DNA from: Spiroplasma alleghenense
Lineage (GTDB): Bacteria; Bacillota_I; Bacilli_A; Mycoplasmatales; Mycoplasmataceae
Direction of reading: 5' to 3'
Assembly (NCBI RefSeq): GCF_003363775.1
Contig: NZ_CP031376.1
Location: forward strand, 1,116,001-1,180,000
Length of the DNA stretch: 64,000 bases
Part shown: positions 1 to 64,000 of the stretch, one piece after another
Layout: every line of letters starts with the position of its first letter
Numbering within the stretch: position 1 is the first letter of the stretch
The notes under the pieces: generated by a model
What the model was told of the DNA's origin: nothing
The model's input: only the letters and a program-made list of their open reading frames with translations
Databases searched by the model: none
Program-made: the position numbers and the translations under genes

Positions 1-606
1 TGCTTGAGCCACCATCATATGATGATTTAACTGATAAATACTTTTGAGTTTATTGTCCCCATTAGGTAATTTAACCCCGATGATTTCCCCCAGCATTATC
101 ATGATATTTTGTTCATTGATAGTTAACCAGTATTTAACTCTATCCCCATAGTTTTCAAATAGCACTTGAGCATACTTTTCAAAAGCAGTAATAGTTTCAG
201 GATTACTTCAACCGCCCTTTTGTTCTAATGCTTCAGGTAAATCAAAGTGGTACATCGTAACAATGGGTTCAATCTTGTATTTAATTAATTCATTAATTAA
301 ATCATTGTAGAATTTAACCCCTGCACTATTAACCACCCCATCCCCATCAGGAATAATTCGCGTTCAGGCAATCGAAAAGCGATATGATTTTAAACCCATT
401 TCATGCATCATTTTAATATCAGCTTTAAAGTTATGGTAGTGGTCAACAGCTACTTTTATATCAGCCAAACTAGCATCTTTAATTGTTTTAACATCTTGGA
501 TGGACAATCCTTTACCATCAATATTTCAAGCTCCTTCAACTTGATAAGCGCTGGTGGAAGCGCCTCATAGAAAGTCTTTAGGAAATGGTTTGTTTAATTT
601 TTTCAT
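1..606 (-). CDS. 6-phospho-beta-glucosidase (GH1), copy A, 3' end outside window
   Basis: Glycoside hydrolase family 1 enzyme that cleaves PTS-imported beta-glucoside phosphates in the cytoplasm. The first 202 codons are present; the C-terminal half lies beyond the left edge. The start at 606 begins [17 protein letters not shown], the usual GH1 opening, and the catalytic acid/base lies in WLTINEQN. It is nearly identical to 22312-23721, which gives the expected full length of 469 aa. Its start overlaps the end of the upstream PTS reading frame (stop at 578) by 29 nt, as in copy B, so translation may be coupled. In this copy the IS element upstream probably weakens that coupling and may be polar. 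Substrate specificity is inferred from the PTS partner. Confidence 0.93.
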
Positions 607-1000
607 TACTGGACTCCTTACTTTTCTTTTTAGTTTTAGTTAAATTAAATGGTAATTTATCACAGAGGTTATAGTTAATTTCAATTGAGTTTAAACAATT
701 ACAATAACCATTTTTTAATTCTGTATAGTTTAAGTAATCAGGGTTAATCAACAAACAAGCAGAGATTAGACCATCCACTTCAACTAATACTTTAACAATA
801 TTTTCATCATAGGTTTGTTTAGCCAATTTAGCTTGAGTTTCTAATAAAGCTATTTGATCACTAATTTGTTTGATATCCTCTTCCTTATTAAAGTCAAGAT
901 ATAACTGGGCAGCCAAATTGTATTTAGCCAAATCCTTATCTTTTAATTTCATCGCTTTTAAATAAAGTTTATCTCTATCAGCTTCAACCCTATTAACTAG
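578..1000 (-). pseudogene. 3' fragment of PTS IIABC (coiled-coil tail), separated by the IS
   Basis: This is the last ~140 codons of the PTS gene of copy A, cut from its 5' part by the IS at 1001-2217. The frame reads NRVEADRDK... and ends at a TAA at 578, matching the tail of the intact protein at 23693-26185. It has lost its own start. An internal ATG at 952 could open a 124-aa product, but no convincing ribosome site was seen. The sequence is Lys/Glu-rich and helical with no catalytic residue, so its loss may be tolerated. Its only likely remaining role is coupled translation of the GH1 gene at 606. Confidence 0.85.
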
Positions 1001-1028
1001 TAGAATGAACCCATATTAATATGCAAAG

Positions 1029-1067
1029 AGCTTTATTGAAAAATTTCAATAAGCTTTTTATTTTTTT
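1029..1067 (+). terminator. Hairpin with T-run at the IS left end
   Basis: AGCTTTATTGAAA and TTTCAATAAGCT form a stem with one bulge, followed on the plus strand by TTTTTATTTTTTTT. It lies between the orfB stop and the terminal repeat. IS elements often carry such stems to block transcription entering from outside. Confidence 0.45.
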
Positions 1068-1917
1068 TAAATATATATCAGTTATTTCAATCAATGACAT
1101 CAGTAACGTAGGCATTAATATCTGTATATTCATTATTATGAATTGTTCCTTTCTTTAAAAGAGCGTGAAAGCTTTCAATTACAACGTTATCACTACATTG
1201 ACCGACTCTTCCCATAGAAATTTTGATCCCTTCTGCATGACATCTATTTTTGTAAGCATTTGAGATATATTGTGATCCGTGGTCAGAATGAATTATAATT
1301 CCGTTTGTGCTAGAATTAATTTTTTTTATTCTAATCACTGCAGCATTAAAATTATCTAAAACCAATTTTAAATCGTTAAATTTAGAAATTTGAAAATCTA
1401 TTATTTGTTTTGTACAAGCATCAATAATTGTTGATTGATACATTCTTTTTCCATTTAAAACTAAGTATGTTACATCTGTATATAAAACTGTAAGTTCCTT
1501 TTGAATATTATATTTTCTTTTAACCAAGTCTGGAAAATCTCAAATTTTATTTACTTTAGCTTTTCGTCTTTTGTAAATATATTTCCTGACATATTTTGAA
1601 ATAATTCCTTGTTCTTTCATAATTCTAAGTACTTTTTTATGATTAATTCTTGGTAAACCAATTGATTCGTAGTATTCGTTAGTAAATTTGGTTAATTGTC
1701 TGTAACCAAACTGTTCCTTGTTTTCTTTAAAAATTTTTCAAAGCGTATCAATATGAAATTGATCTTTAATAATCGTTCAGTCTTTATTTTTGAAACGATT
1801 TCAATAAGAACGCTTTAATTCACAAACTTCAAGTAAAATTTTTAACTTATGATCTTTTAATTCCTCACGAATGAATTCTACTTTTTGTCTTCTGTTGACT
1901 TGTAGAATTCATGGAGC
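1033..1917 (-). CDS. IS3-family transposase OrfB (made by -1 frameshift from orfA)
   Basis: Catalytic half of the transposase, with an integrase-core (rve) DDE domain: first Asp in YTDVTYL, second in IIHSDHGSQY, and Glu in SDNVVIESF, with exactly 35 residues between the last two (DD35E). The frame is -1 relative to orfA and is entered at the AAAAAAG slippery site (1923-1917), so coordinates start at the slip. The C-terminus is short: after WNNWYIFKKNKK it ends at a TAA at 1033 and lacks the usual LSPxxYR end of IS3 transposases. A truncated and possibly inactive tail is therefore possible. Confidence 0.85.
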
Positions 1918-2150
1918 TTTTTTAAAATTTCATATTTTTCCTCCAAAGAATCCATTTCTTTTTTTTGTTTATTTAGTTCCTTGTTGGGAGAAATGCTATT
2001 TCTTTCCTTATAGAATCAATCCCTGATAGTGTGGTGAGACATATTGAATTTTTTTCCTGCCACAACATTTCCCTCAGTTCTTGCATAATCCATTATTTCT
2101 TTTTTTAATTCATTAGTATAGCTGTTAAATTTTTGTCCTTTAGTTGCCAT
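1878..2150 (-). CDS. IS3-family transposase OrfA (HTH DNA-binding)
   Basis: A 90-aa protein starting MATKGQKFNSYTNELKKEI. The helix-turn-helix region contains EGNVVAGKKFNMSHHTIRDW, the usual DNA-recognition part of IS3 OrfA, followed by a Lys/Glu-rich leucine-zipper-like helix. A strong AGGAGG precedes the ATG. The A AAA AAG site near its end permits -1 slippage to produce the OrfAB fusion; without slippage translation stops at the TAG at 1878. Confidence 0.88.
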
Positions 2151-2209
2151 AAAAAAATGAACCTCCTAAATGTATTATAAGGGGTTTCCCAGATATTACA
2201 ATGGCGGGT

Positions 2210-4291
2210 TCATTCTACTAGAAGTTGCTTTTTCTGCTCTAGTTTAGCTAATTTAATAACCAATATCTCATAGACTTTATTATCGGTTAAGTTGGCTTTT
2301 TCTAATTTCAAAATTGTTTCAAAATTATTTTTTAATTCCACATTTTGATTTTCTGTGATAATATTTTTTAGCACAATTGTGTTCATTTTTTTCAAGCCAG
2401 TTATTTCACTAGGACGTTCTTTGTAAAAACAAATTGTTAAAAGCAAAGCTGATCCTAAAGCAATTCCCGCAGCACTTAATCCCATGGCAGTATTTAATGG
2501 AGTTCCAAATCCCAGGTAACTTAGAATTCCCGTTCCAGTTCTAGTTATTTGTTCAGCTCCAACAATTCCAGCAAACATTCCCCCAATAAAGGCTCCTAGA
2601 CATCCATATAAGAATGGTCATAGTTTTGGTAAGTTTACCCCAAAGATGGCAGGTTCAGTTATTCCAAAGATAGCTCCAGGAATTGAACCGTATGCTGTTT
2701 GTTTGGTTTTTTGATTACTAGTTCTTAAAGCCACAGCCAGCACAGCCCCAATTTGAGCAAACACAGCAATGTTAACAGCCACATACATAGCTGAAGGTTG
2801 AGCTGGAATTTGAGTCATTGGTAAACTAACTGCTTGAACTACCGCCACATGAGTTCCAGTTAATACTAATGGTTGTCATAACAAAGCAAAGATTCCTACC
2901 CCAATTCCTATTGGCAATTTTCCTAAGATTAAGACAAATTGTGACAATAGTTGTTCGACTATTTTTAATACCGGACCAACTGTAAACAATGTGACAATAA
3001 CAGTTACCAACATTACTAACCCAGGTCTAAAGACAATATCTACTGCTGTGGGCATTCATTTTTGGACTCACTTATCAAGATAGTAAACCACAAATCCAGC
3101 GGCCACCATTGGTAGAACAGTTCCTTCATAACTTTGGATCCCTACTGGATTACCAAAAAGATTAAATAATACCCAACTAGTTCCAAATAAATGGCGACTA
3201 GTTAATACCATTCCTACAAAAATTCCCATAATGGGATTTCCTCCTAGATATTTAACAGTGTTATAAATAAAGATTAAACCAATTAATTCTAGTCCAACTT
3301 TACCTGCAACATAGAATATTGCCGATCACAAATTTAAGTCTGCAACAGTCTCACCAAGTCCTGGAGCTTGTAAAACTCCAAAGGCCACCAGCATTGCTTG
3401 AATTCCCCCAAGAATCCCAGTTCCTAAAAGGACCGGAATAGCTGGAGTCACAATTCCTGCAACTGCGGGCATAATTTTTTTACGAAATGGGGTTTTAGTT
3501 TTAACTACTTTATCATTGCTTGTAGTTTTGTTTTCTAAGATGTTAATTACTTCATCTTTAATTTTATAAACTTCTCCCCCAATAATAACTTGGAGTTCAT
3601 CTCCGTTTTGATTCAGACCTTTAACCACTTCAATTTTTTTCAATTCATCGCAGTTAACTAATTTTTGATCAATTATTTTAATTCTCAATCGGGTCATACA
3701 GTTATAAACCGAATTTTGATTGCCTTTACCCCCAATGGCTGCCAAGATTTGTTCGGCAACTTTTTGATACTTGCCTTTACTTCTAACAATTTCAATAATT
3801 TCTTGTTGGTTGATTTTTTCCTCGTATGTTCAAACCCCAATTTTATCTCCTTGTTTCACTTTACCATTTAGTTTCAGTGCTTTAAAAACTCAGTTTTTAG
3901 TTGAATTCACATCCATTACAATTGGAGTTGCAAGTGAACATTTATTATTTTTAATTAAGTCAAAATCAACCTCTACAATTGGTGATTTTCAAGTTACGTT
4001 ATCATTGACTTGGGCCAGTAATTTATACGGAGCTCCGTTTAAGCCAACGGTTTCTAAACCAATGTGCATTAACAATTGCAGCCCATCTTCTTGTTCAAAA
4101 TAGTAAGCATGTTTGGTGTCCGCTATCAAAGCAATCTTGGCTTGACCAATTGGGGCGTGGAAAATATTTGAACTTGGTTCAATAAAAATTCCTTCACCCA
4201 AAGCTTTAGAAGCAAATGCTTCATCTTGGATAAAAGTTATATCTTTGATGACTCCATCACAGGGAGCATAAAGGTAAACTTCTTTTTTCAT
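2210..4291 (-). CDS. Beta-glucoside PTS IIABC, copy A, tail truncated by IS
   Basis: Phosphotransferase permease importing and phosphorylating a beta-glucoside. Order: IIA of the glucose type (residues ~1-150, phosphorylatable His76 in LLMHIGLE), IIB (about 170-235, Cys198 in NCMTRLR), then polytopic IIC with GAIFGITEPAIFGV. Length is 693 aa against 830 in the intact copy B (23693-26185). The frame ends at a TAG made by the IS junction just after QKKQLLV. All three catalytic domains are complete and only part of the charged coiled-coil tail is lost, so transport could survive. A good AAGGAGG site precedes the ATG. Probably controlled by the RpiR gene upstream. Confidence 0.92.
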
Positions 4292-4313
4292 AAATACCTC
4301 CTTTAAATAGAAA

Positions 4314-4340
4314 AAATTCTATAACTTAATTATAGAATTT
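4314..4340. promoter_or_regulatory. Palindromic operator candidate upstream of PTS copy A
   Basis: Perfect 11-bp inverted repeat AAATTCTATAA / TTATAGAATTT with a 5-nt spacer. It lies between the rpiR stop and the ribosome site of the PTS gene. The same arms occur at 26208-26234 with a different spacer, which suggests selection on the arms. No T-run follows, so an operator (probably for the adjacent RpiR protein) is more likely than a terminator. Confidence 0.6.
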
Positions 4341-4390
4341 AAAATATTTATTGAAAGAATTTTGAAATTGTTCTAATTTTCAAAAGTACT

Positions 4391-5149
4391 TTATAAAAGG
4401 CTTATTAAGTGGGTTAATGTATAGTTCATTTGACCATTTCTGATTAAAGCCCGAGTTTTTTTATTACTAATTACGGTTTTATTTAAAAATAAGACTGTAT
4501 TATCCTGATTAGGTATTAGTTTAGAAGTTTGAGAACTACTCCCAATAACATCATAGTTAATATTATTTAAGTCTAAAGTTTTCAAGTTTTCAAATAGTTC
4601 GCCATTATCTAAACCAACAAGTAAAACTAGAACTTCATCTTGATTGGTAATCTTATTAATGAAATTACGATCTGTTTTACGGTTGGCTGAAAAATAAACT
4701 TGTTTATCTTCTCATAAAGCATTAGCAACCAATTGACCATGATGCATTACTTCATAACTTGATAGAATAAATAATTTATCCTTGGATTTAATGTTACAAG
4801 CAATCTTTTGGATTTTATCAAATTGAGCATCAATCTCATCAATAAAAGTATTATGATCGAATTTAGAAACTACTTCATTTTTATTGCTTTCGTTATTAGT
4901 GAAATAGTTATAGTATTCTGATTCAACCATTAATCTAATATAAACTTCTCGATAGCCTTCATAACCAATTCGTTTTGAAAAAGCAGTTAAACTTGATTCT
5001 GACACAAATGCTTTTGCAGCCAGTTCTTTACTTCTTAAAAAGATGTTTTGGTCAGCGTTTCTAATGATGATTTCTGCTAAATTAGCATCAACTTTATTAA
5101 CTTTTGATGCTGCCACATTTTTTAAGACTTCTCTAATTGATTGGAACAT
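4391..5149 (-). CDS. RpiR/MurR-family transcriptional regulator, copy A
   Basis: A 252-aa sugar-responsive repressor or activator. The N-terminal HTH_6 domain (about 1-77) holds the recognition region SESSLTAFSKRIGYEGYRE; the rest is a SIS phosphosugar-binding domain (about 100-240). It is the first gene of the cassette and is read toward PTS and GH1. It is preceded by AGAGGTGATTA, a strong ribosome site, and a TATAGTAAAAT promoter-like stretch. It differs from copy B (26285-27043) by a handful of residues. The likely effector is the phosphorylated beta-glucoside or a product of it. Confidence 0.92.
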
Positions 5150-5211
5150 ATAATCACCTCTTTTGTATTTTACTATAAAGATTTTTTATAGCACAAAATT
5201 TGGTTAATAAT

Positions 5212-6024
5212 TTAAATTTTGCTTTTTAAAACTTTTTCTTTAAATCAAGGTTCTATTTTTTCAAAAACTTTTATTGCTGATTTGTTCATAAACCTAAATC
5301 ACTCAAAAATTTCACTTTTATTTACAAAAACAATAAGTTTATTTCACTGCTTGTGTTCACAAGGTTCTTCAATTCAAATAATTATTTTAATGCAAGGACC
5401 CTGCGCATCTTGATATCAGTCATGAATTGAAACATTTAGAACCGCAGTACTGAATTCTTTATATTTTTTCCTAAAAATTCTTTCATTTTTAATTTCCAAC
5501 CTATCTTTCTCTTCAGAATATTCTCAATAATCATATTTGCTAATATACTTATTTTTAATACCAATATCTATCCAACCAACTATTCGTTTGTATTCTAATT
5601 TTTTTTTATTAAGATGAGTAAATAAATGTGTATACATATTTCTTAAGGTATCAAAAAAGCCAATTTCATTATCATCGATATCGGGAATTTCACAGTTTTT
5701 AACACCTTTGATGCTTCTATACAAATCTATCAGTGTGTAGAATTTGCTAAAAATATCAACAATGTCCGAATCTGTTCTGTAATGGTCTTTTGAATAATAT
5801 TCATTTTCAGCTATTTTTCTAATGAATTTCATTTCATCAATTATTAAAGATAGAAATCTGTCCAATATACCCTTAAATAATTTTTTGATTTTTAAATTTT
5901 GCTTAAGCTTATTCACTGTGTATATTATATTATCTTTTATTTCTATATAACTAGGCTCTCCGGCAGCCAAGCTTTCTATGTCTTTTTCAATTTCTTCAAT
6001 AATATTATTTTTTGTGCTGATCAT
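5212..6024 (-). CDS. Hypothetical cytosolic protein (270 aa) in the variable slot
   Basis: Not recognised. A 270-aa protein with no signal peptide or membrane segment, mostly charged helix in the first 190 residues (MISTKNNIIEEIEKDIESL...), and a Trp-rich C-terminal part (IHDWYQDAQGPC, IIIWIEEPCEHKQW) made visible only by reading TGA as Trp. A weak AGGAAAAA precedes the ATG at 6024. It sits between rpiR copy A and a lipoprotein, exactly where copy B of the cassette has a KAP NTPase. That position suggests accessory, possibly defensive, cargo, but nothing in the sequence proves it. Confidence 0.75.
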
Positions 6025-6188
6025 TTAATTTTTCCTATTTATTTTCTAATAGTTATATTTTACATTTTTATAAAAGCAAATCAAAATATGTTCCTTAAAG
6101 CTCGATTTAATTATTAAATAGATTTTATTAAAAACAGTTTTGATTTTTAAATTTTAAATTAATATTACCTTCTTCAATTTGTAATTAT

Positions 6189-6217
6189 TTTACTCTCCCA
6201 TTGATATTTAGTATAAT
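6189..6217 (+). promoter_or_regulatory. Promoter of lipoprotein gene 6246
   Basis: TTTACT (-35) and TATAAT (-10) with 17-bp spacing. The same sequence with the same spacing lies ahead of the related lipoprotein at 29334. Confidence 0.7.
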
Positions 6218-6245
6218 TAATATAGAAAATAACAAGGAGTTAATC

Positions 6246-6851
6246 ATGAGAAAAATCTTAAATACCCTAGCAATCCTTTTACCAACCCTGATGACAAGTG
6301 CTAGTGTTGTGTCTTGTATAGATACTAGAACTGATATTAATAAAAATGTGGAAGTTCGCGATCTAGGATATTTAGAAAATCTTAAAAACGAAACGGTGCT
6401 TAATGCCTTTAGAGAAAAAAATCCTAAGGCGAAACATGATTTACTATATTTTGACGGAGACTCTAACAAAGGAGTAATTAGTTCGGTTGCTGTAAAATTT
6501 TATAAAGGAGAAATTAACGTCACTTATAAAACTAAAATTAGTTTTATGGAAATAGATAGTAACGATGACGAATACTTTTGTGAAATTAATAGTTATGAGG
6601 ATGAATGTGTTGTTGATACCAAACTATTAGTTAGTAAGGAAGAAATTAGCGATGAGGATAAAACTAATTTTGGAATACAAACTATGGAGGAGTTATCATT
6701 AAGAAGCGAACTAATAGATGACAGAAATATAAAAATGCACTTTTATATTGATGAAAATAAACCCTTTAGAAATCAACACAGAAATCGAGTTTTAATAAGA
6801 TGATATGATGCCTTTGTTTGATGATGTCAAATCTATGTTGATATTAAATAA
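6246..6851 (+). CDS. Lipoprotein, family DLGYLENL
   Basis: A 201-aa surface lipoprotein. The signal peptide MRKILNTLAILLPTLMTS ends in the lipobox SVVSC, and the mature part begins DTRTDINKNVEVRDLGYLENL. The start at 6246 is chosen because AAGGAG lies 7 nt upstream and it gives the signal peptide; an in-frame ATG at 6201 lacks both. Near residues 50-65 it has LNAFREKNPKAKHD, then beta-rich stretches (YKGEINVTYKTKISF) reminiscent of spiralin-like repeats (inference). Relatives in this window lie at 6881, 7520, 9253, 10006 and 29334. Function unknown. Confidence 0.85.
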
Positions 6852-6880
6852 AAAATATTAGAAATACCAAGGAGTTAATT

Positions 6881-7482
6881 ATGAAAAAATCTTAAATACC
6901 CTAGCAATAGTAATACCAACTTTAATGACAAGTGCTAATGCTGTGTCTTGTGCTGATACTCGAATTGATATTAATAGAAATGTTGAAATTCGAGATTTAG
7001 GATATTTAGAAAATCTTGAAGAGCAAACCATTTTAAATGCCTTTAGAGAGAAAAATCCCAAGGCCAAACATGATTCTCTATATTTTTATGGGGATACTAA
7101 TAAAGGAACTATTAGATCAGTCGCTGCTATATTTTATAAGGGAGAAATTAGAATTACTTATACTTCTAAAATTAGTTTTATAAAAATGGATAACGATGAT
7201 GAATGTTTTTGTGAAATTAATAAATTTGAAGAGGAATGCGTTAGTGAAGCAAAACTTTTAGTTGATAAAGGAGAAATTAGCCAAAAGGAGAAAAATAATT
7301 TTAGTATTTGAGGCATGGATGAATTGTCATTAAGATATGAGCTAATAGATAACAAAGATTTGAAAATGTACTTTTATGTTGATAAAAATAAACCTTTTAT
7401 AAATCAAGGCAAAAAACAAGTTGTTATCAAGTGATATGATGCTTATGCTTGAGAATGTGACATTTATGTTGATATAAAATAG
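6881..7482 (+). pseudogene. Lipoprotein gene frameshifted at codon 2
   Basis: Paralogue of 6246-6851. The ATG at 6881 follows AAGGAG but runs ATG AAA AAA TCT TAA. The neighbour reads ATG AGA AAA ATC TTA, so one base is missing next to a run of six A. From codon 3 onward the other frame is fully open to a TAG at 7480 and encodes the expected signal peptide, ANAVSC lipobox and mature domain. Gain of one A would restore it, so phase variation by slippage is possible. No alternative start with a ribosome site was found. Confidence 0.85.
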
Positions 7483-7520
7483 AAAATAGCGCTAAAGTAA
7501 TTTCGCGCTATTTTATTTTT
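7483..7520. terminator. Bidirectional terminator between convergent lipoprotein genes
   Basis: AAAATAGCG... / CGCGCTATTTT stem followed by ATTTTTT. It serves the plus-strand gene ending at 7482 and the minus-strand gene ending at 7520. A copy of the whole region lies at 9152-9283. Confidence 0.8.
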
Positions 7521-8143
7521 TAATCTAAATCAAATACAATATTACATCGAATTAGTGTTGCGATATGTCATTTAATACGAAAGTAGTAATTATATTCGGG
7601 TTTTACCTCATAGTCTTCTTTTAAAATCGCTTTAATATTATAAGCATCTCCTTTTTCATTGATATTCTGAGATAAATCGAAATTATCATATAGACTTTCT
7701 GATATTTCTATCGCTTTGTCTTTTTCTGGATCATAGGTTGAATCTAGAATTGAAATATCTAGTTCACAGGTTTTATTAGTTTTTGAAACTATACAATCAA
7801 TTTCATTGGACTCACCCTTTGTCTTATAAGCAAGTTTTGAATTAAAAGAAATTTCTACAAACCCTTTATACCTGTTTAGGTAAGCTGGATGAAGTCCAAC
7901 TTTGGCTTCATAGCTTTTAATATTACCACTAAATTGGAAGGCTTCTTCCATTCCCTCTGCTTTGGGATTATTATTTACTAGACTTTTTATTATTTCTTCT
8001 GAACTCAAGTTTTCAACAAAACCCAATTCAGTCACTTCAATTAATTCGTTAATATCTATCCTTTCATCAACACAAGATACTACTTGATTTGATAAAAATA
8101 TTGCCGGACTAATTACGGCTAGTGTTTTTAAAATTTTTCTCAT
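7520..8143 (-). CDS. Lipoprotein paired with cysteine peptidase 8155
   Basis: A 207-aa lipoprotein: signal peptide MRKILKTLAVISPAIFLS, lipobox QVVSC, then DERIDINELIEVTELGFVENL. Same family as 6246, with LVNNNPKAEG and a later HPAYLNRYKGFVEISF beta segment. Ends with WHIATLIRCNIVFDLD; the Trp is a TGA codon. It starts 11 nt after the stop of the cysteine peptidase gene and is transcribed with it. The same pairing is seen at 10006/10636. It could be a surface receptor, substrate-binding partner or inhibitor of the peptidase; the sequence does not decide. Confidence 0.85.
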
Positions 8144-8154
8144 TTTTTATTCCT

Positions 8155-9021
8155 TTAATAAGGATCAACATTTTTGAAAGTTAAACCTTTTTTTTCTAAT
8201 TCTGTTCAAGTATACATCTTACCATCATATTGAAATCTTGGCTTTGGAGCTAACGCTTTTTTAGATTTGGGGTAAAAAGCATTTCAGAATCCTAATGAAA
8301 AATAGGATCAAACATCGCTTTTCTTAATAATCACAGCCGAGTATCGTTCTCACGAGTTACCCGGTCATCCTCAATGAACTAAATAACTTTTGGTTTTTTT
8401 ATCGTAGCCGTAAATCACAACATTGTGAGCAACGCCTTTGGCTGCAAACGAGAGCATGACAGGTACATTATTTTGCATCATTTTAGTTTCTGGTTTAGAC
8501 GAGTGCATAGTAGAGGTACAAGATTTAATGTGAATTCTCTTTTTTATTTCTTTGCTTTTAATAAATTCTCTTAAGGTATCGTCAACACCACCACCAAATT
8601 TAATATTAATTTTTTTTCCATTTAAAATAAATAATTTTGCTACCAATGATTCCTCCTTTTTGTCATATTCTGCATTTTCATGATATGGCATATTAATAAA
8701 TTTTCCTATTTTTTTCTGCAAATCAAAATAATGATCTCATTCGCCTTCGGTAAAATAACCCGAATTGCAAAATAATTCTTGGTAAGTCATTAAAGTGGAA
8801 AGCGAAATATATTCACATAATCCTATTCCGCTTACCCCTTTTAGACCTTCTGCATCAATGTAGCCAATTGCGTTATAAGAATGAAGTTTGGTTAATCATT
8901 CATAATTAGGTACAAGGTATGAAAATTTTTTAATCTCTTCATCAGTAGCGAAGCGACCTAGCTCTAGGTCCCCTCCTTGATTCTTATTAAAGTTTATTTT
9001 ATTACTAAATTTATTTTTCAT
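8155..9021 (-). CDS. Putative papain-like cysteine peptidase
   Basis: 288 aa. Catalytic Cys69 in GIGLCEYISLSTLMTYQ, His in GVAHNVVIYGYDKKTKS, followed by LVHWGWPGNSW, resembling the H-x-(V/A)-x-x-x-GY and W-N/G-W pattern of staphopain/C39-like peptidases (family knowledge). The Mollicutes group has a recognised class of putative cysteine peptidases of this kind. There is no N-terminal signal peptide (MKNKFSNKINFNKN), so it is either cytoplasmic or exported by an unusual route. First gene of a two-gene operon with the lipoprotein at 7520. Start fixed by AAAAGGAG upstream and by identity with 10636-11508. Confidence 0.75.
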
Positions 9022-9060
9022 AAAAAACTCCTTTTTATTTTTAAGTTAATACCAAGAAAA

Positions 9061-9111
9061 AACATTAATTTCTCTTAATAATATTATAAACCTTATATAA
9101 GGTAAATGAAA
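9061..9111 (-). promoter_or_regulatory. Promoter with CCTTATATAAGG palindrome, peptidase 1
   Basis: On the minus strand TATAAT (9088-9083) lies just downstream of the perfect 12-bp palindrome CCTTATATAAGG (9091-9102), which would sit in the spacer between -35 and -10. The same arrangement occurs at 9961-9999 and 11560-11600. This is a likely shared operator. Confidence 0.6.
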
Positions 9112-9151
9112 TGAAAACTTTTTGGTAATAAAAAGGGTTTTGTAGAAATTG

Positions 9152-9215
9152 AGTTGTTATCAAGTGATATGATGCTCATGCTTGGGAATGTGACATTTAT
9201 GTTGATATAAAATAG
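9152..9215 (+). pseudogene. 3' remnant of a plus-strand lipoprotein gene
   Basis: The last ~20 codons of a gene like the one ending at 7482 (VIKWYDAHAWECDIYVDIK then TAG), followed by the same terminator. No upstream coding sequence remains. It shows that the block 7417-7550 was copied here and that the body of the gene was lost. Confidence 0.75.
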
Positions 9216-9254
9216 AAAATAGCGCGAAAGTAATTTCGCGCTATTTTATTTTTT
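9216..9254. terminator. Bidirectional terminator, copy
   Basis: AAAATAGCGCGAAA / TTTCGCGCTATTTT perfect stem with ATTTTTT; second copy of the terminator at 7483-7520. Confidence 0.8.
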
Positions 9255-9876
9255 AATCTAAATCAAATACAATATTACATGCCACTAAAGAAGCATCATG
9301 TCAATGAACATATAAGTTATAATTATAACTTGGATTTATTTCATGACCTTCTTTTAAAGTCGCTTTAATATTATAAGCATCCTTATTATCATTCAAGGTT
9401 TTAGTGACTATGAAATCATCATTTAGATCTTCTCTTAATTTTATAGGTTCATCTTTTACTTCATCATAGGTAGGATCAAGAATTGAGATATCTAATTCAC
9501 AACTAGTATTAGTTTTTGAAATCACACACTCAGTTTTAAATGAGTCATCTTTTGTTTTATAAGCAAGTTTTGAATTATAACCAATCTTTGCATAACCTTT
9601 ATAGATTTTGCTATATGCTGGATGGGTTCCAACTTTTGCATCATAACTTTTAGTATTATCTCTGAAATCTAAGATATCTTCCATCCCTTCGGTTTTAGGA
9701 TTATGTTCAATTATGCTTTTTTTAATTTCATCATAACTCAAGTGTTCGATAAAACCTAGTTCTGTGGTTTCGATTAATTCGTTAATATCAATTCTCTCGT
9801 CAACACAAGATACTACTTGATTTGATAAAAATATTGCCGGACTGATTACCGCAAGTGTTTTTATAATTTTTTTCAT
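9253..9876 (-). CDS. Lipoprotein (orphan; its peptidase gene is deleted)
   Basis: A 207-aa paralogue of 7520-8143: signal peptide MKKIIKTLAVISPAIFLS, QVVSC lipobox, DERIDINELIETTELGF. Ends WHDASLVACNIVFDLD. A C-terminal scrap of the cysteine peptidase gene (9889-9926) lies just upstream, directly joined to the peptidase-type promoter. The partner gene has been deleted and the lipoprotein is now the first gene after the promoter. Confidence 0.85.
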
Positions 9877-9888
9877 TTTTTGTTCCTC

Positions 9889-9926
9889 TTAATAAGGGTC
9901 AACATTTTTAAAAGTTAAACCTTTTT
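9889..9926 (-). pseudogene. C-terminal remnant of a third cysteine peptidase gene
   Basis: Encodes only GLTFKNVDPY and a stop, identical in sense to the last codons of 8155-9021. Immediately upstream the sequence becomes the leader and promoter of the peptidase genes. About 840 bp of coding sequence have been lost between an A-rich stretch and the leader. Confidence 0.75.
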
Positions 9927-9960
9927 AGTTTTAAGTTAATACCGAGAAACTAAGTATTAA

Positions 9961-9999
9961 TTTCTCTTAATAATATTATAAACCTTATATAAGATAATC
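9961..9999 (-). promoter_or_regulatory. Promoter copy with near-palindrome CCTTATATAAGA
   Basis: Matches the promoters at 9061 and 11560, but the last base of the palindrome is changed (CCTTATATAAGA at 9983-9994). It drives the orphan lipoprotein 9253-9876. Confidence 0.55.
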
Positions 10000-10005
10000 A
10001 AATCG

Positions 10006-10623
10006 CTATTTTACAATGATGTTGCATTCAACAAATGTCGCATAGTATCAATGAACTCTAAAAGAATAATCGAAATTTAGATTTAGTTCAGCTTCTTTAA
10101 CTTTAGAAACATAAACCCTGTAAACACCGTCTTCCTTAATTAACTCTTTGCTGGTTTGAATAAAATCCTCATTGTAATTATCAACATTAATATCTTTATC
10201 TTTTTGTAAATCATAACTGGAATCTAGAATTGAAATATCTATTTCACAACTGCTACTTTCATTTGAAATTACACAATCAAATTGATTTGAATCATCTTTT
10301 GTTTTATATCCTAGTTTTGAATTATAAGAAATATCTACAAATCCTTTATATTTATTGTGATAAGCGGGATGCACTCCCATTTTAGCACTATAACTTGTAA
10401 AGTCACCTTCTAACATAAAAATATTGCCCAGACCATGGGTTTTAGGATTTTTTAGAATTAGGGTTTGATTTATTGTATCCAAACTTAAGTTTTCAATATA
10501 ACCCAAGTCTGTCACTTCAACTAGTTCATTAATATCAATTCGATTATCAACACAAGATACTACTTGATTTGATAGAAATACCACAGGACTAATTACTGCC
10601 AGTATTTTTAAAATTTTTTTCAT
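10006..10623 (-). CDS. Lipoprotein paired with cysteine peptidase 10636
   Basis: 205 aa: signal peptide MKKILKILAVISPVVFLS, QVVSC lipobox, DNRIDINELVEVTDLGYIENL, then NPKTHGLGNIF and HPAYHNKYKGFVDISY. Ends at a TAG inside CTATTTTAC. It lies 12 nt after the peptidase stop, the same arrangement as 7520/8155. More diverged from the other two relatives than they are from each other. Function unknown. Confidence 0.85.
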
Positions 10624-10635
10624 TTTTTTGTTCCT

Positions 10636-11508
10636 TTAATAAGGTTCAACATCTTTGAAAGTTAAACCTTTTTTCTCCAATTCGTTTCACGTATACATTT
10701 TTCCATCGAATTCAAATCTTGGTTTTGGAGATTTAGCTTTTTTTGATTTAGTATAAAAAGCATTTCAAAATCCCAATGATAAGTATTGTCAGACAAGAAG
10801 TTTTGGAATAATAACAGCAGAAAACCTTTCGCCATTTTCGGTAGGTCATCCTCAGTGTACTAGATAACTTTTAGTTTTTTTATTATATCCATAAATTACA
10901 ACATTATGCGCAATTCCAGGCAGGGCAAAAGATAACATAACTGGAACGTTGTTTTTTATCATTTTAGTCTCTGGCTGAGACGTGTGCATAGTTGATCAGC
11001 ATGATTTAATGTGAATTCTATCTTTAATTTCTTTACCTTCAAGAAACTCCCTTAAAGTGTGATCTACTCCGCCCCCAAATTTAATATCAATTTTTTTATC
11101 GTTAAGATTTCATAACTTTGTCACCAAAGAGTTTTCTTTGGAACTTCAATTATGATATCTGTGATACGGCATGTTTATAAATTTACCGATCTTTGTCTGA
11201 AGTGCAAAATAGTCTTTTCATTCAGAATCGGTAAAGTAGCCAGAATTACAAAATAATTCTTGATAAGTCATTAGTGTTGCAAGCGAAATATACTCGCACA
11301 ATCCGGTACTATTTCCGCTGCTATCTTTCATTCCTGCAGCGTTAGTGAACCCTAAGGCTTCATATGATTGTAGTTTAACTAACCATTCATAATTTGGAAC
11401 CAGATAGGAAAACTTTTTAATTTCTTCATCTGTTGCGAAGCGACCTATCTTCAGAGATCCTCCCTCATTTTTGTTAAAGTCAATTTTATTACTAAATTTA
11501 TTTTTCAT
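10636..11508 (-). CDS. Putative papain-like cysteine peptidase, second copy
   Basis: 290 aa, about three quarters identical to 8155-9021 by eye. Cys71 in STGLCEYISLATLMTYQ, His in GIAHNVVIYGYNKKTKS, then VHWGWPTENGERFSAV. It carries conserved FNKNEGG and GRFATDEEIKKFSYLVPNY near the N-terminus and no signal peptide. The frame is fully open with Trp encoded by TGA. It is first in a two-gene unit with lipoprotein 10006. Confidence 0.75.
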
Positions 11509-11559
11509 AAAAAACTCCTTTATTTTTAATTATTTTAATCAATACCGAGAAACTAAGTA

Positions 11560-11600
11560 TTAATTTCTCTTAATAATATTATAAACCTTATATAAGGTAA
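11560..11600 (-). promoter_or_regulatory. Promoter with CCTTATATAAGG palindrome, peptidase 2
   Basis: Perfect palindrome at 11586-11597 next to TATAAT on the minus strand, followed by the conserved leader TATTAAGAGAAATTAATAC. Confidence 0.6.
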
Positions 11601-11627
11601 ATGAAATAACAACTTTTTGATGATAAA

Positions 11628-11659
11628 AAAACTCATTCTATTAAAGATAGAATGAGTTT
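11628..11659 (-). terminator. Terminator of the nine-gene glycan operon
   Basis: AAACTCATTCTAT / ATAGAATGAGTTT perfect 13-bp stem. On the minus strand TTTTTTT follows. It lies just downstream of the SemiSWEET stop. Confidence 0.85.
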
Positions 11660-11679
11660 AGTTTGATAGTCTTCGATAA

Positions 11680-11997
11680 TTAATTTCCCAGATTATTCAC
11701 TTCTTTAGTTTTATGAATTTGTTTTTCTTTACGCTTCTTTACCCCATTATAAATAATGTAGCCCAAAATAATCGCACTTGAAGTAAAGGCTAAAATATTG
11801 GCAATATAAATTTGGGGTGAGTTTTTTAAAAAACCGTAGACAGTTCATAAAATATAATTGGTTACTGCAAAGATAAACATCACCAAAGAAACTGATTCGG
11901 TCTTTTTGGTTTTAATAACTTTTAAAACTTGGGGTACCAGCATAAGTGAACTGGTAGTAAAAGCTAGTCACCCAATTATTTCTTTTGCAAGATTCAT
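11680..11997 (-). CDS. SemiSWEET (MtN3/PQ-loop) sugar transporter
   Basis: A 105-aa three-helix membrane protein that dimerises to form a sugar uniporter. GWLAFTTSSLMLVPQVLKVI holds the PQ motif and is followed by KTKKTESVSLVMF, both hallmarks of the family; two more helices follow (VTNYILWTVYGFL and IYIANILAFTSSAIILGYII). AGAGGGG precedes the ATG. Last gene of the glycan operon. In this setting it may export a sugar released by the hydrolases or import unphosphorylated sugar for the ROK kinase. A paralogue ends the PTS/GH1 cluster at 41162. Confidence 0.9.
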
Positions 11998-12024
11998 TTG
12001 ACCCCTCTTTTCTAATTAAAGATT

Positions 12025-13116
12025 TTAATAAAATCTAAATTTTGTTCAAGCATTTATATAATCTAGAATTACCATTTGATCACCTAGATTTTCAATGAAG
12101 TTAAACTTATTTTCTTTATCAAGATAATTATCTTTTAAAATAATTTGTAACTCCCCTTTATAATGCTTGGCATTATCGTTTAAAACCACAATATCTCCCA
12201 TCATAAATTTTGATTTTAGTTTATCTGGTTTAATCAATTCATTTTTATACTTGGGACGAGTCATGGTTGAGCGAATCACAAATTCACTAATATCACCACG
12301 ACGGAAATGTAAATTATCAAAAATAATTTTTTGCTCAATTGGTAATAATTTATTTTTATCAAGATTAATTTTAATCGTGATAAATTCTCTTTGTAAATTA
12401 CTTAAAAGTTGTAACTCTTCATCGCTGGCAAAAGCATTACCAATCACAACCCAATCAATTAAATTAGTTGCAAATAAATGTTTGGCTTGGATATCAATTT
12501 CTAAATGACGATGAGATTCTAAAGTTACCAACTTACTTGCTCCTGGGACTGGTCCTTGAGTGCCGTTTTTACCACCAACAAATCCCATAGTAGTTAAGTT
12601 ATGTTTTTTGAAACGAGTAGTTGACTGGTTAAAGAATTCTAATGGTAATCCACTATCCTCTAAAGGATAAAAATTATGTGACCCTGAAACTTTATTGACA
12701 ATTGGTTGGTAATCTAAAATATTATCAATAAAGCTATCGTTGTTTGAAATATTGACTTGAACATCAATGCCAAAATCATTATAAGTTGACATCGCAACTT
12801 GGGCGGGCAATAGTGGAGCATCTAGTCGCAAACAACTAACTCCAAGCTCGCTAAATGGTTTGAGATTATTAATGTCACATTCCATAATTTCAAAAGCACT
12901 ATCAGCTACATCTAAAATAATATAGTAATTTAATTTCTTAGCTTCTTTAATTACCGCATAATAATCATTCCTATGTTTGGCAAAACTAGTTTTATCAAAT
13001 TGCAGTATTGATAAAAATAAAATATTAAAACCTAATTTTGAAGCTTTATTTAAATATGTGATATTATCTTGGAGTTGAGATTGCTCTGGGTATAGTGAAA
13101 TTCCAATTCTACGCAT
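12025..13116 (-). CDS. mupG: MupG-like 6-phospho-N-acetylmuramidase (DUF871 family)
   Basis: 363 aa. The start MRRIGISLYPEQSQ and the following LGFNILFLSIL match the TIM-barrel DUF871/MupG family, which cleaves MurNAc-6-phosphate-GlcNAc in the cytoplasm; a smaller beta domain forms the C-terminus. The start at 13116 is chosen over an earlier in-frame codon because GGAGGACC lies 5 nt upstream and the family begins with this motif. It overlaps the end of the GH29 gene by 8 nt. A wall-less organism has no murein of its own, so a substrate from other bacteria or another glycan is implied. Confidence 0.82.
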
Positions 13117-14344
13117 GCTGGTCCTCCTTGCTTGCTTGATAAACTTTGATAATTGAATTAAAACCATATTTAAATGATTTTGGTTTAATTTTTAAGACAT
13201 CTTTATTTTGACTAAATTCTAATTCTTCATTATCATCAAGTCCGATGATAGTTTTTATTTTATTTGAAATATTTTTTAATTCTAAAGTTGGTAAAGCTTG
13301 AGCACCATAAGCAATTTCATCAACATGTCCTCCTGATTTTAAATTATCAACTAGAATAAAGTAATCATTTTTGGTTTCAATGACACTGACCATTTCTTTT
13401 TGGTAGACCACACTAAAGTCTTCAAATAAGCAAAAGCCATTTTGCTTAATTCACTCCCCCACTTTTGTTAAAGTTTCTTGTTCTAAACCACCAACCTTAT
13501 CTTTGCTGGTTAACCCAACATTAATCAGATAGTTGGCTTTGTTTAATCTAATGTTAACTAAGCTTTTAATAATTTGAGAAACTGATTTAAAATTAAAATC
13601 ATTTTTAGCAAAGCCTCAATGATCATTAACAGTTTCACAAACCTCTTTAACAACTTGTCCGCTTGCTTGTGATAATTGTTCAGTTAAAGCACCTTGTTCA
13701 AAAGTAATTATTTCAAGAAATTCATTTTTTAAATTTCCCTTATCATTTAATCCAGTATTATTTGCGATAATAGCATTGGGTTGATTTTTTCTAATCATCG
13801 AATATAGTTCATTTTCTTTTCAATCATTTTCAGGTTTACTTCAATTTCCATCAAACCAAAACCCACCAACTTCACCATAATTTTTTGTTAAGATTTCAAC
13901 TGACTTATAAAGATAATCAAGATAATTATCAAAATTATTTTCAAAATCTGGGTGAGCTCAATCTAAAGTGGTATGATAAAAAACAGGTTTAATTTTGTGT
14001 TTGTCACAAGCTTGAACAAAATTTTTAATTAAATCTTTTTGAGTTTTAGTATGAGTGATATCAAGTGATGATAAACCTTTTGTGTCATACAAAGAAAAAC
14101 CATCATGATGACGAGTTGTTAAAACAATATAATTTAAACCACTAGCTTTTGCCCATTTGGCAATTCCATCAAAGTCGGGTTTTAATTCAACCTGATTAAG
14201 TGGGCCGATTTTTTGATAATATTCTTCTTTGGTTAATTTGTTCATATTTCAGTATCATTCGCCTTCACCAAATCGTGAATACAAACCATAGTGAATGAAG
14301 AGACCATAACCTAAAGAGCTATAGTTTTGTACTCTTGTATTCAT
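13109..14344 (-). CDS. GH29-type alpha-L-fucosidase-like hydrolase
   Basis: 411 aa. Family 29 signatures in order: FIHYGLYSRFGEGEWYW, VLTTRHHDGFSLYDT, and GGFWFDGNW, whose Asp is the nucleophile position. A C-terminal beta domain follows (about 300-411). No signal peptide, so it works on imported sugars, unlike most secreted fucosidases. GGAGA precedes the ATG. Lies between RpiR and MupG in one transcript. True substrate unknown; GH29 members also accept other alpha-L-linked sugars. Confidence 0.8.
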
Positions 14345-14382
14345 TTTTGTCTCCTATTTATTTTAAAGAACAAATAATTATT

Positions 14383-15201
14383 TTAGATTTCACTGCGATT
14401 TAAAAAATTAGCTAAATTTTCGTCTATTAAGTAAATTAAAATCATTTTCAAAATAAAGATAGTTGAAATTTCTGATGAAAATCTTATCCCCAATTGATTA
14501 TCAGAAGTTCCGATTTCAATTATGTTTAATGGATCAACTTTTTCTAGAACTTTTGCACTAGTTCTTTTTGTTATAAAAAATGGTTCAATTTCTTTCAAGT
14601 TCGGTTTATCAAGCAATCATTCAAAAATTGGATCTGATAAACTTACCGAAACTATACAAACAAAATCTTCTTTAGTAATGTTTGAAGCATACGCCATTTG
14701 TTGTTCAGTATTTTTTGAAAATACTACATTAAAGTTCATTCTTACTAACAAATCACTTATCAATTTTATGAGAATGGCATTACTTCCTAAACCAAAGAAA
14801 TAAATCCTTTTAGCTTTCTTTATTTCTAAAGCCATTTTTTCAAATTTTTGATTGTTCATATCAAAACCGTTTCGAACTGAATTTATTACATTTTGAGTAA
14901 ATAATTCTCCACGCTTATCATTTTCTGAAATTAGTAATTCTGAATCAACTTTTCTAAGAATTTCATGACCTTCATCTTTTAATAAAAATTGTAATTCTTT
15001 AAAACCATCTATGCCCATGCTACGACAAAATCTAGTTATAGTTGGTGCACTGGTATTGGTTAATTTTGCTAATTTAAAAATCGTTAAATTATTAAAATCT
15101 AATTCATTATTTTTCATTAAGTAATTGGCAACCGATACATAACTTTGATTTACGTTATCGTCAATTACTTTCTTCATTTTTTCTACTAAACTTAACTTCA
15201 T
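14383..15201 (-). CDS. RpiR/MurR-family regulator of the glycan operon
   Basis: 272 aa. The N-terminal HTH has TIFKLAKLTNTSAPTITRFC, and the SIS domain begins near 130 (KKAKRIYFFGLGSNAILIKL). Only distantly related to the regulators at 4391, 26285 and 47860. It is embedded inside the operon rather than in front of it, so it is co-transcribed with its likely targets. The probable ligand is a phosphosugar such as a MurNAc or glucosamine phosphate derivative (inference from neighbours). Confidence 0.88.
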
Positions 15202-15215
15202 ATTAAAATTATATA

Positions 15216-17369
15216 CTATTTTAAAATAACTATCTTGTCATTTTGCTTAACATACCATTTAATTGTTAAATTTGGATTATTATCGTTTAGATTGAACTTT
15301 CAGTTAGTTTTTAGATCTACTTTAAATTCAATCAGTTTTTTTTCTTTTGCTTTAAGTTCAACTTTCTCAAAATCCACAAGTTCTTCTTTTCGCTGAGTAA
15401 ATATTGAGTCGCGGACTTCCTTAAATAACAAGATTGGTTCTGTTCTATTAAATGAGTTAGGATTTTCTAATTCTAGGATAATCGAAACTTGATTATCGTT
15501 TTTAGCAAAGTCCTTTGCTTTAATTTCAAATGGCAGACCATATCCCAGACCATATCCGAACGGAAATAAGGTTTCGCTTTCGGGTAAATCAAAGTACTTA
15601 TAGCCTCCAATATTTTTATCATTGTATCTTAATGAATTTATACTTGTATATCTTGGAAAGCTGTGATTTAATCTCCCTGATGGTTCTAAATCTCCTAATA
15701 AGATTTTTGAAATTACATCTCCAGCTCTATTTCCTGGATATCAGGTAATAACCATAGCATCACTTCTAGAAAAGATCGTTGTTAGTACCATTGGTTTACC
15801 AGTATTGATAATAGTTATAATTTTTTTAGCCTTTATAGTTTCAAAAGAATTAATTTGTTCTTTTGGTAAATCTAAATTATGCAAGTCAACACCTTCCCCA
15901 GATGTCATAGTTTTTTGTTTGCTACTTTTTATAGCTCCGTTACTTTCAAACTGAGCTGTGAAATCGCGCTTGCTATTTCCACCTCCAAAAAATATAACTA
16001 AATCATAATCTTGGGTATTTACTTTAATGTCATAATTTGAATATGATACTTTTCAATTTAATTTATTTGCAATCTGATTAATTCCATCTTGATAAGTACT
16101 AAAATTATCTTTTTGAAAAGATGAATAATCACCAAGTTGATAATAAACATCATCTATATTGTCACCAACAACTAAAACTTTTTGATTATAAGTTTTTAAT
16201 GGTAGGATATCTTTATCGTTTTTTAAAACAACAGAACCTGAAGCAGCCATTGCAATATTAATATTTTGATCTTCTTGAAATATTTTTTTCTCTTCAAATA
16301 AATTTTTGTCCAATAAATTTAGTTCGTTTTTTAATTTTAAAACATTAAAGACTGCCTGATCGATATCTGATTCTTTTATAAGATTTTGTTTTAGACACGA
16401 ATCTAAATCTAAAAATGTTTTATCTCAAAGAGAAATATCAATTCCAGATTTTAAAGCCGAAGCCGCTACAATATGATTATTATTTATTCATTTCTGTTGC
16501 AAACCATCTATAGCCAGTCCATCAGCCATTATCATTCCTTGATAATTTAATTTATTTCTTAAAATATCTTTTAAAAGCCACTCATTAACAATACAAGGCA
16601 CTCCGTCAATTTCATTGTAGGCCACCATAACTGATTTTACTTTCTTATCCAAAGCTCCGTAAAAAGGTTTCATATGGATTTCTTCAAGTTCTCTATTTCC
16701 AATATTTGCATTTAATCCATTTTTTCCATCTGCAGCTGCTCCATAAGCAATAAAATGTTTTATCGTAACTCCCACTTTATCTTCGGCTTGCATATTTTCA
16801 ACCATAACAGAATTAAATTTACTTGCAATTAAAGGATCCTCTGAAAAACATTCTTCAGTTCTTCCTCAACGCTTGTCAACGGGAATATCCAGACCAGAAA
16901 TTAAAGCAAGATTTACCCCTTTACTCTCTAAAAGTTTTCTTTGTTCATTAATAACTTTTCCATAATTTTTTAAATCAAAACTAGAACCAATGGAAATATT
17001 TGTAGGATAAGATTCTGAGAAAAGGGACTGATGTCCGTGAGGGCACTCTTCTGCAATTAATGCAGGAATTTTCAATCTAGTGTTTTCTAAAATATAATTC
17101 TGTACTAGATTAATAATTTTTATTTGATCACCATTAGCAAATCCATTTTCAAAATCTTTCTTTGTTCATGGGTCTGTTCTCAGTATTCCGTATATCGAAC
17201 CAACGCCACCAAAATCTTTAATAAAATTTTTAAACTCATCAGTTAAGAAATACTGGTTGTCTTTTTTGTATCAGATAGTTCAACCATAATGAGGTTGATT
17301 AATTTGACCAATTTTTTCCTTCAAAGTCATAGACTCAATAATTTTTAATATTTCTTTTTTGTTTTTCAT
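15216..17369 (-). CDS. GH3 beta-glycosidase
   Basis: 717 aa, full two-domain GH3: TIM barrel (about 10-340) with PALIAEECPHGHQS, VTIKHFIAYG and the nucleophile region GMIMADGLAIDGLQ, then an alpha/beta sandwich (about 370-590) and a fibronectin-like C-terminal domain (about 620-717). It is built like beta-glucosidase/xylosidase, not like NagZ, because the KHFPGHG motif is absent. No signal peptide. Starts 6 nt after the ROK gene stop. Substrate inferred only from the operon. Confidence 0.88.
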
Positions 17370-17375
17370 TTGTAC

Positions 17376-18245
17376 CTACTTATAGAGCAACATGGCTCCT
17401 ATTTTTCCTGATTCATTTTCAAATTCAGCACTTTTAATTTCAGCATTTAATTCTAATCCTGTTTTTTTAAAGTTATCACTAACTTTGTTTTTCAATTTTT
17501 CTAAGAAGAAATTATTTTTACTCACAGCTCCTCCGATTAAAATCAATTCTAAATCTAGTAATAATAAAGTATTGGTTAATACAGAAGCAATATTTTCAAT
17601 TTGTTTTTCTGCCAATTGAACGGCAACTTGATTTGATTTTTCTTCAGCTTCTTTTCATATTTGAGCGGCGGTTTTTTTAATTTCAGTTTTAATTAAATAC
17701 TTTTCCATTAACCCATACATTCCGCACTCCTGAGAAATATTACGATTTTGGTTAAAGTCTATAAAACCACACCCAATTTCCCCGGCAGAAAATGAAGATC
17801 CAATAATAATTTGGCTATTCAAGCAAAGCGAACCTCCCAAGGCAGTGCCTATAGTAAACATGGCAAAGTCCTTTGATTTTTTGGCAGCTCCAAGAAATTG
17901 TTCTGCTCGCAAGGCACAACGTGCATCATTGTCGATTCTAATTTCTACGTCTTTTAAATCTATTAAATCTTTAATTTTCTTAATTTCTTTTTTGCTATTA
18001 CCGGTTTTAATATAGACAATTTCTCCAGCAACCGGATCAACAATCCCAGATGATGAAATAGCAATTCCAAATAAAGAAATTTTATCCTTTAAATTAAGAT
18101 AAATTTCCTTTATGCTATTTCATATTTCTTCTCGGGGAGCCAATTCATAATTGATTTGTCCCTTTTCATACTCTTTTAAAGACTCATCAAGAACTGAATA
18201 TTTTAAACTTAGTCCTCCAATATCAAAACATAAATATTTTTTCAT
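17376..18245 (-). CDS. ROK-family sugar kinase
   Basis: 289 aa. Begins CFDIGGLSLKYSVLDE, the phosphate-binding loop of ROK proteins, with IDNDARCAL and FTIGTALGGSLCL as the substrate and ATP parts. The usual CxCGxxGCxE zinc motif is reduced to ECGMYGLMEKY. There is no N-terminal HTH, so it is a kinase and not a repressor. It probably phosphorylates a free hexose or amino sugar released by GH3 or GH29. The stop of the preceding GH1 gene lies 1 nt away. Confidence 0.88.
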
Positions 18246-18246
18246 T

Positions 18247-19626
18247 TTAAATTTCCTTTGTATCTGATACTCTTTTAAAGTATCTTCCTGATTTTTTGAT
18301 TGTTCGTTTTTGAGTTTTTAAATCTACGCTAATTAGTCCATAGCGGTTTTTATAGGCATTTGCTCAGCTTCAACAATCAATTGGTGTTCACACGCAATAA
18401 GCAAAACAATTTGCTCCGTCCTCGATTGTTTCGGCTAAAACTTTTAAATGATCTTGAATAAACTCAATTCTGTAATCATCTTGAATTACCCCATCTTTTA
18501 AAAATCTTTCTTCGTCTGAAACTCCCATTCCATTTTCTGATAAGAATCAGCTAATGTTGTTATATTTTTCCTTAATAGTTTTTGCAATTTCTTTTATAGC
18601 GTCAGGATATATCTCTCAACCACGATAAATATTCATCTTGGCATTTGGGTCAGAATAAGCTTCAAAGTATCTACTTAAATTATTAGCTTTGCTATTTTTA
18701 GGTTTTGGTTTTTGAACTCTTCGAGGAGCATAATAATTTACACCAATAAAGTCAACCGTATTTTCCTTAATAATTTTAAGTTGTTTTGTATCAAACTCTG
18801 GCAAGACGTTGAGGCTCTTAAGAACTTCTACTAATTCCTTTGAAAATGTTCCTTTAACTGCGGCATCTAAAAAAGAATAATTAGAATAAATATTGCTAAT
18901 ATTGGCAGCAGCAACATTTTCTGGCTTGTCATCTTTTGGAATTGCCGGGGTTAAATTTAAGATAATACTAATTTTTTTATCAGGATTATTTTTAAATAAT
19001 CCTCTAAATTCTCGTACAGCTTTTGCGCTTGCTAGAATTTGATGATAAGAAACTTGTACTCCTTTTTTGAAATCATTTAAACCGGGTCATCAAAAGTCAT
19101 GAATGTAGAATGACTCACTAACAACTATTGGTTCATTCATTGTGGCTCAGTTATCGATGAGATCTCCGAATTCTTGGAAACAAATTTTTGCATATTGTCC
19201 AAAGGCATCAGTAAATTCTTTATTTTCTCATCCCCCAAGTTTATGCCAATAAATTGGAATATCGAAGTGAAATAAATTCAAGATAACTTTAATATTTTTT
19301 TTCTTAAGTCTAGAAAAGTAGTCTCGATAAAATTTTACAGCTTCTTGATTTACTTCAAACGTTTTCATATCTTTTATTAATCGACTTCATTGAACCGTTG
19401 TTCGATAAATTTGAATTCCAACCTCACTCAATAATTCAATATCATTTTTATAGTGATGATAGAAATCCGAGGTAATGTTAGGACCGACCTGATTATGAAA
19501 TGGTTTTTGGTCTTGTTGATATCAGTAATCAAAAATATTTTGATTTGGTTTTTCAGCTATTCCTTCCGTTTGGGGACCACTTGTGGAACCTCCAATTAGA
19601 AATTCTTTTGGTAAATGTTTACTCAT
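18247..19626 (-). CDS. GH1 6-phospho-beta-glycosidase
   Basis: 459 aa, complete GH1 fold. Acid/base Glu165 in ATMNEPIVVS and nucleophile in WFLSENGMGV. The N-terminus (HLPKEFLIGGSTSGPQTEG) differs from the PTS-beta-glucoside group at 1 and 22312, indicating a separate subfamily. Start and PTS IIB stop share a base (TAATG), so the two are translationally coupled. It should hydrolyse the disaccharide phosphate brought in by the IIB/IIC pair. Confidence 0.92.
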
Positions 19627-19922
19627 TACTTATACAAACTCATTGCTAATTCGGCTACTTCTTTACCGCTTCCGTTTTGATAAATAGCTGCTGGTATTGC
19701 TGCCACAGGCTTATCAGTCAAAGCTTTGATTTCATTGATTGCATAAGCCATTTGTGGAGCAATTAAAACCATATCTCATTCAGTAACAATTGATTTTACC
19801 TGCGCTAAGGGAACAGCTTCTAAACGCACATCAATATCATTGTCATCAAATCAGTTGTACATTTTTTCTACAAGTACTGAGGTTGAAAACCCAGCACTAC
19901 AACATAATAGTATTTTTTTCAT
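19626..19922 (-). CDS. PTS lactose/cellobiose-family IIB
   Basis: A 98-aa cytosolic phosphocarrier. KILLCCSAGFSTSVLV is the phosphate loop of the Lac family, with Cys8 as phosphorylation site; MVLIAPQMAYAI is the conserved central strand. It takes phosphate from a IIA protein, which is not encoded in this operon, and passes it to sugar bound by the IIC at 19924. One base separates it from the IIC gene. Confidence 0.92.
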
Positions 19923-19923
19923 T

Positions 19924-22077
19924 TTAACTTCTTCTTTCTCTCACTTTTAAAGTGATTTTTTTCTCCTCTGATAATTCGTTTAGATATCTAGTTGTTTCTG
20001 CTCTACGGAATAATAATTTACTTTTACTTGAGAAACGACTAACAACTACATCAGGGTTTGCTTGTTTTGCATGAACATTTGAAACAATTACAAATGGTGC
20101 ATAGATTCCAATACCCATTCCGAATAAAATCATTGCTAGGAACAGTGCTCCTATATCTCCTCCACTGGCAATGTATGGTCCAATTATTGAAGGAGTTGTT
20201 CATGGGGTAATAACGTATAATGGGGTTACAAATCCTCAACTAGTTGCTAAGTAAGCTGTAATTGTTAGAAGTTGTGATCCTAATACTAATGGGATTGCTA
20301 AGATTGGGTTAAGAACAACTGGTAGTCCAAACATTACTGGTTCAGAAATATTAAATAATGCTGGAATAGTTGCTACTAACATAATTGATAAGTGATCTTT
20401 TCTTCTTGAGAAAATGAATAATGATGCAACAATAATAATGTTATTCATTGGTAGGATGTATGAATCCATAAACGTTGAAGTTACGATTCATATTGGATCT
20501 TGACCTTGAGCTACTAAAGCTGCATTTTCAGTCAAGTGTTGTAGATAAACTGGTCCAACAATGGGTCCAATCATATTTTGACCATGAATTCCAAATACTC
20601 AAAGTCCATCTGCAATAATTCTAATTAATAAGGCTCCCCCAAGTGATTCAATTCCACTTGATAAAGGTTTTTGCACAGCTATTTCAATAATTTCTTTCAG
20701 GTTTTTACCCGCAAAGAATAGTAAGGAGAATGAAAACGAGGCAAAAACAAATGTTACTAAAAAGAAAGGAATAATAACGTTAAATGATTTGGCTACAGCC
20801 GTTGGTACTTGTTTAGGCATTTTGATTTTTAATCAAGTAGGTTTTAAGAACAGACGGTAAAGTTCAATTCCCCCAATACCTGTAATTATTGCTAAGAACA
20901 TTGATGAAGAACCAAGTTCAGCAAAATTAACAAACGTTCCAACAATATCTAATCCTCCAGATTCTGTTAGAGAACCTGTCATAATTGGGGTGAATATAAT
21001 GAATGCTGAAAGTCCAACTAATCCAGATTCAATTTTGCCAAATTTATAACGGTCACCAAGAACAGCAGCTATGGATACTGACAATGCTAGACCCATAATA
21101 CCTAAAGTGGCGTTATTTACAAGCCCTCCAATTTGTTTAAAATTTGTTAGTCCCTGAGTTTCGCTAACTCCAAAGGCGTGTAACAACCCTCCTTGAGATG
21201 TTGATAGAATAACACTATTTAATAAAATTCAAAATGCAGCTACTAAAGTGTATGGCATCATGTAGATTAAACTAGTTTTAATGGCGTGCATGTGTCTTTG
21301 TTGGTCAAATTTAGTTACACCACTATTAACTCCGGCTAAAAATTGATTTGATCATCATTTTCTATTACCTGGTTTATTGCGATTTAGCATTGCAGCGAAT
21401 TTTTGCTCACGCTTAGCTTTGTAATCATTTTTTTTAGCATTAATGAAATTAATTTTTTGAGATAAATCGTCTGCGAATTTTCGATTTAATTTTTTAAATT
21501 CACGAATTTTATTTTTAATTTTAGTTAATTCATTAAAATGCTTAATTGCAATAATTTCTGCTTCTCAATAATCGTTTTCTTTTTGGTAATTCTCTAAAAA
21601 TTTGACTTCTAATTCAGTTTCACTTTTTCTTAAATCTGCTACTTTTTGGTTATTAGATTCAATTTTATCTCCAAATTTTTTATTTAAAGATTCAATAGTA
21701 CTATCAAATTTGGCTATTTTAGATTCGGTCTTTGAATCATATTGCCCTTTCATAGATTCGATATAAATTTGATTTTGATTTTTTCAAACCTGATTAATAT
21801 CGTTGTCATATTTATCTTTAGCTTCTTTTAACTGATTTTTAATAGCAATTACTTGATGATTTTCAGTTTTTTTGTAATCATTAATTTCATTGATATGATT
21901 TTTTAAAAGCTTTGATTTTTGTTCTTTTTCAGTAACTTGGTCAGCTTCAGTCTTCAACTTGGCTTTAAAGTAATCTAAATTGGTCTTAAAATTAGTTTCA
22001 GCTATTTTTAATTCTTTTTCCAAATTAGACTTATCTTGAAGATACTGTTGCTTAATATTGTCATAAGTGTCTTTCAT
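19924..22077 (-). CDS. PTS Lac-family IIC with long N-terminal coiled coil
   Basis: 717 aa, about 270 more than ordinary Lac-family IIC. Residues 1-255 are Lys/Glu/Gln-rich helix without hydrophobic stretches (MKDTYDNIKQQYLQDKSNLEKEL...). The transporter starts near 260 (KWWSNQFLAGVNSGVTKF) with about ten membrane segments and the conserved FNISEPVMFGLPVVLNP. The frame is continuous with six or more TGA-encoded Trp, so the extension is real and not a fusion artefact of two frames. TAGGAGG precedes the ATG. First gene of the operon. Confidence 0.9.
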
Positions 22078-22125
22078 ATTTCCTCCTATACATATTTATT
22101 AAATAACATATTATGAAACAAAAAA

Positions 22126-22159
22126 TTAAATAGTGTGAAATTAATTTCACACTATTTAA
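22126..22159 (-). terminator. Terminator after cassette copy B
   Basis: TTAAATAGTGTGAAA / TTTCACACTATTTAA perfect 15-bp stem, followed on the minus strand by TTTTTTG. It separates the beta-glucoside cassette from the glycan operon. The rest of 22078-22311 shows only the leader of the IIC gene. Confidence 0.85.
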
Positions 22160-22311
22160 ATATAATTGATAAATAAATAATAGAAATTTATAACTTTGAG
22201 AAGCATTAACCTTAAACGGTTATTGCTCCAAAAAGTATTAATATGATTTTTAGTTGCAAAAAATTTTAAAGAAAAAAATGAAGCAAGTTGATTCAATCTT
22301 GCAAATAAAAT

Positions 22312-23721
22312 TTACCCCAATTTCTCCCCATTACTTTTAATAACCTCTTGGTATCAATAAGAGCTTTTCTTACGATAGCGTTTTAAATCCAAAATTTCTT
22401 TATCACTACGATTAACATAAATAAATCCATAGCGTTTTTTAATTCCTTCATGAGTTGAGACTAAATCTATAGCACTTCAAGGATTATAGCCAAATACTTG
22501 TACTCCATCATTGATAGCTTCTTTGATTTGAAAGATATGTTCTTGGTAGTATTTAATACGATAATCATCATTGATTTGATGATTTTTATCTAAACTATCA
22601 TAACCCCCAATCCCATTCTCAGTTACTAGTAATGGTAAGTTATAACGTTCATAGATTTCTTTTAAAGTATTTTTAAAACCAATAGGATCTATTTCTCATC
22701 CAAATTCAGTTTTATTTAAACTATCATTGCTAACTTGTTGATACATTCCTGCCACACTTCTAACTCGTTGTTGGTCAGTTAATTGACTAAAGTCTAAATC
22801 TGATTCAGGAAATTTCACAGTTGCCGAAGCATAGTAGTTAAAAGCAATAAAGTCAGGTTGAGCTTGTTTTAAGACTTCTAAATCATCCACTTGGATTTCA
22901 AATAAAGCATCTTGTTTTTCTAAGTACGCTAACGCTATGGGATTATAAACTCCTTTTACAGCCACATCCAAGTAAAACCAGTTACGCATAATTCTCATAT
23001 TTAAAGCAGCAGTGGCATCTTCGGGTTTATTTGAATCACTATAAATGGCTGAGATATTTGGTGCGGGTCCAATTTTAGCGTTGGCTAGCATTTTGTGACA
23101 CAACACCATCACCTTTGCTTGGGCCACCATCATATGATGATTTAACTGATAAATACTTTTGAGTTTATTTCCCCCATCAGGTAATTTAACCCCAATAATT
23201 TCACCCAGCATTATCATGATATTTTGTTCATTGATAGTTAACCAGTATTTAACTCTATCCCCATAGTTTTCAAATAGCACTTGAGCATACTTTTCAAAAG
23301 CAGTAATAGTTTCACGATTACTTCAACCACCCTTTTGTTCTAAAGCATCAGATAAATCAAAGTGGTACATCGTAACAATGGGTTCAATCTGATATTTTAT
23401 TAATTCATTAATTAAATCATTGTAGAATTTAATCCCAGCACTATTAACTTCCCCATCACCATCAGGAATAATTCGCGTTCAGGCAATTGAAAAGCGATAT
23501 GATTTTAAACCCATTTCATGCATCATTTTAATATCAGCTTTAAATTTATGGTAGTGGTCAACCGCTACTTTTATATCAGCTAAACTAGCATCTTTAATTG
23601 GTTTAACATCTTGGATAGACAATCCTTTACCATCAACATTTCAAGCTCCCTCAACTTGATAAGCACTGGTGGATGCTCCTCATAAAAAGTCTTTAGGAAA
23701 TGGTTTGTTTAATTTTTTCAT
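22312..23721 (-). CDS. 6-phospho-beta-glucosidase (GH1), copy B
   Basis: 469 aa, complete. [17 protein letters not shown] opening, acid/base in [18 protein letters not shown], and nucleophile in LLVTENGIGG; the C-terminus ends SNGEKLG. It cleaves beta-glucoside 6-phosphates made by the PTS at 23693, whose reading frame overlaps this start by 29 nt. Near-identical to the partial copy at 1-606 and clearly related to the lone GH1 at 46416. Confidence 0.95.
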
Positions 23722-26185
23722 TACTAGCCTCCTTACTTTTCTTTTTAGTTTTAGTTAAATTAAATGGTAATTTATCACAGAGGTTATAGTTAATTTCAAT
23801 TGAGTTTAAACAATTACAATAACCATTTTTTAATTCTGTATAGTTTAAGTAATCAGGATTAATCAACAAACAAGCAGAGATTAGACCATCTACTTCAACT
23901 AATACTTTACCAATATTTTCATCATAGGTTTGTTTTGCTATTTTAGCTTGACTTTCTAATAAAGCAATTTGATCACTTATTTGTTTGATATCCTCATCCT
24001 TATTAAAATCAAGATATAACTGGGCTGTGATATTGTATTTAGCCAAATCCTTATCTTTTAATTTCATTGCTTTTAAATAAAGTTTATCTCTATCAGCTTC
24101 AACCCTATTAACTAGAAGTTGTTTTTTCTGCTCTAGTTTAGCTAATTTAATAACCAATCTCTCATAGACTTTATTATCGGTTAAGTTGGCTTTTTCTAAT
24201 TTCAAAATTGTTTCAAAATTATTTTTTAATTCCACATTTTGATTTTCTGTGATAATATTTTTTAGCACAATTGTGTTCATTTTTTTCAAGCCAGCAATTT
24301 CACTAGGACGTTCTTTGTAAAAACAAATTGTTAATAGTAAAGCTGATCCTAAAGCAATTCCCGCAGCACTTAATCCCATGGCGGTATTTAATGGAGTTCC
24401 AAATCCTAAGTAACTTAGAATTCCTGTTCCCGTTCTAGTTATTTGTTCAGCTCCAACAATTCCAGCAAACATTCCCCCAATAAAGGCTCCTAGACATCCA
24501 TGTAAGAAAGGTCACAGTTTTGGTAAGTTTACCCCAAAGATTGCTGGTTCAGTTATTCCAAAAATAGCTCCTGGAATTGAACCGTATGCTGTTTGTTTGG
24601 TTTTTTGATTACTAGTTCTTAGGGCCACAGCCAGTACAGCCCCAATTTGAGCAAAAACAGCAATGTTAACAGCCACATACATAGCTGAAGGTTGAGCTGG
24701 AATTTGAGTCATTGGTAAACTAACTGCTTGAACTACCGCCACATGAGTTCCAGTTAATACTAATGGTTGTCATAACAAAGCAAAGATTCCTACCCCAATT
24801 CCTATTGGCAATTTTCCTAAGATTAAGACAAATTGTGATAATAGTTGTTCGACTATTTTTAATATTGGACCAACTGTAAACAATGTGACAATAACAGTTA
24901 CCAACATTACTAATCCTGGTCGAAAGACAATGTCTACTGCTGTGGGCATTCATTTTTGAACTCATTTATCAAGATAGTAAACCACAAATCCAGCGGCCAC
25001 CATTGGTAGAACAGTTCCTTCATAACTTTGGATACCTACTGGATTACCAAAGAGATTAAATAAAACCCAACTAGTTCCAAATAAATGGCGACTAGTTAAT
25101 ACCATTCCTACAAAGATTCCCATGATGGGATTTCCTCCCAGATATTTAACAGTATTGTAAATAAAGATTAAACCAATTAATTCCAATCCAACTTTACCAA
25201 CAACATAAAATATTGCCGATCACAAATTTAAGTCCGCAACAGTCTCTCCAAGTCCTGGAGCTTGTAAAACTCCAAAGGCCACCAGCATTGCTTGAATCCC
25301 CCCAAGTATTCCAGTTCCTAAAAGTACTGGAATAGCTGGAGTTACAATTCCTGCAACTGCGGGCATAATTTTTTTACGAAATGGGGTTTTAGTTTTAACT
25401 ACTTTATCATTGCTTGTAGTTTTGTTTTCTAAGATGTTTATTACTTCATCTTTAATTTTATAAACTTCTCCCCCAATAATAACTTGGAGTTCATCCCCAT
25501 TTTGATTCAGACCTTTAACCACTTCAATTTTTTTCAATTCATCGTAGTTAACTAATTTCTGATCAATTATTTTAATTCTCAATCGGGTCATACAGTTATA
25601 AACCGAATTTTGATTGCCTTTGCCCCCAACGGCTGCTAAGATTTGTTCAGCAACCTTTTGATACTTGCCTTTACTTCTAACAATTTCAATAATTTCTTGT
25701 TGATTGATTTTTTCCTCGTATGTTCAAACCCCAATTTTATCTCCTTGTTTCACTTTACCATTTAGTTTTAGTGCTTTAAAAACTCAGTTTTTAGTTGAAT
25801 TAACATCCATTACAATTGGAGTTGCAAGTGAATATTTATTTTTTTTAATTAAGTCAAAATTCACTTCTACAATTGGTGATTTTCAAGTTACGTTATCATT
25901 GACTTGGGCCAGTAATTTATATGGAGCTCCGTTTAAACCAACGGTTTCTAAACCAATGTGCATTAACAATTGCAACCCATCTTCTTGTTCAAAATAGTAA
26001 GCATGTTTGGTGTCGGCTATCAAAGCAATCTTGGCTTGACCAATTGGGGCGTGGAAAATATTTGAACTTGGTTCAATAAAAATTCCTTCACCCAAAGCTT
26101 TAGAAGCAAACGCTTCATCTTGGATCAAAGTTATATCTTTGATGACTCCATCACAGGGAGCATAAAGGTAAACTTCTTTTTTCAT
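23693..26185 (-). CDS. Beta-glucoside PTS IIABC, copy B (intact)
   Basis: 830 aa. IIA (His76 in LLMHIGLE), IIB (Cys198 in NCMTRLR), IIC from about 240 to 600 with GAIFGITEPAIFGV, then a ~200-residue charged helical tail (EKANLTDNKVYERLVIKLAKL...). The domain order IIA-IIB-IIC differs from the common B-C-A order of beta-glucoside permeases. The tail is absent from typical family members. Preceded by AAGGAGG and the palindrome at 26208. Confidence 0.95.
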
Positions 26186-26207
26186 AAATACCTCCTTTAA
26201 ATAGAAA

Positions 26208-26234
26208 AAATTCTATAAATAAATTATAGAATTT
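26208..26234. promoter_or_regulatory. Palindromic operator candidate upstream of PTS copy B
   Basis: Same arms as 4314-4340 (AAATTCTATAA / TTATAGAATTT) but spacer ATAAA instead of CTTAA. Conservation of the arms with a changed spacer supports a dimeric protein site. Confidence 0.6.
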
Positions 26235-26284
26235 GAAATATTTATTAAAAGGATTTTGAAATTGTTCTAATTTTCAAAAGTACT

Positions 26285-27043
26285 TTATAAAAGACTTATT
26301 AGGTGGGTTAATGTATAGTTCATTTGACCATTTCGGATTAAAGCGCGAGTTTTTTTATTACTAATTACGGTTTTATTTAGGAACAAGACTGTATTATCCT
26401 GATTGGGTATTAGTTTAGAAGTTTGAGAACTACTTCCAATAACATCATAGTTAATATTATTTAAGTCTAAAGTTTTCAAGTTTTCAAATAACTCACCGTT
26501 GTCTAAACCAACAAGTAAAACCAGAACTTCATCTTGATTGGTTATCTTATTAATGAAATTACGATCAGTTTTACGGTTAGCTGAAAAATAAACTTGTTTA
26601 TCTTCTCATAAAGCATTAGCAACCAATTGACCATGATGCATTACTTCATAACTTGACAGAATAAATAATTTATCCTTGGATTTAATGTTACTAGCAATCT
26701 TTTGGATTTTATCAAATTGAGCATCAATCTCATCAATAAAGGTATTATGATCGAATTTAGAAACTATTTCATTTTTATTGCTTTCGTTATTAGTGAAATA
26801 GTTATAGTATTCTGATTCAACCATTAATCTAATATAAACTTCTCGATAACCTTCATAGCCAATTCGTTTTGAAAAAGCAGTTAAACTTGATTCTGAAACA
26901 AATGCTTTAGCAGCCAGTTCCTTACTTCTTAAAAAAATGTTTTGGTCAGCGTGCCTAATTATAATTTCTGCCAAATTAGCATCAACTTTATTAACTTTTG
27001 ATGATGCCACATTTTTCAAGACTTCTCTAATTGATTGAAACAT
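26285..27043 (-). CDS. RpiR/MurR-family transcriptional regulator, copy B
   Basis: 252 aa, HTH_6 plus SIS domain, differing from copy A by only a few residues (for example ASSK for AASK near position 15 and NADQ/HADQ). Leader and ribosome site AGAGGTGATTACATG are the same. Presumably both copies recognise both palindromes, so the two cassettes are cross-regulated. Confidence 0.92.
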
Positions 27044-27079
27044 GTAATCACCTCTTTTGTATTTTACTATAAAGATTTC

Positions 27080-29107
27080 CTAAGATTCCTCAAAAATTGT
27101 AATCAATTTTGGTAACATGTTGGATCAATCATCATTTAGAATGACTTGATTTCCTTTTCCGTTCATTCTAGGGTTTAATGAACTTTTTTCGTCATAAATA
27201 TAATTAATGGCTTCGGTTTGCTTTATTTGATAATAAATATTTTCGTGGATTAAAATAAAATCTTTTTTTAACAAATTTACCAGTCATTTTGTTTCGTCTT
27301 CTGATACAACATCACCCTCCATCATTATGCGGTGGAAAAAATCTGCAATAAAGTTAAACCCCTCTATTTTTAGAAAAAATTTTATAAATTTATTAATATT
27401 TTGTTCCTTATTTTCTCTAATCAAGTTTGACATAATTATTTTATTATTATGGTCTTTGAAAATATCTCCATCAATTTTAATTAAATTGATACCTTTTTTG
27501 GAGTAATTGCCTAAAACTTCTATATCTTCATTATTTCAATGTTCTCTAATTATTTCAAAATTTTTCATAAGTTCAAAAAAGTCATCTATATTAAAATCTT
27601 TTTTTAAAAAATAATCTCCTTCAAAAAATAATGATGATCACATATTATTAAAATTGTTGATAAAATCGTGCTTATGTCTATAATTTTTAAATCCAATTTT
27701 TCCTAATAAAAATTCCTTAATTTCATGCGCTTGTCTCTTAGTGGTGCTTTCATAAAATAATTTTCAATCCGATTCAAATATTTGTTTAGAATAAAATTCG
27801 CTCGAAATTTTGGTTTCATTTAATGTTATCCATCTTTTAAACAATTTTTCAAAATTTAAAAGGCCTGAATAAGAGTATTTGAAAGAGTCTTTTTCAAAAA
27901 ATAATTGAAAGCAATTTTCCAAATCATAAGTTTCTATTTTTTCAACCAAGGTTTTAGGGTTTAATATAAATTCAAAAATAAATTCCAAATCTTCTTCACA
28001 AGAAAAAACAAAATCACCCATCTTGTTCGATTCGGACCAAATAAATTTAAATTCTTCTTTAAAAAGAACACCTCTATATTTGTCAATTATTGGATTTCTA
28101 GAAACATAAAATAGGTTATTTATATCAGATGAGTTGTTTTCATTAATAAACTTTTTGTCAAGTTCAAAAAGAAGTTCATCGTTGTAGATCTTAGGTTTGT
28201 GTTCAAATTGTTCCAATATTTTGGAATAAAGTCCCTTTTCAAAATGGTATAAATAACTTATAGCTATAATATTTTTTATTTTAAAAAATTTTTCTATTAT
28301 TTTATTTTTATCAACTTTATCAAGATTGTCAAAAAGAGCGATAAACTTTTCTATTTCTCTAAACTTGTCGCTTTTTTTTACTCTTTCTACAAATTCATAG
28401 TCTATATTTTCACTCAAAATAATACTACTGTTTATTTTTTTTAGAACATCCTCCTGACTTGGTTTTTTAAGAAATACCTTATCAAAATTTTTTGACTCAA
28501 AATCTATACTTAATAGATCACATTCAGAACTATCAATCATTATTAAAACCGTCTTCTTGTTTTTATTTAATAATCTTTCAAATAAATTATAAATCTCTTT
28601 TTTCTTATCAAGCGAACTTATTCTATTTAAGTCGTCAACCACCACTCACATGCATTTTCTAATTTTTTTTGATAATACATTCATATCGTTTAGATAAAAT
28701 AGTTTTCAAATCAAGGTGATGATAAAAAGGGCTATAGAAATTCCGATTGGTATGCTAATATAAACTAATTCCACTTTTTCAATAAAATTAATAAAAAAAA
28801 CAGAGATCGTGGCAATAAGTGCTACAGCAAAATTTAAAACAGAAATTATTGAAACGAAAAAAGGACCTTTACTTCATCCCCATACTGCTCATTTTGGAAA
28901 ACAAGTTTTTAATACAGTTTCTGCAACATTGTCTGAGTTTGCCAAAATATTTGCATCGACTCTCAAAATTTTTTTCTTATTATCTAAAAATTCATTAATA
29001 GAGGTAGTCTTTCCACTTCCGAATTCCCCTTTTATCAGTATCCGTTGTTTTTTACCTTCTTCGTTTATTTTGTTTTTATAGTCTTGGCTTTTTCTTGCTA
29101 TTTCCAT
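27080..29107 (-). CDS. KAP-family P-loop NTPase
   Basis: 675 aa. Walker A GEFGSGKTTS at 27-36; two membrane helices at about 82-107 and 115-139; Walker B VVVDDLNRI at 155-163. Two membrane segments placed between Walker A and Walker B are the defining feature of membrane KAP NTPases. The C-terminal ~500 residues are charged helix without known motif. AGAGGTGATTA precedes the ATG. Bacterial KAP proteins include phage-exclusion proteins such as PifA (family knowledge), so a defence role is plausible. It occupies the slot beside rpiR that holds an unrelated gene in copy A. Confidence 0.8.
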
Positions 29108-29276
29108 TATTAATCACCTCTATTTATATAATATTATATTTATATATAATTATCTTATTTTAATTAAAAGTTTATATTTCATTATTTAGAATCTTTTAAA
29201 ATTCTTGGTTGTTTATAAATAAAAACGAACAAGTAATTTAGTTTTAAACAAAAATTAAGGTTATACTTCTAATTAT

Positions 29277-29305
29277 TTTACTCTTTCATTGATATTTAGT
29301 ATAAT
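29277..29305 (+). promoter_or_regulatory. Promoter of lipoprotein gene 29334
   Basis: TTTACT and TATAAT with 17-bp spacing, nearly identical to 6189-6217. Confidence 0.7.
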
Positions 29306-29333
29306 TAATATATAAAATAACAGTGAGTCAATC

Positions 29334-29933
29334 ATGAGAAAAATCTTAAGTACTCTATCAATCCTTATACCAACCTTAGTAGCAAGCAATAGAGTTGTAT
29401 CGTGTATAGGTAGAACCGATATTAATAAAAATGTACAAGTTCGAGATTTAGGATATTTAGAAAATCTTAAAAGCGAAACAGTTCTGAACGCCTTTAGAGA
29501 GAAAAATCCCAGAGCCCAACATGATTACTTAATTTTTGGTGGAGATACCCATAAAGGAGTTATTAGATCCTATGCAACAAAAGCTTATAAAGGAGAAATT
29601 AACGTTACTTATACTACTAAAATTAGTTTTATGAAGATTAATAGTGAAGATGAATACTTTTGTGAAATTAATAGTTTTGAGGATGAGTGTGTTGTTGAGG
29701 CAAAACTACTAGTACCCAAAGAAGAAATTAGCGAGCAAGATAAGATTGATTTCAGCTTCGCTGTTAAGGATGATTTGTCACTAAGATATGAGTTAATAGA
29801 TGACCTGGATGTGAAAATATACTTTTTTATTGATAAGAATAAGCCCTTTAAAAATAAAGATACTAACCGAGTTTACATTAGGTGATATGGTAACTGAGTC
29901 TGAATATCTGAAATTTATGTTGATATAAAATAA
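29334..29933 (+). CDS. Lipoprotein, close relative of 6246
   Basis: 199 aa. Signal peptide MRKILSTLSILIPTLVAS, lipobox RVVSC, then GRTDINKNVQVRDLGYLENL and LNAFREKNPRAQHD. C-terminus WYGNWVWISEIYVDIK with TGA-encoded Trp. The promoter, leader and 5' half closely match 6246-6851, so the homology between the two loci resumes here after the variable slot. Function unknown. Confidence 0.85.
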
Positions 29934-29935
29934 AA

Positions 29936-29963
29936 AATAGCACGAAAAAATTTTCGTGCTATT
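29936..29963 (+). terminator. Hairpin after lipoprotein 29334
   Basis: AATAGCACGAAAA / TTTTCGTGCTATT 13-bp stem just behind the stop; the T-run is weak (CAAATTT). Confidence 0.6.
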
Positions 29964-30072
29964 CAAATTTATGCACATAATAGATACACTAATTTTAGAA
30001 CTTTCAATTTCTAACAATTATAATGATTTTAACCAATAACGTGTCAGAATTGAAATACAAAATTTAAATTTG

Positions 30073-30906
30073 CTATTTTTTAACAAATTGAAGATTGTAA
30101 ACGAACAGTTGATTTTTTGCACTTGCTCAATAAGCATTTCATGCAGTTGCATAAGTCTCTGTTTCTACATCAAATTGCAGAGTGATTGTGTCTCCGGCTC
30201 ATCTATATCCAAAGAATCCATATGATTTCATATAGTTTACATTGTTATATATTCTAGAGTAAAGCATTGTTCTTGACATGCTAGATGAATTCATTATGTA
30301 AGTTTTTTTCTTCGTAACTATTTTATCTTTGTTTTCCTTTATATTATTTTTTGTATTATACTTTATGACACCATCATCGCCATAATCGTTATGATATCAA
30401 TCGCCGTGTTTTTGTCCCTTACCATTTTCCCAGGTTTTTGCTATTCATTCAAATTGAATAAAACCAAAGTAATCTAAAAATTTTTCTTTTCCAAGATATG
30501 GTGTATATTCAATTTCTACCGCCTCCTTATCACTTTGCTTCGAGTCGTATGCATGGGCGTATAATTCCTTTGTTTGCAAATCATATTTAAATGATAGTTC
30601 ACTTGAATAAGTTACATATTTTGTTCCAAAATAAATTCTTGAATCTTCATTTGCTGTAACTCTAACACCACCATAAGACATTGAAGTGTAATGAATCTGG
30701 GTTGTATCGATCGAATATTTTTTTTCTAAATAATTATTCAATTTGGTTTCGCTTACATCAGTAATTTTGCCAAAATCATTTTCTTTTATTAAGATATTTA
30801 AGTCTTGATAGTTTTTTTCCTGTAATAATTCCGTGTTTGATAATTGAGCCATTCCAAATATAGATGGACCAGTTTGAATTGCTGCCAATAAAATTTTAAA
30901 GTACAT
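30073..30906 (-). CDS. Secreted or membrane-anchored hypothetical protein
   Basis: Not recognised. 277 aa with a hydrophobic N-terminus (MYFKILLAAIQTGPSIFGMA) that could be a signal peptide or anchor; no lipobox Cys. The mature part contains IKENDFGKITDVSETKLNNY, beta-rich stretches (SRIYFGTKYVTYSSELSFKY) and a Trp/Tyr-rich end (YGFFGYRWAGDTITLQF). The start FKILL recalls the surface protein at 50948. Lies downstream of the ABC-2-like permease in the same direction, after 116 nt. Confidence 0.75.
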
Positions 30907-31022
30907 TTTTTCTCCTTTTACAAATTACTTTATTACACCCTTAAAATAATTTTTAAAAGTATAATAATTTAATTATATCATTTAATTTATAATATTACTA
31001 ATAAAGAGATATATAAAATATT

Positions 31023-32744
31023 CTAATCTCACCTTTTGTAATTTTCAGCCCTCTTCAAGAAACCAAAATATCCAATTAAAATCAGACTACAGGCCATCGT
31101 TATTCCCACTAAGTAATTAGCTGTAACGCTAAAGGGTCGCTTCGTAAAATATGGTTTATTTTTTTTGTCTAATTTGACTATTTGAAAATCCAATATTGGC
31201 ATTGGTGAGGAATTAATACTTAGAGAGTCACTTAAAGGATTATCACTGTGAGAAAATAGTATCATTTCAACAAATCACATTGCCGGGTTGATTTGATAGT
31301 TAAGATTTAAAGCAGTCAGTTCGCTGTCTTCGTCAGCTTCTCATTCCATATCATATGCTCACAATATTTGTTCCAAACACATAATTAATAAATTGGTGCC
31401 ATAAGAAAATTCCTTGGCCTGATATCATTGATTTCAATTATTTAATAAAAAATATTCTGTGAAGGGAATCGGTGAAGAATATTTGTTCTCATATGTTCCA
31501 TATTCTAAATAAGAATCTTTTCAAGAAAATTTGTAAAAATAAACTTCCATTAATGCGTTGACTAGCAATTTCAAATCTCTTGCATTTAAATCAAATTCCT
31601 GATCAATTTTACTTAAATTAACTATTAGTTCTTGGTTAAAGTTTTTTAAAATATCATTAAATTGATTTTCAGCTACTAGGTTTTTACGACTATTATTATT
31701 GAGTAACGAGTTTTTGAAGTTCACTTTTTTATTACCAGTATTTTTATCAGCGACCATTTCAAGAAATTCTAAATAAAAATTGCTTTCAATTCTTGATTTT
31801 AATTCTTCATTATCAATTTTTATTGAAATTTTTTCATCAATTTTTAAATTAATTAAATAATCATCAATTTTTTGTTGAAATGAATTATCTTTAATTCAAT
31901 GATTATAGTCCAAAAGAAATCCCAATTCAAAAGCAGAGTAATTGAAGTAATTTCGAATTGTACCGTATTTCCAATCTTCTAGCTCATTTTCAGTGTTAAT
32001 TTCAAATAAATCTTCATCCCTGAATAGATCTACAATTTTATCTCGATCTTCACCCATTTTTACCATAAGTTTACTATGCTTTTGTCCGTGTTTTTCAAAA
32101 TAATCAAAAGCAACAAAATCCATAATTTCATTTTGATATGAATCAACTGGCGTAAAAACATATGGGACTATAGCGAACATAAATGAAAACATTGACATAA
32201 TTACGAAAATCCACGCTACAGGAATTGATTTTTTGTATGATTTAGTAAAACAAGAGATTGATAAAGTAATCGCGGTAATTAACAGATCAATTACCAATAG
32301 TGAAAAGATTCCAAAAGAGTAGTTCAAAACAATTATCTTATAATAAGATTTATTAAAAAATAAGGGACAAATTATGAAAGCCAGGTAAACTAAAATTATT
32401 CATGAAAATGATATTATTTTATTTGCTAAAAGCTTTGATCAAAAAATCTCTTTTAGAGTTGCTCCTCTTCTTATTTCTAAACTTTGAATTCCAGAATTCA
32501 AATCCCCAATTATGAAACTGGTCGTATTATTGATGTTAAAGAAACCTAATCAAAAAACCGAAATAATAACATTAATTATTAATAGGGTTGAAATATATTT
32601 CGGACCTGTAGTTAAAGCTAAAAAAGTAAAGTTTAAAATGATTATTAAAGTCATTAAGACAGCGGAAATTATTATTAATGGGATATTTTTCTTAACCCTT
32701 AATAATGAGAAGTTAAATACAGTTTTAAAGTTATTGTTTTTCAT
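31023..32744 (-). CDS. ABC-2-type permease-like membrane protein
   Basis: 573 aa. A cluster of about five helices in the first 180 residues (LIIISAVLMTLIIILNFTFL, LLIINVIISVFWLGFF, IISFSWIILVYLAFIICPL), a ~330-residue charged outer domain, and a last helix near 545 (ITMACSLILIGYFGFL). The opening FNFSLLRVKKNIPLIII and the segment IRRGATLKEIFWSKLLANKI resemble ABC-2 permeases. No ATPase gene is nearby. It may belong to an exporter completed elsewhere. TAGs and TAAs are absent; the stop is at 31023 after a TGA-encoded Trp. Confidence 0.7.
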
Positions 32745-32828
32745 TTATGCATCCTTTTTATTTAATTATATACTTATTTTAAATAAAAACCACCACTATT
32801 AATGACAATACAATTTAAACTAGCAACT

Positions 32829-32857
32829 AAAAAACCATGAGAAAATCATGGGTTTTT
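32829..32857 (-). terminator. Terminator of the membrane-protein operon
   Basis: AAAAACCATGA / TCATGGGTTTTT stem; on the minus strand TTTTTTAG follows. It ends the unit that starts at 38648. The remaining intergenic space to 32951 shows nothing else. Confidence 0.8.
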
Positions 32858-32950
32858 GAATTATAAAAATATAAATGTTATAGTTTAGCTATTAAATTAA
32901 TAAGTGTTTACTTTATTGCTATTTTATTTTTTGCATCAATAAATACTTCA

Positions 32951-33697
32951 CTATACCTTGTCGCCCATTTCCTCAATTAATAATTCTTGCTCCTCTAAAG
33001 TTAATTCAGGTTTACTAAATATTCAAAAGTGAAATAAAGAGTATATTATCAAAATAGTACTAATTACCCCAGCTATTATTAAAAGAATTGAAAAAATTAA
33101 TTGCACACCAGTATTAAACCATTCCAACAAACCTTGACGAGCGACATTTAGTTGTTCTAAAATTTCTTGTGGTAAATTATGTGAATCATATTGATTAAAA
33201 AAGAAAAAAAACTGCTTATCAAAAGTTTTAATTAAAAAAGAGCTATTAAAATAAAAGATTGATTGAATAATTGTAATAATCAAAAAAGGTAACACAAATA
33301 TCAACATACTGGTTGATCTTTTAAATGTTGGTTTGAACTCATTTGTTGTAAATATTCAAAAATCTATTAAAGGATACGATAGAAAAACAATTGTTAATGT
33401 TATTAAAATAGTAACCATTATTTCATTGGGACTTTGTCCCGAAAATGTAAAGAAGAAATTTTTTAACTCAAAAGTAGCTCAATTTTCAACCAACATACCA
33501 TTGTTTGTAAAATTATTGAAGAAACTGCTTTCAACTCCAGGTAAATCTCTAATTAAAACTGTTTGGCTTTTCATCCAAAATAGGTTAGAAAAAATTAATA
33601 ATACCATAAAGATAATTAATGAAAAAATCGATCAATAGATGACTTTTTCACCCTTTTTGTTGATTGTAAAAATATTTTTAAAACTATTTTGACTCAT
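32951..33697 (-). CDS. Four-helix membrane protein, FFNxF family (member 1)
   Basis: Not recognised. 248 aa with four hydrophobic segments (WSIFSLIIFMVLLIFSNLFW, ITLTIVFLSYPLIDFW, LIFVLPFLIITIIQSIFYF, LIFSILLIIAGVISTILII). After helix 1 it has LPGVESSFFNNFTNNGM, matching IQGVDKSFFNDFNSGGEN and IPNIEPDFFNDFDSNGIN in the next two genes. It overlaps the preceding gene by 14 nt, so translation is coupled. Last gene before the terminator. Confidence 0.8.
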
Positions 33698-34412
33698 TTC
33701 TAATATTACCTCTTGCTTTTCTTTTTACTTCAAATATTCTTTCATCTTCAGTTCTAACAATATCTTTTATTTTTCATTTACTTTTAAATCAAGCATAAAT
33801 TGTAATAAAAGTTAGTACGCTCAAACTAGTAATTCCTACCAAATTAGTAATTAATATTATAAAGTAAACTCTTTCAAGTCCTAGTTTGACAACTTCCAAT
33901 TGATTTTTAAATAATTCCTCATTGAACATTTCTCTACCAAAATATTCATAAATTTGACTTTCAGCAGAATAATAAAACAAAGTTTTTATCATTGGTAACA
34001 GAAATACCATAAATTGCAAACAAAGCAATGGTAATGTTGTGAAAAATCGCTGCAAACCCCAACTATATCTAAAGCGGTATCTTGGAGAAAATCCATCTGC
34101 ATTACCAGTGTAAATCATCATGAAAAACAGCGATTCTGTTAAAAGTATCTGCAATATTTGCCCCCCACCAAACTTTAAATTTAAAAATGGTAAAAAGATA
34201 TTTAGCATATTTATCTTTGCTGTTTTATAAATGTTTTCACCTCCAGAATTAAAATCATTGAAAAATGATTTATCAACCCCTTGGATACTATTTATTCTAA
34301 AATTTGTACTTACACTAATTATAAAAGCTATTACCGATGCAATTATTACAATGGTTGCTAGAACAACTGCAGTAATATAATAAAACTTCTCATTTATTTT
34401 TTGATTTTTCAT
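33684..34412 (-). CDS. Four-helix membrane protein, FFNxF family (member 2)
   Basis: 242 aa. Helices at about 12-34, 85-100, 122-145 and 193-213. SFFNDFNSGGENIYKTAKINM follows helix 1, and YEYFGREMFNEELFKNQLEVVKLG precedes the last helix; both parts recur in member 3 (VGEYFGKDFRQDNVLNAQFEYI). The charged C-terminus ends GNIRNESK, whose codons overlap the start of member 1. Not assigned to a known family. Confidence 0.8.
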
Positions 34413-34442
34413 TTTTTACTCCACGTATTATTTTTCTGATTT

Positions 34443-35075
34443 TTAACTAATTACTTCATATGTTAATTTATTTATAAAAATCAATATGATTATTATTAAA
34501 GATACCGATACCCCTGTGATATTCAGAGGTAAGGCCATATTATATATCTCCTTCATTCATATTCTTATATATTCAAATTGGGCATTTAAAACATTATCTT
34601 GCCTGAAATCTTTTCCAAAATATTCGCCGACCTGAGATTCTATTTTGGATTCTCAAATACTAAAGTTTAGAGGAAACGCAAAGGACATTAAGAATAATAC
34701 AAATAGTGGCACTCAAAAAATATCAGGGCAAAATCCACCAAACCAGATAGAACCAGGTCTGCGGCTTTGGTCCTTAAAAGAGATAACTATATAAAGCGTT
34801 CAAGCTAACACAGCTACAGCCGATAGCAGATAAGCGTGCATACCCATAAAAGGAAATACCATGTTATTTGTAATTAAATATGCTCTTTCGTAGACATTAA
34901 TTCCATTAGAGTCAAAATCATTAAAAAAATCTGGCTCTATATTAGGAATATTTTTTATAAACACTTTGTTTTGTATAAATAAATGAGCCACAAAAAGTAA
35001 TATAAGTATAAAAATTGAAAGAATAAATATGGTAATCGACATTATTTTGTTCTTTACATTTATTTGTCTTCTCAT
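34443..35075 (-). CDS. Four-helix membrane protein, FFNxF family (member 3)
   Basis: 210 aa. Helix 1 (ITIFILSIFILILLFVAHLF), then NIEPDFFNDFDSNGINVYERA, then three more helices, the last LNITGVSVSLIIIILIFI. Order of elements and spacing match members 1 and 2, so the three arose by tandem duplication. Topology resembles permease halves of small exporters, but no signature confirms that. Confidence 0.8.
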
Positions 35076-35090
35076 AATTGTTCCTTTTTA

Positions 35091-36749
35091 CTAATAAAAT
35101 ATATTCTCTAAACTTTGTAATTTAAATCCAAAAATATCTAAAAATACTGTCTTTCAATAATCTTTGTCGTTGTAATTATATTCGTTTATAAATTTATTAT
35201 ATTTATCTTGAACTTGATTTGATTTAACATATCTTTGGGATTTCAACTCCTGAAATCTTGACTTGAGTTCATCATCTGAGTAATTTTGAAAATCGTTTTT
35301 TTTCAAATTAAAATTAAAATCATCTTTTTGAAAAAGACCTCCATTTGAAAATATTTCTTCAAAATTACTAAAACTATTTTCCAAATTATCATATTCACTA
35401 GAATAACCATCAATTTGAAATTGTTTTTCAAGAGAATCTTTTTCTAAAAGCGTTTTTTCTTCTTCCAATAAGTATAAACCATGATCATATTTTTTTATAT
35501 TTTGATTTATAGTATCCATTTCTTCAGAGTTAGCTTTATTAATTAAATCTCAAATATCTTTAAAATAACCAGAAATTGTTTTTTCAAATTCAACAAAAAT
35601 GAGTGTCAAGTCTACCATTGTAACAGCGGTCAAAATAATTGCAAAAACCGCGAGAGCTTTATTTCACAATGATTTTGAAGCTAAGTTGAAATCTTTGGAA
35701 CTAAATATATCCTTCTCAATATTTTTTATATACTTAGACAATCTTAAAGAAATAGTTCTTCCAGTTCATATTGCTGAAGCATCCTTTATAGAAAAACCCT
35801 GTTTTAATGCTAAAGCATTAAAACTTTTTCCAACTATACCCGTCTGAACAGTAAATGATAAGGAAGACAACTTGGCAGGAATAAAAAATCATGGCATAAA
35901 TATTGAAGTTGCCAAAAGTCCAATAGTTGCTGCTCCAAGCCCCATTGAGATACCATAGTTTACAGCAGTCCATTTTTTCTCTGATTTTTCTTCATTTAAA
36001 TTGGAAATCAAGAGATTTACAGCATCTCCAACTTCTTTTTTATATTCTAATAATTTCTTAGTATTTTCATTGGTACTGACTATTTCATCATTTAAATCGA
36101 AAATTTTCTTTGAATTCAATTTTATAATTTCATTATTTTTTGAGATTTTTCTTTTCAGAATCTCCTGATTTACATCTTTTAATTCATTCAAATTTTCTAA
36201 ATAATCCTTTAAGTTCTCCCTATAATCATATATTAAACGATACTTATCAACTTGATTCATGCTGGTTCATTCATTAAAATTGTATTTAAAAAATTCAATT
36301 TTTGATAACTGAGCATAATCATCATTATCAACCACTTTTTCATAAGCTTTAATATTTTGCATGAGAATTTCTTTGACAAGCCCTATTTGTTTTCTTAATT
36401 CTGATTCGGATAAATTTTTCGTTACCAATCTTGAAGAAAGCTCGTTTTGGATTGCTAAAGTAGCATCTATGAAATCCGCTTCATTAACTAATTTTTTTCT
36501 CAAATTAAAATTATTCAAATTAGATAATATCTCCAAATAATTTTGTTCCAATTCCAAAGGAATTTCGGCTTTTTTAAATTGTTCTTTGACAATGTTTTGT
36601 TTTGTAAAATCTAATTTATCTTGTAGGAAAACAAAATTTTCATTTGATTTGGATAGCGAATGCGCCAAAACTGTTGAGCTTGATAAAATTAAAGCAGCGC
36701 TGCCAAAAATCCCAAGTAATAAATATTTTTTGTTACTTAACTTTTTCAT
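35091..36749 (-). CDS. Coiled-coil membrane protein (552 aa)
   Basis: Not recognised. N-terminal signal anchor (KYLLLGIFGSAALILSSSTVLA, split here only for length), then ~220 residues of charged helix (LSESELRKQIGLVKEILMQN), a glycine-rich hydrophobic pair at about 262-290 (GISMGLGAATIGLLATSIFM), another helix at about 365-387 (LAVFAIILTAVTMVDLTL), and a second coiled-coil region to the end. The long-helix/hydrophobic-hairpin/long-helix plan recalls pore-forming helical toxins or membrane-remodelling proteins; this is shape only, without sequence support. Gaps to its neighbours are 15 nt on both sides. Confidence 0.78.
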
Positions 36750-36764
36750 ACTAATTACCTTTTA

Positions 36765-38648
36765 CTAAAGATTAATTTCTAATATTGTTTCTTTTTCTAT
36801 TCATTTTCCAGAATAAAATGTAATATTTAAATCTTTTGTTCCTCTTTCTATATTTTTTTCAGGAGAGCTAGATCACTCTATTTTGTAATCCACATTTTCC
36901 TTCATAAAAGATGCATTAATTAAAATACAATCTTTTATAATTTTGTTGTTTTCTAGGTCGCTATTTTCAGGGCTTAATTCTATTTTTTGCAACTCTAAAA
37001 TTAATTTTTCTATTTCAAACTCAGTAGCAAATCAATCTACCGGTTCTCCCACCAAAAGCCTAGAGTCTTTGTTTGCTTTTATACCAAAAGAATCTTCAAG
37101 TTTCAAGTATTCATCAACTGAACTTCACGTAACTTCGTAGTCAACGTCAATTTTTAATGTTGAATATCTAGTACTTGTTTTCAGTAAATCTATAATCAAA
37201 TCTTTTATCATTTTAAAATTAGAACCAGCTGAAAGATTTATTATAGGCGATATAAATTCGTAAATTTCATCAACTTTCAAATAAGAATTTTTAATCTCAA
37301 TCATATCTGAATCGTTTTTAAAAAATATTGAATCTTTTTTGGGTTCTATTTTTATAGTTGTGTCAGAATAAATAATTTCATCAGAATCGCTTTTAAATAT
37401 TTTTATTTCGTCAGTAATATCGTGGTAGGGCGAGAATGAATTTAAAACAAAATCAACTTCACTTTTAAATTCGTCATATTTAGTAAGTCCTGGTATAATT
37501 TCAATTTCTCTAAGCGAATCTTCTAAAATACTTAAGTCTATCTGGGGTATTTGAAATCTTAGTGGTTCTCCTACTAGATAGTGACTATTTTCGAAAATAG
37601 ATATTTCAATTTCATCTCCAGGTATAAAGAATTCGTATTGGTTATTGCATTCAATTTTATAATCAATACCTCTTCTGGCTTTTGGCACTTTGGTTAAAAT
37701 TTCCAAATCTACTGATTGCAAGAATAAATCAATATTAGTTTTAAACGAAAAATCGATTTTGCCTATTTCGGATTTTAAATCAATCAAATTGAATGTTTCA
37801 ATTTTAAATTTAATTGGTACTCCGATTAGCAATCTAGAACTTGGCAATACTTTTATTTCTATCACATCTCCATCACGAATTTTTTTATTTTCTGAAAAAT
37901 GACTTATTTTAAAATCAACTCCTATCTCTGATTCAAAGACATAATCGCTAATTTTTTGCTCTATCCTGATTATGACATCATCTATTTCTTCATTTATTAA
38001 AGGTTTAACATTATCATAGTCTATATCGTTAATATCAAAGATATTTATTTTAAGTAATGCAGATCCTGTTAAAAAATCCGAACTAGGTATAGACAAAATT
38101 GTAATTACATCACCTTTTGAAAAAATTAATTCTTTTTGCATCTTAAATTCAAAATAAAAATCCTTGCAGAATTTAGAACCCAAAATTCAGTCTTCAACTC
38201 TGTCAATTAAAATTTTTTCAAATTTTGATTTTTCTTCTCCGGGTACTGGTATCACTGATTCTAAATCAAGTTGAAATTGAGCGATACTCAAAAAATTTAC
38301 ACTCTTATTTATTATTTTGCCGAAAATTTCCCCATTCTCCTCAACGGGCTTAATATAAACTTGATCTCCTACACGGAAATCATCAAAATCTCCAGTTACT
38401 ATAATTTTATAATTTTTTTCTATCTCAAGTTTTGAGTTAAAGTTAGAAAATATTTTTTTTACTTCATTTATATAGACCAATTTCAATTCATTGGGAACTG
38501 GATCTTTGATTTTATTTTCAATATCTGCCATATTTAACATGTCTGTTTCTTCTTCAAAAATTATTTTATTTTCAGAACAAGAAACTACATTTAAAACTGA
38601 TATTTCCATTATAGAGGCTAAACATAAAAGTTTACAAAATTTCTTCAT
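36765..38648 (-). CDS. Lipoprotein with internal repeats (627 aa)
   Basis: Signal peptide MKKFCKLLCLASIMEISV with lipobox NVVSC, so anchored on the outer face. The mature part has at least four repeats of ~95-140 residues, each with a GDxIEI strand and the motif S-x-x-L-(L/V/I)-x-G-x-P: SSDFLTGSALLKINIF, SSRLLIGVPIKFKIETF, NSHYLVGEPLRFQIPQI, DSRLLVGEPVDWFATEF. GIDYKI, GVDFKI, NVDYKI and DVDYEV recur beside them. First gene of the five-gene membrane operon. Possibly a ligand-binding or spacer surface protein; function unknown. Confidence 0.82.
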
Positions 38649-38883
38649 TTCATTAATTTCCTCTATAATTATAATTATAAACTATTTAAAATTGAAAAGG
38701 AAAATATATGAAATTAGAAAAGAAAAATATTTTTACTTTATTAGAAATTACTAACTTTATTTTAGTTTTAGTACTTTTAATATTTTATTTATTTTTAGGC
38801 TTGAGGGGTTTTGAGTATTATTCTGCTAAAATGGAAACAATAAATAAAAACAACTACCGAAAATTAATAAGAAACATCAACCT

Positions 38884-38920
38884 TAAGGAGACATCATCAA
38901 AAACGATGAATCTCCTTTTT
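38884..38920 (+). terminator. Terminator inside IS left end
   Basis: AAGGAGACATCATC / GATGAATCTCCTT stem and TTTTTT. The left arm is part of the terminal repeat. It would stop transcripts entering from the interrupted gene. Confidence 0.65.
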
Positions 38921-38923
38921 TAA

Positions 38924-40219
38924 TTAATACCTTAAATTTTGTAGATTATTTTTGGCAAAAACAAATTTACTAAATTCATTTTCAAAATTTTCTATGCTAT
39001 CAAATTCTATTCCACAAGTTTTAAAAAAAATTGTCTTTATTCAACCATTCATAGATTCTGTTGGTGCGTTATGTTTAAAACCCGCTTTAGACATCGACAT
39101 GATAAAGTTATTTTGTTTTTCTTCGAAATTTTTAACTATAATTGAGGCATTTGCTCTGCCGCGATCAGATTGAATAATTGCATCATTGAAACTATTTTTC
39201 AAACAATATTTGTGTACTTGTTTTATAACATCCAAAACAATTTGTGCATTTTCGCTGGTACCAAATTTTCATCCAATTACTTTGCGACTGTAGAAATCAT
39301 AGGCAATTTCACAAAGTAATTCAACTTTCTTACCATCAATTAATAGCTTAAATATGGTTCCATCAATTCCGATTTTTTCGCCGCAATTGTTAGCACTAAA
39401 ATTGTTTTCGATCAAATCAGCTCTAATGGTTTTTTCCATTAAATCGCGACCTAGAATTTTGCTTCGCTTGAATCGGTAAGGGCTTTGAAATTTAAATTCG
39501 TTATCTTTCATTATTTTTAGAATTGTTTTAACACTAACTTTAATGTTAAAAACAGATTTAATTCATAATTTAATGTTTTTAGCACCCGATGATATCTTGT
39601 TTTCTTCGAAAAAATCATTTATCAATTGAATAACATCGTGCTTAATTTTACTTTGAAAAATCGGTAAAGTGCTTGAATTAAATTTATAATCATTTTTAGA
39701 AATATTGTTTAATAATAAATTATCTTTTTTAAACTTTTGATATTTGCCTCGAGAAACCTTGGCAATTTTGCACATTTTGGCAATTGATAAAACTTTGCGA
39801 AATTCAATTTCATAAATTAAACAAAAAGCTTTGTACTTATACTCCCTCGTTGCTTGAATCATCATCACTTGTTGGCGGCTGTAATTCATGCAAGAGGGCA
39901 TGCACTTTTCCATGAACTCTTTTTCAATCTGTAGTTTTAAAAATTCCTCATCTTTCTTTTTTAGTTGTTTTTGTAGCTCTTCTATTTTGTCTATTAATAC
40001 TTTATTACTAACATCTTTTTTCAAAATATAATCCCCTTTGCAAGATAATTTATTTCCTGCATTCTTTATGGATTGATTATACATTGAAACTCATAATTTT
40101 ATAAGTTGTGGACCAGATTTTATATCATAATCTTTTGCAAGTTCACTAGCACTAAATCCTTTATTATAAAGTTCAATAATTAATAATTTTAATTCCTGAG
40201 AATATGGTTTTTGGGGCAA
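38924..40219 (-). CDS. IS3-family transposase, single reading frame
   Basis: 431 aa. N-terminal HTH (FSASELAKDYDIKSGPQLIKL), coiled coil (LIDKIEELQKQLKKKDEEF), then the integrase core with first Asp in KIGIDGTIFKL, second in AIIQSDRGRAN, and Glu in PTESMNGWIK, with 35 residues between the last two. No frameshift separates the HTH and DDE parts, unlike most IS3 elements. Start taken as TTG at 40219, about 9 nt behind AAAGG; TTG at 40228 is the alternative. The stop at 38924 lies close to the left inverted repeat. Confidence 0.88.
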
Positions 40220-41161
40220 AAAAATCAACCTTTCTTTAGGAAACCATTTTAGGTCTCCTTAAGGTTGATGTTTCTATAGAAGAGGAAGAGTATTTTATTT
40301 TTGAAAATCCAAAAAATAAGGATAGAATTTATTCAATACTTAATGGAATTTATGAAGACGCTTTTAATTATATTTCAGAGGGTTTAGATATAAAAGAAAA
40401 AGATGATTTTTTAAACAGTTTCACTGATTATGATAATTATTTTTCTGAGATTAATTACTTCGATTTTTCGCTAAAAATAATTAATTTACCGATTACTTTT
40501 TTAAAATTTCAATCCAAAAATTTTCAAACAAATGGATTAAAGTCAGTTTTTTTAAATAACGCCGTTAAAGAATTTAAGTACCAGAAAAAACATAATTGTG
40601 TGATTAGCAGCAGTTTTTGAACATACACGAATTCAAATATTAATTTAAGTTATTTTAATTATCAAAAATATTTTATTGATCAATTAGTTAAAAACCTAAT
40701 CGGTTTGATCAATCACGATTTAGAAAACCCGGGAGATAGAATTCTTTCAAAATATTATAATCAATCAAAAAATTACTATTTAGAAAAGCGTTTGACCAAT
40801 TTTGAGATTATTTTAAAAAATTTAGATTTATCCAAACACATTAATAATTCCTTAATATCGTGTTACTTTGCATACTCTCTAATTCTATTTCTATTTTTTT
40901 CAATTACGTTTGAAATTATTAGAATAGTTTATTATAGATTTTCAGAAAACTACAAATTTCATAAATATATTGATGTGATTGAGAGATAATTTTTTATAGA
41001 CGAAATTATTTTTTATATAAAAAATAATACAGAAGTTCGAAAGTTTATTGATTTTTCATTCAAAAAATCTTGATTAATTTTATAAATCACCCAATTAACA
41101 TAAAAAAGAATGTCTCTTAATTAGTAGAATCAAAGTTCTGACTAAATATAGATATCCATTT

Positions 41162-41464
41162 TTAAATATTGTTGTTAATTTCATTGTTTTTTGCTTTTTT
41201 GGCCTTATAATGGTTTTTAATGATATAACCTAGAATGATAATGTTGCAAGTCACCGCAATAATATTTGCAATATAAATTTGAGGTGACGCTATTAAGAAA
41301 CCATATATAGTTCAGGTTGTAAAGTTGATTAGTCCGACAATAAACATTGAAGTTGAAATTGTTGAAGTATCATTGGTTTTAATTGTTTTGATAACTTGAG
41401 GAATTAACAATAATGAAGCAGTTGTAAAGCCAATTCATCCAATTACTTCAATTGCTATATTCAT
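41162..41464 (-). CDS. SemiSWEET (MtN3/PQ-loop) sugar transporter, second copy
   Basis: 100 aa. GWIGFTTASLLLIPQVIKTI with the PQ motif, then TNDTSTISTSMF and two further helices ending IIAVTCNIIILGYII. Clearly homologous to 11680-11997. Starts 3 nt after the stop of the GH1 gene, so it closes a PTS-GH1-SemiSWEET operon. The repeated placement at the end of two sugar operons argues for a role in releasing or exchanging sugar during catabolism. Confidence 0.9.
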
Positions 41465-41467
41465 ATT

Positions 41468-42920
<1,453 letters not shown>

Positions 42921-42943
<23 letters not shown>

Positions 42944-45467
42944 TTTTAAGTTTTTCTCCTTGCAATTTTTTAATCATTTTTATATTGAACTCATCATCTT
43001 TTTTATCACTTACTTGATATGCAATATCCAAAGAGTGAATTGTATTGTAATAATTGTTTTGTAGTAATAATATTTTGTCTTTAAATTCATGTTCACTAAA
43101 ACTATTTAGTAAATTATCAACTATCAAAAGATATTCATTTTGAAATTTATTTAAGTTGCTTATAATATCATTTACTTCAACTTGTTTTTGGAAATAAATT
43201 TTATCTAACTCAAAAGCTTTTGAATTTTTATCAACCTCATTAAATAGTTCATTATATTTTCTGACCATTTCATAATTTTTTTTGCTATAAGCATGGTTTG
43301 CTTTTTTAGATAATTTATCTTTTTGTTTTTCATCTTTTGCATTAGCTTTTTGAGCAACAACCGAAGCTTTAACCAAATCTTTCATAATTTTTTCTCACTC
43401 ACTGATTGATTTAAATTTATCTTTATCCAGGTATGAAACTAATTTATCAAACTCGTCTTTAAATTGACTGTCAACTTCACTTAAAGGTTTGTTATAAGCG
43501 ATTGCATAAGTTTTAGCAAACAGCTTATTCATTTTTTTGGTATTTTTTAATTCATTGGGGCGATCATTGTATATCATTATTGTAAATAAACAACCCACCC
43601 CAATACTTGTTAATATCGCTAATGTTCATCCAATATATTGTAATGCTCCTCCTTGAACTGATAGGAAAGAGAATATTCCCTGGGCATTTGGTAAAAACCA
43701 ATTTCCTTGAAAGACTCCAGTATAAATAATTCCTCCAAAAAATGCTCCAACACATCCAGCAAAGAAAGGTTTTACTTTTGGTAAATTAACCGCGTAAATA
43801 ATTGGTTCAGTAATTCCAAATATTGCTCCCGGAATTGCACCAATGGCTACAGAACGTAGGTTGGCATTATTAGTACGAGACGCAACTCCAATAGTTGCTC
43901 CCATTTGACCAAAGACACCAAATACTGTTCCAAATAATACCGGAATTCCTACGGCACTATTATTAAGCGCTGGTAGTGCAACAGCAGTTCATACAGCTGA
44001 GTGAGCTCCGGTTAATACTAATGGTTGTCAAATAAATGCAAACATTGCAGTTCCCAATCCAAATGGAATATAGGCAAATAAACTTATTAAGTATCCAATT
44101 GTTAATTCAATAACGCTTAATGCATTTCCTAATACCATAAAAGTCATTGAACAAGTAAACAATACTGCTAATGAGTGTCTAAAAATAATATCAACACTTG
44201 TTGGCATTCAAGTTTTTATAAATTTATCAGTATAGTAATACAAGAATCCCGCAGCCACTAAAGGTATTACAGAAGTTGGATATCCTTTAATTCCAAAATT
44301 AGCTTGGATTTGACCCACCTTCAATGTGAATCAAACAATTTCAATGCCTGAAAATAAGTAAGGACTTATTAGGGTTACCCCGATTAAAACCGCAACTACC
44401 GTATTGCCTCCTAAATATTTAATAGTATTGTATAAAAAGAATATTCCCACAAATGCGGTACCCGGATAGGCAATTATGTAGAACATTACATTCGCCCAAT
44501 GATAATCTAGCAATGCAGTTCCAAATGTTCCACCAGGAATAGCTTGGTAAAGTCCGATTAATTGATCTCCAAAAATTGTATAGAATGCTTGGAGCATACT
44601 TCCCCCAATCAAGGCGGGAATCATCGGTATAACAACCGCTTGAATAAAAGACATTAATTTAGTTTTAAATGTGACAGGAATTACTTCAGTCGAAGAAGTC
44701 TTGTCTTTATTTAGAAGGTATTGTCCAAAAGCATCTTTAACTTTATAAACTTCTCCACCAACAATAATTTGTAATTCATTACCTGCTCAGTTAACTCCCT
44801 TAACGATTGGAATTTTTTTGATAACATCTTCGTTAACTTGTGATTTATCAATTACATCCAATCGCAAACGAGTCATACAATTCGAAAAGTCTTTGAAGTT
44901 TTTCTCTCCACCAACATTATCGTAAACAGTTTTTGCAATGACATCATATTTACCAGCAAAAGAAACCGGTGAAACAGGATTATTATCTTTTTGCTTTTTA
45001 ACTTCTAGTTGATTAACCTCCATGATCAAATCACCTTGTTTTACTTTTCCAGTTTTGATAATTTTCAAATCGAATTCTTGGTTAGTTTCTAAAACTATTG
45101 CGGTCTCTATTTTACATTTATTTTTTAAAATGTACTTTAAATCAGCTTTAACTATTTTACTTTTCAAATCAACTTTAGTATCATTTTCAATAAAAGTATT
45201 AAACGGAACACCATTTAAAGTAACTGTTTCCAAACCAATATGCATTAAAATTGGAGGAAAATTTTTTTCAACTTCAAAAAAATAAGCATGTTTAGTATCA
45301 AATACTTGCAGCATTTTACCTTCGTCAATAATTGAGCTGAATACTTCGCTACTTGGTTTAATATAAATTCCATCACCAAGCATTTTATTTGAAAAAACAC
45401 CATCATTTAGTTTTGAAATTTCAAATACTTCCCCATCACAGGGAGCATATATTTTTTTAACATTCAT
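42921..45467 (-). CDS. PTS IIABC with C-terminal coiled coil (third system)
   Basis: 848 aa. IIA with His76 in ILMHIGLE, IIB with Cys197 in SNCMTRLR, IIC (about 240-610) with GAIFGITEPIIYAVNLPK, then a ~240-residue Lys/Glu-rich helical tail (NYEMVRKYNELFNEVDKNSK). Same IIA-IIB-IIC order as 23693-26185 but only about half identical. Likely specificity is a beta-glucoside or related disaccharide. Preceded by AAAGGAAAAAG and the palindrome at 45516. Confidence 0.93.
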
Positions 45468-45515
45468 TTTATCTTTTTCCTTTCACATTAAAATTTTATT
45501 ATGGGATATCAAATA

Positions 45516-45546
45516 AAAAAGTACTAACCTAAGGTTAGTACTTTTT
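45516..45546. terminator. Palindrome: terminator and/or regulator site
   Basis: AAAAAGTACTAACCT / AGGTTAGTACTTTTT, perfect 15-bp arms with no loop beyond the central bases, T-run on both strands. It overlaps the MerR-type gene's stop codon and lies directly upstream of the PTS promoter region. Being a perfect GTACTAACC inverted repeat, it could also be the site of the adjacent MerR-type protein. Confidence 0.65.
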
Positions 45547-46260
45547 GCAAAATCATTTTATAGTTGCATTAGTTATTTCATTTGAATAGTTATATTTACA
45601 AATTCTTTTCATTTCTTTAATGTATCTGGGTTCACAAGTCAATCAATTTATGAAAGAAAAAAAATATATTTTTGAATTAAAATTTGAATTTTCGCTGAAA
45701 AAATTATCTAAGCTGTCGAGTTTTTCAAAAATTACTTTATCCTTTTCTATTTCTAAATTACTTTCATAGTTAAGAAATAAACTATAAAAAGTTTTTCGTC
45801 ATTTGCGTAGAAAATTTTTTTTCTCATCATCTTCGAACCATTTTTTCTTAATTTCAAAAACATCAATCGCAATGTAAGGAGCTATAATGATTTTATTGCT
45901 GAAATAAAACGCTTCCTTTTTGGCTAGATTTTCATTGTCTTGTTCAATTTCATTCAAAGTTAACACCAGTTTATCCAAACCCTTCTTTTCAGATTCTAAG
46001 AAATCATGAAATATTAAGAATAAATTTCTTTCGCTGGTAAGGTTGTCAAGAAAAACTTTGATGTTGTCTAATGAGAACCCAATCTTTTGAAGCATTTTGA
46101 TTTTAAATAAATTATTTAACTCTTCTAAGTTTAGTTCTATTTTATTTTCTTCTTTAATAATCGTTTTGGGTAACAATCCCTTACCAACATACAAGGTGAT
46201 TTGCTTATGACTGGTTGCAGCATTTCTGCGGATAAATTTTGAATCGAAAATATTAATCAC
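45535..46260 (-). CDS. MerR-family transcriptional regulator
   Basis: 241 aa. The N-terminal winged HTH reads IRRNAATSHKQITLYVGKGL followed by LNNLFKIKMLQKIGFSLDNI, the characteristic MerR pattern, then a helix and an effector domain rich in Phe and Trp. It is upstream of and co-directional with the PTS/GH1/SemiSWEET operon, which it probably controls. It is divergent from the GH1 gene at 46416. Two TGA-encoded Trp lie near the C-terminus. Confidence 0.8.
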
Positions 46261-46356
46261 TCCTTTATATACATTTCTATTTTATATTATATAGGTGAGA
46301 TAAATTTATAAAGTACTTGAAATATTTAAAAGCACTTTCTAATATTCGGTTTTTAA

Positions 46357-46402
46357 TTGTTTTTAATTTTCGCATTTATATAATTAAGTTATCTAGATAA
46401 AA
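46357..46402 (+). promoter_or_regulatory. Promoter of GH1 46416 with RpiR-like site
   Basis: TTGTTT and TATAAT with 16-bp spacing. The -10 runs into TATAATTAAGTTAT, which matches the centre of the palindrome at 4314-4340 (minus strand), so the same RpiR-type proteins may act here. Confidence 0.5.
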
Positions 46403-46415
46403 GGAGTTTAAAAAG

Positions 46416-47828
46416 ATGAAAAAAGATAACAACAAAAAATTATTTCCCAAAGATTTTCTTTGAAGCGCTTCAACAAGCGCTTACCAATTTGAGGGAGCTT
46501 GAAATGTTGATGGCAAAGGTCCTAGCGTTCAAGATATTAATGAAAATATCCCTGAGGGTACCACTGATTTTAAAGTTACCTCAGATCACTATAACCATTT
46601 AGAAGAAGATGTTAAATTATTAGCCGAATTAGGTTTAAAAGCTTACCGCTTTTCAATCGCCTGAACAAGAATTATTCCTGATGGAGATGGAGAAATCAAT
46701 CAAAAAGGAATTGATTTCTATAACCGTTTGATAAATTTATTAATTAAGCATAAAATTGAACCAATTGTTACTATGTATCACTTTGATATCCCTGCCAAAT
46801 TAGAGGATAAGGATGGTTGAAGCAACCCTAAAACTATTGATGCTTTTGTTAGATTTGCTAAAATACTATTTGAAAATTATGGGGATCGAGTTAAATACTG
46901 ATTAACTATTAACGAGCAAAACATGATTATTTTAGTAGGACAAATCATTGGAATGAAAATGCCAAAAAGTGATAACTATTTAAAATCACTTTACCAAATG
47001 AATCACTACATGATGTTAGCCCAATCTAAAACTATGAAGCTTTGCCATGATTTGCTTCCTAATGCAAAAATAGGACCAGCACCAAATATTTCAGCCATCT
47101 ATCCAGCGTCAAGTAAACCTGAAGATCAAATTGCTGCTATGAATATGAGTTGCTTAAGAAATTGATTATATTTAGACGCAGCAGTTCGAGGAATTTACAA
47201 CCCAACCGTAATTGCTTGATTGAAAAAAAATAATGCAATGTTTGATATTAAACCTGGTGATATGGATATTTTAAAATCAGGTAAACCAGACTTTATTGCC
47301 TTTAATTACTACAATACCTCAACTGCAAAAATGCCAGAATCTGGAATCATCAAAGATCAACTAACTAGTCAACAGAAATTAAAAATTGAACCAGACTTTT
47401 ACGAACAAGTTGATAATCCAAATCTAGGAAAAACTCAATTTGGTTGAGAAATTGATCCAACTGGATTTAGAACAACATTTAGAGAAACCTACGATCGCTA
47501 TGGATTGCCATTACTAGTAACGGAAAACGGACTTGGTGCTTATGATGAAATAACCAAAGACTTTAAAATTCATGATGACTATCGTATTGAATATTACACA
47601 AAACATATTCAAGCTATGAAAGATGCCATTGATGAAGGAGTTGAAGTAATAGGTTACAGTCCTTGAAGTGCTATTGATTTAGTTTCAACTCACGAAGGAA
47701 TTAAAAAACGTTACGGGTTTGTTTATGTAAATCGTGATGAATTTGATTTAAAAGATTTAAAACGCTACAAAAAAGACAGTTTCTTTTGATATCAAAACTT
47801 GATTAGAACTAATGGAGAGTCTCTATAA
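46416..47828 (+). CDS. 6-phospho-beta-glucosidase (GH1), stand-alone
   Basis: 470 aa. [20 protein letters not shown], acid/base in YWLTINEQN and nucleophile in [12 protein letters not shown]. About 70% identical by eye to 22312-23721. It has no PTS gene beside it and must use substrate imported by another system. AAAGGAG lies 8 nt before the ATG. It faces the RpiR gene at 47860 and shares a terminator with it. Confidence 0.93.
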
Positions 47829-47831
47829 ATT

Positions 47832-47862
47832 AAAACCACCAAAAAATCATTGGTGGTTTTTA
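47832..47862. terminator. Bidirectional terminator
   Basis: AAAACCACCAA / TTGGTGGTTTT stem with T-run on both sides, between convergent GH1 and rpiR genes; overlaps the rpiR stop codon. Confidence 0.85.
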
Positions 47863-48621
47863 AATGTTTAAAATAATTTTTGAGAAAATATATTCAATTG
47901 CGATGTTGCGAATGTTTGACATAACATATTCTTGACCACGAGTTCCCAACTCTATGAGAGCTAAAGGCTTTATCAGTTTAGCTGCTTGAGAAGTTGAAGC
48001 TACTACTAAGGTTCTAACTCCTTGTGCCAATAAGTTGTGATAAATTTGAATTATAGTTTCATTATCAATACCACTGATAATAAAGATTACTAAATCTGGT
48101 TTATTTATTGATTGTAAAACTTTGGAATGATTATGGCGGATTTGTTCTAAACTGACATGGTTACAAACTCGCTTTAAGTTGTCACAAATGTTTTGTGCGT
48201 TTATCACTTGTTCATAGCTGGAAAATAAATGAATGCTCTGACTGTTTTTGATCTCTTTGATAAATATTTTTAAATCTTCATTTTGATTATCTATAAAATC
48301 AAAAATCTGATTCATTTCATTTCTGATGCTTTTTAAATTACCCTGAAATGATTGAGAATTTTTTTCATCATTTTTGATATTATAGTATTCACTTTCAATT
48401 TTTAAGCGCAAGTATAATTCACGATAACCATCATAGCCTAAACTTTTAGAGAATAATGTTACAGTAGATTCTGAAACAAAACAGCTGTCTGCCAATTCCT
48501 TTTGCTTTAAAAATATATTTTGATCAAAATTTTGTAGTATTTTAATCGCTATTTGTTTATGAACTTCTTGATTCTTTGAATTCTCTACTTGTTTTAAAAC
48601 TTCTCTAACTGACTTAAACAT
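47860..48621 (-). CDS. RpiR/MurR-family regulator, third homologue
   Basis: 253 aa. MFKSVREVLKQVENSKN matches the start of the cassette regulators, and SESTVTLFSKSLGYDGYREL is the recognition region. The SIS domain begins near 125 (SQSIHLFSSYEQVINAQNIC) and retains SGIDNETIIQIY. Unlike the truncated-looking SIS region of 4391/26285 it has the TLVVASTSQAAKL segment. Likely regulates GH1 46416 and perhaps distant operons. Confidence 0.9.
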   Translation of the reverse strand: MFKSVREVLKQVENSKNQEVHKQIAIKILQNFDQNIFLKQKELADSCFVSESTVTLFSKSLGYDGYRELYLRLKIESEYYNIKNDEKNSQSFQGNLKSIRNEMNQIFDFIDNQNEDLKIFIKEIKNSQSIHLFSSYEQVINAQNICDNLKRVCNHVSLEQIRHNHSKVLQSINKPDLVIFIISGIDNETIIQIYHNLLAQGVRTLVVASTSQAAKLIKPLALIELGTRGQEYVMSNIRNIAIEYIFSKIILNI

Positions 48622-48694
48622 AATACCTCTTAAATATATAAATATAATATCATAGTGATACTATGAATAATAAGTCTATAAAGAAAATCTTAGC

Positions 48695-48723
48695 AAAAAA
48701 TAGAACCTGGGGTTCTATTTTTT
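48695..48723 (-). terminator. Terminator of the small-gene unit
   Basis: AAAAAATAGAACC / GGTTCTATTTTTT 13-bp stem with a 3-nt loop, directly after the stop at 48725. Confidence 0.85.
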
Positions 48724-48724
48724 G

Positions 48725-48916
48725 CTATATCTCATCGATGTCAGAGATTAAATTGTTTTTGATAAATATTTGTATGATTTTATCTAACTGAAATCGAAGT
48801 AATATTATTTCTTTTTCATTTTTTTCATCCATTTCCGCTTGATGTCTAAGTTTTTCTTCTCAGATTTTATTGCTTTTCAATAATTCTTGTCTAATTTCAA
48901 GTGAACATTTTGACAC
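48725..48916 (-). CDS. Small helical protein (63 aa)
   Basis: Not recognised. SKCSLEIRQELLKSNKIWEE and IKNNLISDIDEI match the C-terminal half of the neighbouring 115-aa protein (48956-49303). GTG start behind AGGAGG with 10-nt spacing. Highly charged helix, no signal or membrane segment. It is probably a shortened duplicate of its neighbour. Confidence 0.6.
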
Positions 48917-48955
48917 TTTGATTTTGCCTCCTTTTAAATTCCTTATAAATTTTTA

Positions 48956-49303
48956 TTATATTTCACTAATATCAGAGATTAAATTGTTTTTAATAAGTAT
49001 CTTGGTCATTTTATCAATTAGCAATTGGTAGTCTTTGGACAATTGTTTAAGTTTTTCTTCTCAGATTTTATTTGATTTCAGTAATTCTTGTTCGATTTCT
49101 TGTGAACATTTTGACATTTTGATTTCATACTCCTTTAAACTTTTTCTAAAATTTTTATTAAAACATTTTTTATCAAATATAGAAATATTCATGTCATCGA
49201 TGAATTCTTTTATTTCAGCAGGTCAATCGCTGCTAGGATCGATGACTACAATGGGTTTGTTGTTCTCTTTTTGAATTAGAACAATTATTTTTTTATTATT
49301 CAA
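48956..49303 (-). CDS. Small protein with strand-rich start and helical C-terminus (115 aa)
   Basis: Not recognised. TTG start at 49303 behind AGGAGGGG, giving MNNKKIIVLIQKENNKPIVV and DPSSDWPAEIKEFIDDMNIS. The C-terminal ~55 residues are the helical module shared with 48725-48916 (SKCSQEIEQELLKSNKIWEE). A second start at the internal ATG (MSKCSQ) with AAAGGAG upstream would make a 53-aa product equal to that module, so two products are possible. Confidence 0.6.
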
Positions 49304-49581
49304 TGGATTTCCCCTCCTATATAGAAATCGTGTTTTTTTAGTTAATTAACGCATTAAATTTTAATATTCTTCAAAATCTAATTGTCTAATGCCTATTAAT
49401 TATAAGTTGATATCTGAAATTTAACAGCATTATTTGAAAGTTTTAAAACAATCACTCTATTTTTTCCAAAAACAATCAAGTCTTAATTTAATAATTAAAT
49501 TAACGATAAATCCAAAATAATTTTTAAGATTGCATCTAAGTTAATTGATTTAATTGCGATATAAAATTATTTATCTTTAAA
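49304..49581. other. Intergenic region, no feature seen
   Basis: Very AT-rich sequence with no open frame in either direction under TGA = Trp, no hairpin and no recognisable RNA gene. It holds whatever promoter the 115-aa gene uses; no good match to consensus was found. Confidence 0.5.
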
Positions 49582-50958
49582 TTAGACTACCTCAATCTTA
49601 GCCTTTTTACTATACTTAGGTAATTTAGAATTTCAAAACAAGAAGTCTGCTTTCTTTCCGATAATTATTAGTAATATTAAAATTATAGAATACAAATGTA
49701 CCAGTCAGTTAAATTTAAGAAGGTTCATAATCTCTATTATAGGGTTAGAGTCATTTAACTTGGATATCAAAGCTGTAATAGATAAGTTAAAAAAACTAAA
49801 TGGATTATTTGTCAGTAACAAAGGTTGGGTAAAATTCAATAACATTTCACTTCTCATAATTTTAGGATCTTCATCTTTAATTGGAACGTCTTTTAAACTA
49901 TTACCCATTAAAGATAAATTGTTAACCACATGACAAATTGTTGCATTGATAAATCGTTTTTCATTTAAATAGCTGATATTTTTTGTGAATGAATTTTTGT
50001 CTGAAAAGAAACTAAAAATCTCACTGATAAAATTAAGTAGACCAAAAAATAATAAGGCAAATATAAAGTCTATTAATATTTTCAGTAAATTAGTTAATCA
50101 AATTTCAGCTCCAATATTTTCGATAAAATTGCTATTAAATAAAATAAAGTCTATTTCGGTATGCTTATTTCCTTGAATATTGAAACCCAAAACAAAGAAC
50201 AATATCATTTGAATAACGAAGAAACCTATTATCAATCATTTGAAATCAATACTAAATAGCAAACATGTCAAAAACAATATTATCGGAATCATATTTAGCA
50301 TTAAATTTAAATTACTAATCCCTAAGGGATTTTGAACTATTGAGTCTGTAGCGAAAGGGAAAAATAAAAATAATATAATCGTTACAGCTAAGGACAATAG
50401 TAATATCCGACTTGTATAATTTGAAATAGCTTGACTTTCAAAGGCTGATTCTTTTGTATAGTAAACCAATCAAAATGTTCCAACAAAACCGCTCAATAAC
50501 TGAGGGGAATTTATTTGGGTATTTAAAATAACAGGTTGAATTACTACAAAGACAATTAGAAAGCAAATAATTTTACGTTCAATTAGTAGCCCTGATATTA
50601 ATGTCAATAAAATAACTATTATTGGTATGTGTTTTGTAGAAACCAGATTATTGATTAAAGTTCAAAATGAGTAGACCACATAGGTATTTACCAATAATAC
50701 AATTATCATAACTGTTGCAACTATTTCAATTAATTTAATGTAAAATTTATTTAAGAGTCCCTCTTCTTTAATTTCAAAATCAGATTTTCTTTTTACTAAA
50801 AAATTAAGATATCATAGCGCTAGAATAAAGGTTAAAGTAAAAGTAATTGTGAAAAAAATAGTTGGACTATCAATTAAAACTAAAGTAACTATTGATAAAG
50901 AATATGAGAAAATCAATAAAAACGAAAATAGTATTTTCGTTTTTTTATTAATGAGCAT
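49582..50958 (-). CDS. Polytopic membrane protein downstream of the surface genes
   Basis: 458 aa, about ten hydrophobic segments (FSFLLIFSYSLSIVTLVLI, IPIIVILLTLISGLL, ILLLSLAVTIILFLFFPFA, IILFLTCLLFSIDF, SIILILLIIIGKK). Starts MLINKKTKILFS at 50958, overlapping the preceding surface gene's stop by 11 nt. Read continuously through many TGA codons. No transporter signature recognised. Genetic coupling to two large surface proteins suggests a role in anchoring, processing or exporting them (inference). Confidence 0.8.
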
Positions 50959-53035
50959 ATCCTAGAACCTTCAATGCTATTTGTTCTAATTCTTGTGGAG
51001 TTGAATATGTATGTTCAATATATTCTCCATCTTTATTTTGAATATATAAGTAAACATTAGATACTTCGCTAGTTACAACACTACCTCCATATGAACCAGA
51101 TACTAAAGCATCGTAGGCATCCATTTGGTTAATAAAATACATCGGTTTATCATTAATCATTACTTTATAGGTTGTGTAAATCCCATCGGTTATAATGTTG
51201 TCAAAGCTGACAGTTTTATTTTTTCAACTTTTAATTTCATCATTGTGAACGTATTTTGAACTTAAGTCTATCTTAGTTTGTAATTTTCTAACAGCATCTT
51301 CTTTATCATTTCCTGAAACTTCATAGTTCCCGTAAACATCAAAGGCAAAGTATTTTTTAGCTAAAACATTACTTTCAATTTGGAATAGTTTTTCTTGAGC
51401 TTCTGCTGAGGTTGGTGATAATAGTAGACCGTCCAGAGAGGATTGATGTTTTTCTCCAGTAAATGTATACAAGGTACGAACATCCATTTCCCCCATCAAA
51501 TAAAGGTAGTTATCTAAGTCAGCTTTTGTTACTGATAATTGTGAGTTTACTTTATATAGTTGGTTTCCCTCTTGGTCAAACCCATCATAGCGAGTCATAA
51601 TTTCTGGTTTTAAAACATTGTCATAGTATTCTTGACTATCTGAAACTGAAAGTTCTTCTCCTTTAACTCCGTTTGGACCATATAAGTAATCTCTTTTAAC
51701 CCCATACTTATTGTATTTTTCGCGAGGAAGACCATAAGTATTTAGAATTTCATTTTTCACAAATACTGGTAATCAGTAATCAAATAACTCTAAAACTATT
51801 TCAGTTGGAATGTCTTTAGTACTTGCAATTTCATATCCTAAATTACTTTTAGTACGAATTAAATAAGCATCTTTTTCAGAGTCTTTCATCTCATCAATTT
51901 TTTTACCATAAAGTTTAATTGCAGAATTATGGGTAAGATCAATTATTAGTTTACTTAAATCTACATCGGTTGGATTTTTACCTCATGATCCGTCTTTGGT
52001 AGTATTAAAAGTAATTTCTTCTTTTTGACCATCACTATTTATAAATCCGTATTTGTATAATCATTTTTTTCCATTTCAAGATCCATGTGTAAGACCTCTG
52101 TCGTAGTTATTTTTATTCCTAAAAAAATCTGTTCCACCATCTAAACGATCTTTCGGTTTTATGGTCACTTGTCCGTTATGTTTTTGCTCTCTTCCTTCAA
52201 TGTAGTGATGCATTTCAATTTTTTCAGATTTATAAAATTTAAAGGTTTGTTGAGTGCTGGTTTCAACAAAGTCAACGTAATTTAAATCATCGCAAATATC
52301 TTCGGTTTTGGTAACTCTGGTTGGTGACCCCCATTTGCTAGCAAAATTATTTTTTATTGTTTTTTCAATATTATCGGCATTTCCGATTGCTCTTTTGGTT
52401 CCTACAAAATTACTTGGTTTCAAGTAGTATCCATCAACAAAACCATTAAGCATTTTCTCTTGGTCGTCTTTATTAAAAGCGTTGTAAAAGCGACCGTTTA
52501 CTTGATAATAATTAGATTTTTCTAAACCTTGTTTAAATACAAAATTATCTTTGGCTTCGGTTGGTGAATCATATCAACCAATGTGATCATAACTATAACG
52601 TTGTTGAACTAAACCTAGGTTTGTATATGAATCCAAGGCTTTCTGTCTTTGGGTTTGAGCATTACCAAAGGCATCACGATAAACCATTGAAAAATTATCA
52701 AGGTTTGTATCATATAATTTTGTTTCATCTAAAATTCCATTTTGATGATCTTTTATAATTTCATTTAAATTGGATGAAGTTTGATAACTTTGAATTAAGC
52801 TTTCACTATAAATAAAATTATCTAATTCTTGCTTGCTATTAAAAGTTTCTCCATTAAAATTATAAATTTCTTTAGTTCCAATTACTTTTGATTTTGAGGC
52901 AATTAATTGCGTCATTTCTGAAACTTGACTGTTAAGACTTGATCTATTGAATTCATTTACAGCAACTCCGGTTGTGGCAACTCCAGATAAAAGCATTTGC
53001 GAACTTAATAATATTTTAAATAAACTAATTCCCAT
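50948..53035 (-). CDS. Large surface protein with recurring FxG-type motif (695 aa)
   Basis: Not recognised. N-terminal hydrophobic signal (LFKILLSSQMLLSGVATTGV) without lipobox, then a large extracellular part. Short units with an aromatic-hydrophobic strand, G and a following helix recur: YNFNGETFNSKQELDNFIYS, MVYRDAFGNAQTQRQKALDS, FDVYGNYEVSGNDKEDAVRK, MINDKPMYFINQMDAYDALV. Start at 53035 overlaps the preceding gene's end (ATGGGAATTAG). Frame is open throughout with TGA = Trp. Confidence 0.8.
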
Positions 53036-55784
53036 AAACTAATTCCCTTCCTTTCGAGTCAACCATTGTTGTGCTTTCTCTTACATAATTCATGAAGTCC
53101 TCTTCTGATTTAAAGGTTCTTCCACTAAATGTGACATAGTAATCTTTTACTATTTCTTCTTGTAAATAGTAGCCACTATTTGCTACCAAGAATATATCAA
53201 CAGCTTCTTGTGATTTAAAGTACATGATTTTACCATTGAAATAAACTTCGTAGTACTCATACATTTTTCCTGATTGGGATTCAATCTCTTCAAAATCTAT
53301 TGTTTTAATCAAGTCTGAGGAAATTACTGTTTTTGATTTTACATAAGTTTGTTCTATATAGGTATCTTGTTCCTCTATCATTTTGTCAAAATTTTCATAA
53401 TTTCTTTTGATACCAGCTCTATCGCTTCATTGATATTTTTCTTTAAAATTAGCTTTTGTTATATTTTCTCTCAAACTTCTGGTTGCATCAATTTGATTTA
53501 CAAAAGTATTTCCAAATCCATCAGTAAAGTATGGTTCCATATAAACTTCAAAATATTGTTTGAAGATTGAATCAGTAAACTCTTCCATTTGCTCGGCTGT
53601 AGTTTTTTCTGAATTTGGGTCAATTGGTTGATAAGCTTCTTTATCCATTACATTGATTCCAAATTGTTGTAAGTCTGAAAATTTTTCTGGCATTCTAATC
53701 ATTTGCTCTTTTAAGTAATCGATTGCAGTGTCCTCTTTTTCAAAAAAGCTACCACTAACCCTGTACCCTGATTGGGCTCTGTCATCACTTGCAGAATACA
53801 AATTAAAAGGTGTAATGTATTTATTTGGTTTTTCTCTTGCTACTTCAAATCCAAATGCCTCAATAGCTAAATAAGTAAATATTAATTCTTGACCATTTCC
53901 AAAATCTAGCGTCTTGGTTTTATATTTAAAAGGTGAAAATTTATTTCCTAATTCTCAAACCTGTTGTACTGTGTTCATTTTACTTGACACCATACTTAAA
54001 GCACTAGTTTTTGATCTTGTAATATTTTCTGGTAATTCTAGTTTTCTATCAGGGGTTATTGTTAATTCATATTTTTGATTTTGTAGTTCTTCTTTTAAAT
54101 CATCAGGTGTTTGAGGATTTCCATAGCCCAAGTCAATAACAACATCATCTCTAAAGTTATTATCAATTAACCCTTCATAACTTAATAGAATTTGTTCGCG
54201 ATCTGATTCAGATAAATTAGCTCCCGTTTCATTTCCTTCTTCATCGTATAATTTTTTAACAATTCCATCTAATGATTTAATTGGATCCATTAGTGCATTT
54301 CCAAAATCATTTGCAGATTGAATAAATTTTTGAAACTTTATTCTGTTTGCGTCAGCATTATATTGAAATGAACTGGGATTTAAGAATACTGAAACAATGT
54401 CATTTATGGAAATGGCTTTATTAGAAGTGTCAAACAAAACTTCCATGACTTCTGTCATGTTTCCAGCCTTATTAACAACATTAAACATAATTTCTTTACA
54501 TTTAGTTTCCCATTCTTCCATTTGTTTTTCTTTTCCTAAATGATTGGTTACTAATGCTTTATTAGCAATATTTTGGAAAAATACCAAACTTTTTGATTGA
54601 CTATCAATTGATGCCCCGCTAAGATTACGCTCTATTTGGGAAATGGTAACATCTCCTTTTTTTGCTAATAAATCAATTTCTGCATTTTCGTTAGTCATTT
54701 TTATAAATTCATCCATCTCTTCTTTATCGTTATTGAAAATATCTGTCTCCACAGATCATTTATAGTTCTTTTTGTTAAATTCCCTTAACATTGATGTTTG
54801 CATATTGTACATTTCAGAAACCATCATGAATGGAGACAAAAACAAGTTTACTGTTGCAGATGAACTTTCTTTTCAATCGTCTTGAATTTTTGAGCTGAAT
54901 GCTCCTGCTTCTAAATCAGTTTCAATTAACTGAGAACCCGAGAAGGCACCCCTTCCAGTATTGTTAATATTTAATCAGTAAGAATTTTTAGGTTGTTCAT
55001 ATTTAAAAATATTGTCTTTATAGATTTGGTCATCTTGTGTAATTAAAATCTTATCTTTTTCAGCTGGTCTAAAGCTACTTCACTCGTAATTTTTGTATCT
55101 ATACTTGTACTCAGAGTTACTTCTAATTCAAGTCTTGATCATTGATTCATCTTGACAAGCACCAGCAATAATATAACAATTTGTTTTTACTCCATTTTCC
55201 AAGGACTCTCTCTTGTTATTTTCTAAGTATTGAATTAGTTCACTTTTATTGTAAAATTCAACTGGTGCAGTGCTATTGGGGTTTATATTTTCTGTCTCAA
55301 AGACTTTTAAATATTCTTCATAAGTTTTTATAGCACTTTGTTTGTTAGTATAGGAATTTCCATCACGACCATTATAAACCTGAATTAACTTATCACTTGG
55401 AGACAACGCGACATTAGCTGATAGCTCACCCGAATTAGAGACAATATAGTCATTTGGGTTTCGATAGGTCTCTTTCCTAATTGATTTATTTTTGCCCTTT
55501 ATTTCTGACATCATGGCGTCTTTTTCATCAAGTGAATAAGTTTTGTTATCATAAACATAATATAAATGATTGTTTTCTGACTCTAAGTAAGTAGAAGAAC
55601 TTCTCGCATAATCATAAACCTGGTTTTGATTTTCAAATAATTTTCCATCAAATTGCAACATCACAGATTGCGATGAGTTTAAACTAGATGCCAACAAAAT
55701 TGAAGATGATGCAAGCAAAGAAGCTAACACAACTGCTTTTATATTTATTTTTTTCTTATTAGTATTTTTTTCTCTATTTTTCAT
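53025..55784 (-). CDS. Large surface protein with recurring FxG-type motif (919 aa)
   Basis: Not recognised. Lys-rich start then a membrane segment at about 17-34 (AVVLASLLASSSILLASS). The recurring unit appears near both ends: LQFDGKLFENQNQVYDYARS, YVYDNKTYSLDEKDAMMSEI, QVYNGRDGNSYTNKQSAIKT, YFTDGFGNTFVNQIDATRSL, VYFNGKIMYFKSQEAVDIFL, VTFSGRTFKSEEDFMNYVRE. A central helical region (about 310-600) lacks it. First gene of a three-gene unit ending at 49582. Likely a surface-exposed adhesin-like or assembly protein; the role is inferred from layout only. Confidence 0.8.
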
Positions 55785-55897
55785 ATAATATTTTTTATTC
55801 CTTTCAAAAAAATTATATATTTAATATGTAAAATAGGTGTTTATTTTTATATAACGGAATATTATTCTAAATTAAATTAGAAAAAAATAAACCTTGT

Positions 55898-55945
55898 TTT
55901 AAGTGTTGTAAATAAGGACTTTATAATATAGAATCAAGGTGTTAT
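55898..55945 (+). promoter_or_regulatory. Promoter of lipoprotein 55961 (and copy at 56858-56905)
   Basis: TTTAAG-18 bp-TATAAT within a ~60-bp leader that is almost identical ahead of 55961 and 56925 (ACCTTGTTTTAAGTGTTGTA). It marks the two genes as a tandem duplication that included the promoter. Confidence 0.6.
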
Positions 55946-55960
55946 CAAAGGAGAAAGTAT

Positions 55961-56794
55961 ATGAAAAAGATATTAAGTATTTTGGCAGCAATTTCGTTGT
56001 CAGCAACCCCAACATTAAGTGTTGTTGCTTGTGGAAACGGAGATAATGGATATTCAAAATTAAGAGATTTAACAGATGAGAATATTGTATTGTTTTTTGA
56101 CGAGGTAGGAAAAGACTTTAGTTATGAAGGTGATTTTGTTTTCTTAAAAGACGCCGAGAAAATTGGAACGGCTAATTCATATAATTTAATTAGTAATTTA
56201 TTTATAAAAAAAATTAATGAACTAATGAGCAAAAAATTTAAGACTAAAGAAAAAAATTATATGGGAGGAGTTTTCTTTGATGAAAAAATAGAAGACCTAA
56301 AACCGCTTGAAGAATATCATTTCACTGGTTACGCAAAATTTGTAAATTTAGAGACTAGAAAAGTAATAACTATTAAAGGATTAAATTTTACTTTTAAGCA
56401 AACTAATGATATTTCAGTAAAAGATATTAATGAGAAAATATTAAAGGACTATTTGGGTTATTCAAATAACTACACAAGCAATAACGACGAATCTTTAACT
56501 TGATCACTTCTTGATGAGTTTCGATTGGAAGAACCAATTAAAAACGGAGAAAAAGATAAAGTGAGAGATGAATTAGATATTGCTTTAAATGATGATTATT
56601 ATAAAACAAATATTTATAAAGAATACGAATATAAAGTTGTTGTTAGTGATGTAGAAAGATACGAAACAGGACTTAAATATGAAAATCAAAAATTTGCCAG
56701 AGTAAATGCTTCGTTTACATTTTCAAATTTGAGGGAAGCCAAAACAATTGAAACTTCATTTGTAATGAGCACGAGAATGGTATATAGTAACTAG
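55961..56794 (+). CDS. Lipoprotein, family SKLRDLTDENI
   Basis: 277 aa. Signal peptide MKKILSILAAISLSATPTLS and lipobox VVAC, then GNGDNGYSKLRDLTDENIVL. A second domain begins near 188 after a Trp encoded by TGA, and ends SFVMSTRMVYSN. AAAGGAG precedes the ATG. Tandem paralogue at 56925 is broken. Function unknown; surface lipoprotein. Confidence 0.88.
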
Positions 56795-56797
56795 AAC

Positions 56798-56833
56798 AAA
56801 AAACATTTCAGTAATTTTACTGAAATGTTTTTT
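56798..56833 (+). terminator. Terminator of lipoprotein 55961
   Basis: AAAAAACATTTCAGTAA / TTACTGAAATGTTTTTT 17-bp stem with a 2-nt loop. Confidence 0.88.
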
Positions 56834-56924
56834 GTTATTTTTTATAAAAAATAAACCTTGTTTTAAGTGTTGTAAATAGCGACTTTATAATATAGAATGA
56901 AGGTGTTATTAAAGGAAAAAATAT

Positions 56925-57761
56925 ATGAAAAAAATATTAAGTATTTTAGCAGCAATTTAGTTGTCAGCAACCCCAACATTAAGTGTTGTTGCTTGTGGAA
57001 ATGGAGATGATGGATATTCAAAATTAAGAGATTTAACAGATGAGAATATTGTATTATTTTTTGACGAGGTAGGAAAAGACTTTAGTTATAAAGGTGATTT
57101 CATCTTTTTAAATGATGGAAATATTATTAATGACAATAATTATGATTTTGGTCAGCCATTATCAAATCTTTTTCTTGAAATAATAAATGAGAAAATGAGC
57201 CAAAAGTTTAAAATGAAAGAGAAGAACTACATTGCAAGAGTTTTTTTAAAAGAGAAGATAAGGGTTACACCTCAAGAAGAAATTAAATACACCGGTTCAA
57301 TTAGTTTTTTAAATCTAAAAACTGGGAAAAAAACCGATGTTGAAGGTTTGAATTGTACTTTTGAACAAACCAATAATATTGGAAAAAAAGATATAAACGA
57401 AAAAGTCTTGAGCGACTATTTAAATTATAATTATAATTATGCAAGCGACAACGAAGAATCATTAACTTGGGCTCGTTTTGACAAAAATCATATCAAACCT
57501 TCTATTATTAAAGAAGGAACACGAGAAGAAAAAATAGCTCAAGTTCAAAAGGAGATTGGAGAAAATCTTTATTATAATCCAATTTACTCTGAATATGAAT
57601 TTGATGTAAAAGTAGATGATGTGCAAAGATATGAGACTAGATTTAATAGCGAAGAATATGAATTTGCTAAGGTAAAGGCTTCTTTTGATTTTAAATCATC
57701 CGGAGTATCAAAAAATATTGATTCGTCGTTCGTACTTGCAACCGCAGAACTGTATTTATAA
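56925..57761 (+). pseudogene. Lipoprotein gene with TAG in the signal peptide
   Basis: Tandem copy of 55961-56794. Codon 12 is TAG (56958-56960) where the intact copy has TCG (Ser), a single base change. The rest of the frame is open for 266 codons, including ATPTLSVVAC and the mature domain, and has diverged normally, so the stop is recent. A TTG directly after the TAG could restart translation but would leave an incomplete signal peptide. Confidence 0.88.
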
Positions 57762-57790
57762 AAAAATCTTAAATAAATTTAAAAATCTAT

Positions 57791-57815
57791 AAAAAATTGC
57801 CTTGGGCAATTTTTT
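57791..57815 (+). terminator. Terminator of lipoprotein 56925
   Basis: AAAAAATTGCC / GGCAATTTTTT 11-bp stem with TTG loop. Confidence 0.85.
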
Positions 57816-57854
57816 AATTTGTAACCATTTTTACAATCCATTTAACTATTAAAT

Positions 57855-58401
57855 TTAAGCATCGATCAAAACATACAAACACAAGCAGGTAAATCTAGGA
57901 AAATATTGGGTATAAGTATTGAAATATTTTTTAGCATTTATTTGCGTGTTGAGAATATTATATTCACGAACACCTCGTGGTGCATAATTAATATTTAAAA
58001 TCCAAAAATACGGCATACCCTCCATAATATTCCTCTTCTGTGTCAAAGAAATAAAATTGTCACATATTTACTTCGCTTATAGTCATATGTAAAAAGCCAG
58101 ACCACAGATAAACATATAAAATACACCAATTTCTAGACAAACTTCTTCAAAAACATCTTTTGTCTCAAAATAAGCATAACCCGATTCGTGTTTTAGTAAA
58201 TTAGCAACAATGTCTACCGGATTTATATTTTCATTAGTACATTGATTTAAATTTTATTGTTTTTTGCGATTTAATAGTATTTATTTTATAATTTTCATTG
58301 CAGATATAGCTATTATTCTCAGACTTTTACGTTGAAATATTTAACTTGATTAATTCTGATTGAATTTTTAATTTTCGAGTTAAAGTAAATTGTTTTTTCA
58401 T
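57855..58401 (-). pseudogene. Decayed gene, unidentified
   Basis: From an ATG at 58401 (MKKQFTLTRKLKIQSELIKL) coding-like stretches continue in changing frames: ENINPVDIVANLLKHESGYA, YFETKDVFEEVCLEIGVF, then LHMTISEVNMWQFYFFDTEE after a frame change, and NILNTQINAKKYFNTY after another. Stops and frame changes show that it no longer encodes one protein. It fills most of the gap 57762-58593. Identity unknown. Confidence 0.4.
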
Positions 58402-58544
58402 TTAAAAATGTAACCCTTATACAAATTTTTTAATAGATTAATTAAAAAATATATAAAATGCTTTAGTTCGGCGCGAAACCTTGGACTAGCGAAATCTTTA
58501 TGATGCATTTATTTATAAATATGTATATTCGGAGATTAAGATAT

Positions 58545-58589
58545 AAAAAATTGCCCTTTTATAGATAAATCTATTTCAGGCAATTTTTT
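58545..58589 (-). terminator. Terminator of lipoprotein 58594
   Basis: AAAAAATTGCC / GGCAATTTTTT outer stem with an inner ATAGAT/ATCTAT stem. The outer arms equal those of the terminator at 57791. Confidence 0.75.
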
Positions 58590-58593
58590 ATAT

Positions 58594-59136
58594 TTAAGAG
58601 GTTTTGATTTTTTCTATCTCACTTTTCAATTCTTTCCAATATTTGACTACTTGTTCTCTATTTTGTTTAATAATTTTATAAGAAACTTCTAAAGTATCTC
58701 CTCCAGTACTAATGATATAGCTATAGACATCCACGTCTCATAGAATTAATTCATCAGCAATATCTTGAGCAGTTTCTTTATCTTCTTCCAAAATAAAATA
58801 TTTCACTATAGAATAATTGGCAGCCAATTGATTTGCAAAACATATCTGAAAATCTGGGGTGTTCATAACTTGTTGTACCTGTTCAGCACTCATTTCCTCG
58901 GCCTCTTCTACTTCAAATCCTAAATTTTTTCCAAGCTCTAAAGCTTTTGCAAAAAACGAATCTTGAAATTTATTGGCCAATTCTTGTCAACCTTCTTTGG
59001 TTTCGGGGTTTTTAAAATTATAAATTTCCTTAATAGATTTTGATATTTCCGAGTTATCATTGCTACATGCAATTACTGCGCTTGAAGTAGATACTGTAAG
59101 TCCTACTGCTGCTAATATAGATAATATCTTTTTCAT
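58594..59136 (-). CDS. Lipoprotein, family NFKxPETxEGW
   Basis: 180 aa. Signal peptide MKKILSILAAVGLTVSTSS, lipobox AVIAC, then SNDNSEISKSIKEIYNFKNP and ETKEGWQELANKFQDSFF. Acidic helical mature domain (EEAEEMSAEQVQQVMNTPDF). Paralogue at 59282. Function unknown. Confidence 0.86.
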
Positions 59137-59248
59137 ATTTAATCTCCTTGGTGTAATAACCACTATTAATTATATACCACTTAGAAATAAAATTGTAAAT
59201 TTTAAAATATTTTGGAAATTATTTTTAATGTTTAAAAATAATAAAAAT

Positions 59249-59275
59249 AAAAAGTTGTCTTTTAAACAACTTTTT
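59249..59275 (-). terminator. Terminator of lipoprotein 59282
   Basis: AAAAAGTTGT / ACAACTTTTT stem followed on the minus strand by TATTTTTATT. Confidence 0.75.
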
Positions 59276-59281
59276 ATTTTT

Positions 59282-59857
59282 TTAATCTGTTATTAACGAT
59301 AATTCTTTTGTTAATACTTCATGGTACTCCGCAGCTTTTACTCTGTTTTTTTCGATAACTTTAAAAGTAACTCATTCTTCTTTATCGTCATCTTCACTAT
59401 AATCTTCTTTGTAAGTCTCGCTTTTAAAGTCATTCAACATGTCAACTGCTATTTCTAATTGTTCATCGTCATTCTCAAATTCCTTAGTCTTTGTCATTCC
59501 AAATGCATATGATTCAACAATATAATATGCAAGGCTAATTTGATATTCTGGCTGATCTACAATTTTTTGCATTTCAACCGCATTGGGTTCGTAATCCTCA
59601 TCAGTTGTATCGAAGCCTAGCTCTTTGGCAATTTTAACCTCGTTGTCAAATCCTTTTGAAATATTTTCGCTACCTAAATCCATTCACCCTTCTCTAGTTT
59701 CGGGTTTTTTGAAATTATAAATTTCGTCAATAGTTTTTAACATTTCCTAAGTCATTTCTTTGTCTACACCTTTTGGATCAGTACCACAAGCAACAACAGC
59801 ACTTGAAGTAGAAACTGTTAATCCAACAGCAGCTAATATTGATAATAGTTTTTTCAT
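59282..59857 (-). pseudogene. Lipoprotein gene with TAG shortly after the lipobox
   Basis: Paralogue of 58594-59136. Signal peptide MKKLLSILAAVGLTVSTSSA with VVAC is intact, then GTDPKGVDKEMT is followed by an in-frame TAG at 59747-59749. The frame is open again for 154 codons (EMLKTIDEIYNFKKPETREG... to SLITD). A product would be a short lipopeptide. Restart at the ATG two codons later would give a cytosolic protein. Probably inactivated recently. Confidence 0.85.
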
Positions 59858-59923
59858 TTTGTTTCTCCTTTGATTTATAAAATCTAAATTAATTATATAT
59901 ACTTATATAATTAATATCAAGAT

Positions 59924-60271
59924 TTAAACAAATTCCCTTTTACCAATTTGTTTATAATAATAGGTTGAAATTCAACCATATATTCATAAAACTGGATTGA
60001 TGGCTAAAAAACTTATTCAAGTAATAATTTTAATTTGCCTTGTTAAATTAGTATCAATCTTGCCGCTAACATTAATTTTCAAAGTAACCATTATAAATCA
60101 AATTATCAAAGCTAGGTGCATTACTAATCCAACGATTAATAATCACCACAAATTAAAGCGTTGGTTGGTGGCGACTAATACAACCCCAAGCAAACAAGCA
60201 ATTCAAAAAACAACACTTACTACAATGCTAGATTTTCGAAAATACTCAATTGTATATCTTGAAGAATTAAT
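59924..60271 (-). CDS. Small membrane protein downstream of treC
   Basis: About 115 aa, visible only with TGA = Trp (five or more TGA codons). Three hydrophobic segments: SIVVSVVFWIACLLGVVLVA, LWWLLIVGLVMHLALIIWFI, IKIITWISFLAINPVLWIYG. It overlaps the end of treC and is probably co-transcribed. The start is uncertain: ATT at 60271 sits just behind AAGGAG, and TTG at 60289 lies upstream without a ribosome site. Not assigned to a family. An opposite-strand frame covers the same region but lacks a promoter and ribosome site. Confidence 0.55.
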
Positions 60272-61898
60272 AAGACTCCTTAAACACAACGACTTGGTAT
60301 GGTTTTAACTTCTGATTAAAGTCAGTGTAATTATTTAAAATGATTTTTTCTGATTTAAGGTCAGTTTTGAAATTAACCTCTTTGACAGAGATGTTGGCAA
60401 CAACTGTTATTTTTGAAGATTCTAAAATCCTTTCATATGCAATTATTTCATCACTGGTTTGTAAAAATCTAATTACTCCATCAATAATTTCTAAATTATT
60501 TTTACGTAGTTTAATCAAATCTTGATAAAACTTTAAGATAGAATCTGAATCATTTTTTTGACTAACCACATTGATTGTTTTATAGTTAGGATTTAATAAA
60601 ATCTTATCAAGTTTTTGTCCTTGGTTAAATCCCGCATTAGTTTTACCACTTCATTGCATTGCTGTTCGAGAATGGTCGCGAGATTTTTGCTTCATAATTT
60701 TTAAAGTTAAATCTTCACTATTGCCAGCTTTTATTAAAGCCTTAATTTGACCAACTGACTCAGAGTCAATAAAATCATCTAAACTTTCAAATGGATAATT
60801 TGTCATCCCTATTTCTTCACCTTGATAAATGAAAACAGTACCCTTCATTAATTGAACCAGGGCTGCTAGCATTTTAGCAGATTCTTTTCAATATTTATTA
60901 TCATTACCAAATCGAGAAATTGCTCGAGGTTGATCATGATTGTTTAAAAATAAGGTGTGACCACTTTTACGTTCTTGAAAATAAAGTTGTCATTCAATTA
61001 ATAAGTCCTTAAACTTTTTAAAATCAACATCACAAAGATTTCACTTTTGATTATTTTTAAAGTCAACTTTTAAATGATGAAAATTAAAAATCATTGAAAG
61101 TTGTGAATAATCTTCTTGAGCATAATTGGCGGCTTTTTCTTTACTAGTTGAAGATAATTCCCCGACAGTCAATAGTGGTTCGCTAGCTTTTTTTAATGCC
61201 AGCTTATTTATGATTTCAAAGTATTTTTCATTAATCTCTGAGTCAGTATAAAACTCACGACCATCACTATTAATAGAATCTTCAAATACTTCTGGTTTTC
61301 CATAAAGATTGCAAACATCAAAACGAAATCCCCCAGCTCCCTTGGCGATTCAATAATTTAAAACTTTTAAAATTTCTTTTTGTACTTCAGGATTCGCTCA
61401 GTTTAAATCAGCTTGTTCTTTAGAAAAGACATGCAAATAATACATATCCAATTTTTCAACATATTCTCAAGCACTACCCCCAAACTTACTTAATCAGTTT
61501 GTTGGTGGTTGATTATTTACCGGTTTTTTAAAGAAGTAAAAATCTTGATAATACTTATCCCCTTTTAAAGCCGCTTGAAATCAAGCACTTTTAGTACTAG
61601 TATGATTTAAAACCATATCCATAATAATTTTCATACCTTTATTATCGGCTTCTTTAATTAAATTAGCTAGTTCTTTTTCATCTCCCATACTTGGATCGAT
61701 TTGATAGTAATCAATTACATCATAACCTCCATCAACAAAATCAGATTTAAAAAATGGCGAGATTCAAATGTAGTCAATTCCTAGTTCTTTTAAATAATCA
61801 AGCTTAGCAGTAACTCCCGCTAATTGTCCTGCCCCAGTATTTTTAGCGTCATAAAAGGTTTTAGGAAAAACCTGATAGACTATTTTATCATTAAACAT
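60267..61898 (-). CDS. treC: Alpha,alpha-phosphotrehalase (GH13)
   Basis: 543 aa. Hydrolyses trehalose-6-phosphate to glucose and glucose-6-phosphate in the cytoplasm. GH13 regions in order: KIVYQVFPKTFYDAKN, GYDVIDYYQIDP, MIMDMVLNHTS, GGFRFDVCNLYG with the nucleophile Asp, TVGELSST with the acid Glu, and LNNHDQPRAISRFG. The choice of TreC over oligo-1,6-glucosidase rests on the trehalose-type IIBC gene directly upstream, which overlaps by 8 nt. Confidence 0.9.
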
Positions 61899-63567
61899 TT
61901 TTTAACTCCTGTGATTTTACATTTTCTATATTTTTATTATCTTTTTTCTTTGTTTTAGTACTAGTTTCAATTAAAGCATCTGCTGCTGCAAATTCTAAAT
62001 CAAACTTTTGGAAGTACTTAATTTTACTAAAGGCAATTGTTAACACAATTGTTAATGCCGTATTTGTTAATCCAGCAATCATGAATCAAGTAAACGCAGT
62101 TCCTGGTCAAGTGGTTACTCCATTAATTCCTGACTGAATTTGCACACTCAAGATTCCCAATCAAGCCCCATTACCAATACTGTTAGCACTTACCCCAGCG
62201 ACAACACAAATTTCTAAACCAACAGCTGCACCAATTGAGGCCGCTACAAAAGGATACATATATTTTAAGTTAACCGCATACATTGCCGGTTCAGTAACAG
62301 CAAGCCAAGCACTTGTTAATGCTGAAGCCCCAACCTCTTTAACGTTTTCATTTTTCTTTCAATTAACAATCATTCAACCCAGAACCGCGGCTCCTTGGGC
62401 GATACTTTGAGAAACAATACTTAAGAAAATAAAGTCTCCTCCAGAACTTGCTACATTTTGAATCATAACCGCATTTAATAAGTGGTGCACTCCGGTTAAT
62501 ACCAAAGTGGCATGCATACCCCCAATTATGATAGCGAAGAAATATTTAGCAATTCCGTCAGTTAGTGCTCATTGAAATCCAGCCCCAATTAAACTACCAA
62601 CAATATAACCTGCAGGTCCAATGATAAACATTGCAATTGTGAAACTTGCTAAAATTGTTACTAACGGAACTACAATTTGTTTTACAGCTCCTGGTGTTAC
62701 TTTTTTCATATATAAATTGATATAAGCTCCCAATACCCCAATAGCAATTGCCGGAATCACTTGAGCGGTATAAGCTATTTTTCAAGGATATTGCATGAAC
62801 CCGAAATTAAAAGTAACGTCTTGACCGTTCTCTTTTAAGGTTGCAACAATATCTCAGATTCAAATAGAATCAAAACCTTGTGAGAATACTTCATAAACAT
62901 TTAATAATGGTGGTACTAATAATGTTAGTCCGATTACAATTCCTAAAATTTCATCAGCTTTCATTTTTTTGAAAATCGATCAACAAACGTGAACCGGAAT
63001 TCATCAAAAACAAACTTGCGCCGGAATTCATAAGAAGGCATTTAATCCATTAATGAATTGACTTACATTAACCATACTTCATCCTAAAATAGGATTTCCT
63101 AAAGCGTCATATTGACCACCAAAATAATTAGGGTCAAAAACAGCTTCGAAAATATTTCTTATCCCCAATATTAATCCCCCAGCTACTAAAACCGGAATGA
63201 TTGGAATAAAGATTTCTGACATATGATTTAAAGCTTTTTGAAATCAACTAGCCTTGTTAACTACTGCATCTTTAATTTCTTCTTTGCTCATTTCTTTTAA
63301 GCCAGTATATTTAATAAAGGCTTTGTAAACTCGCTCAACTTCGGTACCAAAAACAATTTGGAACTGACCGTTCGCATTAAAAACCCCTTTTACCCCAGAG
63401 AGTTTTTCAATCTCTTTGATGTCAGCTTTTTTAGGATTTGCTAAAACTAAGCGCAAACGAGATAAACAATGAGTTGCTGAAACAATATTTTCTTTGCCAC
63501 CAATCAACTCTAAGAGTTTAGCAAAAAATTCATCGCTTAGGTCAAGATTTGGTATTTTCTTCGACAT
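61891..63567 (-). CDS. treB: Trehalose-type PTS IIBC
   Basis: 558 aa. The IIB domain comes first (about 10-90, Cys34 in SATHCLSRLRLVL), then a ten-helix IIC with ALTSAWLAVTEPAMYAVNLK. Domain order B-C, no IIA, as in TreB proteins that borrow the glucose-type IIA. The charged tail is short (KTKKKDNKNIENVKSQEL), unlike the long coiled coils on the other PTS permeases here. AGAAAAATTAA precedes the ATG; 17 nt from the lipoprotein gene. Confidence 0.9.
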
Positions 63568-63584
63568 TTAATTTTTCTCCAATT

Positions 63585-63983
63585 CTATTCTTTATTAACA
63601 ATACTAAATGAGGCAACCTCATTAACTTTGTCGTTTTCTACTGTTTCTAATAAATTGTATGTTACTATGACAAATCGATGTTTACCGATATCATCAAAAT
63701 TTTGAGCCTCAACAACTTTGTTTTGATTATTTAAGACTTTTATCTCATAACCCTCTTTACCATTTTCTGGTTTAGGCGCTAAAGAATTATTATCTAATTG
63801 TTCGATTAAAGCTTTAATTAATAAACTAGTGGTTTTATATTCACTTGGTTCAATATTTTCAAAGGCTTTAGTTAAATTATCCCCAGTTATTTTCTTGGAA
63901 TAATCAACAGTATTACAAGCAACAACTAAACTAGTAGTTGACATAATTGCCAAGGACCCTAATAGTGCTAAGATTTTCTTCAT
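63585..63983 (-). CDS. Lipoprotein at the head of the trehalose operon
   Basis: 132 aa. MKKILALLGSLAIMSTTSLV with VVAC lipobox, then NTVDYSKKITGDNLTKAFEN. TAGGAGG precedes the ATG. It is transcribed toward treB with a 17-nt gap, so it is probably the first gene of the operon. Similar lipoproteins open or close several sugar operons in this group of bacteria; a substrate-binding role is only a guess. Confidence 0.85.
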   Translation of the reverse strand: MKKILALLGSLAIMSTTSLVVACNTVDYSKKITGDNLTKAFENIEPSEYKTTSLLIKALIEQLDNNSLAPKPENGKEGYEIKVLNNQNKVVEAQNFDDIGKHRFVIVTYNLLETVENDKVNEVASFSIVNKE

Positions 63984-64000
63984 TTATCCTCCTATGCAAT

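What the first reader, a model, noticed from the sequence alone, without database searches (positions are those of the whole stretch)
5150..6245. Variable gene slot between rpiR and a conserved lipoprotein promoter
In copy A this slot holds a 270-aa unknown protein; in copy B the same slot (27044-29333) holds a 675-aa KAP NTPase. The flanks match on both sides: the rpiR leader on one, the lipoprotein promoter and 5' half on the other. Exchange of unrelated genes between constant borders is typical of accessory or defence hotspots.
Basis: partly seen in the sequence, partly recalled or inferred. Interest (0 to 1): 0.7.

Follow-up and report, generated by a model that had tools for sequence, protein, structure and literature searches.

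The report
Two-copy slot with candidate defence genes
Two copies of a sugar-uptake operon in a Spiroplasma-like bacterium each sit next to a different, possibly anti-viral gene in the same gap before a related surface-lipoprotein gene; the swap is real, but it is seen only within this one genome, so it is an interesting local variable slot and not a proven defence hotspot.

Summary
Copies A (1-5184) and B (22313-27078) of a bglA-bglF-rpiR operon are 95-96% identical, from the bglA stop to 35 bp before rpiR. Each is head-to-head with a related lipoprotein gene (78%) with a conserved 67-bp promoter (90%). The rpiR leader and the lipoprotein promoter each occur exactly twice in the 1.34-Mb genome, linked both times. 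Between them the genes are unrelated: a 270-aa orphan (A) and a 675-aa membrane P-loop NTPase (B).

The B gene has KAP-like architecture. The A gene has only a weak HEPN-like signature (R-N-x3-H, low-confidence helical model). Copy A's other side is a real defence cluster (OLD/AbiLi-like, AbiJ-kinase, type II restriction). Against a conserved hotspot: no other genome has this rpiR-lipoprotein pair (best rpiR 39%), DNA methylases show no excess within 10 kb of rpiR genes, and defence genes lie on both sides of related operons. The two borders also differ in age (dS 0.15-0.25 against 0.81).

Best reading: a duplicated operon-lipoprotein module inside a defence-rich accessory region, with a different single-gene cargo gained in each divergent-promoter gap. 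In two orthologous operon sets the neighbours are also completely different. New member of a known kind.

The parts
5212..6024 (-). slot A cargo: 270-aa orphan protein, weak HEPN-like signature (RNMYTH at residues 128-133)
   Evidence: ORF under code 4; no Pfam/PADLOC/NCBIfam/PHROGs family; no relative in 60 family genomes, and the weak hits among 320 order genomes are chance; nothing in GTDB contigs, plasmids, phages or IMG/VR; motif in the last predicted N-terminal helix of a low-confidence model
27080..29107 (-). slot B cargo: 675-aa P-loop NTPase, KAP-like architecture (Walker A GEFGSGKTT, two membrane helices, Walker B VVVDDLNRI)
   Evidence: relatives only in G037 (26%) and G032 (33%, partial) of 60 genomes
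4391..5149 (-). rpiR-family regulator, copy A
   Evidence: HTH_6 2.3e-10; 98% to copy B, dS 0.25
26285..27043 (-). rpiR-family regulator, copy B
5150..5184 (-). conserved rpiR leader, left border of slot A
   Evidence: homology ends here; leader unique to the two copies
27044..27078 (-). conserved rpiR leader, left border of slot B; ends next to the KAP-like stop codon
6179..6245 (+). lipoprotein promoter and RBS, right border of slot A
   Evidence: 89.6% over 67 bp; promoter pattern at 2 places in the genome
29267..29333 (+). lipoprotein promoter and RBS, right border of slot B
6246..6851 (+). lipoprotein A1 (tandem paralogue follows at 6925-7482)
   Evidence: 70% aa to the B copy, dS 0.81
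29334..29933 (+). lipoprotein B
2105..4291 (-). bglF-like beta-glucoside PTS IIABC, copy A, interrupted at its 3' end by an IS-like element
23693..26185 (-). bglF-like beta-glucoside PTS IIABC, copy B, intact
   Evidence: TIGR01995 1.8e-103
22312..23721 (-). bglA-like 6-phospho-beta-glucosidase, copy B; operon homology ends at its stop codon
1004..2216 (-). IS3-like element inside copy A bglF (12-bp terminal inverted repeats, 4-bp CTAG duplication)

Best explanation
A module made of a beta-glucoside operon (rpiR-bglF-bglA) head-to-head with a surface-lipoprotein gene exists twice in this genome, about 22 kb apart in direct orientation, inside an accessory region that also holds defence genes. 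The gap between the two outward-facing promoters tolerates insertions because they break no gene. Each copy gained a different single-gene cargo there, reading toward rpiR: a membrane-anchored KAP-type NTPase in B, and a small protein in A that may be a HEPN-type RNase. The likely role of both cargoes is stand-alone anti-phage or abortive-infection function. In A, phage-triggered RNA cleavage by the R-N-x3-H helix would stop growth; in B, ATP-driven conformational change at the membrane would sense or block phage entry. Shown: duplication, borders, linkage, unrelated cargo, P-loop and membrane-helix anatomy, defence neighbours. Inferred: insertion as the event, the order of events, the HEPN assignment, any defence activity.
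For: Border homology and its sharp ends. Each border element is found exactly twice and linked. Cargo genes are single-copy, AT-rich and rare. KAP-like anatomy: Walker A, two helices, DDLNR. HEPN motif rule Rx4-6H with N after R (PMC3710099); motif in the last N-terminal helix. Copy A's other side holds OLD/AbiLi-like, AbiJ_NTD3-kinase and type II restriction genes. A relative of the B NTPase lies directly downstream of a related rpiR-bglF-bglA operon in G032, with a ThsB-TIR gene and an MkoA-like helicase gene nearby. Orthologous operons elsewhere also have swapped neighbours: G031/G044, and the G000/G001/G002 rpiR-aquaporin set with a KAP gene in G002.
Against: Only two copies in one genome; no outgroup with an empty slot. 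The dS of the borders differs about fourfold, so one joint duplication needs later homogenisation of the operons, yet identity along the operon is uniform. No insertion scar, integrase or target duplication at the slot edges. The HEPN call rests on one motif (1% of shuffles, but 2 of 45 window ORFs carry it) and a poor model (pLDDT 51; no fold match). The B protein misses Pfam KAP_NTPase. PADLOC has neither cargo.
Confidence: 0.5

Rival explanations
1. The operon, not the slot, is the moving unit: a sharply bounded rpiR-bglF-bglA cassette was copied or acquired next to an older pair of duplicated lipoproteins, and the differing neighbour genes are just the old context. No slot is being exchanged.
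For: Homology ends exactly at the bglA stop and the rpiR leader, with uniform 91-99% identity. Operon dS is far below lipoprotein dS. Orthologous operons in G031 and G044 (82-90% identical) share no flanking gene on either side.
Against: Landing twice, in the same orientation, beside the only two promoters of this lipoprotein type in 1.34 Mb is unlikely unless the lipoprotein was part of the unit or guided it.
Confidence: 0.3
2. A true chromosomal defence hotspot, conserved in the genus, between rpiR and the lipoprotein: the two copies show its turnover directly.
For: Two unrelated candidate defence genes at one position; upstream genes of three G000 rpiR copies, two in G032 and one in G002 look defence-like.
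Against: No orthologous rpiR-lipoprotein pair elsewhere; C5 methylases not enriched within 10 kb of rpiR genes; PADLOC hits on both sides of 30 related operons; three other G000 bgl operons have no defence neighbour.
Confidence: 0.15
3. The cargo genes are not defence genes: lineage-specific orphans or a toxin-antitoxin-like or envelope function in ordinary rapidly evolving intergenic DNA. (This is about the cargo's role and can be true together with any of the origin scenarios.)
For: Neither cargo matches a defence model; the 270-aa protein has no relative anywhere searched and no confident fold.
Against: KAP-like anatomy and defence-rich neighbourhood.
Confidence: 0.3

Closest known systems
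[quoted passage not shown] 2022, PMC9122126)
   Same: Small 1-5 kb interval with different cargo between homologous anchors; candidate defence proteins.
   Different: Here chromosomal, two in-genome copies only, anchors not conserved in related genomes, no phage or satellite genes at the slot.
Chromosomal defence islands
   Same: Copy A adjoins OLD/AbiLi-like, AbiJ-kinase and type II restriction genes within about 20 kb.
   Different: Defence genes alternate with beta-glucoside operons and lipoprotein arrays; copy B's neighbourhood beyond the slot shows none.
KAP P-loop NTPases (Pfam PF07693; F-plasmid PifA is the classic anti-phage example, own knowledge)
   Same: Walker A, two membrane helices inserted before Walker B with DDLNR.
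   Different: No significant match to the Pfam model; long unrelated C-terminal part; no solved relative.
HEPN superfamily RNases (Anantharaman et al. 2013, PMC3710099)
   Same: R-N-x3-H motif in the last helix of an N-terminal helical region.
   Different: No profile match, low-confidence model, extra C-terminal alpha/beta part, no relatives to show that the motif is conserved.

Membership tests
Defence hotspot (as in PMC9122126) | Same two anchor genes conserved across genomes | tested here: not met
   Best rpiR elsewhere 39%; lipoprotein neighbours differ in G001/G002; no relative of rpiR in GTDB contigs
Defence hotspot (as in PMC9122126) | High turnover of cargo between the anchors | tested here: inconclusive
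   Two copies, two unrelated genes; n = 2 within one genome
Defence hotspot (as in PMC9122126) | Cargo is anti-phage | not testable with these tools
   No defence model match for either cargo; activity needs an experiment
KAP P-loop NTPase | Walker A and Walker B (DDxxR) motifs | tested here: met
   GEFGSGKTT and VVVDDLNRI; core residues invariant in three relatives
KAP P-loop NTPase | Two membrane helices inserted between Walker A and Walker B | tested here: met
   Long hydrophobic helices 82-109 and 115-137 in the model, model confidence low
KAP P-loop NTPase | Match to Pfam PF07693 | tested here: not met
   No PF07693 hit up to E 1; best is AAA_22 at 4.9e-4, below cut-off
HEPN RNase | Rx4-6H motif with a polar residue after R | tested here: met
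   RNMYTH at 128-133; RN...H in 1% of shuffles; rule from PMC3710099
HEPN RNase | All-helical HEPN fold or profile match | tested here: inconclusive
   Helical N-terminus but pLDDT 51, no fold match; no profile match

The most novel reading that the evidence does not exclude
rpiR-controlled beta-glucoside operons act as carriers and docking sites for stand-alone defence genes across the Spiroplasmataceae: the promoter-facing side of the operon is a preferred insertion point, so sugar operons and immunity genes travel and duplicate together.
Probability: 0.1. Interest if true: 0.6.

Novelty: new member of a known kind. Interest (0 to 1): 0.38.

Why it matters
If the cargoes are anti-phage genes, the locus gives two new candidate single-gene systems from mollicutes, where only part of the immune repertoire has been described, and a natural duplicate in which cargo turnover can be read between matched borders. 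It also shows how repeated sugar operons can serve as direct repeats around accessory genes in small genomes.

Tried and rejected
Relatives of the 270-aa protein: the order-wide hits (E 1e-3 to 0.1) are chance on inspection; nothing in GTDB contigs, phages, plasmids or IMG/VR. Fold searches with both models gave no significant match, as expected from low confidence. General rpiR-defence association: tested with C5 methylases, 2 seen against 2.55 expected within 10 kb; 11 against 4.7 within 20 kb, but those hits include orthologous methylases near orthologous rpiR genes in related genomes, so they are not independent. Upstream-only bias at 30 related bgl operons: PADLOC hits appear on both sides, so rejected; the output counts families and not proteins, so it is only a rough test. 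AAA_21 hits are mostly ABC ATPases and were not used. An AbiH-like reading of L066:11980-12966 (motif ILGNGFE) found no model support. Gene conversion as patches of near-identity along the operon was not seen.

Full report
What is there. The window lies in a 1.34-Mb, 28.7% GC genome read with code 4, Spiroplasma-like by content. Two direct copies of a beta-glucoside operon (rpiR, bglF, bglA, all on the minus strand) lie about 22 kb apart. With the upstream genome added, the homology runs exactly from the bglA stop codon (-802 / 22313) to 35 bp before the rpiR start (5184 / 27078), 95-96% identical and uniform along its length. Copy A is broken only by an IS3-like element of about 1.2 kb in bglF, with 12-bp terminal inverted repeats and a CTAG duplication.

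Borders. To the right of each slot a lipoprotein gene points the other way. Its promoter/RBS stretch is 89.6% identical over 67 bp and the gene 78%. The promoter pattern, allowing three mismatches, occurs twice in the whole genome and nowhere else; the rpiR 5' end plus leader also occurs twice. Both pairs are linked in the same orientation. They are not the same age by synonymous change: dS 0.15-0.25 for bglF, bglA and rpiR against 0.81 for the lipoprotein pair (0.59 for the tandem pair in A). Either the operons were homogenised after a joint duplication, or the operon copy is younger than the lipoprotein pair.

Slot A, 5212-6024 (-), 270 aa. No family in Pfam, PADLOC, NCBIfam or PHROGs, no relative in 60 family genomes, only chance hits in 320 order genomes, and none in GTDB contigs, IMG/VR, plasmids or phages. 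It has one R-N-x3-H motif (128-133); RN...H arises in 1% of shuffles of its own residues, but another of the 45 larger window ORFs also has one, so the motif alone is weak. In the low-confidence model (pLDDT 51) the motif sits in the last helix of an N-terminal helical part, as in HEPN RNases (motif rule in PMC3710099). No fold match. I call it HEPN-like at about one in three.

Slot B, 27080-29107 (-), 675 aa. Walker A GEFGSGKTT, two long hydrophobic helices, then VVVDDLNRI, the layout of KAP NTPases (own knowledge). Pfam KAP_NTPase is not matched; the best P-loop hit is AAA_22 at 4.9e-4, below its cut-off. Two distant relatives among 60 genomes, in G037 and G032. In G032 it lies directly downstream of another rpiR-bglF-bglA operon, with a ThsB-like TIR gene and an MkoA-like helicase gene nearby.

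Neighbourhood. On the far side of copy A, within about 17 kb, are an AAA_21+TOPRIM protein (OLD/AbiLi/AriA-like), an AbiJ_NTD3-kinase directly upstream of a third rpiR gene, and a MutH-like type II restriction enzyme with a C5 methylase. So copy A adjoins a defence cluster. Three other bgl operons of this genome have none.

Related genomes. No genome held has this rpiR (best 39%; none in GTDB contigs). The related lipoprotein has other upstream neighbours in the two same-genus genomes: a C10 peptidase in G001, a PTS gene in G002. Two orthologous operon sets could be compared: G031 and G044 (operon 82-90% identical; ABC transporter against a HATPase+Z1 gene set upstream, and different genes downstream), and rpiR-aquaporin in G000, G001 and G002 (membrane proteins, a helicase-like set, and a KAP NTPase respectively). 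These show that neighbours of bgl operons turn over on both sides. A test of C5 methylases against rpiR positions was flat at 10 kb. In 30 related operons PADLOC hits occurred both upstream and downstream. So there is no sign that the rpiR side is special in the family.

Conclusion. A real two-copy variable gap between outward promoters, in an accessory, defence-rich part of the chromosome, with one NTPase of recognisable architecture and one orphan of possible RNase type. Best explained by duplication of an operon-lipoprotein module and separate gain of single-gene cargo. A conserved defence hotspot is not shown.

Noticed in passing
1004-2216: IS3-like element in copy A bglF with inverted repeats TAGAATGAACCC and a CTAG duplication; its second ORF is only 195 aa.
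   Followed up: partly
L065:4983-9052 and L070:86-6884 (just left of the window): Defence cluster next to copy A: OLD/AbiLi-like nuclease, AbiJ_NTD3-kinase, MutH-like restriction enzyme, C5 methylase, DUF3800 protein, interleaved with another rpiR-GH1-PTS operon.
   Followed up: yes
7520-11508: Repeated pairs of a lipoprotein and a C10-type (streptopain-like) cysteine peptidase; similar pairs recur in G001 and G002 (L066, L067, L068), perhaps protease-partner sets.
   Followed up: partly
L068:10496-10762 and L068:18564-19919 (G002): A C-terminal fragment of a PTS gene lies on the far side of an 8-kb lipoprotein-ABC transporter block, as if the block arrived with a duplication of the PTS end.
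   Followed up: no
L115 and L116 (G031, G044): Orthologous rpiR-bglF-GH1 operon with completely different genes on both sides; in G044 a HATPase + Z1-domain gene set lies upstream.
   Followed up: yes
L126:4438-6985 (G035): Two unknown proteins (406 and 444 aa) upstream of an rpiR-bgl operon; the 406-aa one has a GSYAIN stretch that recalls nucleotidyltransferases; no Pfam match.
   Followed up: partly
L105:10496-13014 (G002): KAP NTPase (PF07693, 3.4e-12) plus a 372-aa membrane protein directly upstream of an aquaporin-rpiR pair; a similar two-gene set in G039 (L110:6040-8858).
   Followed up: partly
49582-55784: Three-gene block of large secreted or membrane proteins with paralogous blocks at L080:837-7111 and in G001 (L066:357-5611).
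   Followed up: no
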